Assembly (NCBI GenBank): GCA_963170055.1
Contig: CAUJGJ010000087.1
Coordinates: 392,501 to 456,500, forward strand
From: Halisarca cf. caerulea
Taxonomy: Eukaryota; Porifera; Demospongiae; Chondrillida; Halisarcidae
Reading direction: 5' to 3'
Length of the DNA stretch: 64,000 nucleotides
The notes under the pieces are model-generated. The model was given only the letters and a program-made list of their open reading frames with translations. It was not told where the DNA came from and ran no database searches. Positions 1-64,000 of this stretch are shown here, one piece after another. A program made the translations under genes and the position numbers. Each line of letters begins with the position of its first letter. The first letter of the stretch is position 1.

Positions 1-145
1 TATAATACTGTATGTATTTACCCACATATTATACTCCTGCATACATGAAATTTGCTCACATGACGAATACATTATTGTAGCCTAAAGTAGTGGCAAAATG
101 CAGTTTCTAAAAAATTGATTAATTTCCGTCACATATTATACTGTT

Positions 146-148
<3 letters not shown>

Positions 149-225
<77 letters not shown>

Positions 226-252
226 ACACACACACACACACACAAACACACA
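149..252. repeat. (CA)n microsatellite
   Basis: About 100 bp of nearly pure CA dinucleotide repeat with two interruptions near its right end. Confidence 0.95.
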
Positions 253-311
253 TGGCCTTAAGTGTTGCTCATTACTAGAATATGCTTGTTATTATCGCAA
301 TAAACATGTAG

Positions 312-388
312 ATTCCAAAGAAGCTGTGGAGGAAGTGAAAGGTGATGATCGCTACATTGAAACAGTTGAGATGGCTTTTGAAAAATGA
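312..388 (+). CDS. possible 3' terminal exon, unknown gene
   Basis: A TAG at 309-311 could be a splice acceptor. The following 25 codons read an acidic, helix-like peptide (SKEAVEEVKGDDRYIETVEM...) and end in TGA at 386-388. The composition looks coding, but there is no upstream exon in the window and I do not recognise the protein. It could be chance. Confidence 0.22.
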
Positions 389-2809
389 ATAAATATGACA
401 TCAAGTGGCCCTCCTACAAGTAGTATAGATATCAGTAACTAAACATAAGTGTTAATGGAATACAAATGTAAGCATATATACAATTTCACGCATTCTCTCA
501 AATACTAGGTCATAAAAATATTTAGTGAAGCAGTTATATGGTGCAGAAACTCACCTAATCTACCAAATATGTGTGTATGTTAATATTATGTTATACTACA
601 AGGTTATGCTTGAGTATTCTTTCTCGTCAATGAATCACCATGCATACCATGCATAGATATGCATATACGATTTAGCATAATATGAGTGATGAAGGAACAT
701 GGCATGATTCTCGACATGCTAACTGCTCATATTTTTGCATTAAATTATAACTGCACATGAATACAGTATTTTGCTTCATCTTGAAACATAATCATATAAT
801 GTTATGCATATCAACTACTTATATTATATGATGCATTGACATAATACAAGCTGATTGCAGCGGATACATACATCAGATAGACTATTCACTTGACAATGTA
901 TAGGATTGGTTGTTATCATTATTATAGAACTAAGAATTGGGAAGTATAATATTATATTGACTTCTCAGAAATATATGTAAGAGTGAATTCAAAGGTAGCT
1001 GATTTCATCTTGAAGCAATTGACATTTCCTTCAGACATTGAGTTTGACTTGCAAGTAACCATACCAGTGTATAAAGTCAAAATTTATACTTAGAAATAAA
1101 TTTAAGTTTGCCATTTATGGGGGCCTTGTTTTTCAGTGTCCAGCAATTCTGCAAATCGTGTACTAAGTACTGTATTCCATAATATTATGCACACAAATGC
1201 AAGCAGAGCACACTATATATGCCACTCAGACTGATGAAATGTGCAAGCATCTCTTACAAATGCATGATCATACAATATCAAGTGTAATACCATGTGCATG
1301 CAGGATGTGCAGGGTTATATCTATGGGGGGGAAGCTGAGCTTCCATCTCGAAACATTCAACTCGTACAGTAGACTATAAGTGCAAATTATTATAATTAAT
1401 TATTTGAGTCAGCATTGAATGATCGAAAATGGCCTCAGACTCATACCATCTTATATAAACTGAAAACTCATTGACAATAACGTTTTTCTCGGGACAGCAT
1501 ACTACCAGACCCCCGTAGTTACATAATTGTACAATACCACATAGTACATATGTGTGGGAATATCCCCATATGCCTAAAATGTCAAAATAACGGCACAAAT
1601 TGAAGGTGCATTCAATAATAATATAATGACATTGTAGTGTACATATTATTATTATTGCAACCAATTAAAATGGTGAATGGATGTAGGATTGACACAGGAT
1701 TATGCAAAAGGCTTTATCAAAAAGATTCCTTAAATTTGCAACAAGGGTAGGTTGTGAAAGGGCACAGGGATATATAGACGAGGAAAAGTCAAGATGGACA
1801 TAGGAGTAGACAAGCATATGGTAGATGCATGAGGCTAGATGAGAACAGAGCTAGACAGAGTTTAGTTGGACTGAACGCATTCTGCAAATTCCTACATCCC
1901 TCGCATGCTAATGGGAGGTAAAAAATTGCTTTGAAGTGGTTTTATCACCGTGGAGATACCCTGCCTGTAGCATTCAAGTTGCAACAGCTGTAAGCAGGTT
2001 GTATTATGGACTGAGCACCGATACGTATGTATCCACTATGATGTAGAGCTAGGCAATCAAGTTATCGAATCAGACTCAATAGTACTTAGAAGTAGCTATG
2101 AACTGAGATTCCTTAGCTTGTTTCATCTAGCTCATTGCTATTTCTAAATTAGATGTCATTGTGGAAATTACATAATATGATAGTCCCAAATATGTCATGA
2201 AGATACATTGCAGTTTGCACAACTGTTTGAGGCTGCATGCACCAGTCACATTTTCCCCATGGCAGGCACACAATAGGAAATCTCTTGTATATATAAGTAC
2301 AAAGCCATTGTTTCACAATGAAAATTTGATTTAATTATCGGACAATCCCATTCCATAACACTTAGTGGAGCACTATGTGTGCCACTTTGCCAGTCTTGTT
2401 CTGCACAATCTTTTTGGATGAAATACCTGCCTTCACCGAAGACTAGGCGTAATACAGATAATGCCACTCTACACCTGAAAAGACACAGCCGTATTGACCC
2501 TCATGGTACTGCAGAATTAAGTAATGCACTGGAATTTAAGATAATATAATTATTATCATAGAGACTTCAAAGGAGCAGATTGGCTTTTGGATCCTGCAGA
2601 ATTGAAGAATTGCATGTCACAGGATTTCCTGTTGGCACCTGGGTTTCTGACACCCCACCACATCCACTGGCTGTATGGGATATGTTTGTCTTCTGTCAAC
2701 TTTTCCTGTTAATTTGGCAGGCTGGAGCCAATTCCAGCCTGCATGTTTGAAATGTATAGTCTTCACTCACTGGTAATGATCATTGGATGCTTAGGCAAAC
2801 TATAGTAAT
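389..2809. other. no recognised gene
   Basis: AT-rich sequence with scattered stops. Short open stretches at 1197-1379 and on the minus strand at 1374-1664 have no recognisable domain or good coding composition. The stretch 2567-2700 is GC-richer and could be an old transposon or exon relic, but nothing identifies it. Confidence 0.6.
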
Positions 2810-3891
2810 GTGAATGGCTTCAGAAGATATATATCTGTTCTGACTTCATTCTTATCTGAAAAGCAGCCTGAAATATTGCTTTTTCTTCTTTACACATATC
2901 CTATTTTCAAATTCTCTAGTGAGGAGTCTAAAGCCCATCTGAATAGTATTAACAAGGACTCCATACTAGCCAAGCAAAACTTGTCAATGAGTGCAACTCT
3001 TGACATCTCTGGATTCCACGAGTGCCAGCAAATATCCATTTGTGGAGCTATGTCGAAAAGAGTAACACTAATTTGGGGACCTCCAGGCACAGGAAAGACA
3101 CATGTGGTATGTAAAATTGTTGGTCTTCTCTGTCAACAGATTTGTAACAAGTCCCAGCAAGGTGGAGTTCTTGTCACTGCACGATCAAATGTGACAGTAT
3201 GACGGTACCTTCTTACTAAACATTTGCTAAATGCAAGTGTCAGAATTGTACATATTGGCAGTCCAGAACACAGCAATTCACATGCTTAATCGCGCCAATT
3301 CAAATATAAAGGAAATTGAAATTGGTAAAAATGGTATAGTTGATGTTAATAAGGCACAGAGTGAAATTATGAAGAGTGTTCAAGTTGCAGCGGCAACCTG
3401 TACTGGTGTCAGTGGTCCTCTATTAAAAATTTTAGCATGACTTTCTCATTTGTTATGTTGGATGATATTATGAGATCCCAGAGTCAGTGTTTCTGATCAG
3501 GTTTCCCTTAAGCATCGGTGTCAAAAGCTGGTGTTGATATTAGGTGATTCTCAGCAGCTGTATCCTCGTGTGTATAATGAACTCACTGTATGATTTTCTT
3601 TGATGTACCTGTTGTATCAGAAGAGCATGCGCAAGTATAGGATGTTCATATATTATAGGAATACACACAAGGCTGAGGACATTAATTGTTAAAGTTGTTA
3701 TATTAGCCGTATTTTAAACTTTTCAAGTAAGCTCAACTGAAATTACTGTACTGATATTCTACACTGCTCAAGTAGCTTGTATAGGAGAGAAACTTTCCAG
3801 TGTTGCCGGGCCATGCGATAGAGTATGTGTGCACACTATAGACAGGCTTAAAGGTCAAGAGAATGACGTGATTGACAGTGTCTTTATTTAG
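2810..3891 (+). pseudogene. UPF1/SMUBP2-type SF1 helicase relic
   Basis: The segment reads as pieces of one superfamily 1 RNA/DNA helicase in the order expected for the family. A first frame (2810-3202) carries the Walker A motif GPPGTGKT followed by a motif Ia-like LVTARSNVTV. A TGA then interrupts it, and the next codons continue as ...LNASVRIVHIGSP. A second frame (about 3340-3437) has QVAAATCTGVSGPLL, like the UPF1-family ATC.GAG segment. At about 3525-3565 LILGDSQQLYPRV resembles the motif III GD..QL region. At 3815-3891 VHTIDRLKGQENDVI resembles the motif V D..QG.E.DVI block, closing on TAG. Stops and at least three frame changes in about 1.1 kb mean it cannot encode a helicase. It could be a dead gene or the helicase part of a mobile element. 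Motif identity is clear; the parent gene is not. Confidence 0.75.
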
Positions 3892-3899
3892 TTGTGTAC

Positions 3900-4570
3900 A
3901 AAGTAATTGTCATGGAGAGCTAGGATTTACCAACCATGCAAGAATATGACAAGACTCTTCTATTACAAGAGCCAAGAAGCTATTGCATGTTTGGGATTGG
4001 ATCAAATCAAACTTTGAATGCTGGATCACCACTGTGGGCTGCATGAGAGGTTGCAGCAAAAAAAATCTAACATTCCAAGAAGTAGGTATGCTGCAAGCAG
4101 AGGTCTCTAAGTTTAGAAAGACATCCCAGCAGAAAGGGCCACATAAACATGTGGCATCACAATATGGAGGACAGAAAAGGGAAAAATGTCTTCGCAAATA
4201 GGATCTCCACCACCATCACATTTAATTCCCTATATACAGCAGTAAAATCCAACACAACTAATGTTGAGCATCCTCACATCAATCATCCTATCAGCAGAAA
4301 CAGCCTCAAACTCCAACCTATTTACCAGCAAATTTGGACATAGCAACAACCTTCATATTATTGCAAAAGGAGAACAGCAAAGACATTGAAGACAGGACTG
4401 ACCCAAGTGACACACCATGTCTTCAAGGGGTCCAGTTATTATGCATAGGTAACTGTACAATGAATTATAAATTGTCAACCATATGGAGGTTCTCTTACTT
4501 ATCCTTACTCTCAGTATATACTTATTGATCTCTGCAATGGTATTACCTGCATGTAGACTTTCCACTATGT
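3900..4570. repeat. dispersed repeat R, copy 1
   Basis: This segment aligns along its length with 39385-40195. Shared landmarks include the block around GCTGGRTCACCACTGTG, the block AAGTGACACACCATGTCT, and a final GGAGGTTYTCTTA block. The copies are clearly related but diverged, with many small indels. The family is not recognised. Open frames on either strand are short and not conserved between the copies. Confidence 0.75.
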
Positions 4571-5789
4571 ATACAAATGTATGTTGTTTTCTTTATATAG
4601 TTGGCAGTACAATGACATAATATGAGTATTTAGCTACATTACATTGTGATATTGGTATAATGCTGTGTAGATTAGTAATTATCAGGCATGTTTTAACCTA
4701 TTATTATTTCCTATGATGCTCCTTCATGCTACCCATTTATTCCACTCCTAATTAAGATTTGTGTTTTTGTTTTGTTTCCATTTACCAGAATCCCTGCAAA
4801 TAGCCTTCTGGCTATAAATGGAACTCCAGATTAATAATGATTCTGATACTGAATTCGACAAAGCAAGTTCAATGCTAAATATTAACTTTCTGAAGGGAAT
4901 CAGCATTAAGAGCCCCTAAAGAAGTTTCTTCGGCTTCGATGACAAGTTTGCTTCTCGTGGTTACGAAGATTGGCTTTTTTGGGGATAATTTGGAGCATAT
5001 TTGTTCTGTGAGCTATTTAAGGAATGTTATGCATTAAAGTATTGGCCTGAAATCGCAGGTTTAAAGTATAAATTCACGGCGAGTTAGATACCCATGTTAT
5101 ATGCAATATAAATTGCTGTATAAACATGCAGTTACCATGGTAACAGATGCTATTAATGATTAATATTTCAAGAATTGAACTAATTTAAACTTCACAATTA
5201 GCTTTTACTTACCCTAGCATTAGTTGGAGTGTTAGAAATAAGAAGAGAATTTTAGAGTAGTCGCGTCTTAACGCGCTGTAGTACTCTCTTCTTACTGTGA
5301 GTATTTGTCACCGTAATGGTGCTTTCTATAGTATTGTCAATCGAGTTCACATATAACTCAATTATGTTACAACTACAAAACCTTTTGTCAATAACCTAGA
5401 CCTGCTAACTAACCAGTAATTGGCATTAATCTAGGCGTTCGGTGAAGATGTCCGTTTAATACCATCTGGCGGTTTCGGATATTCCTTGACCAAACTCATG
5501 ATGGGAGGTTTCCAAGGAACATCCGTTACTGCTCTGCCCAGTGCTACTGGTGAAGGGTGGAATTCCCAGAAAAGGCCTTATAGCACATTGGCAAAACAGT
5601 GATATTTCGTCTCTGCAACATGGTTAGTACATTTTACCTAGTATTTAGCTTGGTCGCTTTAGAGTGAGTGTGAGTAGCACTCCCAATTATTGAGTGAAAA
5701 GTCACATGCACCACATCTGCAAGTGGTAACGGTCACCCTCAAAATTGGTATGCTTACAGTATAGCCAATAATTCACACCCAATTTCTGT
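4571..5789. other. no recognised gene; retroposon tail and an open stretch
   Basis: At about 4775-4830 the sequence resembles the 3' end shared by the retroposon copies at 40286 and 62869. At 5438-5602 a 54-codon open stretch (FGEDVRLIPSGGFGYS...) ends in TGA; its composition looks coding but I cannot assign it. At about 5235-5295 an imperfect hairpin (TAAGAAGAGA / TCTCTTCTTA) is visible. Confidence 0.5.
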
Positions 5790-6180
5790 GAATGGCACCA
5801 CATATTATTTCTAACAATGTAAAAATGTGTAAAGTTATTGAATAGAATTCCTATTAAATCATACAATGCCCCTATGCTAGCTTCCAGAAAGGGACATTTA
5901 TACCTGCATGTGTGGTATAATAATATTAAAATTCACTTCATAAGGTACAGTGACACTATAATACTTTAGCATCCATTACCATGGTAACGTAAACGTCACC
6001 ACATATTTCAAACAATGTAAGATCCACAATGACTTATTCCATGGAATGCCCCTCTTCTTCCAGGAAAAGGATGTTATAACGGCGTATGTGGTATATGTCA
6101 TTTCACAGGTGCATAATGATACTATAATAATATAGCATCCATTACAACAGTAACAGCAATTATACTGTGAATGGATTGTC
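5790..6180. repeat. two tandem diverged units of about 200 bp
   Basis: Two neighbouring units share the same order of blocks: CACCACATATT..TTCTAACAATG, then AATGCCCCTNTGC..TTCCAG, then a TGTGGTATA block, then CATCCATTAC near a CCATGGTAACG-like segment. The first runs from about 5790 to 5985 and the second from about 5990 to 6180. They are clearly duplicated but many positions differ. No coding potential was seen. Confidence 0.7.
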
Positions 6181-6439
6181 TACACACCGAGGATAGAATA
6201 TAGTGCTCTTTGCAGAGTTATGAAAGCATATCAGACGACTTCAAGATAGATGATCTTCTGCACTGGGCCAATGACTACAAAACTACACTCAGGTGCTTAA
6301 GTAGAGCACAGTAGACAAGCATTACATTTCAGCCCAAGAGAGAACTACAATGGAACTCCTGGATAAGAACATGCACACCCCATGCAGAAATAGGGCCATG
6401 CACCTCTAAAGTAACACAACTTAATTCCCATTTGATACT

Positions 6440-6600
6440 TTAGCATGGGAATTATTTTCAGAATTATAAGACCACAGTATTCCCCTGATTGCCAAAGCCT
6501 CACAATTAAGACCACTTATTTGTGGATACTGCTGAATGTATTCTGTGGACATTAGGTTATGAAATGACCGCGTCAGTAGAAAGAGATGGTAAACTTGGGG
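6440..6600. repeat. dispersed TIR-element fragment (related to 55215-56285)
   Basis: The segment shares ATTAAGACCACTTATT, a CTGTGGACATTAGG block and a CAGTAGAAAGAGATGG block with 55360-55460, inside the larger TIR element at 55.2 kb. It is an internal fragment of that family without visible ends. Confidence 0.7.
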
Positions 6601-7491
6601 TTAACGTTACATATGCATTTAATGTTATCATCGGACCAAATATATCTCTTGCATGCATGGTCCTACCCAGAAAAATCATGTCCCACATTCCAGTGCTTGG
6701 TCTACTCTAACACTTTGTTTTGTCCTATGGATGAAATCTTTGATCTAGTTTTGTCTTCTTCTCGCTCTTGCTCTACTCCTCATTGAAATGTGCTCCTATC
6801 AAGTGAAAACTAGAGGACACACTAACACAAAAACTGTTTGATCCTCTCCATTCAGAAATTGTTTGACAAGCTTAAGGTCCTTCTTATAAACTAGAAAGTA
6901 CTGAAAGATCTGAGAGGCATTGGTGGACACAACAGTACATGTGCAGCAGTTGGGTTAATGCCATGAGGGTCATGTACCATCAACCACTATATTTGCTTTT
7001 TTTCCTTGTGCTCAGGCACTTCTCAGCTGCACCCCAGTATACCTAATCATCTGCTGCTCATTTTTGAATGTGAATTAGTATCCACCCATGCATCAGTGTA
7101 GCGTCAACCTGAGAAATCACTTCAGATTTTATAAAAACACAATATTGACAAAACTCACCGAATATCTTTGCAAAATTATACATCTATATAAAAATATATA
7201 TAATTGCTCCCATCCTTGCGAAGGGAGTATCCCACTCATCCACATGGCCAGTCCTTCGACTTTTCTCGCCTTGCCAGGCCAAGCGCAGTCAACGTGTACA
7301 TGCACTTACCCCTAGACTGTATCCAGTAGTGTCAGTGCTTGGCAGCAATCCTGTGTCCAAGGCCACTTACATAGAAGAACTCTGGACCCAGCATTAGCTC
7401 TTTTTCTAGCTAACAGGTTATTTAAATTTTTATTGTATATCATTCTATATTATGGTTTTTATTTGGACTTCCGGTGTGTAATGCACATTCG

Positions 7492-7495
<4 letters not shown>
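6601..7495. other. no recognised gene
   Basis: No domain, splice pattern or RNA gene could be recognised. The open frames (6522-6786, 7088-7315) look random in composition. Confidence 0.5.

Positions 7496-7531
<36 letters not shown>
7496..7531. repeat. (TA)n microsatellite
   Basis: A short TA tract placed exactly where the retrotransposon reading frame begins. It accounts for the (IY)n run seen in conceptual translations. Confidence 0.95.
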
Positions 7532-7535
<4 letters not shown>

Positions 7536-7954
7536 CTTCTGTCCTGGAGCCCCAGGGACTGTCTCGTTTGGACGGGAAGCGCCCAGATGGAATGTCAATC
7601 ATCCCTTGGGCCTGTGGGCGGTTGCTCCTCTGGGATGCCACGTGCTGGGACTCATTTGCTCCTTCTAACATCCAGCTGGCTGCCTTGGGCCCAGGAAGAG
7701 TTGCAGACATGGCCGCCCGTCGAAAGAGGGATACCTACCTCAATCTGGCCCGCAACCACTTTTTTGTGCCAGTTGCCGTAGAAACTACTGGCTCCTTTAG
7801 CGAAGATACTATTGCCTTCCTTCATGAATTGGCAAATCGTATCAGATCACAGACTCATGATCCACTTCAGTACATTAAGCTTTGCCAGAGACTTAGTATT
7901 TGTGTTCAAAACTTTAATTGTGCTTCTATCATGGGTTGTTGTACTTTGATTTAA
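7532..7954 (+). pseudogene. non-LTR retrotransposon ORF2, C-terminal fragment
   Basis: The open frame carries EPQGLSRLDGKRPDGMSIIP followed by ...GRLLLWDATCWDSFAPSN, an RKRDTYLNL...HFFVPVAVET segment, and RLSICVQNFNCASIMG before TAA at 7952-7954. I know this DGKRPDG / WDATC.D.FAPS / F.P.AVET arrangement as the C-terminal end of reverse transcriptases common in sponges and cnidarians. Only about 140 residues remain and the 5' side is lost at a (TA)n tract, as in a 5'-truncated copy. The next 110 bases look like its 3' UTR and end in ATA/A repeats. RT fragments of the same family lie on the minus strand at 13.6-14.3 kb. Confidence 0.75.
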
Positions 7955-8056
7955 ATGCTCACTAACTGATTGTCCCCTTTGGGGTGGTTTTCTTTTTTTT
8001 GTGTGTGTGTGTGTATTTACTCTATTTACTCAAATGATAATAATAATAATAATAAA

Positions 8057-8105
<49 letters not shown>
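7955..8105 (+). repeat. retrotransposon 3' UTR and simple-repeat tail
   Basis: The non-coding tail of the preceding retrotransposon fragment contains a short GT run. It ends in (ATA)n, then an A-run, then about 40 bp of (TA)n (8063-8105), as expected for a reverse-transcribed 3' end. Confidence 0.65.
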
Positions 8106-8109
<4 letters not shown>

Positions 8110-8210
8110 ATAGATTTGAAGAAAATTTAGCCTTATAATAGAGAATTTATCTATATATATAAGAGTAAAAAAGTATGAATTTGTACAGGAACGAGTTATA
8201 GGAATTGCTT

Positions 8211-8244
8211 TGAAAACAATTGCCAAGTATGGCAATTGTTTTCA
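8211..8244. repeat. perfect 15-bp hairpin
   Basis: Arms TGAAAACAATTGCCA and its complement are separated by four bases. A related half-copy (ATGTTTTCGAAACAATTG) follows at about 8251. No flanking direct repeat was seen, so it does not belong to the CATAGA palindrome set. Confidence 0.8.
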
Positions 8245-10069
8245 AATCAAATGTTTTCGAAACAATTGTCTATTACATTAAACAGTATGTTCAATGAATG
8301 TTCATCTGTGCATTTTCACTCCAATGCTTTGCAAGTAATTCGAGTGTGTGGGGTGGCAGCCCCCACGAGTTTTTAATTTGAATTACTTGTTTGAAATGTC
8401 CAATTATTTTCTATCTGTTCTCCGCTGGGTCTGGCTTTTATTTTTACTGTTTTCATGACAATTCTGGAGAATTTGTCAACATAGCTTGTTTTTGTGCCAA
8501 ACCCTGAGTATTTCATTGGAGCTACTTAGATTTTGAACCAGAAATGGAAAAATCTCAGGAATGCCAAAACATGGGGGTGTGAAAATTGCCTTATTCAGCT
8601 GAAATATCTTCTTTGGTGTAACTATAACAAGTCAATGACCCAGAAATGTGTCATATTTGAGTGAATTGTATCCATTGACTCCTCCATAGAGGCAGCAATT
8701 TGGTTGACTCTTGTGGCAAGGTCAACTAATTAATTAGCCTCAGTTTGTTTTAAACTCAGAATTGGCTGTGTTTTCAGTACCCTTAAAAGAATAATTGGAC
8801 ACAATACAAAATTATCTGTTAGTTACTGATTTTTCTTTGTATTATTTGATTTCAGTAATAATAAGTGTACTAAACAGAAATTATAATATAGTGTAAATTC
8901 ATGCATGTATATAGTCTATAAGAGTGAATTAAATCCTACTTGGAAATATTTGATCCTGTGGACCACATGCACTTTAGGTTAGAATATGCCACTATAGTTC
9001 AAGGGTTATATCAACATTCTAATCATCATCAGGATAGTGAATTCGAAGTCGAGGGGAGGTACATGCAGCCACACAGGAAGGTGGAGAGGAGTTGCTAGGG
9101 GGGATAGGCTGCACCAATAGTGTAATTATTAAACAAATAGTCACAAATAATGAATAATTTATCTTTGGAATACAATTTTATAGTATCTTCAGAAAATGAG
9201 CGATGTCATTTAAGCAGAACCTATACAAAAACACGGTAACATTGAAACAATGCGCACAGTACTATTGCCTCTTCATGCATCATGATATATTATATACTTA
9301 TGAAGTATTGTTTAAGATAAACAGGTATGACTCATAAAACCACAATGTCATGCACTTCCCACAAAGAACATAACAAGCAATGTCGCCGTATTCTTATGGT
9401 ACGTGATGGAAGAGAGGTCAGTTGTCTACTCCTAATGAAGGATAGTTAGTAAACTCCCACATCCAACACTGGAAGAAGCTGCAAAATAATATATAATATC
9501 AGTAACTATATGAAAACCATGTAAAATAAACTAAAGATGCAGGGATGAAAATCGTCACACTGAATTGTCAAGAATCGTTAAAACAATAATGCGTGGGTTG
9601 TTTGTTGTACAGGGCTGAATGGGCATAAGGATGCATATATGTGGTTAGGTATACATGGAGCTAGACAGGCGTAGGGCTTCTGACATTGTTCTCGTATGCA
9701 GTTTTTATGCATGAGTTAATTAACTGCCGCCATAGGGCGTTTGGTGGACGCTGCCTAGGCGCCCTCCCTCGATTCAATAATTTTATTTGCATTGAATAAT
9801 TATATGAAACATATGGGCGTCTATCTCACTTTGAGTATGATCATAGATACTCGACCCTGCATCTATGGCTGGACTATGGTATTATATACTTCGAAACCAT
9901 TTCAGGCAAGTATCTCTGCAATGTTCCTTAACTTAAATAGCTTTTCAAAGGAAAACGCTCGAAATTGAACTCAAAAGAAGCCATTCTTCGCCACCGGTCG
10001 CAACCGATCTTTCATTGCGGCTTTTAATTTGCTAGAAATTTTAGGTGACTGTGAAGTAAGTGAAAAATA
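8245..10069. other. upstream region of transporter copy A; no gene seen
   Basis: AT-rich intergenic DNA with no recognisable coding segment. The last 100 bases before 10070 are GC-richer and presumably hold the 5' UTR of copy A. No TATA box at a convincing distance could be named. Confidence 0.5.
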
Positions 10070-10832
10070 ATGGCTGACCTTCAGCTTGAAAATATCCAGG
10101 ACGATAATATTTTGCCAGCGGCAGAGAAATTGGATCTTGAGTGGACATTGTATGAGGATGAAACTACGGGGGGTCCAGTGGACAAAAGTGATGGTCAAAG
10201 TTGCATGCAAAGATTATCCAGTTACTGTTACGTCTACTATGCTATTGCCACTTCATTGGGAGCTGTTTCCTTCGGTTTCACTATTGTATTCTCCTCTCCC
10301 TTCCTGGAAGAGATGTCAAGGAGGGAGAATTTTACCTTGTGGATTGAAGGATTCGACAATTGTATCTACCAAAACCTGATAGGTCCACTAACACCTATAG
10401 GAGCTGTTTTTGGTGGTTTACTAGGTTTGCTCGTTATTGCTCTTTTTGGTCTGGTATTCTCATTGATCACTAGTGCAGCAACGTTTATGTTGGGCTGGAC
10501 CATGTTAGGTGTGTCGTGGTTTCTACCTTCTCCAAGCTGGTTCAGGGTATCCTTCTAGGAAGAACTGTTACTGGACTAGCTACTGGATGGGTGGCAACCA
10601 CTATACCAGTGAGTGCTGTGTTCTATCACACTTTGTATGCTATCACTCATTTATTAATTTAGTTGAACTCTGAAATAAAAGTGTTGGTGTTTGATGACTC
10701 AGAGGTTATATAAGTTGTCACCCTGCCAAAATCATTGCAATGCTCCAGATCAGCTTAGTCTTCATCAAATGTTTTACGTATCTATGGTAGACATTAAACC
10801 AATTAATTCAAGTTAACTTGTGGGGGCTGCTG

Positions 10833-10942
<110 letters not shown>

Positions 10943-11544
10943 CATTAATTTCTGTATTCTAGTATTCACCCATTGGGTGCAGTGTACTTAAATACTACTA
11001 CAGTATATAATATTATATTGAAAGTACATTGTATTGTAGTGACAGTTATTACAATAGCGTCATGTACACTGGATGAATATTGGAATTCAGACAGTCCTTC
11101 TAGTCTGCAGGTTTCTTTAGAGTCTTATAAAGACTCTTATAAAATAAGCATGAATTGCAACTTCCGTTGATTTCAATCAAGATTTTGACACAACATAAAG
11201 TTAAAAGACTCAGTAAAGGTCCCCGCTACAGCCATTTGTCAATTAATCACCATACACACATCTAATATTACAACCCAAACTCTTAAAGCAATCACTAGAC
11301 ATATAGCAGAATTTAACAGAATGCTTACTGGTATGCAATATTCAATCAATGCATGACTTGTTGGCATATAATACCATGCAAGTACCCAGCCTCAACTATT
11401 CTGTATTCCACAACTCATGCAACACAAAGCTAAATGATTCTTCTGCAATGCCTGGTAATCACAGCATAATACCATACATAGTAATTTATTTACAAATGGT
11501 ATGTAAACTTTTAGATCTTTACCGTATTTCACTTATTACTATTT

Positions 11545-11612
11545 GCTGGTGCCACTAGTATTATAGCAACCTCTGACTATAGATTTCCCAGGTTATAAAA
11601 AAGATACCCTGA
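11545..11612 (+). repeat. degenerate retroposon 3' end
   Basis: The blocks GTGCCACTAGTATTATAG, CCTCTGACTATAGATT and CCCAGGTTATAAAAAAGATA resemble the 3' terminus of the copies at 40286-40703 and 62869-63290. One ATACCCT unit is left of the tail. It lies in the intron of copy A. Confidence 0.55.
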
Positions 11613-13170
11613 TACTATCTCTCTATGCTATATAATATAATAATCCTTTTTCAGCTATACTCTAGCTGGCCAATCTTTTCCGATTGATTTGAAAAATGTT
11701 CCTTTTCATAAGTTAACATTCAAAAAGTTTCATTCAAAATTATTGGGTTAACAGAAAAAGCTATAGATTTAGTTGGGAACAACCAAACTCAGACTAAGTG
11801 CTTCCGTTTATTGCACTGAAGTAGTTATTAAATATATTGAATGAAACTAAAATGTGTTAACTAAATTCAATTTAAGGCTGCTTAGTGTAATTTTTTGTCT
11901 GCATGACATTGTACATTTTAAATGTGCATTGGTCATGATGCATTGTAACAATTAGTACATTTTCACATTATATTACTAAATGATATATATTGATGCACTG
12001 CAGGTGTATGTTGCTGAAATAGCTCCCACAGCCAATGCTCGAGGAAGACTTGGAGTAATTTTTCGTTTGGGAATTGGATTGGGAGTTTTTGCATGCTATA
12101 TGATTGGAAACTACATCAGCTACTGGCAGTTAGCTTTTCTTTTCCTTGGATATGCAGCAATTCAAGGTTTATTGCCCTTCTTCATCAAGGAATCGCCTTC
12201 AAGAACACATAACGTGATGGACAATTGTAAAGCACTCTGTAGAAAAGGGAACCATGATAACGAAGTACTGGCTAAAAACAAATACATTAACCGAAAATTT
12301 CTGCTGTTATGTTTTATAACTGTCAGTTTATTTAGCTTGCAACAATTCACTGAATTAAATGCTATTTCTTCTTATGCTGGTCCCATATTCCTTTCAGCTG
12401 GTGGTGAAAACTGGTCCATCTCTCCTGGATTAGTTGCAACAATAGCTATTGGTCTTACACAGATATTTTCTCCTATTGTTGCATTCTTTATTATTAACAA
12501 AATGAGCCGAACACTTTTCCTCTTTTTTGGAGCACTCGGCATGATGGTTGGAAACATTGGTATTGCATCTTATTTTGCTATTGTAAACGGTGTGGTACCT
12601 GTTACGGATGCAGCTGTGAATGGAACAAATGAGAGCAGTAATCTATGTTTCTTTGGAGTCCTATCTCCTGCCTCTTCTACCCTGGGTCAGCAATACAGCC
12701 CTTTGGCAATATTAAGCATTGCTCTCTTTGTTGTATCTTATTCTATTGGATGGGGTCCACCACTGTATGTGTACGCTACAGAATTGTTTCCCAACGATAC
12801 CATGCAGAGGGGTAGGTTTAGGATTTGGCGTTGCTTGCAACAGGCTAAGTGTGGCTGTTATAACTTTCTTTTTTCCCTTATCAGCACAGTACATTGGTCC
12901 GTCCATGACGTATTTTACACTTGCTTGCATTGATCTGATAGCAGCAATATTTGTTGTCTTCATAGCCCCTGAAACACAAAAGAAGGAAATGGGATTTCAT
13001 GCTACTTGCAAGTTTAGCTTCAAAAGGAATGTGAAGGAATTCAGACAGAATCTGCAAAGATGCCTATTATGTCGCACCGGCAGACGTCGCAACCGAAAGA
13101 TTTGTTTTGCATCTAATTGAATGTTATACAATAGAATGCTATAATGCAACTCTATATAGACATCTCTATA

Positions 13171-13198
13171 AATTCACATAATGCATATTATGTGAATT
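13171..13198. repeat. 28-bp palindrome just downstream of copy A
   Basis: Arms AATTCACATAAT and its complement surround GCAT, about 50 bp after the stop codon. The matching 3' flank of copy B lacks it. No clear flanking duplication was found. Confidence 0.7.
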
Positions 13199-13599
13199 AA
13201 TGTATGCATATACATTAATAGTAGACTAAGTATATATAATGATTATCTATATTTATGTATAATCTATAGCTAGTTACATACCAAGATGATATTTATCATT
13301 ATGGCTTAATTATGGAGTATGGTATGTAGTATACACGTACAGGAACACTGGGACATAATATTATGCATGTCTGTAAACATGGCCGCTATACAGGTCAAAT
13401 TAGTTTTAACCCCAAAACTAACGGAATAGGAAGTCAAAGTTTTTCAAGTGCTTTTGATGCACTTTAACCAGGCAACAGGAGTTCATGTGGCCATATTTGA
13501 CTACATGAATTGAGTTACAGGTCACTAGGAAGAGTCAATGGGTCTCATCTCTTGTTAGTACATAAGCTCCAATTCTTAGTGTGAAGTGCCATTAATTTG

Positions 13600-14337
13600 T
13601 AACTATCATCTATAATACATATGTCAGGGCTCTCAGGTGGTGGGACTGCAACATGTGCATTCCACAGGGCCAGTGCTCCGTCCAGCGGATTCTGGAGAAG
13701 GTGCACGTCCTTGGAAAGGGCAGTACATCCAGCAGCAGAGGCCAAAAAGGCAGAAGGTGCAAGCTGGACTACACTATACCCAATCCACCCTCAAACACTG
13801 ACCCCTAGGGGTCACCCTGCTGTACTCCTTCCTGTGACAAGAGGGTATCCTCATTGTATAAGAGGTAAAACGGAGATGCATAACAGCTGAAGACTAAAGA
13901 TTATAGTTCAGGTATGAGCTCGAGGCAGGCTTTGAGAACAACATCTCTCCTGATACTATTGAAAGCGTTTTTGAAGTCAAACTTCACCAACACATGATCA
14001 AGAGGGATGGGATGTAAAAAGTTCTCATACTATGGATAGCAGCTTCAGCACCCAGCTTAGTGCCAAATCCTAGCTGCAGGGGAGCCAGATACTCCTTCAC
14101 TCGATCCAATACGCCTCTGCATCCCACTTTGGCAATCAAACGACGGAATGTGGATCCATTGGCTATTGGTGGAACTCCTCCATCAATCTTCTTTAGTACT
14201 AGGAGACTAGCTCTAAAAAAGAGAGGACGAGCGGCATCTAGTACTTCACCCGCTAGCACAAAGTTGACAAATGATGTTGAGGCTCCATTGTGAAGCACTC
14301 CACCTTCCCCAGCAGATGTGCTAACCATATATATCAT
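13600..14337 (-). pseudogene. non-LTR retrotransposon reverse transcriptase fragment
   Basis: Read on the minus strand, 14337-13984 gives LFFRASLLVLKKIDGGVPPI then ANGSTFRRLIAKVGCRG and PLQLGFGTKLGAEAAIHSMR. This is the N-terminal half of an RT of the same clade as the C-terminal piece at 7532-7954. Continuing across small breaks, about 13990-13900 reads VKFDFKNAFNSIRRDVV (motif A, metal-binding D) and about 13830 reads EGVQQGDP (motif B). After that the frame is lost through stops. The fragment is dead. It and the 7.5-kb fragment have opposite orientations on either side of copy A, so they are not one insertion. Confidence 0.75.
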
Positions 14338-14616
14338 ATATATATAACATTATTATTATCATTGTTATTATTGAGACAGAAATTAGTACAACACAACCGT
14401 AAACCAAAATATGATATGAATAAAGATGAATCAATCCAATAATGAGTCCATTGCATGCCTACTGCTACTGATGATGGATAGACAGTTAAATCTCTGAATA
14501 GTTACACTGATCCGTTGACAAAGTTTGTGGTATGATTGTGGATCTCCGGTGAGTGTCCTTGTGCGACATCCCAATTCTTTAAAGAAAGACCTGCAGCTGC
14601 TGAATCACCAAAAACA

Positions 14617-14862
<246 letters not shown>

Positions 14863-16284
14863 CTCAAATTCAAATTAATGCTTAATTCTAACCTACGTTC
14901 TCAGATACACAAGGTCGAATGATTTGTATTCAAGGTAGATTTAAAATAACGGTGATGGACAAAGTGTACTCTCAGCATATATATATGGTTGAAACAAAAC
15001 ATTATGTATTTGTTCTATAAATCTATTAAAAGTGACTCATATGGAATTGTTCTAGGTATTCGTGCTGTGCACAGGTATTTGGATCCCTTTGATATTCAAT
15101 TGTGTTGATTTCCCTGGCGCTTGCATCACTTTGGCATTACAGCAATAGATGCAAAAGATGATGATCGCGAAAAAAGGGGTATCCTTCTACTATCTTTGGA
15201 TGGTCCAACAGAAATGACACCTCATTGGGGAGGGGCTCAATTCATTGGGAAGGGGCTCACCCGTACGGAAGAGCCCTGAGCTAAGGTCTCCAGGCAAGCA
15301 TAATTACGCAACTCTGCATTAACGTGAATTTCCCTATACTTCACCATACAAATTTTCTTGCAGAATGGACAATGTTGTAATCATGGTCTGATGCTAAAAT
15401 TTATATCATTTGGTAGTTATTACCATGAAGAATATCACTAAGTTAAGTAAATTAGATAGAGCAAAATATAAAAATTTTAAAAAATAAGCTAAAAACAGTC
15501 CCTGCACTCTGCTCTTCTTTGATCCATTTGACATATGAAAGTGTGGAATGTACAAAACAATTTCATATTATGCCTAAAACCCTTGTGTGCATGACAGTGG
15601 CTCACCGATATCTTCGGAATCTGTCTGATCAATGACTACTGCATAGTTGATCTTAATTGGTGCCGCCATTGCATATGAATATTTTATTTGGTCCTGTGCA
15701 TGCATGCACTATCATCTGAGTCTTCATTTTATTTTAAATTTCCTCTTTTTCATAAATTTCTTCTCAGTACGTCTGTTGCATTTCATTATTAATTTTGTAG
15801 ATTATTAATCTTTTCTCAGGTTAGCTCTCAGATTGCCTCACATGCACACTGTATGATCTGTCCAGTCGACTTGTTGAACAACCGATGTTCGGTTAGCCAA
15901 ATGGAAAAGTTAGCCATCAGGTTAGAACAATGTCATATACATTTTGATCAGCTGCAGGCTCTTAAGCCTTGTCCTCATACTTCACTATTCATGTACATTT
16001 GATCATGATCAATTGAAGCAGTAACGGGAATAAATATTCTTTAGCATTCTCCAGCTAGACTGAGTAAAGAAACATAATAAAAGCAAAACTTGTTAATTTA
16101 AAAGAAGAGGCATCAAAAACATTGCACAAATGCAATACCATTGCCGATCCTTTCCCAGCTGTCCTTGTGAAATACATAATTTGAGATGGACAGACACAAC
16201 AACAGACTCGCAATCGCCAACAATTGTTCAAATTCAAAATGTGCATTCTACATACCTGCCTTACTGTAACAGTATATATACTTT
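14863..16284. other. no intact gene; possible gag-like relic at 15106-15230
   Basis: At 15106-15230 (+) one frame reads FPWRLHHFGITAIDAKDDDR followed by EKRGILLLSLDGPTEM. The W...F...(10-15)...KR..LL...GP arrangement is like the Gag region of Gypsy-type LTR elements. It is only about 40 residues with stops on either side, so it is a weak call. Nothing else in the stretch is recognisable. Confidence 0.35.
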
Positions 16285-16425
16285 TTATGTCTTTCTGGGG
16301 AGTGTACTAGGTCCCCCCTTATCTTGATATAATAGGTCAATGACTTCCCTGAAGTGATATCAACAACTGAGACATAAACCTTCTGCTGACAGCACAAAAT
16401 TGTCACTTGAAGTAGTAATTGTGTT
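16285..16425 (+). pseudogene. CR1/L2-like RT fragment
   Basis: The frame gives GSVLGPPLS, then after a one-base slip VNDFPEVISTTET. This matches the common RT arrangement of motif B (QGSVLGPLLF) followed by the IND.P segment that leads to the FADDT motif. Several stops follow. It is a short decayed fragment of the same broad family as the elements at 20.2-22.1 and 57.9-61.2 kb. Confidence 0.6.
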
Positions 16426-18157
16426 TAATCCTGAAATATGCTACATAAGGATCTAGAAGTCATATCTATAACTGGTGCAAAATAGAAATTGCAATATATA
16501 CAAATTGAATGATGAGATTTGCAAATGAACTCTCAGCTGCAGACTGCTACAACACACAATACCAAATAACGTTAACAACCAACAAATCAAGGCGTCCAAC
16601 TCAATCATGCACCTGTGATTTATGATGTGCCATGCATTGTTTACAGTTCATTTGCATTAGTTTTGAAGATCACTATAAAATTCATAATTATTATGTGTAC
16701 AAAAGCATATCAAATTATCTAAACTGTCATACCATGAATTTACGCTATGCATGAATATATCCACAACATGCAAGTAATGAACAACTAGCTATATTTCTAA
16801 TCAGGTCCAAACTCACATATCATATATTGTTCTCAACTTAACCAGTCGAATTCTGCATAATGCTTGAAAATGTACATGCAAAGACTATCGATACACAAAA
16901 TTATTACTAATAATTACACCTCTGCTTACAAAAACTGCCTCCAACAAATCGATTAGTTGCCACTAATGTACTAGACTAAGTATGATTTACAGGATATTCC
17001 ATTCTTGTCAGATGCCTATATAGACTTTCAGAATTCCCCAGACGATAACTTATGGGACCATAATATTATTTCTTTTGCATCATCACCCACCAGAAGTAGC
17101 AGCAACAATAAACTTAAAACTTATTACACACGTAAAACATTCAAGTGCTTGACAATTTTAATTTTAAAATTATATATTTCCATATACCATGTTGTCATAC
17201 AGACTATAGAATGGTATGCCTTTTGCACCAACTTTAATTAAAACTACCACTCAACTCTATTAAGCAAAGTCCTAATCAGTCATCCATTGCAAATCTGAAA
17301 AACCTTTGATACTAATATTTGCACATTTCACTTTGCTTGTCACTGCTGAAGCACACTGTCATCAAGTACCTCGCTACTTTACTTCCATAATTTTGTCACT
17401 TCTTCATCTCATAATCAAATTGTATGTAGGATGCTCTCACTCTGTTAATTAATTAATGAGCCTCCGCAACATGCGATCTTAATTTCATACAATTTCCACT
17501 GTCTGTGGTATAATTATTGTATCACTTGCTTTGTGTTTTGTATTCATGCATGCTTGCATGTATACAATTACAATGTGACCATTTATGCCAAATTTTTCGG
17601 CACCCGACAACAATGGCCGACCTGAGCAGCCTGAGGACCACTTTGAATGTTTGTTGCAGAATGAGCAATTTGTGTCTGTGGACATCTAAGTGCCCAATCA
17701 CAGCTAGAGCTTATGAATTTCAGTCTGTCTGCACATATACATGTACTATCAGTGGAATCAGGACCAGACCCACAGTAACTGGTGCATGAAAAGAAATACC
17801 ACTCTTTAACTTAGGTGATGCTGCCTGCCGTGGTTTATTCCTTCCATCGTTATTACCTTAGTTATCGGATTAGAAAATGTATATTGCACACACAGATCAA
17901 TTCTGAGCCAGTAGGCTGGCACAAGTGCAATGGATCACCCTATGTGTTAGTAACACACCACAAGCCAGATTGCCTCCATACAACATCTTTTCAAAAATTC
18001 CTTAAATCCTGGCTCAACTACCACAAGTATGCAATGTTCCAACTCACTTATTCATGATAACTGTTTAAATATCGCCTGACCCACTCGTCCAAGACATCAC
18101 ACCCATACTGAAGCCTCTCCTCTGTCCAGCTAATCTTGGATGATAACTAACTTATAG
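16426..18157. other. no recognised gene
   Basis: AT-rich. Open frames at 17005-17241, 17517-17789 and 17815-18057 show no domain. I see no RNA gene or clear repeat structure. Confidence 0.5.
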
Positions 18158-18372
18158 CTAACGTGTTAATCATTGCTGATGCCACATCCTCTAGCTTAGA
18201 AGCTGCCCGCCGCCAACACGTGAAGGAGAATCTTTTTCTTCAAATTAACCCAATATTGGAACAACTATCATCTGAGCGGCTTATACAGGTGCAGAGGAAG
18301 TTAGGTATAAAGGGCTCAAGATCTTTGTACATGTACCGAAACAATGAATGCCCATCATCACTCAATGTGTAA
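18158..18372 (+). CDS. possible terminal exon, unknown gene
   Basis: A branch-like CTAAC and an acceptor TTATAG precede an open frame reading SLEAARRQHVKENLFLQINP followed by ILEQLSSERLIQVQRKLG. It ends in TAA at 18370-18372. The amphipathic, coding-like composition resembles the C-terminal tails of some transposon-derived or MADF/BESS-type proteins, but the match is too vague to name. No upstream exon was found. Confidence 0.3.
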
Positions 18373-19437
18373 TGAAGGGATGCATCCTTCCAGCTCTTGT
18401 ACAATCTTCAAAACTATAAGTGTGGCGTGCATGCGTATCTTATAATTATTTTTACAATGATGTATGTGTATTATAATAATTGTTCTTAGTATTATATTAT
18501 TATTACTATTTATTTTTATTTTTTACTTTATAATTATAAGGGAAACATCTACAAATAGATTCACTATTTGCATAGTTGTAAGTCATTTTTAGAGGAATCT
18601 AATTTCACAAGCAGGGTCTAACATTTTAAGATTTTACACCCCCTAGAAAGCCTAGAATTTTAATGTTCTAGACCTGGGGGCTCGAAATTTTAAAATTCTA
18701 GACTGGGGGAGGGGGGGGGGGGGGATAGAACTAAGGGAGGGGGGGGCAGGCAAAATTTTCGTGACACAGGCTCTACCCATTGTATCTCCAATTGTCGACC
18801 TCGACCTGAAATTTACTCTGCCAAATTAGGGAATATATGCAGCATTATAGGTATCAAATGTTGATGGCTGACCTTCAGCCATATAGTTATTGCTCATTGT
18901 TACTTCAACTTGTGTTTCATTATGTACTTCCTTAAGGCTGTAAAAACGGCAAAGTGTATAGTACCTTTATAAGATACAAATAAATAGGAATCAATAGAAA
19001 GTGCGGATATAAACCAGCCTCACTGATACACAGGTGTGACATCTCCACACGCGGATATGCTCAAAGTGACCATCCTAAAGTGGGCAGATTTCATCCCTGA
19101 CTGTCTTTTCATTTGGTGAGGTTACAGATTATGGAAGGGTACAAAATGGTAAGTACAATTTTTAATATTATTATTCCATTCGTCCCACTGTGAAGCATGC
19201 ATGGCAAGCCAGCAGAGTGATTCTTTTTGAAAAGCTGCGTTCATCTCAGTCTGGATGATTTTCCATTTCTGGATGATGACCAGAAGACTGCAGTGATCTT
19301 GGACCTTGCCTGCAAGATCCCATCGATTATGAAGGCAATCATGTATATGTGGACAGACAGATTTTGTGTTTAGTAGTGCTTCATTGGACTGCTTGTCCTA
19401 GTGTTTTGTGACATGTTGCACTTTAATATAAAAATAA

Positions 19438-19440
<3 letters not shown>
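18373..19440. other. no recognised gene; G-rich tract
   Basis: Contains a G14 run at 18711-18724 next to two similar TTCTAGAC...GGGGG segments (18640-18720). A MEGYKM-GTAAGT arrangement near 19130-19150 could be chance. Nothing else is recognised. Confidence 0.5.
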
Positions 19441-19495
<55 letters not shown>

Positions 19496-19504
19496 TATAT
19501 GTAT
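19441..19504. repeat. (TA)n microsatellite
   Basis: About 60 bp of TA followed by GTATGTATGT. Confidence 0.95.
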
Positions 19505-20181
19505 GTATGTCAGGTTTTGGCCTGACCAGTAATTAGAAGTTTAACTTAACTCAAAAATACATTTTGGGCTTTTAAGAAAATGATCAAACTTTGAAGAATC
19601 AGTGACCGCTCCATCAATAATTTAGTTCATTGCTACGCAAATCAGCCATATTATTATTGCCCAATATTGCAAATCGTTTCACTGTACATAAGTCCATGTG
19701 ATTGCAGATGCCATTATGTGGCTTCAATTGCTGCCGTTTGAACCCAAGGCATATTGGTTTATATTTTTAATTTGTGCTCATCAAGGGCATCCTCTATGGC
19801 TGCAAGTTACTTGGAGTGCTAGATAGGCCATTAATTTTGATGGCCATAAAGATTCTGTTCAGTGTTGGTCATGCCAGTCACTAATGTAACATACTAGACT
19901 GAGGTCTTAGTGGTCTCCTTGGAGTAAAAAGCTTAAGTTTACCAGTTACTGTAGCTTACGTACTGCATATGCACCAGTAGAGCTAAGGCTAAAGTATGCA
20001 TCTCATGATACTGCATGTTCAATGAGCTGCTATTGATGCGCTCCGGGCAGGTGGCATTGCTATCGAGTTATGTGTCATTATATACGTATAAATCCATTTC
20101 TTTCACTCTTCAATTAATTATTAACATAGAATTTTTGATGGTATTCTGGCCTGACCAATGAAAATCAGTTTGCTCCGGGCC

Positions 20182-20184
<3 letters not shown>
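19505..20184. other. no recognised gene
   Basis: Unremarkable sequence. A short GGCCTGACC motif occurs at about 19519 and again near 20151, just outside the left end of the inverted retrotransposon segment. It may mark element ends but proves nothing. Confidence 0.4.

Positions 20185-20244
<60 letters not shown>
20185..20244. repeat. (TA)n microsatellite
   Basis: TA tract forming the left boundary of the inverted endonuclease segment. Confidence 0.95.
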
Positions 20245-20247
<3 letters not shown>

Positions 20248-21338
20248 GTAGGTGTCTAATTTGGGCATTGAACCATTTAGGTTGATGGCTTTTGCTAATG
20301 GAGATGTGAGGTACGGTAGAGTTGCATACCATTAACATGAGATCCCTCAAGTTGTTCCACATTGTATTAATGTTGGCATCAGGGGAGGTTGTGATACTAC
20401 CGATGTGAGCAGAAATGAACTCATAAACTTTAACTGGATCAGCTTTCGAGAAGAGTGGGATTTTGGTGGATGATGTGGGCTTGTGAGAGGTATGATGAGG
20501 GGCAGTGGTATATTTGAAAGAGATCAGGTAATGGTCGGATTTAGTACAAGTGGTCGTTGAGTTATCGACGAGGATGTTTGTAATGTCATTGGGGTTGTTG
20601 GATAAGACTATGTCAAGGGTGTTTCCATGGATGTGAGTAGGTTCGGATATGACTTGAATTAGGTTTAGGTTGAACGATAATTCACAGAATAGTGTTCCAA
20701 GGGTGGTAGTGGCAGTCATTGTAAGCCAGTTGATGTCAGGCATGTTAATGTCACCAAGGATGACTATGTTACGACCCGATGGCAGGTTTCCCAAGATGTG
20801 GAAGAGTTCATGTACATGATGATGATCAATGTTAGGCGGTAAATAAATCCCAGCAACAATGAGGTTATGATGAGGTACTTCGAAGGCGATGAGCTCTAAA
20901 GGTGAGTGGAATTCAAAAATATTTACCAAGATGTGGTTAGAGACGGCAATGAGCACTCCGCCTCCGTGGGATTGTCTATCTTTACGTAAGATTGTGTACC
21001 CTGTGGGTAGAATTTCATTGTCATAAGTGGTACTCTGGAGCCATGTTTCAGAAATGCAGAATATATCAAATGGGTGGCTGTAGATCAACGATTGAAAATA
21101 AGGCAATTTGTTATTAATACTGCGTGCATTCCAGGAACCGAAGGAGAGTCAGTAGATTTCCTGGCAACTGGTTGCTGGGGTCTGCTTGGTGGAATTGGTA
21201 GTCGATGAAGTCTGTTGGGCAGTCGATGGGTTGGGGTTGATGGGGAGGCATGGCTTGTAGGTTATCAGTAGGATTTACAGTTGGGCGAATTTCAGCAGTG
21301 GGAGATGTTTGTGAAAGAGCTGGATTTGGGTTTGACAC
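20245..21338 (-). pseudogene. CR1/L2-like retrotransposon: endonuclease part, inverted
   Basis: On the minus strand, 21338-21140 encodes a proline-rich leader. After one frame slip the frame continues SFGSWNARSINNK, PFDIFCISETWL, SHGGGVLIAVSN, IVILGDINMPDINW and ends with KSDHYLISF. These are the ordered motifs of an apurinic-type endonuclease (NARS..NK, ETWL, GGG, GD.N.P, SDH), the N-terminal domain of CR1/L2-clade ORF2. About 290 residues are well preserved. The RT domain that should follow is absent and the frame runs into (TA)n. The 5' end at 21338 faces, head to head, the C-terminal piece of the same kind of element at 21360. Confidence 0.85.
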
Positions 21339-21359
21339 AGCGTTAGGAATAACTTCACC

Positions 21360-22160
21360 TTGGTCAGAAGCAAACTTTCCTATTGCTCACAACTTTGGAG
21401 GCCTCACCTCCTCGCAGACATCTCAACCATAGAAAGAGTTCAAAGGAGAGCATCTAAATTTATTCTGCATGATTACTCTAGTAAATACAAGGATAGGCTC
21501 ATCAAACTAAATCTGTTGCCCATATCCTATTGGTTGGAATTCCAGGATATTTTATTCTTGATCAAATGTATCCAGCAGCCCTCAGACAATCTAAATATAT
21601 TCAACTACATCACCTTCGTAACTTCTTCAACTCGTTCAGGATCCTCCCTCAAATTAAAAGTCAACTTTTGCCGCAGCACCACAACCAGACATTTTTATTT
21701 CAATCGAGTAGTTCGCCTGTGGAATGGACTGCCACATGTAAACCTACTTGTCCCCTACACCCAATTAAAGCACAAATTAAATGTCTTTTTCTGGAATCAC
21801 TTTGTACTCCATTTCAATCCCGATCATCCCTGTACGTATCATTTTATCTGTCCCTGCTCATCCTGTCACATTAGATAAAATTGTATATACTCACCCTAAT
21901 GCATCACAATTTAATTTCTGTACTTATATGGGCCCACAAGCATTCACTTTCATTTCATGCTTCTTTTCCCCACCGCATGAAGTACCATTCTCTTGGCTTA
22001 CCCCATGCATGTTTTTTTAATCTCTCTTGTATTTATTGTCACAATGCACTTATGTCATATGTACCTTCCTCCAGGCTACACCAAATTATGGTGTTAGTCC
22101 TTCAGTCACCACCAGTGACTGTAAAGTTGCAATAATAATAATAATATATATATATTTATA
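21360..22160 (+). pseudogene. CR1/L2-like retrotransposon: ORF2 C-terminus and 3' UTR
   Basis: The plus-strand frame 21360-21878 reads KLSYCSQLWRPHLL, IERVQRRASKFILHDYSSKY, KDRLIKLNLLPISYWLE and FFNRVVRLWNGLP-like segments. This is the region after the RT domain in CR1/L2 ORF2. The stop is followed by about 260 bp of 3' UTR ending in a (TAA)n tail near 22130-22160. Together with the oppositely oriented endonuclease segment it forms an inverted 5' part joined to a forward 3' part, as twin priming produces, with the middle of the element missing. Confidence 0.8.
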
Positions 22161-22315
22161 TAATATTATATATTAATTATTAATATGCATACAAGTTGTA
22201 AGAAAGGAAAAGAAAACCATCAAACACACATAACAGCTAACTTTAAACGATACAAAAGAGTTCTTAGAACAGAGATCAACACCAGGAAGTTCTTCAGTAT
22301 CCACTATATCAGTAA

Positions 22316-22349
22316 GTATAACCATAGACTTGTAAGTCTATGGTATAAC
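22316..22349. mobile_element. CATAGA micro-palindrome 1 (20 bp) with 7-bp direct repeats
   Basis: Insert 22323-22342 is CATAGACTT-GT-AAGTCTATG. It is flanked on each side by GTATAAC (22316-22322 and 22343-22349), an exact 7-bp direct repeat. End sequence and flank length match three other loci in the window. Confidence 0.7.
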
Positions 22350-22539
22350 GATAGTCACTAGAATAGCTTGTTTCTTCTCAGCTGAGAGGTAAATAGTAAT
22401 ATTATGATAGGCAGTTGTTCGTACGAACTCGAGCACACTCAGGAGGCGACTGAGAGTCCCAATTGATTACTGGGGTCCTGTTATGAGGTCCCCATCCATA
22501 GTTATACACACATTGCATGCATGACATGTTGTGTATGGT
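22350..22539. other. short spacer before satellite
   Basis: Contains satellite-like GGGGTCCTGTTATGAGGTCC pieces (about 22473-22493). It looks like the degenerate edge of the 60-bp array. Confidence 0.4.
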
Positions 22540-23522
22540 TTCTATATTGTGGAGTCCCCATAGCTATACAGATTATTATTACTATGTGTGGCCATAGTAT
22601 GGTGTGGCGTAATGTTGAGGCCTATTACAACCATAATATGTTTGGGCCTTATACTGAGTATGGAGTGTGGACATGGGCTCCATGCAAGGCGTGCTATGTT
22701 GAGGGCTTAGCCTGAGTATAGTGTGGGGTCCCCATATTTACGTGTCTCACACACAGCATGCTATGCTGGGGCCCTATAGTGTGGGGTCCCCATATCTACA
22801 TGTGTCTCACACACAGCATGCTATGCTGGGGCCCTGTTGTGTGGGGTTCCCATATCTACACGTGTCTCACACACAGCATGCTATGCTGGGTCCCCATAGT
22901 GTGGGGTCCCCATATCTACACGTGTCTCACACACAGCATGCTATGCTGGGTCCCCATATCTACATGTGTCTCACACACAGCATGCTATGCTGGGTCCCCA
23001 TAGTGTGAGGTCCCCATATCTACACGTGTCTCACACACAGCATGCTATGCTGGGTCCCCATAGTGTGGGGTCCCCATATCTACACGTGTCTCACACACAG
23101 CATGCTATGCTGGGTCCCCGTAGTGTGGGGTCCCCATATCTACACGTGTCTCACACACAGCATGCTATGCTGGGTCCCCATAGTGTGGGGTCCCCATATC
23201 TACACGTGTCTCACACACAGCATGCTATGCTGGGTCCCCATAGTGTGGGGTCCCCATATCTACACGTGTCTCACACACAGCATGCTATGCTGGGTCCCCG
23301 TAGTGTGAGGTCCCCATATCTACACGTGTCTCACACACAGCATGCTATGCTGGGTCCCCATAGTGTGGGGTCCCCATATCTACATACATGTGTCTCAGCC
23401 ACAGAATGCTATGCTGGGTCCCTATAGTGTGGGGTCCCCATATCTACATGGGCTCCATGCACAGCATGCTATGTTGAGGGCTTAGACTGAGTATAGTGTG
23501 TGGGGTCCCCATATCTACATGT

Positions 23523-23567
23523 GTCTCGCCATAGATACTAGAAACCTTCTAGTATCTATGGTCTCAC
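23523..23567. mobile_element. CATAGA micro-palindrome 2 (31 bp) inside satellite
   Basis: Insert 23530-23560 has 14-bp perfect arms starting CATAGATACTAGAA and a 3-base loop. It is flanked by GTCTCGC (23523-23529) and GTCTCAC (23561-23567), a 7-bp repeat with one mismatch. Neighbouring satellite units carry the uninterrupted site TGTCTCACACAC, so the insertion is directly visible. Confidence 0.75.
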
Positions 23568-23915
23568 ACACAGCATGCTATGCTGGGGCCCTTTTGTGTG
23601 GGGTCCCTATATATCTACACGGGTCTCACACACAGCATACTGTGTTGGGGCCTTATATTCAGTATAGTGTGTGTGTGTGTATGGGTCTCATGCACAGCAT
23701 GCTATGTTGGGGGCTTAGACTGAGTATAGTGTGGGGCCCCCATATCTACGTACACGGGTCTCACACACATCATGCTATGCTGGGGCCCTGTTGTGTGGGG
23801 TCCCCATATCTACATGGGGTCCATGCCCAGCATGCTATGTTGGGGCCTTATATTCAGTATAGTGTGGGGTCCCCATATCTACATGGGTCTCACGAACAGC
23901 ATACTATGTTGGGGG

Positions 23916-23967
23916 CTTAGACCATAGATATTCTATACTACGTAGTATAGAATATCTATGCTTAGAC
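23916..23967. mobile_element. CATAGA micro-palindrome 3 (38 bp, perfect) inside satellite
   Basis: Insert 23923-23960 is a perfect 38-bp palindrome (arm CATAGATATTCTATACTAC, no loop). The exact 7-bp direct repeat CTTAGAC lies at 23916-23922 and 23961-23967. The unit at about 23707-23725 shows the same GGGGGCTTAGACTGAG sequence with a single CTTAGAC, that is, the empty site. Confidence 0.8.
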
Positions 23968-24145
23968 TGAGTATAGTATGGGGTTCCCATATCTACATGC
24001 TGTCACATGGGTCTTACGTACATGTTAACCTGGAACTCGATAATGTGGGGTCCCCATATCTACAGTACATGGGTTTCACACACAGTATGCTATGCTGGGG
24101 CCTATACTGAGTATAGTGTGGGGTCCCCACATCTACATGCCATCA

Positions 24146-24429
24146 GTGAAAGTTAGTATGTACTTATTGTCACATGGCATTAACTTTCTGGAAGTATACG
24201 TAGAGTAATAATATCCTTTCCTAGGTGATTCCATCATGATGGTATAGCTGACCATATCATTATGACACTGGAACTACTTTGTCTGATGGACTCGAGGCAT
24301 TGGTGGATACTACATGCAGTATACATGTGCAGCAGTTGGGTTATAGTGTCAGCCATCATACTGTAGAGCATAAGTTCTTTTCAAAATCTATCATATCATG
24401 GACTATGAAGGTACGGACATGTGTGTGTT
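24146..24429. other. no recognised gene
   Basis: Short spacer between satellite and GT repeat. The phrase CATATCATTATGACAC recurs at about 26078, close to a second satellite-like patch. Confidence 0.4.
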
Positions 24430-24560
24430 TCACTGTGTGTGTGTGTGTGTGTGTGTGCATGCGTGCATGCGTGTGTGTGTGTGTGTATGTGTGTGTGTGT
24501 GTGTGTATGTGTGTGTGTGTGTGTGTGTGTGCGTGTGTGTGTGTGTTTGTTTGTGCATGT
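24430..24560. repeat. (GT)n microsatellite
   Basis: Interrupted GT repeat with GCATGCGTGC and GTATGT variants. It produces (CV)n false frames. Confidence 0.95.
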
Positions 24561-24924
24561 ATGTATAATATTATATTATAGCCAAACTAAATTCTTTCAG
24601 TACAGGAGGTAAAATATACTATTAATTTTGCTCCTGTAATCAGGAATTTTGGTTGGCCATGCCAAATTTAAAGCATAAGTTGCATACATGAAGGTCCAAC
24701 TGAAGGTAGGATCACCAATTATTACTACGGCTATAATAATACTTACCTATATACAGAATTTCACTGTGTGTGGATATCCACATAATGTGTGTGCACGTAA
24801 CTGATATGCAGTTTTGTATAGCATGCACAGAAATCCAATTTATGTAGTAGAAAGTTAGTATCAGGAAATACATAACATTACTGTATAGAGTCTTAGTCTT
24901 TGTTTGTGGTGTGAATTCTTATTG

Positions 24925-25165
24925 TGTTAGAATACAAATTTATATTCCGTATTTGCATGCTGGAATACAAATTTGTGTTTTGAAGTTATTACATCCACAT
25001 TATAGAATACAAATTAGTACTCTGAAGTGCAATTATGAATTTGTGCTCTGAAGTACAATAGTGTTGGATTACAAATTTGTGCTCTGATTTGCAATGCTGG
25101 ATAACAAATTTGTGTTCTGCATCGGAATACAAAATTTGTCCTTTTGAAATGCAATGGTTGGAGTA
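24925..25165. repeat. imperfect minisatellite, about 40-bp unit
   Basis: At least five copies of a unit like GAATACAAATTTGTGTTCTG followed by AARTGCAAT with variable spacing. The minus-strand open frame here shows the matching repeat EHKFVIQH and is unlikely to be a gene. Confidence 0.75.
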
Positions 25166-25684
25166 ATAATTTGTGTAACAGTTGTCATCCATTGAAACAA
25201 TCTTCTTCCTTCTGTAGGAGCAAGTATAGCCGGAGTAGCCCAAGAAGTTGAATGTCCTGCATTGTATACTCTCCAGAGTGGACACTACATGTGATATTGG
25301 AAAAGATGTAGAACATTTAGTCAGTGTATTGTAACAGTACTAATTCTTAACATTGTTTGCTCAATTGTCAAATAAATGTTCAGTGTTAATTATCGGATAG
25401 TATAATCAGTACAGTACTGTGATCGACACAAAATTATCAAATCAAAGTATGCAAACAGTAAGTCTAAGAGATCAATGTACAAATTTAAGAAATTAGACAT
25501 CGTTTCAAGAAGCTGCTTAATAACATATATATCGTGCATGCAATATAACTGCAAAAATATGTTGTAATACCATAGACTATAATATTATTACAATGTCATT
25601 TTATTAATATTTAATTTATATAAATTCATACATACCATGCAATATAGTTTGGAGATCAAGTTGATTTGTACTTTCTGCCACCAC
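25166..25684. other. no recognised gene
   Basis: AT-rich spacer without identifiable coding or structural features. Confidence 0.5.
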
Positions 25685-25984
25685 CTACATAGTAGACTGA
25701 GATGTTTTTCCTCTACTGTAATTGTAAAAAGAACTTGTCTCGCTTCCTTGCATGAGAGCATGTTTTTCTGACTTCGTGGAGACAGGTGCGTATTTGCGTT
25801 TAGTCACATAATAGAAAAAATTGCTGAACGTAAATCTGCCGTCGGATAATCCTTCTTTCTGCTGCCCATGTGCCCATTCGCTCGCCCATTTCGCATTCTT
25901 ACGTATTGTCGCGCGCTTCATCCTTTCTTCGAGTCGTAGATACAGTTTTGTTAAATATCGCTTAAAATCTAAATCTTGTGGCAC
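25685..25984 (-). CDS. uncharacterised 99-codon open frame
   Basis: It starts at an ATG (25984) and reads MPQDLDFKRYLTKLYLRLEE, RMKRATIRKNAKWASEWAHG, then a serine/tyrosine-rich tail to a stop. The N-terminal half looks like a charged helical domain and its composition is more gene-like than the surrounding AT-rich DNA. No family is recognised. It could be a single-exon gene, an exon, or part of a DNA transposon. The satellite-like GGGGCCCC patch lies immediately upstream. Confidence 0.3.
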   Translation of the reverse strand: MPQDLDFKRYLTKLYLRLEERMKRATIRKNAKWASEWAHGQQKEGLSDGRFTFSNFFYYVTKRKYAPVSTKSEKHALMQGSETSSFYNYSRGKTSQSTM

Positions 25985-25999
25985 ATCGTTGTTCAGTGG

Positions 26000-26085
26000 G
26001 GCCCCATATTAATTATGGGGTCCCCATATCTACGTAGATTTGGGGACGGGGGTCCTCAAATCTATACGGGGGGCCCCATATCATT
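26000..26085. repeat. satellite-like GGGGTCCCCATATCTAC patch
   Basis: Contains TATGGGGTCCCCATATCTAC, the core of the 60-bp satellite at 22.5-24.1 kb, plus mirror-related GGGGGGCCCCATATCATT. This suggests the satellite grew from, or spread with, a dispersed short element. Confidence 0.6.
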
Positions 26086-26239
26086 ATGACACCGGTAATC
26101 CGAAAATGGCTGATCCGGCGAATGTATGGGATTTGCCTATAAATTTTTTCTCGCTTTAGAAGTCCAGATGTGGCTTTAAAACCTACAAAAGGCACTTAAT
26201 ACCAAGCCTCCCTACGTGGAAGCTAAGAGGTGATATATA

Positions 26240-27160
26240 ATATATATACCTAATGATAAGCCCTAACCTATACCCATATAATAATAATATGGTCTATATA
26301 GCCTGATAAGTCTATTATTATCTTATAAGCAGAAGGAGGTGCTGCAAGCAGAACCCCTTCCTTGGTCTTAAGGGGGTGGAGGAAGACCAGAGGGGATAAA
26401 GTGTCTCCCTGGAAAATGCCTTGAGAGATGGAAAATGTATTGGTTCTCCAGTTACGGCCCGGGTAGATACAGAGGCAGTGAGTTGCGAATAAGTGCTCTT
26501 GATGTAGGCACATATTTCAGTAGGCATCTTAATGAATTCCAACATTAGGAAGATCAGATTGTGGCTGACAGAACCAAATGCATTCTTTAGATCGATAAGG
26601 GTCATAACCAGTGAGCGGTGGTGTTCCTTTGCATTGTTGAGGATGGTTTGCAGAGCAAGGATCGATGTGCTCCATAATGCCATTGGATCCAGTGAGGAAG
26701 CCCTTTTGGACAGTGGTGTCAATAATGCCGTTGACAGAGAAATAATTTTCAAGGCATTTAGCAAGGATCTTGTGGTAGAGCTTAGCTACTGTAGTGGTCT
26801 TGGCAATGGGTCTAAAATTCTCGGGCTTAGAGGGGTCACCTCCTTTAGGGAGGAGAATGATGTCTGCAGAGCACCAGTTGGTAGGGGCCTCATGAGAGTG
26901 CAAAAGGATTTTGGTGTAAAGAGTTGCCAAGAAGAGATGAGTGGAGGGTAGCTTTTTCAGGTGAAAGTAGGAGATGCCGTCAGGACCTGGGGAGGAGGAG
27001 GATGAGCATTTCTTTAGGCAGGATTTGACAAGGCTGGGTCTTATAGGTGACATATCAAATTCTTCTGAGATGTCCACATACATGTGGGCTTGAACCCAAT
27101 CAGGGATGGTCTTGTAAGTGAATTTGGCGTTGTCAGCAAAGGTAGTCCTGAAGTGAATAT
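26240..27160 (-). pseudogene. non-LTR retrotransposon RT fragment (R2/NeSL-like style)
   Basis: On the minus strand the order is IPDWVQAHMYVDISEEFDMS, SSPGPDGISYFHLKKLPS, ADIILLPKGGDPSKPENFRP, KLYHKILAKCLENYF, VQKGFLTGSNGIMEHI. After one frameshift it continues LVMTLIDLKNAFGSVSHNLI (motif A) and, in a third frame, SISQGIFQGDTLSPLVFL (motif B). The frames overlap near 26700 and 26450. RT identity is clear. The IIDTTVQKGFL..NGIMEH block points to the R2/NeSL-like side of non-LTR elements, but I hold that loosely. It ends about 75 bp before the start of transporter copy B and points away from it. Confidence 0.75.
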
Positions 27161-27234
27161 AATAATGTACATCACCTGGTTGACGTCACGATCACCATGG
27201 TGACGCTCTCTTTTTTAGCACATGGCTGGCATTG

Positions 27235-27759
27235 ATGCCGGAGTTTGATAATTTTTTGCTAGTCGCAAAGAAATCAGATCTCGATGGGATATCGAACGAC
27301 TATGAAAGTACGTGGGGAGAGCTAGGGGACGAAAGTAATGCTCAAAGTTACATTCGAAGAATATCCAGCTACTGTTACGTCTACTATGCTATTGTCGCAT
27401 CATTGGGAGCTGTTTCTTTCGGTTTCGCTGCTGTATTTTCCTCTCCCTTCCTGGAAGAGATGTCAAGGAGGGAGAATTTCACCTTGTGGATTGAAGGATT
27501 CGATAATTGCATCTACCAAAACCTGATTGGTCCGCTGACACCTATAGGAGCTGTTGTCGGTGGTTTGCTGGGATCGCTCGTTATTGCTCTTTTTGGACTA
27601 GTATTCTCCTTGATCGCTAGTGCAACGACGTTTATGTTGGGCTGGACCATGTTAGGTGTGTCGTGGTTTCTACCTTCTTCAAGTTGGTTCAGGGTGTTCA
27701 TCCTTCTTGGAAGAATTGTTACTGGATTAGCTACCGGATGGGTAGCAACCACCATACCC
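27235..27759 (+). CDS. SLC2-like sugar transporter, copy B, exon 1
   Basis: A 546-residue major facilitator of the SLC2 (GLUT) type is encoded by two exons: 27235-27759 (175 codons, donor GTGAGT) and 37003-38118. It should move a sugar or related polyol across a membrane; the substrate cannot be read from sequence. Exon 1 has a soluble N-terminus, TM1 (about residues 45-65), an extracellular loop with sequon-like NFTLW, and further segments up to GRIVTGLATG (159-168), the family's conserved motif before TM5. The ATG at 27235 is chosen because the upstream ATG at 27222 runs into a stop after eight codons. Copy A uses an equivalent of that upstream ATG, and a length change between the copies moved the frame. 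Copy A lies 17 kb upstream and is broken. The intron is 9.2 kb and full of transposons. Confidence 0.85.
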
Positions 27760-27785
27760 GTGAGTATCTATATATGTCGTGAGTA

Positions 27786-28489
27786 GTCTTGCGCAGCACA
27801 GACCACGCTTCCCCTTCCTTTTGTATTATGATGACGGCATTTTTTCGCGAAAGGTGGTCTGGTGAAGATCCAACACCAAAGATGCAAATCTCCAAAAGTT
27901 GGGGGCTCATGGGATTGACGAGTGAACTGAAAAGAGCAATGGCAGCATTATTCTAGATTCCTTATTAGGCTGTGAAAGAATGTGACAATTGTATTGGGTT
28001 TAGAGATGTTCAGAAACAAACACAAAGAAGTTTTTATGTTGATAGCGGCTGCCAGGAAAAAAACACTTTCCTGTCCTTGCCCAATAGCTAAAATAAATCC
28101 ATCATTTCACCATGCTACCAAAAGTTAGAGCTAACACATACGATAATGCTCCCTTACTTGCCACAAAGACTGTTGAGCATAATTGGTATAGTGCAGCGAA
28201 AATGATGGATTTACCCTTAAGCTAGCCATTAGGCAAGGATAGAAAATTTTCCTGTCACTGGCAGATATCATTATAGAAACCTCTTCCTGCTTGTCTCTGC
28301 GCTTCTTCAAACCAAATACAGTTGAATCACCTGCTAGTGGGTAACTTCATATAAATGACCCCCAACTTTTGGGGTTCATGCACACAACTTTTGTATTGGA
28401 TCTTCACCAGACCATCTTTCCGTGACAAAATGATGTGATCATATTATTCCAAAGAAGGAGTGGAAAGTGTGGTCTGGGGTACACAAGAC
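27786..28489. mobile_element. TA-flanked non-autonomous DNA element, long TIRs
   Basis: The left 125 bp and the reverse complement of the right 140 bp align: GTCTTGCGCAGCACAGACCA against GTCTTGTGTACCCCAGACCA, later GGTCTGGTGAAGATCCAA in both, and CCAAAAGTTGGGGG in both. The element is flanked by TA (27784-27785, 28490-28491). No transposase is inside, so it is a MITE-like passenger, starting 26 bp after the end of exon 1 of copy B. Its terminal GTCTTGCG is shared with smaller elements at 42735 and 58109. Confidence 0.75.
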
Positions 28490-28733
28490 TAACCCATGAA
28501 CGCAGGTATAACATGTGCCTGTTCCTTAAACAGAGGGGTATTGTGTGGTTCGCAGAGGAATTTTATTGAATAATATCACATTTTTTATTGTGCATGCATT
28601 AGTCACCTCTGGTTGGTGACGTCATCATATCGTGTGACCGCCTTGTGACAAACGGCAAGAGATACTTTTTTTGCAATGAGTAAAATTCTTTCGAAAACCC
28701 AGTCATCTAAATGGTTGTGCATGTAGAAGAGTC

Positions 28734-28886
28734 ATGTCGCAGGGGTTTGATCACGATAGGTTAAACTACATTTGCACCGCTGTCAATTTTGATAGCATGC
28801 TCCATTCCCGACATGTGCAAAAGTTTTTGGTTTTACTCTGTGCCAAAAACAACATTTTGATGGACACTCAAGACCGAAAGAGAAAG
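28734..28886 (+). CDS. possible first exon of a gene nested in the intron
   Basis: ATG at 28734 opens 51 codons reading MSQGFDHDRLNYICTAVNFD, SMLHSRHVQKFLVLLCAKNN and ILMDTQDRKRK, followed exactly in phase 0 by a consensus donor GTAAGT (28887). A second exon-like piece at 33662 starts in phase 0 after a good acceptor (CATTTCAG). Together they would give a basic 90-residue protein. Composition and splice signals look real, but no family is recognised and an old transposon gene is equally possible. Confidence 0.35.
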
Positions 28887-28889
28887 GTA

Positions 28890-29215
28890 AGTTCGACAGC
28901 GGTGAAAATTTAGAATTTGATGTTAGAATGTTCTTGACAAAGTATGGCTGTTCTAAACGATGGTTTACATGACATGGTTCTGCACTAAAGTTATTCTTAA
29001 GGTCCGAATCTGTGGTCGTTTTTTTCGGCTTTGCGAAGTATTGACAACAAAGTTAACTGTTGTAGCATTAAATAGTCATATTGATGTTTGTATGTACTTT
29101 TTGTATTCCATAAGTACACTGAACGCAAGAAAAGTGGGGGTTGATTTCAGCCGACCTTAGGGCAGCCATTTTGCATGGTAACACTGGACATGTTGTACAT
29201 GTCACACCTGCGAAT
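28890..29215. repeat. diverged dispersed repeat (pair with 31790-32105)
   Basis: Shared order of blocks with 31790-32105: GGTGAAAAYTTAGA, ATGTTAGAA, GGTCCGAATC, GCTTTRCGAAG, TGATYTCAGC.GAC, ACATGTCACACCTG. The copies are old and unassigned. One starts right after the donor at 28887. Confidence 0.55.
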
Positions 29216-29239
29216 GCTGTGTCCTGCTCAGTGTGCTCT

Positions 29240-29345
29240 CATAGTAGAATGAAAAGTGTTAGTGTTTGATGACTCAGAAGTAATATAAGTTGATCTAGAC
29301 ACTGCTAAAACCATTGCAATGGTCCCGATCTGCTTAGTCTTCATT
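29240..29345. repeat. intron segment conserved with copy A
   Basis: AAGTGTTAGTGTTTGATGAC, CCATTGCAATGGTCC and CTGCTTAGTCTTCAT match the intron of copy A at about 10675-10780. It is non-coding and shows that the duplication included the intron. Confidence 0.75.
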
Positions 29346-29576
29346 AAACATTATGCGTATTTCATTAAGTCTTATTACTTTTCAAAATCTCTATACAGTA
29401 ATGAATCAGCTATGCACTGGTCATGCAGTCTTTTGACTAACTGGACAGTTATTCCATTTTATTGGCAATTAATGCATGCTTCATTGCATTTTACGGAAAA
29501 TGCTACAGCTCAAATTTGGAATAGCCAAACTTTAATCAGCATATTTTGCTTTCAAAGTCCCTAAACACTATATTAT

Positions 29577-29593
29577 ATGTACGTATATATGTA

Positions 29594-29656
<63 letters not shown>
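29577..29656. repeat. (TA)n microsatellite
   Basis: TA tract with GTA interruptions at its left end. Confidence 0.95.
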
Positions 29657-29659
<3 letters not shown>

Positions 29660-29998
29660 AATAACTATTATACACATATACAGAACATACAAGAGAATTA
29701 AAAGCCTAAAAGTCCAAGCATGCAAGATTATGAATAATTATTGTTACAAGTACCTAGAATAGCTGTGCAGTTAAATCTCTATACTATATACGCATGTAGG
29801 ACATGTCCAGATTTGTTATGATAGTGCTCCTCAGTTTGCATAGGGGTGAAACGTTTATATTTCGGCGCCTTTAAGTTATTAGTCACGCTTTATTCTCGCG
29901 ATTCGGGTGGATATTCGGGCGTATACGGAACCAAATCCCCGTTAAATGACGTTTTCTGTTGTCACCGTTGCTCTTTCACATGCTGGCATGTGACGTAT

Positions 29999-30678
29999 AC
30001 GGTACTTCCCATTGTAAGTTTAACGATTTGTTATGAACAAATGAATGAGCGAACGAATAATGAAGGGCGAATGAATGCTGAATGAATGATTGAACGAACG
30101 CTTGAACCCATGACGTCATAATGTGACGTTTTGAAAAATTACTCAACTTCTATAAAGACGTCATCACTTCGACTAGGTGAGCGATTCTTCGGATTCTTCC
30201 ACAAGTTGACGAAATGAGTTTATTTTCTTTGAAATGAACGAAACGAAATTTCATCATCCTTAGCTATCTCGCTGTCGATGAAGTCCAGGATAGCACGCGT
30301 CTTGGTGGGCTTTCTACCAGTTACCGCTTCTGGTAATGGTGCCCCGTATCTTTAAATTTCTTCTGGAAATGTGATATCCCAGGCTTCGTAGCGTGGTGGT
30401 CTTCTGACGCTAGAAGATTCGCGATCTGAGACTAAGACTTGCCTATTCTGATTAGATAGAGAATTCGTTGTTTCATGTAGTTAGAATAAACCATAACGTT
30501 CGTCTGTATACACTCCCTATATTTCAACATCTGCATGCGCATTATGACGCTTTCGCTGTCACGTGATCGATCAGAATGAACGAAGGTTGAACGAAGGCTT
30601 GAATAGACCCTGATCGAACACTGAATGAAGGTGTAATGAATGAACAGTCGTCATTAAAATTACTATGGGAAGTACCGT
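29999..30678. mobile_element. non-autonomous TIR element inserted in E
   Basis: Ends ACGGTACTTCCCATTGTAAG and, from the other side, ACGGTACTTCCCATAGTAAT form terminal inverted repeats of about 24 bp. Just inside both ends lie many copies of GAATGAACGAACG-like motifs. No transposase frame. It interrupts element E copy 1, so it is younger. Confidence 0.75.
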
Positions 30679-30761
30679 TAGGGTTTGAAATTTTAGTTTT
30701 CGGCTGGACACTACGCGAGGAAACAAGCTATAGACAGTTTTTAAGTGCCAGCATTGAGCTA

Positions 30762-31757
30762 CGGTACCAAAAGTATAAAAGTTTACGTACCGTTTAAAAA
30801 GTACGGCTGCCGCGTTGGTCATAAACGGTACGGTTTATGGCGTACAAACGGTTGAAACCGTATCGTCCTACCGTCCTGTGGTTATTGTATTATGTAAACA
30901 CATTGTTACTATAATAACAGTCGAAAGGTGATAATTATATTTATAGACATCAAATTACGTAGGTAAAAATGGATGTCGACGTACGTAGTTCACGATTCTC
31001 AGCGACGAGAAATATCCAGGGCGGCAAACAGCTTCGGTTTATAGCGTGGCTTCCTCCCTCTCTTATAGCAGCAAAAGCGGCGGTGGGTTTCTATTTGAAC
31101 AGATGTTTCATCCGTAAATACAACATTGTCGAATGAAAGGTTGTTCTCGTTATTCTTTGCCCAATCCAAACGCTTGACCTTGTTCACTGCCTGAATCATT
31201 TGGCAGTACTTCGTTCCGCCGTACGTCCATCCCAATTCCCTATGCCATCGGAGAATTGAAGGCTGTGAAAGACGGTGACCTTCACTTTCTAGTTTACTTT
31301 GAAGCTCTTTGGCCGTGGTTTCATCATTGTTCCTCATTTCTTGTTCTATTAGTGCCAAAGCGTCGCCGTTCACCTTGGAAGATGTTCCTGAACCATACTG
31401 GCGAAGAAGACTCCCTGTCCTCTGAAAGCACTTTAAGAACTTGCATACACCAACTCTGCTAACAACCAAACCTTCTTTAGCAAGCAACTTTTGTATAGTA
31501 GGGGCTTTCTTTCCCAAGCGCCGAAAAAGCAGAATTCTTTCTTTCGTGTAGCTGCTAAACACCATAATTCGAGGTAAGCATGTGTGGTAAAAGATCGTTT
31601 CAAATGATTGTTTACACAATTCAGAACGTCCTTTTTAACCGCGAATCGTACTTGGAAAAAATGGTACGTTTCAAAATAGACGCTACGCTTGTAAAAGACG
31701 GTTCCAGTATCGCCGTTTAAACAGTACTGTACGTAAACTTTTATACTTTTGGTACCG
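30762..31757 (-). mobile_element. Tc1/mariner element, internally deleted
   Basis: 29-bp perfect terminal inverted repeats start CGGTACCAAAAGTATAAAAG at both ends, with a TA duplication outside (30760-30761, 31758-31759). The whole element is 996 bp. That is too short for a full transposase, and the coding part stops after the first catalytic aspartate region. Confidence 0.9.
30999..31565 (-). pseudogene. Tc1/mariner transposase, C-terminally truncated
   Basis: From ATG at 31565 the frame reads MVFSSYTKERILLFRRLGKK, a helix-turn-helix region with VVSRVGVCKFLKCFQRTGSL, a second DNA-binding region with LSQPSILRWHRELGWT, and NVVFTDETSVQIETH, which holds the first catalytic D of the DD(E/D) triad. 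It stops at about 188 residues, whereas Tc1-type transposases are usually about 340. The second and third acidic residues are missing, and the remaining 237 bp to the TIR has no room for them. The element could move only with help from an intact relative. Confidence 0.85.
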
Positions 31758-31789
31758 TATTTGTAGTTTGCAACTTTTTCATGTGTGTG

Positions 31790-32105
31790 CAAGGTGAAAA
31801 CTTAGATATTCATGTTAGAAGTCTTCGGACTCCGTATGACTCCCTTAAACGAGCATTTATATGACCGCCTTTTCCACTGAAACGTCTTTATAGGTCCGAA
31901 TCAACTATAGTTTTTCTAGCTTTACGAAGACGAGATATACAATTATACCAAGAATTGTAACATTTAATAGTTGCAATGATGTCTGATATCCTTCTCAGGA
32001 CTCGTAACGTAATAGAACAGAAGAAAAAAGGGAGTGATCTCAGCAGACTTTTAGGGTGCCAGTTTGTTCACACCTCACATGTGCACATGTCACACCTGTG
32101 ATGAG
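31790..32105. repeat. diverged dispersed repeat (pair with 28890-29215)
   Basis: Second copy of the unassigned intronic repeat described at 28890-29215. Confidence 0.55.
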
Positions 32106-32165
32106 GGGTAATAGATTGAGCGTGATGAGTCTATCTTTGTACTTTGATGTGTAATCTTTTTGCAG
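32103..32165 (-). pseudogene. tiny CR1/L2-like ORF2 fragment
   Basis: The minus strand reads KDYTSKYKDRLITLNLLPL, nearly identical to the DYSSKYKDRLIKLNLLPI segment of the element at 21360-21878. It is the only recognisable part. Confidence 0.65.
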
Positions 32166-32384
32166 GTATAGGTTATGTGCAAAGTCAGCGAGATAGGGGG
32201 TGTTTTGTGGTTTTAAAGGAATGTTATAAAAAAGTGTCATATTTGCTAATTTAGCGTGGGTTGGTCATGTGCGTACTGCGTGAACTCAGAGTGGATAATT
32301 CGTCTTCTTGTTTTGTTCTTTTTAAATCTTCTAAAAGCTTAAAATCGCCGGGAACAAATAAGAAAATCGAAAGCTAAAGCAGGA

Positions 32385-32745
32385 AGAAGTTAGCTACCAT
32401 TTGTAGGAACCCTTTGAAGTAGAATGTATTGCAACATCGTGAGTGAAGTCACCTGACTTTGGTGTGACTTAGGTGGAAGATGACAAAACCTCGAGGATCA
32501 ATTTTCTTTGTAAAAGGGGGTCTACTCAGCGGTGCTTTGTAGATCTGAAACTTTACAAGGTTGTTGACAAAGGGTAATACTAAGTTTTCACCATATGGCT
32601 TATTGATACATTGTTCCATTCGTTAAATGTGCACGTCTTGAAAACTATAAAAACGTGCACATAACAGGAACAAAGGCAAATTTCAAGAAGCCATACGGGG
32701 AAAGTTAGTTACCTTTCGTAGGAACCCTTCAAAGTAGAAATCGTA
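32385..32745. repeat. direct repeat pair inside the intron
   Basis: GTTAGCTACCATTTGTAGGA (about 32390) and GTTAGTTACCTTTCGTAGGA (about 32704), each followed by ACCCTTYRAAGTAGAA, lie about 310 bp apart. They could be repeat copies or mutually similar exon starts (each TTTNGTAG is acceptor-like). No coding call is justified. Confidence 0.5.
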
Positions 32746-33320
32746 ACACAGTGCTGCTGTTAAGTAGACCGACTTTTGGAAAGAAGTTGTTTTCATATAC
32801 TTTTGAATCTGCCAATTTATTCCCTGAATAAGATCTTTGAGAACGTTTTGAGTGCAGAAATGTACAATTATAATGTAAAAGTATTGTACAGTACCTTCGT
32901 TTTGTTCACACAATGAAATAGGAAAGAAAAAATGGGGTGTATTTATGATAAAGTTTATCGACAGCCATTTTGTTTTATGTGCAAAATACACATAACTCAC
33001 CTGAGTTAGAATAAATTGATAGCAAGTCGCTGTACATTCTCCAAAGTTATGATATCTTTAATCAAATACCGTCTCCGAAGTTGTGAACAATAATGACATC
33101 TTAGAGTGGACTAGTGACAGATATAGTGATTTGCGTGTTAGCAGTGAATAGGTGGATCAATGGAGAGTTTGTTTAATAAAGTTTAAAGATCGATAAGCAG
33201 CATATTAAGCATGTTAAGACACAATTTTGTTTATTAGGAGAGGCAAGCGCTTGGAAAACAAGAGTGGAACTATTGTTGTGCAATCTCCAACCGAGACAGT
33301 GAATTTTTTCATCAACAAAA

Positions 33321-33338
33321 ATCCCCCCCCCCCCCCCC
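33321..33338. repeat. poly-C run
   Basis: Homopolymer C tract, likely length-variable. Confidence 0.9.
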
Positions 33339-33414
33339 TCCCCAATATAGCTAGCTGCAATTTTTTTATACCATGAAAACTTCCTGACGTACGGTGCATA
33401 TATATATATTTATG

Positions 33415-33561
33415 TATTAGTTATATAACCCGCTTTGCTGGGTACATGGGGAATATACTAAGTGTTAGGTGTTGATACACGAGGGCGAAGCCCGAGTGTT
33501 AATCAACACCTAAAACTTAGTATATTCCCATATACCCAGCAAAAGCGGGGTATAACTAATA
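33415..33561. mobile_element. 147-bp fold-back element
   Basis: Nearly complete palindrome. TATTAGTTATATAACCCGCT and AGCGGGGTATAACTAATA pair at the ends, GGGAATATACTAAGTGTTAG pairs with CTAAAACTTAGTATATTCCC, and GAGGGCGAAGCCCGAG forms the tip. Small loops and mismatches show some age. No target duplication is evident. The related AGTGGGATACATA at 34177-34189 mirrors TATGTATCCCACT just right of this element. Confidence 0.75.
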
Positions 33562-33661
33562 TGTATCCCACTTGAAAGAAGGATTTTACTCACAGAGAAG
33601 GTACTTCGGTGTTTAATTGAAGCCAAACGACGATTATTAGCTTTTCAACTTTTCATTTCAG

Positions 33662-33781
33662 CGACGAACCTTGCGTCTACGCCGTATACTGGATACGTAT
33701 GCACTGCAAATGCCAGGAGAATGCTTTAACTTAATAGAAGAGGAGACAGCTTCAAGGAACTACGAAAATGCTGTACCGTGA
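33662..33781 (+). CDS. possible last exon of the nested intron gene
   Basis: After acceptor TTTTCATTTCAG, 39 codons in phase 0 read RRTLRLRRILDTYALQMPGE followed by CFNLIEEETASRNYENAVP, ending in TGA. Joined to 28734-28886 the junction would read DRKRK-RRTLR. It is coding-like but unassigned. Confidence 0.33.
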   Translation, partial: RRTLRLRRILDTYALQMPGECFNLIEEETASRNYENAVP

Positions 33782-34186
33782 AAACAAACCTTACTAGTCT
33801 AGGAGCACATGTTCCTTTCTAAAAGTTCGCTTCAGTCTTTATCCGTGACAGTCATTGTCGAAGGGTTAGAAAAATTGTTGATTGCTCAGTTGGGAGGACT
33901 AATGCTCTCCTAAAAGACTGCCAAAGCCACAATGGGGTCTGAAACGATACGTGTAGACAGAAACGTTTGTAAAAAAAGGACAACACGAACTTCTTTGTAG
34001 GCTTAGTATACACTGTACGTACAGCAGGTGTGCTGCTGTTGCATCATCCTGTTGACAAGGCAGTTACCAATTATTGTCACTTAAAAAACAGGGTATATGA
34101 ATTGGGGTCATTGATATACCCCGGTATATTGCGAATATACCCAAGGCGGTCCCTTAGAAAATAATGGAAACCGCCCACACAGTGGG

Positions 34187-34318
<132 letters not shown>

Positions 34319-34733
34319 AATATATTGCAGGGCTACAGCCAAAGCAATGCACCAGCAAGTATAGGGCTGTGACCTACAAATTTGTAGCCGCAAACTGTTT
34401 CTGTCTTCTGAAGGCAAGTGTTTTTCTCCTTTTAGTGACAATCCTGTTTCCAACAAATATTACACTATTCTAAACATTTGTTTCAAAGTAGGACTTTAGG
34501 TTGCTAGTATCATCAGAAATTTCACTTATTGCCAAATCGCTATTAATTTTGAGGAAGACGCTGTTTATAGTGATTTGTCATGATGACACAATTTACTGTG
34601 GGCCAACATGGCTAAAAACATTGATATCCATGACTGTAATTATTACTGAGGAAATATTTAAATGCATGACACCACAGATCCAACCCAAGCCGTACCAAAA
34701 CAAAAATCCTCGACCACTGATATATACAAGTTG

Positions 34734-35457
34734 CGCATGTGGGACATGTCCGTGCTAATTCGGAGGTGTGAAAATGTCAGTCTTTTTTACAGCTTTTGTT
34801 CACTTGTAGTTGATGCAGAGAGTCAAACAAGGGATCAAGATGTAAGCAGACATATAGACGTTCGTACGTTTACCTTCTTGGAAGGCTTGCTTTTATCGCG
34901 AAGAATCTACTGAGGTTTTCCTAACCCCTACTGAAAAGCGAAACGCTCTGGGTGCTACCTGGTGGAACGCTTCCAAGACTATTTTTTAACATAAATCGCT
35001 ATAACGAAACATTTACTAACTTTTCCATGCGGGTGAGTTGACCGCTCCTTTCCAAAGCCGAGATCTGATCCATTGGGCCTCAAAAGCCAACATTCAAGCT
35101 CCTGTAACTTGGGACAGGAACAAAATCTCTCACCCGCATGGAAAAGTTGTATATTTCCGATGGCTCGAAGTTGACACCAAGAAACTGTCTCCAGCTTGTT
35201 CCCTCACGTAGCACCCAACCGAAAACTATGATTCAGAAGAAACATCGAGTTAGGTCGCAAGCAAGCATGTGACAGAGCAACCGTGACGACAGAAAACGTC
35301 ACTAAACGCGGATTCGCCATTCGTATACGCCCGAATATTAGTTCGAATCACGAGATAACTGCATGACTAATAACTTGTAAGCGCCCAAAGATTACAATTT
35401 ATCGCTATGCAAGCTGGGAAGCGCTATCATAACAGACCTGGACATGTCCCACATGCG
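34734..35457. mobile_element. element E copy 2 (724 bp), with internal hairpin arms
   Basis: Both ends start CGCATGTGGGACATGTCC read inward. Inside, ACTTTTCCATGCGGGTGAG (35019-35037) and its exact complement (35129-35147) form 19-bp arms, and GGGTGCTAC/GTAGCACCC lie outside those. No transposase is present. Its right 300 bp defines the split copy at 29.8-31.8 kb. No clear target duplication was found. Confidence 0.7.
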
Positions 35458-35548
35458 TGATATAATATGTGATGGGATCTGAGAAAAGGGGTCACTTCGC
35501 ATATATTTTCAAATTGCAATTTTTGACATCACTCAAGAGATACCTTAA

Positions 35549-36152
35549 GGTTACAAATGTTAGCGGGTACTAATTTTAGCATTTTTCGGTGGCCAGTATT
35601 TAGCGGGTACTTATTTTAGCGATTTGATAGCATTATTGTACCAAATCTGTAGTTAGCGATCTTGGAAATGTTATCTCCTTTTCCAATTCTTATCTAAATC
35701 ACCATGTCTAATCTTTATATAGAGTACTATACTGTTGAAATCGAAAGGTGCAGAAACGAATCACTGAGATCACAAAACTTAAGCTTGTAGATACGGCTAG
35801 AAGAATCGATCTTGTCGGCGTACAGCTTGAAGAAATCGTTATCGCTTTTAGGTGAATTTAAATCGAAAATGATTAAATCAAATATATGTTACAATCCAAT
35901 GATTCTTTTAAACTTTACATGTATTTGGTTCACTAGTTGCAGTCAATTTCGCTGACTTTGCGTAGATTTTACTTTTGTTCGGAGCCGCCATTTTCTCCCG
36001 TGTAGTGCACAGTACATCCATACTTAATTGTACAATACAAAATTAGTGGGTACATTCATTGGCGGGTACAATTGTTAGCGGGCACTTAAGTTAGCGAATT
36101 TGAGGCTTCTCGCTAATTTCGCTAAAGTTAGTACCCGCTAACATTTGTAGCC
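35549..36152. mobile_element. TTAA-flanked non-autonomous element
   Basis: Flanked by TTAA (35545-35548, 36153-36156). TIRs start GGYTACAAATGTTAGCGGGT. TAGCGGGTAC-like motifs repeat just inside both ends. TTAA duplications are typical of piggyBac and Kolobok elements; with no transposase present I cannot choose between them. Confidence 0.7.
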
Positions 36153-36723
36153 TTAAGGTACGTCATTGTAGATCATTATGGCGCCAACAGCGTTCAGATA
36201 TCTTACTTTGTTCAGGAGATATGCTCCGTTTACTAGCCTATACTAGCAATCAGTTAATTCGCGAACGAGTATTTTTGATGACGTCACATACCCGTAATAT
36301 GGCTGCCACAGATTTCATATTTTTTGCTGTCGTTTGGCAGTGATTCATTATACACCTGTCAACTAGGAGTCAGCAGTTAGTTTTTTGTCAAAAGGGACTA
36401 TTGCGATAAAATGCGCTTCCTTTGAGTACCCTTTTCATTGCGAACGGCAGCCTCCTCACTTCATCCGGATAACAAAATGGCGTACTTCCGTGAGATGAAA
36501 CAAGAGCCGGAACTCCAGATTGGCACATTGTAGGCAAGTTTTGCTTTCAGAGGATATTCTACTAAATTTATCCAAAAAAAAAAAAAAAAATCGAACTTTG
36601 GTCACTTAGAAGGTATTACGTATGTCCACGTAACCGTATTGTATAGGTAGCGCGAAGTAACCCCTTTTCTCAGATCCTGTCACATATTGTTTCTGTTAAT
36701 TGCACCCAAACATTGCAAAATTA

Positions 36724-36919
36724 TTGAAAGTTCCAAATAGACCACTTTATCTAGCTGCTTATGAGTAGCAGCCTAAGATTGAATTATTTTAACTTGCATA
36801 CAGTGTGTAATTTTCCTTTCCTTTGAAAGTTCCAAATAGACCACTTTATCTAGCTGCTTATGAGTAGCAGCCTAAGATTGAATTATTTTAACTTGCATAC
36901 AGTGTGTAATTTTCCTTTC
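36724..36919. repeat. recent tandem duplication (99-bp period)
   Basis: Two essentially identical copies beginning TTGAAAGTTCCAAATAGACC lie back to back, ending about 83 bp before the acceptor of transporter exon 2. Their identity indicates a very recent event or an assembly artefact. Confidence 0.9.
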
Positions 36920-37002
36920 GTCTGCATGTAAATTAATAATATTTATAATAATACTATTATTATATGCATTGGTGATCACTATAATATACCAATACGCTGC
37001 AG

Positions 37003-38118
37003 GTGTATGTTGCTGAAATAGCTCCCACAGAGGATGTTCGAGGAAGACTTGGAGTTCTTTTCCGACTTGGAATTGGATTGGGAGTTTTTGCATGTTTTGT
37101 GATTGGAAACTACATCAGCTACTGGCAGTTAGCTTTTCTTTTCCTTGGATATGCAGTAATCCAAGGTTTGTTGCCCTTTTTCATCAAAGAATCACCTTCA
37201 AGAAAACGTAACGTGATGGACAATTGTAAAGCACTCTGTTGCAAAGGCAAACATGATCATCATGAAGTATTAGCTAAAAATAAATACATCAACCAAATAT
37301 TTCTACTGTTATGTTTTATAACTATCAGTTTATTTAGCTTGCAACAATTGACTGGATTAAATGCTATTTCTTTCTATGCTGGTCCCATATTCCTTTCAGC
37401 TGGTGGTGAAAACTGGTCCATTTCTCCTGGATTAGTTGCAACAATAGCTATTGGTATTACACAGATAGTTTCTCCTATTGTTTCATTCTTTATCATTAAC
37501 AAAATGAGCCGAACACTGTTCTTCTTTTTTGGAGCACTAGGCATGATGGTTGGAAACATTGGTATTGCATCTTATTTTGCTGTTGTGAACGGTGCTTTAC
37601 CTGTTGCAGATGCAGCTGTGAATAGAACAAATGAGAGCAATAATCTATGTTTCTTTGGAATCCCGACTCCTGCCACTTCTACCCTGGGTCAGCAATACAG
37701 CCCTTTGGCCATATTGAGCATTGCTCTGTTTGTTGTATCTTTTGCTATCGGATGGGGTCCACCACTGTATGTGTATGCTGCTGAACTGTTTCCCAATGAT
37801 ACCAGAGGAGTAGGTTTAGGATTGGGCATTGCTTCCAACTGGCTAAGTGTGGCTGTTATAACTTTCTTATTTCCTTTATCAGCACAGTACATTGGTCCAT
37901 CCATGACTTTCTTTACACTTGCTTGCATTGATCTGATAGCAGCAGTATTTGTTGTCTTCGTAGCCCCTGAAACACAAAAGAAGGAAATGGGATTTCATGC
38001 TACTTGCAAGTTTAGCTTCAAACGAAATGTGAAGGAATTCAGGCAGAATCTGCAAAGATGCCTATTATGTCGCACCTGCAGACGTCGCAGCCGAGGAATG
38101 TGTTTCACATCTAATTGA
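37003..38118 (+). CDS. SLC2-like sugar transporter, copy B, exon 2
   Basis: 371 codons after acceptor CGCTGCAG, in phase 0 with exon 1. Landmarks (protein numbering): VYVAEIAPTEDVRGRLG (176-192), the family's loop 4 motif; KESPSRK (237-243), the PESPR-type motif after TM6; QQLTGLNAISFY (289-300), the TM7 QLS-like motif; GWGPPLYVYAAELFPNDTRG (425-444) around TM10; and PETQKKE (497-503) after TM12. Two sequons (NRT, NES) lie in the TM9-TM10 loop region. The C-terminal tail is unusually rich in Cys and Arg (RCLLCRTCRRRSRGMC), which could mean lipid attachment or metal binding. The family call is firm; the subfamily is not. Confidence 0.9.
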   Translation: MYVAEIAPTEDVRGRLGVLFRLGIGLGVFACFVIGNYISYWQLAFLFLGYAVIQGLLPFFIKESPSRKRNVMDNCKALCCKGKHDHHEVLAKNKYINQIFLLLCFITISLFSLQQLTGLNAISFYAGPIFLSAGGENWSISPGLVATIAIGITQIVSPIVSFFIINKMSRTLFFFFGALGMMVGNIGIASYFAVVNGALPVADAAVNRTNESNNLCFFGIPTPATSTLGQQYSPLAILSIALFVVSFAIGWGPPLYVYAAELFPNDTRGVGLGLGIASNWLSVAVITFLFPLSAQYIGPSMTFFTLACIDLIAAVFVVFVAPETQKKEMGFHATCKFSFKRNVKEFRQNLQRCLLCRTCRRRSRGMCFTSN

Positions 38119-38400
38119 ATGTTACACAATAGAACAGTTATTGTATAATGCAACTCTGTTTACATAATATGTAAGTAAATGCACATGTATAATGCATAAT
38201 ATACGTATATTATGTAATATTATAATTATCTATATGTGTATATGGATATATATATATATATATATATCCAGATGATAATATTGTTATGGCTCAATTATGG
38301 AATCTGATGTAGAACGGCATACTATGATTGATACGGAAATACATGGCCACCATACATTAGCACAAATTAGTTTTTATTATACCCAAAAGCTAATGATGTA
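38119..38400. other. 3' flank conserved with copy A
   Basis: TTGAATGTTACACAATAGAA, TATAATGCAACTCT and, further on, the ACATGGCCRCYATAC segment match 13120-13400. It probably holds the 3' UTR and marks the right side of the duplicated segment. No strong AATAAA signal was seen at a fitting distance. Confidence 0.6.
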
Positions 38401-39384
38401 GGGTGTCCATAGGTTTCATATATATAATATTATTAAGACCTTTCGGTGCAGTTTCACCTACTAGCTACTGCATGGACAAAGTATAGTTCAAGAGCTTTGT
38501 AAACCCATGTCTTCAAAGAATCTGAAAAGTTACCAAGATGCTGGTCAACAACACCAGTACCATTGTTAGATTATTTTTCTCACCTTATTTCGATTGAATT
38601 AAGCAACGTATGGATCACCAGCAAAAGTCCACAGGTCATTTCTTGTCATTGAGTTCCAGTTGTGAGGTTTTGAAACAGTACCTACATTTCTTTAGCAAGG
38701 AAAAAAATCAATTTATGTAGAAAATCATATATAATTTGTCAAATCACCCATTCGGGGCAAACTTTTTTAACACTATATGAGTTCCATGAACTTTTTTTAG
38801 AAATAACAAGTAATATTATAATAATAAGTAAGAAATTCAAAGTGCATGTCATGTAAGGCCATGTCTATAAAAGAATTGATTAAGGAAGACTATATTACAT
38901 GAAGAAGTCAACATACGAGAGTCAATGGAATGGCACTCTTCCCTCCACCGCACTCAGCTATATATCTTGTCAATGTGTTATGTTAAATATTATTATATCT
39001 ATGAATGCAACAATGTCCAATAGGGCTATAGTCCTGCAATAAATTAAAGCCACTCAACAGTGATAAATCTTGTGTTATAATTATATAATCTGCCAAACAA
39101 CCATACCACCCTAATTTCTTTGTCACTACATGCATGCATGCCTGCAGATATAGAAAAAAGTGTACTGTTGACAATATAGGTCAATTGACCTCTGTCATCT
39201 TGGGACAAGAAAAACCATAATACTAGCTTGCCCGTACAGTGAGCCCATGCACGTTTGGCTGACCATGTCTGTTCCCCATATAAAAGGTGTCAGACAAACC
39301 AGATCGATGGTGGATAAACCACAGTAGATTCTGCACAACTTGATGACAGGCAGGTTCCAAGGACAAGAGAAAGAAGTGACTATC
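38401..39384. other. no recognised gene
   Basis: AT-rich sequence without recognisable features. The minus-strand open frame at 39223-39564 belongs to the repeat region and is not conserved in its sister copy. Confidence 0.5.
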
Positions 39385-40195
39385 TTTGTTGTACGTTAAT
39401 GGAGAGCTGCGATTTACCAGCCATATTATTAAGTATTGCATGAATGTTAATATATAATACTTCATGAATACCAAGAAGCTATTGATTGACATTATATAAT
39501 TGCATGGATCAAAGAAATCTTTGAGTGCTGGGTCACCACTGTGAGCTGATTGTGGTTGCATCAAAGAATTTTAATGATTAACATTCCATGAACAAGCTAG
39601 ATATGCTGCAAACAGAGGCCTTCAAGTAGTCTGGAAGTAATAAATCTAGAAAGACATTGATCCCAGCAGCTACATTGAACAGGGGCCACATGAGCATGCC
39701 CCATCACAGTATGAAGGAAAAAGAACTTCAAGGGGAAAATGTCTTTGCGAATAAGATCTCCACATCCATGACATTTCCCTATCTAGCATCAAAATTAAAC
39801 TTAGTGTGGAGCAACCTCACACCATGCAACCATCCCAGTCTGGAGAGCATAAATTGTATAGGCTCAAATTAACTCCAGCCTACGAACAAGGTTGGACACA
39901 GCAAAACCTCCTCTGTGAAAAGATGAACAGAAAAGACAGAGAAGATAGGACTAACCCAAGTGACACACCATGTCTGCAAGGGGTCCAGGTATAAAGCGTA
40001 GGTACTGTACGTGAGTTATTGTGCTGTTATAGCATAGACTCTCTAACACCAGTGTTAAAGAGTCTATGGTTATATTTAATTTAACTGCTACAGTTTAAGT
40101 TGTAATCTTTAATTATAGGAGGTTTTCTTATTTGTCCATGCTCTCCATTCTTATTGATTACTGCAATGGTATAACCTTCATGTAGATTTTTCACA
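39385..40195. repeat. dispersed repeat R, copy 2
   Basis: Aligned copy of 3900-4570. Relative to copy 1 it has gained extra sequence between GGTACTGTACGTGAG and the final GGAGGTTTTCTTA block. That extra piece contains micro-palindrome 4. Confidence 0.75.
40026..40075. mobile_element. CATAGA micro-palindrome 4 (36 bp)
   Basis: Insert 40033-40068 has 17-bp arms (CATAGACTCTCTAACAC; one mismatch) and a 2-base loop. It is flanked by GTTATAG (40026-40032) and GTTATAT (40069-40075), a 7-bp repeat with one mismatch. The sister repeat copy at 4.4 kb has no such hairpin. Confidence 0.7.
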
Positions 40196-40285
40196 GTGAC
40201 TATCAATCATAATGACATTGTGTATAATAGTATATTATTATTATTTTTATTATTATTATTATTATTATGCTTTACAGTCACAATG

Positions 40286-40703
40286 ATCATTATGGCGATC
40301 ACTACCAAATAACATCCGATGCTGTGCGGACTTTCCGGTGTTCACTAAACTATGTGAAAATCACTTTTTAAATGAATAACTCATTGACAATGTGATTTTG
40401 TACATATCAATCAGACACTATTTTCATACTCATGCACCAATAATCTTATCTCATTACAGATTGAATTTATTCCATTCAGTAATGACTACATTTAGAATTT
40501 TTGCTCATCTATTCATTCTATTATCATTTCATCATAATGCAAACCTCGAAGTCTTTTTGTTGAATCTTTGTACACCCCCTTTGTTGTTTTTGTTTTTGCC
40601 TTTTGTCCCTTTTCTTTTTTGGGTGCCACTTACAGTAGCCTCTGGATAAAGGTTCCCCAGGTTAAATAAGAATACCCTATACCCTATACCCTATACCCTA
40701 ATG
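40286..40703 (+). repeat. retroposon-like repeat with ATACCCT heptamer tail, copy 1
   Basis: Aligns with 62869-63290 along about 415 bp. Both copies begin at the same point (ATCATTATGGCGAT) and end in CCCCAG.TTAA.NAAGAATA followed by ATACCCT repeats (four or more here). A common 5' start and a tandem heptamer tail suggest a SINE-like or fixed 3'-end retroposon moved by a CR1-like machinery. Confidence 0.7.
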
Positions 40704-42270
40704 TGACTGAAGGACAAAGCACCAACTGGTGGTGTAGCCAATTATAAAGTAAAAGTGATTAGGAAGGTGGTGTGTAATAGGATGAAACTGGGATGAAGTT
40801 AAAGGGAGATAAAGGCGCAATATATATATGTATTTTTAAGAGCTATTTTTAATGTGAGGTAATTTTATCCATGGTGAGGGTGACTGTGATGTCGATATTA
40901 TTATGTAATTCAGTATAATATTTATTGTCCTGCATTATGCATGGGTACTGGATGCTTCTCTACATGGCCAGGCTAGTAACCACCTACCCGGTTCCACAGC
41001 CAGCCATAATGAAGGAAGATATTATACCTTACAGCTGGAACACCGATGGTGCTTTATGGCTGCATGGCGGAGGGTTGGAGTATGTGGTAAGCTAAGCTCA
41101 TACTTTTGACTCACGGGCAAAGACCTAAAATATATCCCTGATGCAGCCTTGGCATCTAGTCAAGAATGATGTCATTGCCTGTGTAGCATTGCCTCCCTAC
41201 ACAGTATGTAACTGTGAACAATATTATTGTCCAGACTATATACCATCCATAAGTATTAGTATGGTGACTATGCTCATGCAACTGGGCTATTGGCCCTAGT
41301 GGTGGCAGACTAGTCGTCCATGTGCACCTATGCAAAAAGAGGGATATCCCCAACATCTTAACTATAGGGCATCCTTGACATCATTCATGGTGACCATAAC
41401 CTTATAGCTTTGGGGGATTAAATGGTAAAGTCACTAGCTATCATACATGCAGCATACACCCATTGATGCTGCCGATGGAGAAATACAAATTCCCCTTATA
41501 TATGACATAGACAGGGAACTGGGGGGCAGAGCTACAAATTTCTCACACTGGACATAGATGATTGGCAAAATGAGTGTGGCAATATAGATAGAGACAACAT
41601 GTTAGCTAAGGTACACTGCATTGGGAGTGGGGGTGGTGGTGGTGTATATAATGTAACTACCTACAAAGCAAAAGGAGTAATTCCCTGCAAGATAATAACT
41701 GATATGGCCTTTGGTCACAGGTAGGCAGATCATCAAGTCTGTGCGTTTGGGGGGGGGGGGGGGGGGGGGGTACTCTAATTTACACAGCAGATCTAGAGTT
41801 TGGTTTGGAGGGCGGGAGTTCTTTGTGTCAGTTACTGACATCCAAAGGGGGTAACTAAGGACGTTATAGCTAAGGTAACACTGGGTCAGCGCCCCACATG
41901 CAGCTCAGTTGGGTATGTAAACTGTACATACGGACGCCCTACCTGCTTTATGGCTGTTGTACTATAGCGAGATTGTGCTCAGCTGGGGTATATGCAGGAC
42001 ACTGTACACTGAATTGAGTGCAGCTGGGATGTGTGCATGCATAGTAACTGTATGAAGCACATGCATATTGTATATGACATGACATGTACCACACCACACC
42101 CACTGGCGCCATGTATTATGTCCATTAACCATGCTTAGCCTATATGGCTAAGCTACAGAATATTATTTGCTGTTTTTTGGCAGTACATAACTTGTATGTT
42201 TGCATGAGTCTATATATAGAGTGTGTAATTTGTGATTGCATGGTATAATATTGTTTGGGAGCTCAAGCTA
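40704..42270. other. no recognised gene; G22 run
   Basis: Contains a pure G22 run at 41749-41770. Open frames have no domain. Several tracts at 41000-41500 are GC-richer but unassignable. Confidence 0.5.
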
Positions 42271-42278
42271 TCTCCTGC

Positions 42279-42545
42279 TCATGCGTAGGCTTTCAAGGTA
42301 CAGCCACAGTTTCCCCTTATGCACACTATCATGCGCTTTATACTGACGTCAATGAAAGTGGTCAAACAACCCTCTTTCTTTTTTTCAACACTGGACTGAG
42401 CAACCAGCAACAGGGTGAGAACCTGGTCCTGACAACCCCGGCCTTTCCAGAAACTACCTTGCTCTTCAGCAAGAAGATGGAACTCACCAACTACCTCAGA
42501 CAACCTATTGTTCAAAATCATAGAAAACACCATATACACAACTGA
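42279..42545 (-). pseudogene. non-LTR RT fragment
   Basis: The minus strand reads VYMVFSMILNNRLSEVVGEF, LLAEEQGSFWKGRGCQDQVL and TTFIDVSIK. This is the RT segment around K.....NR......E.QGGFR.GRGC.DQ.L and motif A, in a family different from the others in the window. About 85 residues, no flanking element found. Confidence 0.7.
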
Positions 42546-42734
42546 AGTTATAGAGCACATGCACACCTCTGAATATGTCTATATAGTTTCATAGCTTCAT
42601 TCTGATGGTGAGAGCAATACTACGTAGTGTTAATTAAAGCGTTCGCATTTCCCATCGTCGCCATTGTATAAGGCTGTACAGAAGCCGCGCTTGAGGTGGA
42701 AATTAGTATCTAATTACTACAGGCCAGACTACTA

Positions 42735-42829
42735 GTCTCGCGGGCCAGACCCTTATTTTAAGGGTCTGGCCCGCGAGACTACCAGACTACCATGACACAG
42801 GTACAATGCAGGGTCTGGCGCCGCAAGAC
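42735..42829. mobile_element. TA-flanked fold-back element with perfect 23-bp hairpin
   Basis: 42733-42755 and 42759-42781 form a perfect hairpin, TAGTCTCGCGGGCCAGACCC... with a 3-base loop. A further inverted end GGGTCTGGCGCCGCAAGAC-TA follows to 42831. Its ends GTCT(C/T)GCG and TA flanks match the elements at 27786 and 58109. It stops about 70 bp upstream of the methyltransferase start codon. Confidence 0.75.
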
Positions 42830-42899
42830 TAGGACCAACTTGTTCGCGTATATTATATAGACCCGAGATCAGTTCTATCACAGATACTACCTTTCTATA

Positions 42900-43787
42900 A
42901 TGGAAAGTGAACGTATTTTGTACGAACTCAAGTCCTTACTGAAAAGGTTACCTGAACAATCTGTAGCTTATGGAGATATGGATGATGGCGATTACATAGA
43001 ACAATACACAGCCTACGCAAATATCGGAAGAGACGAACAGAAAAGTGTTAACCAATACCTCGCGAATAGGATATATCAAAGACTGGAGAAAGGATTGCGA
43101 GAACCACTAAGAGTGTGCAGTGTGGGGTGTGCGGATGGTACGATGGATAAGGTACCTCTAACTGAGGTATCGGGAAAATATCCAGACGCTGCCATTGAAT
43201 TTGTTGGCATTGAGGTCAATCCCAAATCATGTTCGATAGCAAAGAAGAATCTCTCTGGTTTGCCTTATAATGTGACCATTGTGAACAAAGATTTCATGGA
43301 GATCTCTAACGAAAGTATTGGAAAATTTGATTTGATTTTATTGTCTCATGTCCTTTACTACTTCAAAGAGCTACAACCACTCTTTGACAAATTATCTAAA
43401 ATTTGTAAGGAAGATGGACAAATAGAAGTGGTTATTGGCAGAGGAGCACCACAGTGGGCAATGGCTACCCTGTTCTTTGAGAAAGAACTGAAATTTCCTC
43501 ACCGCTTCTCTCCAGCTGTGATGAAAGAATTGGAAAGATTAGGCCTGACATATTCCTCAGTGATTTTGCCAGGACAGGCTGACCTGAGCTCTTGTGTCAA
43601 AGATAAGTTTACATCTCAAGTCAGTAAGAATATTCTTGATTTCATCTGCCAAACAAAATTAGATACATATCCACCTCAAGTGCGGCAATTGTGTATTGAG
43701 TATATTACAGCCTTATACAATGGCGACGATGGGAAATGCGAACGCTTTGATACTAGTATTGCTATCACCATCAGAATGAAGCTGTGA
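42900..43787 (+). CDS. HNMT-like class I SAM methyltransferase
   Basis: A 295-residue intronless gene. An N-terminal helical region (YIEQYTAYANIGRDEQKSVN) precedes a Rossmann-type fold: motif I VCSVGCADG (72-80), acidic residue at the end of strand 2 in FVGIEVNP (101-108, E105), and FDLILLSHVLYYF (143-155). The C-terminal part (LERLGLTYSS, LPGQADLSSC, ILDFICQT) has the same order of elements as histamine N-methyltransferase, which is 292 residues long. It should transfer a methyl group from SAM to a small amine or related molecule in the cytosol; the substrate is unknown. ATG at 42900 is the first in frame after a TATA-like TATATTATATAG at about 42849. No splice sites are needed. Confidence 0.75.
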   Translation: MESERILYELKSLLKRLPEQSVAYGDMDDGDYIEQYTAYANIGRDEQKSVNQYLANRIYQRLEKGLREPLRVCSVGCADGTMDKVPLTEVSGKYPDAAIEFVGIEVNPKSCSIAKKNLSGLPYNVTIVNKDFMEISNESIGKFDLILLSHVLYYFKELQPLFDKLSKICKEDGQIEVVIGRGAPQWAMATLFFEKELKFPHRFSPAVMKELERLGLTYSSVILPGQADLSSCVKDKFTSQVSKNILDFICQTKLDTYPPQVRQLCIEYITALYNGDDGKCERFDTSIAITIRMKL

Positions 43788-44634
43788 AACTATAGCAGCT
43801 GCAGCATTGAATTTAGTAGCTAAGTATTCACAATATTATATTATTATTTATTAAACCAAATTGAATTTGAAATTAATGTATTACTATAAGTATATTTATG
43901 AATGTATAGCACATTTTCTATAAATGTATAATATTCACGTTGACACACTTGAATATTATATGTAATATTCAAAGTATGCCAACTTTATTATATATAACAT
44001 TATAGAAAATGTTATACACTTCATTATACACTTGAATATTATAATTATATAGTATTTAAGTGTATAATATTTTATTTAATATTCAAGTTGCACACATAAA
44101 AATTGAAAAATCAAGATGCTGGCACCACGTGCTGGTGAGAAATGAAGAGACCCGACGCGTACCTTTTAAGAAATGTTTCCACTTGCATACATAGTCTGTA
44201 TGTGGGGGAGGGAGAAGGTGTTCAAAAGTATGAGAAGATTTTGTGGATTTTGAGGATGATTTAGAAGAAGAGATGTATTTCGACAACTTTGGGGATTACC
44301 AGCTGCCCCAAATATTGAACCCCACTCACAATTCGCGAACTTTGTGGGGTCAGCTGGCAGAACATCCTTCTCTCAGCCCTGCCAGAGCCGAACAGAATAG
44401 CTGCAGCGCTTGTTTCACCCACAGCCTGCAGCATCTATTCTATCGGGAACTCTGTGTCCTGGGTATTTAAACCCCACATCAGACTTCCCTTATTGCCGCA
44501 TGCATGATTTTTACTTTGATCTATTGTTGTAACTTTTGGCAATACTACATGGTGGTGTCCCCCCCCCCCTTAATATTATTTGCAATGACATAGAAATATG
44601 CCTTGCACTCAGAGTTGTAATATCATTGTCCCTA
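43788..44634. other. AT-rich inverted-repeat region and unassigned open frame
   Basis: 43900-44095 is very AT-rich, with repeated TTGAATATTATA / TATAATATTCAA and CATTTTCTATAA / TTATAGAAAATG inverted pairs, possibly one fold-back element. ATTAAA near 43850 could be the poly(A) signal of the methyltransferase. The acidic open frame at 44243-44470 (MDFEDDLEEEMYFDNFGDYQ...) is not recognised. Confidence 0.45.
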
Positions 44635-44845
44635 GCCAGGTGGTTGGACCACTAGATGATGGATTTCTGGCCAGGTGTTTAGACCACCAGACAATGATTT
44701 CCTGGCCAGGTGGTTGGACCACTAGACAATGGGTTCCTTGGCCAAGTGGTTGGACCACTAGACAATGGGTTCCTTGGCTAAGTGGTTGGACCACCAGACA
44801 ATGGGTTCCTGGCTAGGTGGTGGACCACCAAACAAATTTTAGCTA
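44635..44845. repeat. minisatellite, about 42-bp unit, five copies
   Basis: Unit: GGTTGGACCACTAGACAATG, then GGTTCCTTGGCCAAGTG, with variants. Each unit contains a short GTGGT...ACCAC dyad. Confidence 0.9.
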
Positions 44846-45713
44846 GAAGATTTACAAATAGGATATGTATAATATATGCATGCCTACACCCCATCGCTCA
44901 CATTTTATTTTATCACACATTGCATGGAATCCGATGCTCTTTACTATTATCAAAGCATTCCTTTATGCATGTTGAGCATTACTGAATTTTGATCACTGCA
45001 TAAAATATTATATGGGGCCCGGTATAGTTATTGTATAAGGACTGATATTTTTAATTGCAATGATTTCTTAATGAGATTCACTCCATCTGATCGGCCTTAT
45101 TGACAATTCTAACTTAAGTGCATACAATTTACTACATATGTGCAAAGCCTAGAACTCACAAGATGGTGGTAAATTTGAATTTATAGCTATAGGGAGGTCA
45201 ATGCTAGTCAAAGGATCTATATCAAAAGAAGGTAGCACCCAAGGTGATCCTCTGACAATGACACAAACATTCTCTACACCAATGGTACATAGCTACTGCA
45301 AATTTTGATGAGCATCTTCTGAGTAATTTGTGTCCAATTAAAGTGACCTGAAATGGACTTAGTACACCCTTTACCCGAAAATGTAATAGTATGGGTAGTT
45401 CAACTATATAATGCATCTCCACTAATATGACAGAAATAGAAAGCTTGCTATGCTATAATAATATAAATATACAATTATCTAGACTATCGCACCATGTCCA
45501 CTTCGAAACATGTATACATGGGGGCGCAAATTTGTTCAGCGCTTTGCAGCTTTAATGCAATATATTATATATTATAACCAGATCATGAGGTTACTATATG
45601 GATTAAAGCAATGCCATAAGATATATATCTCTCTCTAGAAAAACTATAATTATGAAAAAGACAGTGAAGAAAGTTATACTGGTCTATGATTTCTCAATGA
45701 GCTCTAAAACTGA
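44846..45713. other. no recognised gene
   Basis: AT-rich intergenic or 3' flank sequence. Nothing identifiable. Confidence 0.5.
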
Positions 45714-45891
45714 TTAGCAAGTCAATGTGCAACAATGAACGACATCACAGTAATACTTATTCTTGGTCAGGCAGTGATGAACATATTGATTGTTGGTTCT
45801 CCTGTGCATGTGACGGTTAGAGCTTGGTTGACAGCAGGAGGGATTATGTGAGAATCCTCCGAAATAATAACACCTCCATAAAGCAGCACAG
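45714..45891 (-). CDS. possible alternative last exon (6b) of the DOMON-CXCXC gene
   Basis: On the minus strand, after an AG at 45892-45893 (GGGGTACAGCAAG), the frame compatible with exon 5 reads SCAALWRCYYFGGFSHNPS, CCQPSSNRHMHRRTNNQYVH, HCLTKNKYYCDVVHCCTLTC and stops. It aligns with exon 6 (RCISHDHCCQPSS..RRTNN..YV.HC....YFCD..H.C...C) including cysteine spacing, although the DNA is strongly diverged. The acceptor has a poor pyrimidine tract. It is either an alternative terminal exon 4 kb downstream or a relic of a duplicated gene end. Confidence 0.45.
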
Positions 45892-46944
45892 CTTGCTGTA
45901 CCCCAGAGATGTCCTTATAAAAGAGGTTTCACTGTATTGGTAAATGGCAAGAAGAGGGTCCACAAAGGCAACTTGGTAAGGCTTCCATATATTGATTGCC
46001 ACAAGAATGAACCCAGTTTTTTTCCATACAGCCAACGATTATAATTTAACACTCCCTTTCCATAATGAAGTAGTTGTGCATAATGCTGAGCAGGTAAAGG
46101 AAAGAGGTTAGTAGAACATCTATGTAATATTATAGTTATTGGTGTCATTAATAATATAGAGCTTTCAACTATCTAGCCGGGGTTTCACGGCACTGATGTA
46201 GTATATCTAATGAACTGCCTGCTCGTGTATTTCATAGCATAACCATATAATAATATTATATTAACTGTAAGATCAAGATGCTGAAATAGATATGTCATAA
46301 CTGAGCTGGTACATGCTGAATGTTAATTCAATTTATTAAGTAGCCTATATACCTTTAATGTTCATATCTGACCCTTAAATAAGACATGTCAGATGATGAA
46401 GCACTAATTGGTTGCGTATAGTTGAAGTTCAGAATCTGTGTGACATTGCTCATTTTCTGACAACATAATTATTTCTTTGATTAACTTCTCAATCAATATG
46501 TTTCTTACTCATTGGTCCAAAATTTGCGATTATAGAATATGAAGAATAATTTTTGGTTACTTGAATTGAACTAAGCTAGTCTCACTTTGTTTTGAGGGGG
46601 CAATACATTCCCGATAGTGATCCATACATGTACTGAGCTAGAGCTAGCTAGGCCTTTAATGGCCATGCACGTATTTTGGGAACCATGTGCGACCATATTG
46701 ATTGCCCAACGGATACATATGAAAAGGATGTCTGCAAGGTCTACTTTGACAAAATCAAATTCTAAAGGGATGCTTCATTCTCTGATTTTGCTGCCTATAC
46801 AATATCTGAGATAAACTAAATTTTATGTTGTATATAATAATATAGAATTCTTTTCATACAGCCCTCGTGATACCACAGGACAGTATACTGGTTGTGCCCA
46901 TTTGTGAGTGCATCCCAGATAAACCGGGAGTCGGGACCAACCAT
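45892..46944. other. no recognised gene; TIR-like fragment
   Basis: ATGTCCTTATAAAAGAGGTT near 45910 resembles the reverse end of the 55.2-kb TIR family. Otherwise nothing identifiable. Confidence 0.4.
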
Positions 46945-47385
46945 AGGCAGACACATGTACAGCAGATGAAGGCAGGGTACGTAGGTAAACAGCCCTGGTG
47001 GGCATACTCCAACATGAGTAGGCATATGTACGGAAGACATAGGCAGGGCAGGCAAACAGCCCCGACAAGCATACTCAAGGTTTCACAGGTGTGGGCAAGT
47101 TGCTGTACTATTTTTGTTTCTTTGTGCTGCCAAGTACCCAAATCCTCTGTGGTCCTCAGTCAAAATCCTCCCTCTCAATCAGCCAATAAAGTCGTTTAGC
47201 TCCTCAGCTGATCATCTCTAGTCTACTCATGGCTTTGCTACTTATGCCGATGCCGTTGACACATCCCCAGCAGACCCATTCATGAAGACAAGATTCACCT
47301 CTGGGCATACTCATGCGCAGGCACATGTACAGCAGACACAGGCAGGGCAAGTAAACAGCCCTGACAGGCATACTTAAGGCTAGCC
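46945..47385. repeat. three related units of about 65 bp
   Basis: Units at about 46950-47010, 47015-47082 and 47317-47382 share AGGCACATGTACAGCAGACA, AGGCAGGGCA..TAAACAGCCC and GACAGGCATACTYAAGG. The first two are adjacent; the third is 235 bp away. Open frames through them are by-products. Confidence 0.7.
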
Positions 47386-49539
47386 ATGGTGGGCACAAGG
47401 CGGTATGAGCAGGGACACCACCATGTACACAGGTAGGAACATGCATCAAGCCTAATTATCTTTCAGGCACATGACATGTAAACTGTATCACAAGCTGTGT
47501 TTTTTCAGCCACCTAATTATGTTACTCAAAGCTACCGAATAAGGGCAGTCAGCACAGGAACCTCAATTATATAAGAGATTTGACCATGCAGTCAATATAA
47601 TTCTGATCCTTGGTTACTGGATTTCGTCTACATACACAAAGCTTCCAAGAGAGTCTCTGCACTATATCTTAGCTGCAATGAACAAATAAAAGTGGAAGTC
47701 TGAACTGTTCCTCCTCTATAGCCTACATTCCATCCATGCAGTTAGTCCGTGCATGTTGCCCTTTCATTATTATTTTTCCATTAATTTTTGTCCTTCTCTC
47801 CCTATTACTAGGCGATAATCATACCAACAAGTTAAACTATACATCTATCTTTATATAGTTAGACAAAATCTCACCCTGTATCCAGAAAGTGTCATACCTC
47901 AGCATTGGGATAGGCTCCCTCTGACACTTCAGTTATCAGCAGTTAAATTACTTAGCAATGGATTGCTCTTGGTTGCTCGCACAAACCTCGAGCTCTGTTC
48001 ACCCCTCATGCAGTGATGAATAGCCTCCATCCTATATTATACCAACACTTATAATTGTTAATAAGTACTTGTATATAATCTAAGCTTTCTAACTAATAGT
48101 AATAATTATGCTATGTAGATTCAATTGTATTGTGGTTGTACTACTTGTCTCATCTTTACTTCATTTAGTATCTTGCATGCTTGCATACCATTATATTCTC
48201 TCACATGCATGTCTTGCCAAGCCCATTTCACTCGTGGTAGCATGTGTCCTAGACCTTTTATTTTCATGTAAGTACTTAGTACTAACAACAATTATTGAAA
48301 TTAATGGTTACCTCTCGCATCCACACTCTATCACAGTGCAATGACCCTTACATATCCGGCCACTCTGATTATCCAACCCACCCTCTACATTGGTACTCTA
48401 TGATACAGAACAGTATTGTTGTGTATGGTCTACATTTTGCAAACTTAAATGTATTAATTTTTGTACTTTTTAACATTGGATTCTTACTTCAGCTAACATA
48501 ATAGAAAGCTTTCTCATATATATGTCTGAGTCAACAATGATTCCTTATGCATGCACCTGTTCTTGTAGTTCTCTATTCCTAATTGCATGTATTTCACATA
48601 TCTGGTTATTTCATAATATGTTGTCTGAACGCGCTGGTCTCATTGAGTACACATAAGTTAGGGTCTACTTTACTACTATAGTATGATCATGGTATACCAT
48701 TTAAGTGTTAAGACAGTAGATATCGCTCGCACTGTAATATCATGGTGATATTAAATGTTTTTGTGTTAACTTTTTAGAAGTGAATTATTCTAGGAATATA
48801 TCAACTTTTTCTAAAATAATTTTGTTCCTTTAAACATCATTTTGCATGTAAGAATGAGTTATAATTTAGTACAAAATTATTGCGAATGTACATACACATT
48901 GCATGGTAGTGCAGCTGTTAATGTTAGATTTAACTTTTATTACAAGACTTTAATTTTGGTGAAAGTTAAAAGCCAAGGTATACCATGCCTCCCCCTCTTT
49001 TTATGAAATTTTCTGTCGACATTACTGCCATTACTTTTTTTGCATGCACGCAATATGTAACCCATCTACAGCCAATCAATTTATTTTATGTAATAATATG
49101 CTTTCATTGTGAGTATATATCAATCATAAAAGTCACAGTCACAGTGACCGTTATAATATTATATACATGAACATATGCATACGCGCAAGTCAATAGTATA
49201 ACCTATAATAGGAAAGTGTGCATTTAAGTAATTTGCATGATTATAGCTATGCATTGCAATGTCATGATTGTTTGAAGGTGAATTTTGCAAAATTACATAA
49301 TTATAATATTATTGTCACGTGTATTAAATTGTAGCTTTACATTTACAGCTGCGCATATTATTATTGTGCAATTAATGCTGTAATCACAACATATTAATAT
49401 AAAGGTTAACAGATTGGACTGCTGATTCAGAACTATATAATGCCAGTTATTGTGAGATGTATCTCATTCTACAAAACTGTGATTATGAAAAATACATTGA
49501 AGAAGGTTATACTTGATTCTTGATGAGCTGTGAAACTGA
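47386..49539. other. no recognised gene
   Basis: AT-rich. Lies between exon 6 and the possible exon 6b of the minus-strand gene. No conserved coding or repeat structure was seen. Confidence 0.5.
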
Positions 49540-49684
49540 TTAACAATTCCACCTGCAATCATGACTGGCATCACAGAAGTACTCATTGTAGGACTGGCAG
49601 TGAAGAACATATGCGTGATTGTTGGTCCTCCTTGAGCTTGGTTGACAGCAGTGATCATGAGAAATACATCGCCCTTGATGCCAC
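49540..49684 (-). CDS. DOMON-CXCXC gene, exon 6 (last)
   Basis: Acceptor CATTCTTTCAG. The exon supplies the third base of a split Arg codon, then 47 codons, WHQGRCISHDHCCQPSSRRT, NNHAYVLHCQSYNEY, FCDASHDCRWNC, and TAA. The cysteine-rich reading is the one compatible with the exon 5 phase. Another frame of the same DNA is open but not splice-compatible and lacks cysteines. With the end of exon 5 it completes a ten-cysteine module. Confidence 0.7.
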
Positions 49685-50529
49685 CTGAAAGAATGGAAAA
49701 TTCATTGACTAGAGTACGTAGCACATGGACTTTATGTACATAAACAATAATAATAATAATATTATTGACTGTGATACATACTGGAACAGTACATATACTG
49801 CGAGTACAATTATGATAAAGTGTTCTTTTACATGAACATTTTAGGGATTCACACTGTTGATCGAGATGTCTGCAGATCGAGGGAGAGGGGGGGGGGGAAT
49901 TTTTTCCATCAACTCTTACTACTTCTTCCTCATGACCTTCTACCTACTTATACACTTGCTTGGGTTCAGAAAATAATGTGGTGATATTGTGACACACAAA
50001 GGTGTCTAATACACAGGTATATATGCAAATCATGCATAATAATAATAATATTAACACAGCTGAATTCAAGGCAAAAAAAACTAACTGAGGCCAACTCTTA
50101 CCACAGGAGTCAACTATTTTGTTGCCTTTATGGATGGGCCAATAGCAACCATTCACTCACATGTGGGATATTTCTGGGTGGCCAATTAACTTGTTATTGG
50201 CACTCCACAGAGAATACTGCAGCTGAAATGAGGTAATCTTGGAACCCTCATATTTTGCCTTTCCTGAGATAAATCCCATTTCTGGTTAAAAATCAGGGTA
50301 GGAGGAATGAGCCAATTGTTCACCAAATATCACCTATTATCATTTTATTCAATTATTCTTTCAAACTCCACCTATTATCCTTGAACACACACCCTATTGT
50401 TCAGCTGCAATGTCTTCCTTAGATGATGTTTAATGCACTGTAATTTTGTTGTTAACGTTTCCCACTTGTAAAGAGTCATATGCATGTTCATGACAACTTA
50501 GACAGAAGACTAAACATTCCTACTGTGAA

Positions 50530-50607
50530 ATTAAGGCAAAATGACCAATCAGCTCAACATTCGATGTTGCAAGCGCTGATTGGCCATTTTGTGCCTTAAT
50601 TTTTAGA
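50530..50607. repeat. 78-bp fold-back sequence
   Basis: AAATTAAGGCAAAATGACCA and TGGCCATTTTGTGCCTTAAT pair, with ATCAGC/GCTGAT and CAACATTCGATGTTG completing the hairpin. It lies in intron 5 of the minus-strand gene. Confidence 0.8.
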
Positions 50608-51038
50608 ATCTTCCCTATTATTTGCAAATTATTAATGGTTTCCAGAGGTACCAATTATTCATGAAAATATATGTGCACATAATTGACTCATGCCCACTAG
50701 GTATATAGCTCCAATGAAATTCTGAAGATTTAGCTTAGTAACAATTAAGCTTTTTTTAGGGGAATTAGTATGAAAACAATGAAAAAGCCAGACACATTGG
50801 AGACTAGTCAAAAAATAATTATTATTATTGGACAGGATGTAAAGTAACCTGTTTATTGTAGCCCTCTCTTTTTATTATGTCTACTTATACTATATATTGC
50901 AAGAATGGTTGAGTATATTTTTTTATTGGGCACATGATGCATGTACATTATACATACAGTCATTGCACCATATTTGCTCACCAATCATTGTTATTACTGC
51001 AACAACAATAATTAAAATAATCACAATACAGTCTTTTT

Positions 51039-51357
51039 ATGGGGTGCCATTTAAGTCAAAATTAGTTTTAAGAATTTGTTCCCATGCATCTATAAAGATG
51101 AGCCTCCATTTATAAAGATAAGCCCCCATTTATCAATATCCATTCCCCTTTGTAAAGATGAGTCCCCCATTTTAAATAGCACCTTCCATTTTGTAATGCA
51201 CAGTTCCATTATGACATATTCTGCCTAGGATCCACAAATTTGCAAATGGGGGATGCATGTTTGCAATATGGTGTCTCATTTTTGTTAAATGGAGAATCAT
51301 CTTTGGTAAATGGGGGACAACTTTCTAAAGCTAATTTTGACATAAACGGCACCCCAT
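51039..51357. mobile_element. 319-bp MITE-like element
   Basis: Ends TATGGGGTGCCATTTAAGTC and, from the right, TATGGGGTGCCGTTTATGTC, followed in both by AAAATTAG.TTTA. Inside, CCATTTATAAAGAT-like units repeat on the left and mirror as AATGGGGGAC units on the right. No coding. It sits about 220 bp from the donor of exon 5. Confidence 0.75.
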
Positions 51358-51579
51358 ACGTTTTGATTGGTTTAATACGTTTTTGGTTTTACTTAAGGGA
51401 TGTTTGGGTTCATTCTAAGTTAGCAACAGTATCATTGATAAAAGTAAGAGTTAATTGCAACAAAAGTGCATCAATTCGAATGAAATGTTTGTCAAATGAA
51501 ATCTGGAAACATCCCATTAACCAATTGAAAAAGACTATAATACATACATTATGCAATCATGCATATCGCAAGGACATAC

Positions 51580-52226
51580 CTGCAAGACAAGCCATGGTAG
51601 CCAGATATCTTGCAAGCCCACTGGGTACGATAAATGGAGCAGGATCGAGGAGGTACTGTGGATGGTGGGCGGGTTGGTGGGCGAGTCATGGGTGGACGGG
51701 TGGAAGGATATCTCCTGATGCACCGACAAGTCCTTTGATCCAAAGTCTCATAGTGACGGCATGATCTAGTGCACTGGCAAGAACAAGATGAGGAGCTGTA
51801 GGTTTGCCCGTATGAGCAGCGGTGTTGCTGTGGTCGACAGACACACTGGCACATAGTACTGTCCCAACGTTTTCCTCGTGGACAGGTGAGGAATTTGGGA
51901 CACTCGCATCCGCAGGAAAAGATATTGAATATCTTGTTATTATCTCTCCAGCATTTGCCAGACTCATAGTTCCAGAGCTCCTCGGATGATCGGGCGGCAC
52001 ATTCGCATTCACAGGAGTCAGAATTTCTACTCTGTCCTTGAGGACAGGCAGTGTTGTCCGCACACTCACACTGGCATGTGTCCATATTGAAGACCCTCCC
52101 CTCACAACACACCTCCTCCTTGTCACAACTGTACATGCATTCACAAATGGACTGGTCGTAGGATTGTCCAGGTGGACATGAAGTTATGCTTGGACATTTA
52201 CAAGAACAATCATCCATGTTGAGCAC
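51580..52226 (-). CDS. DOMON-CXCXC gene, exon 5: CXCXC repeats and Pro/Arg linker
   Basis: Residues 434-649 of the predicted protein. Acceptor TATTGTAG, donor GTATGT after two bases of a codon. It carries repeats such as VLNMDDCSCKCPSITSCPPG, VFNMDTCQCECADNTACPQG and WDSTMCQCVC. This is the C.C.C pattern with CPPG..W/F/Y seen in VEGF-C/D C-termini and Balbiani ring proteins. A linker of STRPPMTRPPTRPPSTVPPR (residues 607-626) precedes the first cysteines of the C-terminal module. The junction with exon 4 restores a perfect repeat (CGPGQ-VLNMDDCSCKC), strongly supporting the splice sites. Confidence 0.85.
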
Positions 52227-52798
52227 CTACAATACATAGACAATGAGATGAAATGAACACTCATTTGAAGCAACGTACAGATACTTCTGTTATTATTGTA
52301 CACATTATACAGGGGAACTTCTATAACCTTCTGTGATCTGGAACCCACTCTATATACGCTGGACATGTTTCCTTATGTCCTGGTATCTGCACTTGCTGCA
52401 CGCGTAAAACTATATGACGTCTCTAATCTGGAAACCTCAAAATCAATTGAAAGCTTTTCTTTGTTCCCAAAGGTGTTAGTTTATACTATTAAATTTTATG
52501 TTTATTATGATTTGTGCTTTACATGCAAGAGATATATTATTATGCATAAGACAATGAAGACATTTTTGTAATGAAAAATAAACAGATATATTTCCAATAT
52601 TCTAAATGAAAACGCTGTAAGATATGCTGCATTGTGATAACATGACATTTGTGATGACTGTCAAAATTTAGGAGCTACCATAACCACGGCAATACTTGGC
52701 ATTCTTATTTCCCAACAAGCAAGATAAGCTCATACTATGTTCTTGTACTCTAAACATATAGACGGAGGAATGTTTTGCCAAGTTGGAGGTGTGTACGT

Positions 52799-52861
<63 letters not shown>

Positions 52862-53954
52862 GGGAGGGGGGTTAGGGGGACCTATAGGCCATGGTGCATA
52901 ACTCATAATTAATAATATCATTGCAATTGTGTCCAATGCAATGCAACACTCAACATAGATAATACATATTGACCATTGGAGGTATACATGCTTGTATGTC
53001 ACACTTGTTTCACCAAATGTGTTGAAGGACAAAACATAATATAATGATTATTTAATATTTGGAGGAGTGGAAAACATACTTGATCACCCTGCCCCCCCCC
53101 CCCCATTGTGCCTCCCTTGCTAGATGAATACCTTGTACTTTATTCTCCAAACATTTAATGGCACTACAACAGCTATCTGTAATTACCATCTAAGTACTAT
53201 CTTAGCGGACATTATTTTCTACTACATGTGGTTTCAGCAATTTAGTGCTATGGCTATCATGCAAGCCTAATTACTCTCTTGGAATTCATTGAAAGTTGGA
53301 CGACTGAAGGTTATACCTTGATACATACTTTTTGATGGATTAGATGGATTTTCCCACTGTGATGTCCTGCATGGTGATTGAGATAAACACGAACAGCATT
53401 GTTTTGAACAGTTTAAAATATGCTGTATTCACATGCCCTTAAGACAAAACTCTCTAATGTTTCGTCTACATTCAAAATATCCATTTATGTGAGTACTCCA
53501 TTTGTCAATTGGTGGCCATGTTGTCCATTCTATTCTAATGACAACATAATACGATGAAAATTGACTATAATATACAAACAGTAGGTGATGTAGTTACAGA
53601 GATAATATACAATATGTGCAGCGTTAATTATCCTCTTTGACATAGCCAGCTGTAGGATATATGGACAGAATTAAAGTACCCAAGTTTGTCATACACTTTT
53701 CAATGCAGAGGAAATTTTCATTTGAGAAAAAGAAATGTGACCGGCTAATGCCAATATTCCAAAGTACATGTACATAGATCACTACATGATTTTGATAAAT
53801 AGATTCAGCATGTTATCATCACTACTCACTCTATGTAAAAGGGCTATAAACAGTCATAAAAACAGCCATAGTTAATCAGACTAAGCAGGTTACCTTTTAA
53901 GACACTGTAATGCAAATATGTAATAATACAAATTAGAACTTCACATAAACCAAC
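52227..53954. other. intron 4 of the minus-strand gene
   Basis: Contains a (GT)n tract (52796-52861) and a C run (about 53092-53104). No further CXCXC exon was recognised on the minus strand. Confidence 0.6.
52796..52861. repeat. (GT)n microsatellite
   Basis: About 60 bp of GT repeat. Confidence 0.95.
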
Positions 53955-54554
53955 CTGGCCTGGACCACATTGTGACTGATCAAGTGGACATTCGCACAAA
54001 CATGTCTCCTCACTGAAAACCAGTGGTGATGGGCACTCCATGTCGCGAGGAAGTATGCTAGGTGGACAGACACATGCACATTGGTTGGCATCCAATCTCT
54101 TCGGTGAATCACAAGTTAGTGTGCATTCCGGGACACAGGTGCAATTTTCCAAAGAGAAGACCTCACCTGGAGGGCAGGTATCGGTTACAAGCTCTGGGCA
54201 GTCGCTAGATCGCTCACAAGCACAGATAGCATCATTGAACACTTCATTCAATGGGCATGGATAGGTGTCTATAAGGCAGCTACACGAGCAGTCTCTTGGA
54301 TCCAATGTTTGCATATTAATACACACATTTGTGCAGTTTGGTTTTGGTGAAGGCGGTGGTGGTGGTGGTGGTGATGGTGATGATGGTGGTGGTGGTGGTG
54401 GTGGTGATGGTGGTGGTGGTGATGGTGGTGATGGTGATGATGATGGTGGTGGTGGTGATGGTGATGGTGGTGGTGGTGATGGTGGTGGTGGTGATGGTGG
54501 TGGTGATGGTGATGATGATGGTGGTGGTGGTGGTGGTGGTGGTGGTTTTGGTGG

Positions 54555-54585
<31 letters not shown>

Positions 54586-54731
54586 GGTGGTTTTGGTGGT
54601 GATGGTGATGACGGTGGTGGTGATGGCATGGTGCTCTTGGTAACAGGTACATCGTCACTTGATGTAGGTTTAATAATTTCATTGGTCGTTGGAACTGGGG
54701 GATCAGAAGAGGGCTCAGGAGGAGATGGTGG
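53955..54731 (-). CDS. DOMON-CXCXC gene, exon 4: proline tract and CXCXC repeats
   Basis: 259 codons, phase 0 at both ends (acceptor TTTACTGCAG, donor GTTGGT). It starts with a Thr/Ser/Pro linker (PPSPPEPSSDPPVPTTNEII) and runs into about 100 residues made almost wholly of Pro and Ser, encoded by a GGT/GAT-rich microsatellite on the plus strand (54352-54627). From about residue 307 come cysteine repeats: TLDPRDCSCSC, FNDAICACE, FSLENCTCVPEC, LDANQCACVCPPS, FSEETCLCEC and CGPGQ. The proline tract probably forms an extended spacer between the DOMON domain and the cysteine-rich part. Confidence 0.85.
54352..54627. repeat. GGT/GAT-rich coding microsatellite
   Basis: Irregular GGTGGTGATGGT repeat. 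It is the antisense of the proline-serine tract in exon 4 and the cause of (G), (V) and (H) runs in the other frames. Confidence 0.9.
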
Positions 54732-55214
54732 CTGCAGTAAAACAAATGTCAAATAGAAAAATTTTCAACACGATGCACCCTAAAGTAGTACATCAAATCT
54801 TTTATATTCACAGAATGCTTTCAATACCCTTGTACCAGGTTGAGTAGCCTAAGGAATTTTGTTAGCATTGCATACTGTAACAAATATATATCAATTCCCT
54901 AAATTTCACCAGAGAAGCATTGAATCAGATGTCCTATTCTTAGAATCTGCCTATTAGTATAGATGAATTGCTCTTAATTGTCTCACACATATGTGCCAAA
55001 TTCTGAACATGAACTGAGTTCTAATGGTGAGGTAGTATTCATAACCACACCTTCAAATTGTACCATTATCATGAAAGTGATACTAGTATTCCATTTTTTC
55101 ATTCCAACATTTGAAAGCTCAAAAAGGACTCAATCCTTTGTAAGCTTTTAACTTTTGATGGAGGCTTCTATCATTCTCATTTAGTATGCATGTAGACATC
55201 TGTCAAGCTCAGGC
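54732..55214. other. intron 3, no feature recognised
   Basis: Unremarkable intronic sequence. Confidence 0.5.
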
Positions 55215-56285
55215 AAGTAGAAACCCCTCAATAAGACCACCCCAGATATAAGACAACTATTAATTAAGACCACTTTGTTGCAGTCCGAAATTTCTCTAAA
55301 TTTACATGGAAATTAGTTTCAGAATGAAGACAGCATTTTTCCCTCTGGATGTCAAAACCCAACAATTAAGACCACTTATTAGTGGATGCTGCTGTATTCT
55401 GTGGACATTAGGCTCTGAAATGACTCCATCAGTAGAAAGAGATGGTACTTGGGGCAGTACGTGTTGGGGATAACTAATTACTAAAGTAATATAATATTAT
55501 TACATATAGTACTAGTAATATTGCAGGAATTAAGTATCTAAATACCTATCTTGCAACTAGTAATATGTGACAAATTTATAGCTCTGTGGTGAAAGTAATG
55601 CGTTACTACATTGTAAGACTATGTAAGTTTGACAATGTGGCTATAATAATGGTTATTAGTGCTAGCAGCTAGAGCTTCTGTCCTCAAGCATGTTATACAG
55701 AATTGTTAGTGAGATGGTCACGTTACTAGTGCTCTGGGCTGCACTACAGCAGTATAGCAGCAGATATTGTCTTAGTTGTGAAATGTACTGTATCCGCTGT
55801 TTCATGAATGGCCAATTCTGACTCTGACATTCAATGATCCCAGCTAGAGTCATGTTATGTTTATGTTCACTTTTAGGAGTGATAAAATGTTACTGGGATG
55901 CAACTTGGAGGTAGCTAACTGGAACAAAATGTAATCTGTAACATTATTACTGGTTACATTATCGTGTAATAATATGTATAAGTTGTGCATTTACAAGTTT
56001 AATAGAATATGTAATATATAACGAGATTACTTTTCACAAGTAACGACCCCAACACTGTTTGGGGTCACATTCTTATAATTCTAAGGGGGTAGCAATAAAA
56101 GAGGACTGTGCGGTGGTACAATTCTTCTACAATTTATTGCCTTATGTGAATCCTGTGTCTCCAGAAAGACTTGTGGATGTGCTATGCTATTCTGGACAGT
56201 ACCTTCAGAAATAAGACCACCTCAAAATTTAGACCACTTGCACCGGTCCCAAGGGTGGTGGTATTGAATTGTGAGGTCCTACTAA
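55215..56285. mobile_element. non-autonomous TIR element in intron 3
   Basis: Left end AGAAACCCCTCAATAAGACC, ACCCC; right end GGGTGGTGGTATTGAATTGT, GAGGTCC. Reversed, the right end matches the left. Internal repeats of AATTAAGACCACTTATT occur. Fragments of the family are at 6440 and probably 45910 and 56568 (GAAACCTGTCTTAGAGACCA). No transposase. The right end lies about 6 bp from the donor of exon 3 (56286-56291). Confidence 0.6.
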
Positions 56286-56291
56286 ACTCAC

Positions 56292-56393
56292 TTCAACACA
56301 AAGAGTAATATCCAATGCATTTCCACGGACATCATGGATGTTGAAATTATTATCGGCTGCATTTCTCCAAGCATAAATTAGATTGACTCCAGT
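56292..56393 (-). CDS. DOMON-CXCXC gene, exon 3: end of DOMON domain
   Basis: 34 codons in phase 0 (acceptor CTGTAG, donor GTGAGT): TGVNLIYAWRNAADNNFNIH then DVRGNALDITLCVE. Joined to exon 2 it reads DLDIGVG-TGVNLIYAW, the typical closing strand of DOMON domains. These 34 codons are too short to stand out as an open frame; splice phase and domain fit reveal the exon. Confidence 0.8.
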
Positions 56394-56929
56394 CTACAGG
56401 GAACAAAATACATTTATAATTATTATTATCAATATGAAAAGTAGAATTTTGTGTGTATTATAATTATATTATAATACTATCACACAGATTCTGAACAAAA
56501 GACATCACATGTGCAATATCATAATAATACCATGTTTCATCCAAATTTATGTTTCAAGTAGATACAATGAAACCTGTCTTAGAGACCACCTCATAGGCAT
56601 AGGAACCATGGGGGCTAAAGGAGCTATACCCCCCCCCCCTAATAATTTTTATTTCTTCCAAAATAAAATATTCTTGCCAATATGAAAGTCCTAGACTAAG
56701 TGTTGGATCTAAGATTACTTATAATAGTTAGGGACAATATCCAAGTATTCAGTTCTATATACTCAGTCAACACTCAACTAAGTTAAACCATCCAAAGATA
56801 GGAAGAGATTGTCCTTTCGAAGAAGTCAACAAGGCGTATAGGTGCATATAATATATACTATATTAATAGCATGACAAGATTAAATACCCAATTAATGCGA
56901 TGTCATTGAGAGCCATTAATTTAACTTAC

Positions 56930-57106
56930 ACCGACACCGATATCGAGATCCACTGGTTGATCATTACCCCCCGTGCCTTTGTCTGCAGTGGACAGTGCAC
57001 GAATGTATGTTGCCACTCTTCTATTGCCATCTCTGCCACTGGCTAACAGCTGCCAATCTTGTGAGTTGTCCAATAGTGGAGAAATACGCCCATCAGTATA
57101 ACGATC
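56930..57106 (-). CDS. DOMON-CXCXC gene, exon 2: central DOMON
   Basis: 59 codons (acceptor TTCATCCAG, donor GTAAGT): DRYTDGRISPLLDNSQDWQL then LASGRDGNRRVATYIRALST and ADKGTGGNDQPVDLDIGVG. The DR(Y/W)..G and QDW.L segments are characteristic of DOMON domains of the DBH/MOXD type. Confidence 0.85.
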
Positions 57107-57368
57107 CTGGATGAATAAACCACAGATTATCAATGTTTCATGGAAATTACATAAGGTTGGGACTCAGAATAGTTAGCTTTATTCAGTAAGACATAGTCTA
57201 CACTATCTACGTGTGTGCAGGGATGTGGCATACATACATATATATTACATAATATTTTTCTACAGAGTAAATTCACAACAAAAAAATTAATGAGCTGCAA
57301 CGATTATCTCTGGAAGTTAGCAGCTGTGGTACTTGCAAAAAATTCTCCATGAAATGCACATGGCTCAC

Positions 57369-57611
57369 AGTAGATGATCCATTTGGCAGAAGTACAACAA
57401 CATCAGAATTGGGCATATTTCCATCAGGTGATATACCGAATCCGACCCATCCCTGCGTTTGAACACTGATGTTAAACACGATGACGTTATCCGTAGGACT
57501 GCAGTCCCATTGCAGATCATATAAACCCGGATTTAGAGACAAAGACCCTGTCTGGGCAAAGGCACCTGTGGCTAGTAGAGCCACAACTAAAACGGTCCAA
57601 GAGGCTAGCAT
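57369..57611 (-). CDS. DOMON-CXCXC gene, exon 1: signal peptide and start of DOMON
   Basis: First exon of a secreted 696-residue protein (exons 57369-57611, 56930-57106, 56292-56393, 53955-54731, 51580-52226, 49540-49684). ATG at 57611 opens a signal peptide (MLASWTVLVVALLATGAFA, probable cut before QTGS). DOMON strands follow: YDLQWDCSPTDNVIVFNISV, QGWVGFGISPDGNMPNSDVV. DOMON domains bind haem or sugars and occur in DBH-like and surface proteins; which ligand applies here is unknown. The donor is uncertain: GTGAGC at 57368 (used here) is the best in-phase site, but GTACCA after ...FMENFLQ is possible. The CXCXC part suggests a secreted matrix or growth-factor-like scaffold. The upstream GTG-initiated extension was rejected. 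Confidence 0.8.
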
Positions 57612-57728
57612 TGTCGGTTCGCTATGATAGCGATCGAGCCGCACTTACTATACCTTCAGTGCTAGCGCTATCCTTTCTTTTATATCGCTACATCGGCATT
57701 AAATCGTTAAATTGTAATTTAGGGGGAA
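57612..57728. promoter_or_regulatory. putative shared divergent promoter
   Basis: 117 bp between the minus-strand ATG (57611) and a plus-strand ATG (57729). It contains repeated GCGATCGAG, AGCGCTATCC and ATCGCTACATCG pieces, GC-richer than the surroundings. No TATA box in either direction is convincing. Confidence 0.3.
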
Positions 57729-57818
57729 ATGGCCTCCCACCTACACTCCGCCGTGATACAGGACAAAATACGAAATATACTTTCTTCGGCAGATTTTAGT
57801 ATAGAAGATTCGGATGAG
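57729..57818 (+). CDS. possible first exon, divergent gene
   Basis: ATG in a good context opens 30 codons, MASHLHSAVIQDKIRNILSS then ADFSIEDSDE, followed by a donor-like GTGAGG. Without splicing it would end after 42 codons. The peptide looks coding, but no downstream exon is evident and the region behind is occupied by a decayed retrotransposon. Unrecognised. Confidence 0.35.
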
Positions 57819-57937
57819 GTGAGGGGAGATTCAAACTTTGTAATAGATTTTAAGTAAAATTAATGTATTCTTCTGTTTTTACTTTCTACGGAAATATTTT
57901 ATCGATCCTAAACTGATGAGAAAATGGTGGAATGCCG

Positions 57938-60900
57938 GAAAGCAGTTCAACAACGGGGAGCTCCAAGGCCAAGGCAAAAGACAAAGTCACCTCAGTCTGC
58001 CCAATATGCGGGGAAAACGTAAACTGATAAAGGATAGCACATAGAAATGCCAAGGTGAGGATTCCATCTATTGCGAAGGAAATTGTGACACTTGGCTATA
58101 TACATCTAGTCTGGCGTTGCCGCCCCAATCTCGCTCGGCCATTTTCAGGGACTGACGCTCGGCCATTTTCGGTGACGTCAGTCCCCGAAATGGCCAAGCG
58201 AGATTGGGGCGGCATCGCCAGACTAGGCTATATCGGCGCTGCGTGGGACTGTTTAACCACAATTCTGAGCTTATCACCAAAAATCCTAGCGTTCTATTCT
58301 TCTGTCTGCATTTCCGATTAACCGAAGAAGAAAAAATAATCAGCTGAAATGTACATAGCGTTAGAGAAACTAATTGCTGAATTCACGGCACCAACTCCAA
58401 AAAGGCTTTAGGCGAAGGGTCCGCAACTCAAATCTCGTAATCTCGATTAGAATCTCAAGTGAAATCCTGAAATCTTATTCATCCCATCTTTCCAAGCCCT
58501 TTCTCACACTGAAACATAGCTATCGCCTAGTAATATTCTTGACACAGTTATACCATTTACCGATGTGACCATGCATCTCTTGGAGGAGGAGTTTTACTAC
58601 ATAGCTATTTCTAACACGGTGACTGTACCATCCAGACTACTTCTGAGAGCTAATGACGTTGAATTAATAACTATTGAGAATATGCTGCCAACCCCACTAC
58701 TGCAGTTATATGTGTATTCATTCTCCTCACAGCCCGATATCACCATTCCAAGCAGTCATTTGTCATATCAAAGATTTAGCTGCCAACTCCCGAAACATCA
58801 TCATGGGTGATCTCAATCACCCTGAAATAGACTGGACAGCTCTCACTGGTAACTCCAGCTCAGGATCATTAATTTGTAATTGCTTTTTCAACTAAACCTA
58901 ACGCTGATTGTACATGATTCAGCCCACGTTGCAGGAAATACTCTGGATATATGTAAGTACTTCCCTCAAGCCACCCTTAGCTGCTGACAGACCTATCAAT
59001 CAACACTTCTACTGAGTCCTTTACTACTGGCACTATATCATTTCTCACTCACTATTTACAGCACTACTCAGCTTGATTTAATTTATCTCCCTATAAGAAA
59101 ATACTGTAGTGTAAACACAAGCATCATATATATAACCATGCATATGAACAAACTGATATCAACTTTGCCTGGCAATGTACATACTTGTAGCAAACCTGCT
59201 ACACCTAGTCCATGTAAGATTGAACTTTTTCACAAATTATATGTATCATCACATTCCCCTGAATGGTTTAATGCTGACATTCGTTACTAATGTAAATTGT
59301 GTACACCCTTAAGAAGCCTAAACAATAAGCAACTCTCTGTATCCAGACAAACCAGACTAGAACAAGAAGAAGCCAAGCTTCAGAATCTTATGGAAACCAC
59401 CAAGAAGACATACACATCCAAAATCATATACATGCAGGCAACAAAACAAACCGTATACTCTTACATACCTTCATCCTCATGTAGCACCATACCTACTTGT
59501 GTTCATACCTCTGAATCAGGCGTACCAACTCAATCTACCTTAGAAACAGTAGAGGCATTCAATGCTCACTCCACTCAACATATACTCTCAGTAAGTATGT
59601 ACTACCACCCTTTAATCAATTCCTAGGGTCTGCACCTTTTTGCCACCTTCATGCTATTATACATGCAATACATATTAAAGATATCAGAAATCATGATATA
59701 ATTGACTCCTTAGACACTACTAAAGCCAGAAATGTGATGATATCAGTCCAGTTTTATGCAGATCTGTGCTTAAACCTTGTTGACCCATCTTACAACCTGG
59801 TATCAAATGTGCATGACCACAAACTCCACACAAGTACACTCAAATGGAATTTGAATTCAGGTTCACAAAATTATCCCAGTCCACAAAATAGAAATCACTC
59901 CCTAGTATCAAATTCCAGACCTATCTCACTGCTCTGCACTTGATCCACCCTCTTCGAATCAATTATATACCAGAAGATCATCAGCTTTATGTGACCACAA
60001 CTATCTCCTCAGAAGAATTTGTTTTTTTGTCAATTCGCTCTTGCCTGTCAAATATCCTTGCCTCCAACACTGCTATCTCATAATCACTGGATAAAGGTCA
60101 CACTAGCTTTACCAATGCCATTTATCTCGACTTTGCTAAAGCATTTGATACTTTACCCCATACCAAACTGTATTACAAACTATGGAGATTTGGTATGACT
60201 GGCCCGCCCTGGTTATGGTTTGGAAGTTATTTAGAGGGTAGATATTATTTTGTAGAAATAACTGATATGAACTCCTCTCATCTATCAATCATATCCGTCT
60301 GGTGTGCCTCATAAAGAGTACTTGGACCTTTTCTGTTCCTAATTTGACGACCTTGCAACTACTGTGTCTCACTCAACAGTATCTTTGTTCATAAACGACA
60401 CTAAATTCTTTCTTGATGTTATTGAATCAAACTAATCAATCTTGCACGTGGAATTTCATGCTGTATCCAAATGGTGCGCACAGTGGGCACTATAACTGAA
60501 TCTAGACAAATTAAAGCTGCCTTATTCAATTTTCATCAGAACAGTGGAACTCATCCTGTTCATTCATCCCAACCTATTAAATCAACAATGATGTTATCAC
60601 CATCTCACAATTAGAACCTGCTCTTGGCTTAACAGTCAACAACATGCACGCTAACTTTCAGTCCGACTGTTCTCACTACAAATCAATCTGCTCCAAAGCA
60701 TATCAAACTTTATTCATTTCTGCTGAACTTTACAGCTAAGCTCAGCACCAAAATAAAATTAATATCAAGAAACAGATCTAGCTATCTAACACTCATTCAA
60801 TCATAACTCACCTATTGCTGCCAACTATGGAGACTTCATCATGTAAAAGATATTATGTACAATGCTGGAAAGTGCTCAATGAAGGGCAACAAAGTTCATC

Positions 60901-61230
60901 ACTGGTGACTATGACTCAGACTACAAATCTATACCACAACAACTGGACCTGCTTTCCCTCATGCACTGGTATGAACTGAAAGACCTTTTAATTATTCCTG
61001 ATAAAGTGTCTCCAAAACCATCCAAAATAAGAAAATATTATTATTATTATTATCCAGGCAATGTGATTATCTATGATTATATGAAGTTTGTATGTGAATT
61101 CAGGAACCCGTAGAAGCATTTATATGCTACATGAACAATACAGCTCTACACAGACTACAGATGCTTGGTACTCTTTCTTCAACCGGGTGGTATGCCTATG
61201 GAATGTTCTTCAGCCAATCAATATCAATTT
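57938..61230 (+). pseudogene. heavily decayed CR1/L2-like retrotransposon
   Basis: Ordered remnants across 3.3 kb. 57938-58030 has an ORF1-like start with a zinc-knuckle-like VTSVCPICGENVN. 58560-58950 has endonuclease pieces: EEEFYYIAISNTVTVPSRLL and RNIIMGDLNHPEIDWTALTG. 60080-60180 has the RT motif A DFAKAFDTLPHTKLYYKLW. At 60300-60360 QRVLGPFLF-like and FDDLAT-like pieces remain. 60800-61230 has CCQLWRLHHVKDI and FFNRVVCLWNVLQPININLA. Stops and frameshifts are frequent. The order matches the elements at 20.2-22.1 kb, but this copy is far older. A MITE (58109-58223) and a (GT)n tract interrupt or end it. Confidence 0.75.
58109..58223. mobile_element. 115-bp TA-flanked fold-back MITE
   Basis: Arms GTCTGGCGTTGCCGCCCCAA and, reversed, GTCTGGCGATGCCGCCCCAA extend through TCTCGCTYGGCCATTT, with TA on both sides (58107-58108, 58224-58225). 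It lies within the remains of the CR1/L2-like element, so it inserted after that element. Confidence 0.8.
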
Positions 61231-61280
61231 GGCAAAGATGTGTGTACATATACATACTACACTTGTGTATGAGTTGCACT

Positions 61281-61283
<3 letters not shown>

Positions 61284-61360
<77 letters not shown>

Positions 61361-61366
61361 ATGTGT
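61284..61366. repeat. (GT)n microsatellite
   Basis: About 75 bp of GT repeats just after the retrotransposon relic. Confidence 0.95.
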
Positions 61367-61534
61367 TTGTGTGGGTGAATGTGAGTGTATAGGTGTGCAT
61401 GAGTGTGTGGGGGTCATGTAAGTAAGTATGGATGTAAATATTATCTCCCTTTATCTATGAACCTCCTTTTTTAATAATAGTGTGAATCGTGGCTTTGTTT
61501 CACATAATATAAGTGCCTACGTATCTCCACTATG

Positions 61535-61630
61535 TAATCACATGACACCACTCCGATGTCACATGACTCTACTCTGATATCACATGGCACTTCATTTTCA
61601 CCTGACTCCACTCTGTGATCATATGAATCC
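61535..61630. repeat. short imperfect tandem repeat, about 22-26 bp
   Basis: Four copies of a TCACATGAC..CACTCTGAT-type unit with variable length. Confidence 0.7.
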
Positions 61631-61984
61631 ATGCTACATATCTCTGTCTTCAGGTGGATTGCATGAGTTCACTGTCAGAGTCGACCTGAGATCAAAGAGA
61701 GATGCGACAAACTCGCCCTCCCTTCAAGACAGTGGTCAGTTCTGTTGCTGAGTGAATTTTTCAATCAAGATTTGTCCCATCAAAGTAAATTGAATCATAC
61801 ACGTCTGTGAAAACTACACCCCTGCCCATAGTACTCGTGTACTGTTTTGTGCTGTGTAAAGTAATTTGTTGTTCATGCAGTTGTCTGTTGCTGGCTTGTT
61901 ATGTAATTCACTGCCAATAATCCATGACTTCTGCACTTAATGTATGTGTAGGCCACATAAGTCCAGATGTGGGTTACAGGTGGC

Positions 61985-62275
61985 TAGACTAATGTTTGAT
62001 TTATGTATGTAATCAGAAACTTAGTCATGTGACTATATACACAGGTATGTACATGAAACAATGTTTGTAAACAGTAGATTGAAAACAATCCAGTAATTTT
62101 TATGTGTAAATTGTTTTGAAATTGATTGTTTTACTGGACTAATGTTAGGTTTATGTATGCAATCAGAAACTTAGAATTGTCCCTGCACAGGTTGTTACGC
62201 TCATATAATGATGTTTGTAAACAGTAGATTGAAAACAATCCAGTAATTTTTATGCCGAATTGTTATGAATTGTTT
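61985..62275. repeat. tandem duplication, about 150-bp period
   Basis: Two copies share GACTAATGTT.G.TTTATGTA, AATCAGAAACTTAG and a long identical block AACAGTAGATTGAAAACAAT plus CCAGTAATTTTTATG. The copies begin at about 61986 and 62136. Confidence 0.85.
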
Positions 62276-62868
62276 TGCATCTTCTTATTGTGGAGGGATT
62301 CTACGTATATACACTATGGTTATTCATAGGTACATTGATTTCAAATGGCAGTACCTTTTAAAGACTCTAACAAAATGAATGTAAACTATGAAAGTGGTGA
62401 TCATACTGTCAAAGCATGACATAGGATTGGGTGTGTATCTATGGGGTTTCTGAGGTTTCCAGAACCTATTGAAGTTATTTTGAGCCCAAAAATTTTGAAG
62501 TGAGCTATGTACGAATTTAAGCAGTCTTTTATTCCTCAGAAGTATCACGTTGCCACTTCTCAGAAGTATACATACGTATCAAGTTGCTCTTATTGTCAAT
62601 TTCACTCTCAAAGCAACTGATACAATGTCTGATCATTGAGGATTTATACACAAATAACATGGTAACTTAAACATGTTCACTGTTAACTCCAACCGCAATG
62701 ACAATATATAGGTATTTCAATTCCAAGTGCTGAACAAAAAGTACACTTGGCCCAAACTGTTTATAAGTGCTTATCTCTACAATCACCTACTCATCTTAAC
62801 AACCTTCACAATTAAACCTTCCATGTTTTTGTACTTCCCTTGGCCACAAGGCATTTAGTTTCTTTGGC
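62276..62868. other. no recognised gene
   Basis: AT-rich sequence; the minus-strand frame at 62324-62548 shows no domain. Confidence 0.5.
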
Positions 62869-63290
62869 GCATCATTATGGCGATTGCTACCATATAACAT
62901 CCGATGCTGTGTGGACTTTCAGGTGTTCACAAAACTATGTGAAAATCACTTTTTAAATGAATAACTCATTGACAATATCATTTTATACATATCATCAATC
63001 AGACCCTATATTCATACTCATGCACCAATGATCATATCTCATTACAGATTGAATTTATTCCATTCACTAATGTCTCTCTCACTAAATTGATTATTATTGC
63101 TCATCTATTCATTCTATTGTCATTTCACTAGACAAACTTCGAACTCTTTATGTTAAATCTTTGTACACCCCCCTTTGTTGTTTTTTTTTTGCCTTTTGTC
63201 CCTTTTCTTGTCAGGGTGTCACTTACAGTAGCCTATGGCTAAGGATTCCCCAGATTAAAAAAGAATACCCTATACCCTATTCCTAATATC
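62869..63290 (+). repeat. retroposon-like repeat with ATACCCT tail, copy 2
   Basis: Second copy of the repeat at 40286-40703, about 85 percent similar by eye. It begins at the same position and ends in AAGAATACCCTATACCCTAT (two heptamers). Confidence 0.7.
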
Positions 63291-63797
63291 TGACATCATA
63301 CACGGGACATCAAGATTAAATTGCTGGCCATGCATTTTACACATTTACTCACACATTTTTTCCCAAAGAAAGATAAGATGTGATATGCAGTGAAGTTTAC
63401 GTACCTGGTTTAGTACATACTCCTGGATAATAAGTACTCATTCAGTCAATGTGTATACCTCGTGTATGTACAAAAAGCAATCCTGATAGGACATATGTAT
63501 GTACCTCTGATTATATGTACTGAAGTTGTGTCTCCTTTGAGGTACGTACATATGTACTAAGCAAGTTTCACCATATATACTTTCACCTGTGTATTCCCAA
63601 TGCAATTGTCATATAGGCTGGTGTGTCATATATGTTGACAATATCCGAACACATAAGTGCCAACCATTTTTAAGACTATATACATAAGTATAGCTAACTT
63701 GTTTTCCAAACAATTTTTCCCAAACAGGACCTCCATATCATAGTGAGATGATAATACATACGCAGATAAGTTATGCCCGATTTCGACATAAAACAAG
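63291..63797. other. no recognised gene
   Basis: Short GTACATA-rich segments (63400-63560) but no definable repeat unit. Confidence 0.45.
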
Positions 63798-63920
63798 ATG
63801 GCGTACGTTATCGAAGCACTGAAGCAACCACCCTTATTTTCTGCTGAAACAAGGCATATAGTTATGAAATATGTTCAAACGAGAGCAAGGACATATCCAC
63901 TTTGTATCAGAGTAGCCTAG
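63798..63920 (+). CDS. possible first exon at right edge
   Basis: ATG in context AACAAGATGGCG opens MAYVIEALKQPPLFSAETRH then IVMKYVQTRARTYPLCIRVA before TAG. A possible donor GTAGCC lies at 63912. Composition is gene-like, and any continuation lies beyond the window. Not recognised. Confidence 0.35.
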   Translation: MAYVIEALKQPPLFSAETRHIVMKYVQTRARTYPLCIRVA

Positions 63921-63928
63921 AGGCTTAT

Positions 63929-63930
<2 letters not shown>

Positions 63931-64000
<70 letters not shown>
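63931..64000. repeat. (CA)n microsatellite at window end
   Basis: Pure CA repeat running off the right edge. Confidence 0.95.

Follow-up and report, generated by a model that had tools for sequence, protein, structure and literature searches.

Excision of the Drosophila P element, which proceeds from 17-nt tails, yields product types equivalent to those described below (PMC2895639). Two further P-superfamily elements of Drosophila, 1360 and Galileo, produce 7-bp target duplications and use the palindromic targets GTTNAAC and GTANTAC, respectively (PMC4168063, PMC3276498). Short palindromes flanked by 7-bp duplications were analyzed here in the genome of the sponge Halisarca cf. caerulea and in one 64-kb stretch of it (the window, i.e., the whole stretch of DNA that was analyzed). 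The palindromes are probably excision footprints of P-superfamily DNA transposons with CATAGA ends rather than jumping elements, and are called scars below.

Four palindromes with CATAGA...TCTATG ends and 7-bp direct repeats had been described in a sequence-only reading of the window, and all four were recovered, two with exact duplications and two with one mismatch. Scar 1 is a near-perfect palindrome of 20 bp at 22323-22342 (duplication GTATAAC/GTATAAC at 22316-22322 and 22343-22349), and scar 2 is a palindrome of 31 bp at 23530-23560 (GTCTCGC/GTCTCAC at 23523-23529 and 23561-23567). Scar 3 is a perfect palindrome of 38 bp at 23923-23960 (CTTAGAC/CTTAGAC at 23916-23922 and 23961-23967) that belongs to a genome-wide 38-bp class and is the same place as C83:416433 among the genome places listed, and scar 4 is an imperfect palindrome of 36 bp at 40033-40068 (GTTATAG/GTTATAT at 40026-40032 and 40069-40075). 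Scar 2 sits in a diverged unit immediately outside a called tandem array of 60-bp units (22717-23473), which is the source of uninterrupted copies of its target context. This context, GTGTCTCACACACAGCATGC, was found uninterrupted at 11 places in the window, and that of scar 3, GGGCTTAGACTGAGTATAG, at 23478 and 23711; because such copies exist, scars 2 and 3 are insertions. A 9-bp micro-scar, CATAGTATG, at 22593-22601, with an exact duplication of GTGTGGC (22586-22592 and 22602-22608), had been overlooked in the earlier reading. A fifth CATAGA...TCTATG match at 9842-9867 is without a 7-bp flank repeat (its flanks differ at 4 of 7 bases) and is either a decayed scar or a chance match.

The pattern CATAGAN{0,30}TCTATG matched five times in the window, compared with a mean of 0.30 in shuffled sequence (0 of 100 shuffles reached 5), and the same pattern with a 7-bp flank repeat (at most one mismatch) occurred four times, compared with 0 in 200 simulated windows. 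On these counts, chance was rejected as the origin of the window palindromes. The expectation of many genome copies was borne out, with 1984 palindromic end pairs at 16 to 46 bp genome-wide versus 282 in a reversed control, and the sites found in the genome-wide pattern search were dispersed across contigs. Scars in this genome seem to number on the order of a thousand. Assembly error is considered an unlikely source of the palindromes, since many contigs share the pattern, each with independent duplications. One apparent scar (L020) was dropped, since it lay within a minisatellite.

Flank matches peaked at 7 bp, as had been anticipated: among 57 close pairs, exact flank repeats were 7 bp long in 16 and 4, 5, 6, or 8 to 11 bp long in none. 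The constant duplication length points to one kind of enzyme, which agrees with the sequence-only reading. Of the 50 places listed in the genome-wide pattern search, 25 carried a 7-bp duplication in which no more than one base mismatched (14 of these exact), and the other 25 had no duplication at this threshold; some of the latter are chance matches, and some may have decayed. The target motif was approximately S-T-N-N-N-A-S: across 21 scars with exact duplications, counted in both orientations, T at position 2 and A at position 6 (T2/A6) were seen in 38 of 42 counts, and 12 of the 21 had the full motif. The target preference of the scars is thus palindromic and of the GT...AC type, and they and the long copies described below carry duplications of the 7- or 8-bp size found in the P superfamily.

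Inserts ranged from 8 to 50 bp. Many retained both ends, while one-armed inserts with exact duplications were found at 2 of 20 loci read (L059 and L060), and inserts of 8 to 9 bp with exact duplications were found at L045, at L037, and at 22593-22601 in the window. The smallest and the one-ended inserts fit remnants of departed larger elements and hardly a mobile palindrome; of the earlier proposal of an inserting palindrome family, the insertions stand, but mobility of the palindrome itself is less well supported. The differing stem interiors had also been taken to mean that the palindromes are not copies of one sequence, and further arm types do occur, but many genomic arms are versions of one ~22-nt sequence, CATAGAYACTCTATACTACGTA. 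Left and right arms agreed at 7.45 of 9 positions within an insert, compared with 5.71 of 9 between inserts (29 inserts; 0 of 5000 shuffles). The implied lengths at the 50 listed of 82 places, one of which is a triplet repeat, were 38 bp (23 places), 41 bp (1), 42 bp (7), 43 bp (5), 44 bp (12), and 45 bp (1). Two 22-nt tails that overlap by at least 2 bases are predicted to give lengths of 38 and 42 bp, and whole tails are predicted to give 44 bp. An intact joint of GTA to TAC was absent among the 50 listed places, and the 12 joints of the 44-bp class comprised 5 of GTAACC (in either direction), 3 that were one base off, and 4 that were further off, so that this class calls either for common descent or for another type of end, one that finishes in GGT. 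As in P-type footprints, both duplications were kept, and the inserts look like terminal-repeat tails joined with or without microhomology.

In the proposed excision mechanism, a P-superfamily transposon with CATAGA... ends would enter a preferred target and duplicate 7 bp, a step seen in the flanks and in the uninterrupted target copies. The transposase would then excise the element by a staggered cut ~22 nt inside each inverted end, each side would keep a 22-nt tail of element sequence ending CTACGTA, and host end joining would reconnect the tails. Tails joined whole would give 44 bp, those joined through the terminal TA would give 42 bp, and those joined through TACGTA would give 38 bp; trimmed tails would give shorter, one-armed, or 8- to 9-bp scars. 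Such a scar would be palindromic because its two tails are inverted copies, and the scars would record former element positions.

Longer elements with the same ends, for which a search had been recommended, were found. Ends of CATAGA/CATGGA and 7-bp duplications were present in 11 of 11 copies read of a 1286-bp family (one with a mismatch), and the longest open frame in the one copy examined was 109 amino acids. With its repeated copies, terminal repeats, duplications, and lack of coding, this family is taken, from its sequence, to be a non-autonomous element with P-type ends. Scored by eye, the duplications of this family were a weak match to the target motif (T2, 7 of 11; A6, 5 of 11). A first pattern for scars of this family, suited to few of its right ends, gave 0 matches, and a better pattern gave 10 versus 0 in the control; 7 of these 10 were unreadable, and none of the 3 readable ones was clearly of that family. 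Split long copies were rejected as autonomous versions and look rather like interrupted copies, judging by small overlaps of the aligned parts (three copies). Two candidate parents are marked by copies of the main 23-nt end that face each other, with spans of 3016 bp (G000 C404:74037-77052) and 917 bp (C369:1747985-1748901); at least two such pairs arose in 1 of 20,000 random placements, with a 4-kb limit that was chosen afterwards. Matches to P-type transposase domains in the genome numbered 4 for PF12017, 40 for PF21787, and 32 for PF21788, with none inside the two candidates, and no CATAGA inverted pair was found in two 1-kb stretches, placed by estimate, at C399, the single P-type locus examined. 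Another putative parent end (L054) was rejected, as its 96-base query matched only itself.

The palindromes might instead be tiny mobile units. A 44-bp CATAGACACTCTATACTACGTAACCGTAGTATAGAGTGTCTATG-like element and its relatives would then be moved by a transposase supplied from elsewhere, and the palindrome, being unstable, would later lose central bases and so yield the 38-bp, one-armed, and 8- to 9-bp forms. The 44-bp form does recur (12 of the 50 listed joints, 5 being GTAACC/GGTTAC), genomic copy number is high, 7-bp duplications flank half of the places listed in the pattern search (25 of 50), and a mobile palindrome later shortened at its center would account for much of the data. This reading is nevertheless rather unlikely: the transposase would need to bring together and cut ends that lie only 8 to 44 bp from each other, deletions would have to halt at the duplication (compare L059 and L060), and the many arm variants with matched left and right arms would require many separate tiny families. 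The two ends of the Drosophila P element have minimum required lengths of 138 and 216 bp (PMC1562414). That the 38- to 44-bp palindromes are mobile as such, through a P-type transposase that pairs ends ~40 bp apart, is judged quite unlikely. If mobile, they would be, to our knowledge, the smallest transposing units of the eukaryotic nucleus.

It is highly improbable that the elements never wholly left and that aborted gap repair after excision fused short end stretches. Duplications and paired ends would be expected from such internal deletions too, and a few places have possible filler (e.g., 59 bp at L034:5240-5298, with 2 mismatches between its 7-bp flanks), but broad retained-end lengths would be expected rather than the observed classes at 38, 42, and 44 bp, and end pairs at 47 to 77 bp numbered merely 586 versus 248 in the control, compared with 1984 versus 282 at 16 to 46 bp. 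The same scar process could also be driven by a transposase of another 7-bp-duplicating superfamily, such as Dada, whose duplications are 6 to 7 bp, and CATAGA ends are so far linked to no transposase. The phrase "7-bp target site duplication" occurs once in a Dada paper, which describes multicopy RNA genes as the targets (PMC8869645), whereas the palindrome sites are dispersed across contigs. Palindromic scars with long tails are a known product of P, and S-T-N-N-N-A-S resembles the 1360 and Galileo targets, which leaves a non-P enzyme improbable.

If the excision-footprint reading is true, one genome is a natural archive of end-joining events that number on the order of a thousand, each tagged by its own duplication, and both repair pathways and transposon history would become accessible in an organism that lacks genetics. 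The scars of a cut-and-paste transposon could then greatly outnumber its surviving copies. The reading predicts a P-superfamily transposase with a staggered cut of 22 nt, not 17 nt, and it advises caution in repeat annotation, as short palindromic "MITEs" may be scars.

Among known systems, the footprints of Drosophila P, as they are described in the source, are like those found here in that most products keep the target duplication on both sides and in that terminal repeats are joined bluntly, through microhomology (AT/TA or longer), as one-armed products, or with filler (PMC2895639). The Drosophila record differs in its 8-bp duplication, its 17-nt tails, and its origin in laboratory excision (PMC2895639); in Halisarca the duplication is 7 bp, the limit appears to lie at 22 nt, and the record is natural and genome-wide. 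Galileo and 1360 resemble the Halisarca scars in their 7-bp duplication and palindromic targets; they are long elements, and palindromic scars are not mentioned in the passages that describe them (PMC4168063, PMC3276498). The terminal repeat of the P-type zebrafish element Pdre2 starts with CATA, as do the Halisarca ends, but its 8-bp duplication and 13-bp repeat, CATACCTGTCAAC, are unlike those of Halisarca (PMC10983969). P-related MITEs of Anopheles are non-autonomous with P ends, as the 1286-bp family is taken to be, but have 8-bp duplications and, as described, are not palindromes of 8 to 50 bp (PMC1562414). Repetitive hairpin elements of sponge mitochondria and bacterial REP/REPIN sequences are likewise short repeated palindromes (PMC2800124, PMC3733652, PMC3116915); on their descriptions they are set apart, being mitochondrial or bacterial, unlike the Halisarca palindromes. 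The process itself is already known from P-type excision footprints, and its proposed 7-bp, ~22-nt, natural genome-wide form would be a new variant.

The four palindromic inserts beginning CATAGA and ending TCTATG (window positions 22323-22342, 23530-23560, 23923-23960, and 40033-40068) and their 7-bp flanking repeats were found exactly where the sequence-only reading had placed them. The pattern CATAGAN{0,30}TCTATG matched five times in the window, compared to a mean of 0.30 in shuffled sequence (five or more in 0 of 100 shuffles); when matches also had to be flanked by a 7-bp repeat with no more than one mismatch, four remained, compared to none in 200 simulated windows. The fifth match (9842-9867) lacked a flank repeat. 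Because two palindromes sit in repeated DNA, insert-free targets are visible inside the window: the target of one, GTGTCTCACACACAGCATGC, stands unbroken at 11 places, and that of another, GGGCTTAGACTGAGTATAG, at 23478 and 23711. These uninterrupted copies, together with the flanks, therefore identify real insertions with 7-bp duplications. A 9-bp insert absent from the earlier reading, CATAGTATG, lies at 22593-22601 between two GTGTGGC copies.

Other features of the window were also observed. A 49-bp palindrome (TAGTCTCGCGGGCCAGACCC..., 42733-42781) with an exact 9-bp direct repeat, CCAGACTAC, on both sides looks like another insertion type with a 9-bp duplication, and a 38-bp near-palindrome at 8209-8246 (TTTGAAAACAATTGCC...GGCAATTGTTTTCAAA) has no CATAGA end. 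Two neighboring sugar-transporter-like genes, similar by eye, occupy 10064-13120 and 27184-38118; positions 36985-38118 matched Pfam Sugar_tr, 10064-10558 had no Pfam match, and a perfect 99-bp tandem duplication lies in this gene region at 36724-36919. Remains of a non-LTR retrotransposon endonuclease (PF14529) and a weak, below-cutoff match to a Tc1-type transposase HTH were found at 20165-21148 and 30999-31634.

Across the assembly (194,469,755 bases, 454 contigs), in which the window spans C83:392501-456500, CATAGAN{4,34}TCTATG produced 1,984 matches, compared to 282 for the reversed pattern, an excess of about 1,700, bearing out the genome-wide abundance proposed earlier; inserts of 47 to 77 bp produced 586 matches, compared to 248 for the control. 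Flanks were compared at all 50 of the matches listed, which lie on contigs C1 and C2 only; 0 to 7 mismatches over 7 bp were found at 14, 11, 6, 5, 6, 4, 2, and 2 places, respectively, so 25 of the 50 carry a duplication that is exact or has a single mismatch. Repeat length peaked at 7 bp, as had been predicted: among the 57 pairs 14 to 46 bp apart in a first set of sequence, exact 7-bp repeats flanked 16 (29 with at most one mismatch), and exact repeats of 4, 5, 6, or 8 to 11 bp flanked none. In a wider set of 69 distinct inserts, which includes loci chosen for a 20-mer, the corresponding mismatch counts (0 to 7) were 21, 17, 7, 5, 9, 4, 4, and 2. The 21 exact duplications share a palindromic motif: when both orientations are counted, position 2 is T and position 6 is A in 38 of 42, and 12 of the 21 carry the complete S-T-N-N-N-A-S. 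In a scan of maximal direct repeats around inserts of 4 to 60 bp (264,769 unmasked bases, largely chosen around such sites), inserts beginning CATA and ending ATG made up 15 of 1,347 between 7-bp repeats, compared to 2 of 3,787 (6 bp) and 0 of 471 (8 bp).

The inserts had been described as not being copies of one sequence; their interiors are, however, not unrelated, and many arms are variants of CATAGAYACTCTATACTACGTA, the first 20 bases of which matched the assembly 107 times forward and 78 times in reverse (control, 0 and 0). Other arm types are also present. Among 29 inserts 30 bp or longer, the two arms of one insert agreed at 7.45 of 9 positions, compared to 5.71 of 9 between inserts, a likeness equaled in 0 of 5,000 shuffles. 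The pattern CTATACTACN{0,20}GTAGTATAG occurred at 82 places (control, 1), and at the 50 of these that were listed the implied insert lengths, which take the outer 10 bases of both arms to be present, were 38 (23 places), 41 (1), 42 (7), 43 (5), 44 (12), and 45 bp (1), with none of 39 or 40 bp; the remaining place is a simple triplet repeat. When two identical 22-nt tails ending CTACGTA were joined computationally with an overlap of at least 2 bases and at most 3 trimmed, only 42 bp (TA) and 38 bp (TACGTA or parts thereof) resulted; joined whole, they gave 44 bp. The joint in the 12 inserts of 44 bp was GTAACC, in either direction, in five, one base off in three (GTAGCC, GTACCC, and GTAACT), and further off in four (GGATCC twice, AGGTAT, and GGCTAT). 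GTATAC was never among these 12, so a further end type, ending GGT, or else common descent must be invoked for this class.

Twenty loci, the first in list order of the 20-base CATAGAYACTCTATACTACGTA matches without a previously seen partner arm, were read. In our classification, six are two-armed with an exact duplication, four are two-armed with one mismatch, and two, L059 (25 bp) and L060 (24 bp), are one-armed with an exact duplication; the other eight fall outside these classes (L049, L051, L052, L065, masked L050, part-masked L068, and the solitary ends L054 and L063). Inserts of 8 to 9 bp within exact duplications were CATAGATG (L045), CATACTATG (L037), and the window's CATAGTATG; another CATAGATG case (L029) stands in a locally repeated context. 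At L016 and L019, inserts of 20 to 22 bp have the 7-bp duplication CTCAAAC, itself located within an older CATAGATACTCAAAC arm, and are apparently scars nested in scars. At C241:1845633-1846051, copies of the 20-nt arm follow one another head to tail, all on one strand and often spaced 29 bp, in what appears to be a minisatellite seeded by a single scar.

Longer elements with the same ends, envisaged in the sequence-only reading as possible transposase carriers, were found, with no P-type domain match inside the candidates defined by 23-nt end pairs. A 1,286-bp element (L027:2049-3334) has CATAGA...TCTATG ends, an exact GCCTAAT duplication, 66-bp inverted ends (73%), and a longest frame of 109 amino acids. 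With 40 of 89 candidates scored, its family numbers no fewer than 15 near-full-length copies; in the 10 read from the other 14, the left end was CATAGA or CATGGA and the right end TCTATG in all, with the 7-bp duplication exact in nine and singly mismatched in one. The family's duplications fit the target motif weakly by eye (T2, 7 of 11; A6, 5 of 11). A first pattern for scars of this family, which fits few of its right ends, matched nothing; a second matched 10 places (control, 0), of which three were readable and none clearly belonged to the family. In the main arm family, the 23-nt end occurs at 64 places, all of them listed, and two pairs of these face inward, giving candidate parents of 3,016 bp (C404:74037-77052) and 917 bp (C369:1747985-1748901); under random placement, such pairs within 4 kb, a limit set afterwards, averaged 0.02, and 1 trial in 20,000 had at least two. 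P-type transposase domains occur in the genome (PF12017, 4 matches; PF21787, 40; PF21788, 32), none of them within either pair, and no CATAGA-type ends were seen in two stretches of 1 kb next to one P-type frame on C399. Contig C369, of at least 13.6 Mb, carries 24 of the 40 PF21787 matches and is possibly a transposon-rich region.

The inserts are best explained as excision footprints: a P-type transposase would cut the element out about 22 nt inside its ends, and end joining would then reunite the tails. Counting against this reading are CATAGA ends without a linked transposase, the failure of both scar patterns to reveal a clear scar of the 1,286-bp family, and the 25 of 50 listed C1 and C2 places with no 7-bp duplication at the threshold of one mismatch. 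A tiny mobile palindrome that later lost its center would also yield constant ends and variable centers, but Drosophila P requires 138 and 216 bp at its two ends (PMC1562414), a requirement difficult to square with a mobile unit of 8 to 44 bp. P-element excision footprints are already known from experiments; searches of the open-licence literature, as far as its available text extends, turned up neither a natural set spanning a whole genome nor a 22-nt tail.

In the available portions of the papers cited here, the Drosophila P-type transposase cuts one strand 17 nt inside the terminal repeat (PMC7776569), both target duplications are retained at most repaired sites, and tails are joined at AT/TA, at longer microhomology, bluntly, one-armed, or with filler (PMC2895639). 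The inserts described here take comparable forms: those of 42 bp are joined at TA and those of 38 bp at longer microhomology, and others are one-armed (L060), very short, or filler-like (such as the 59-bp L034 insert). Their target motif likewise resembles those reported for the 7-bp duplications of the P-superfamily elements 1360 (GTTNAAC; PMC3276498) and Galileo (GTANTAC; PMC4168063).
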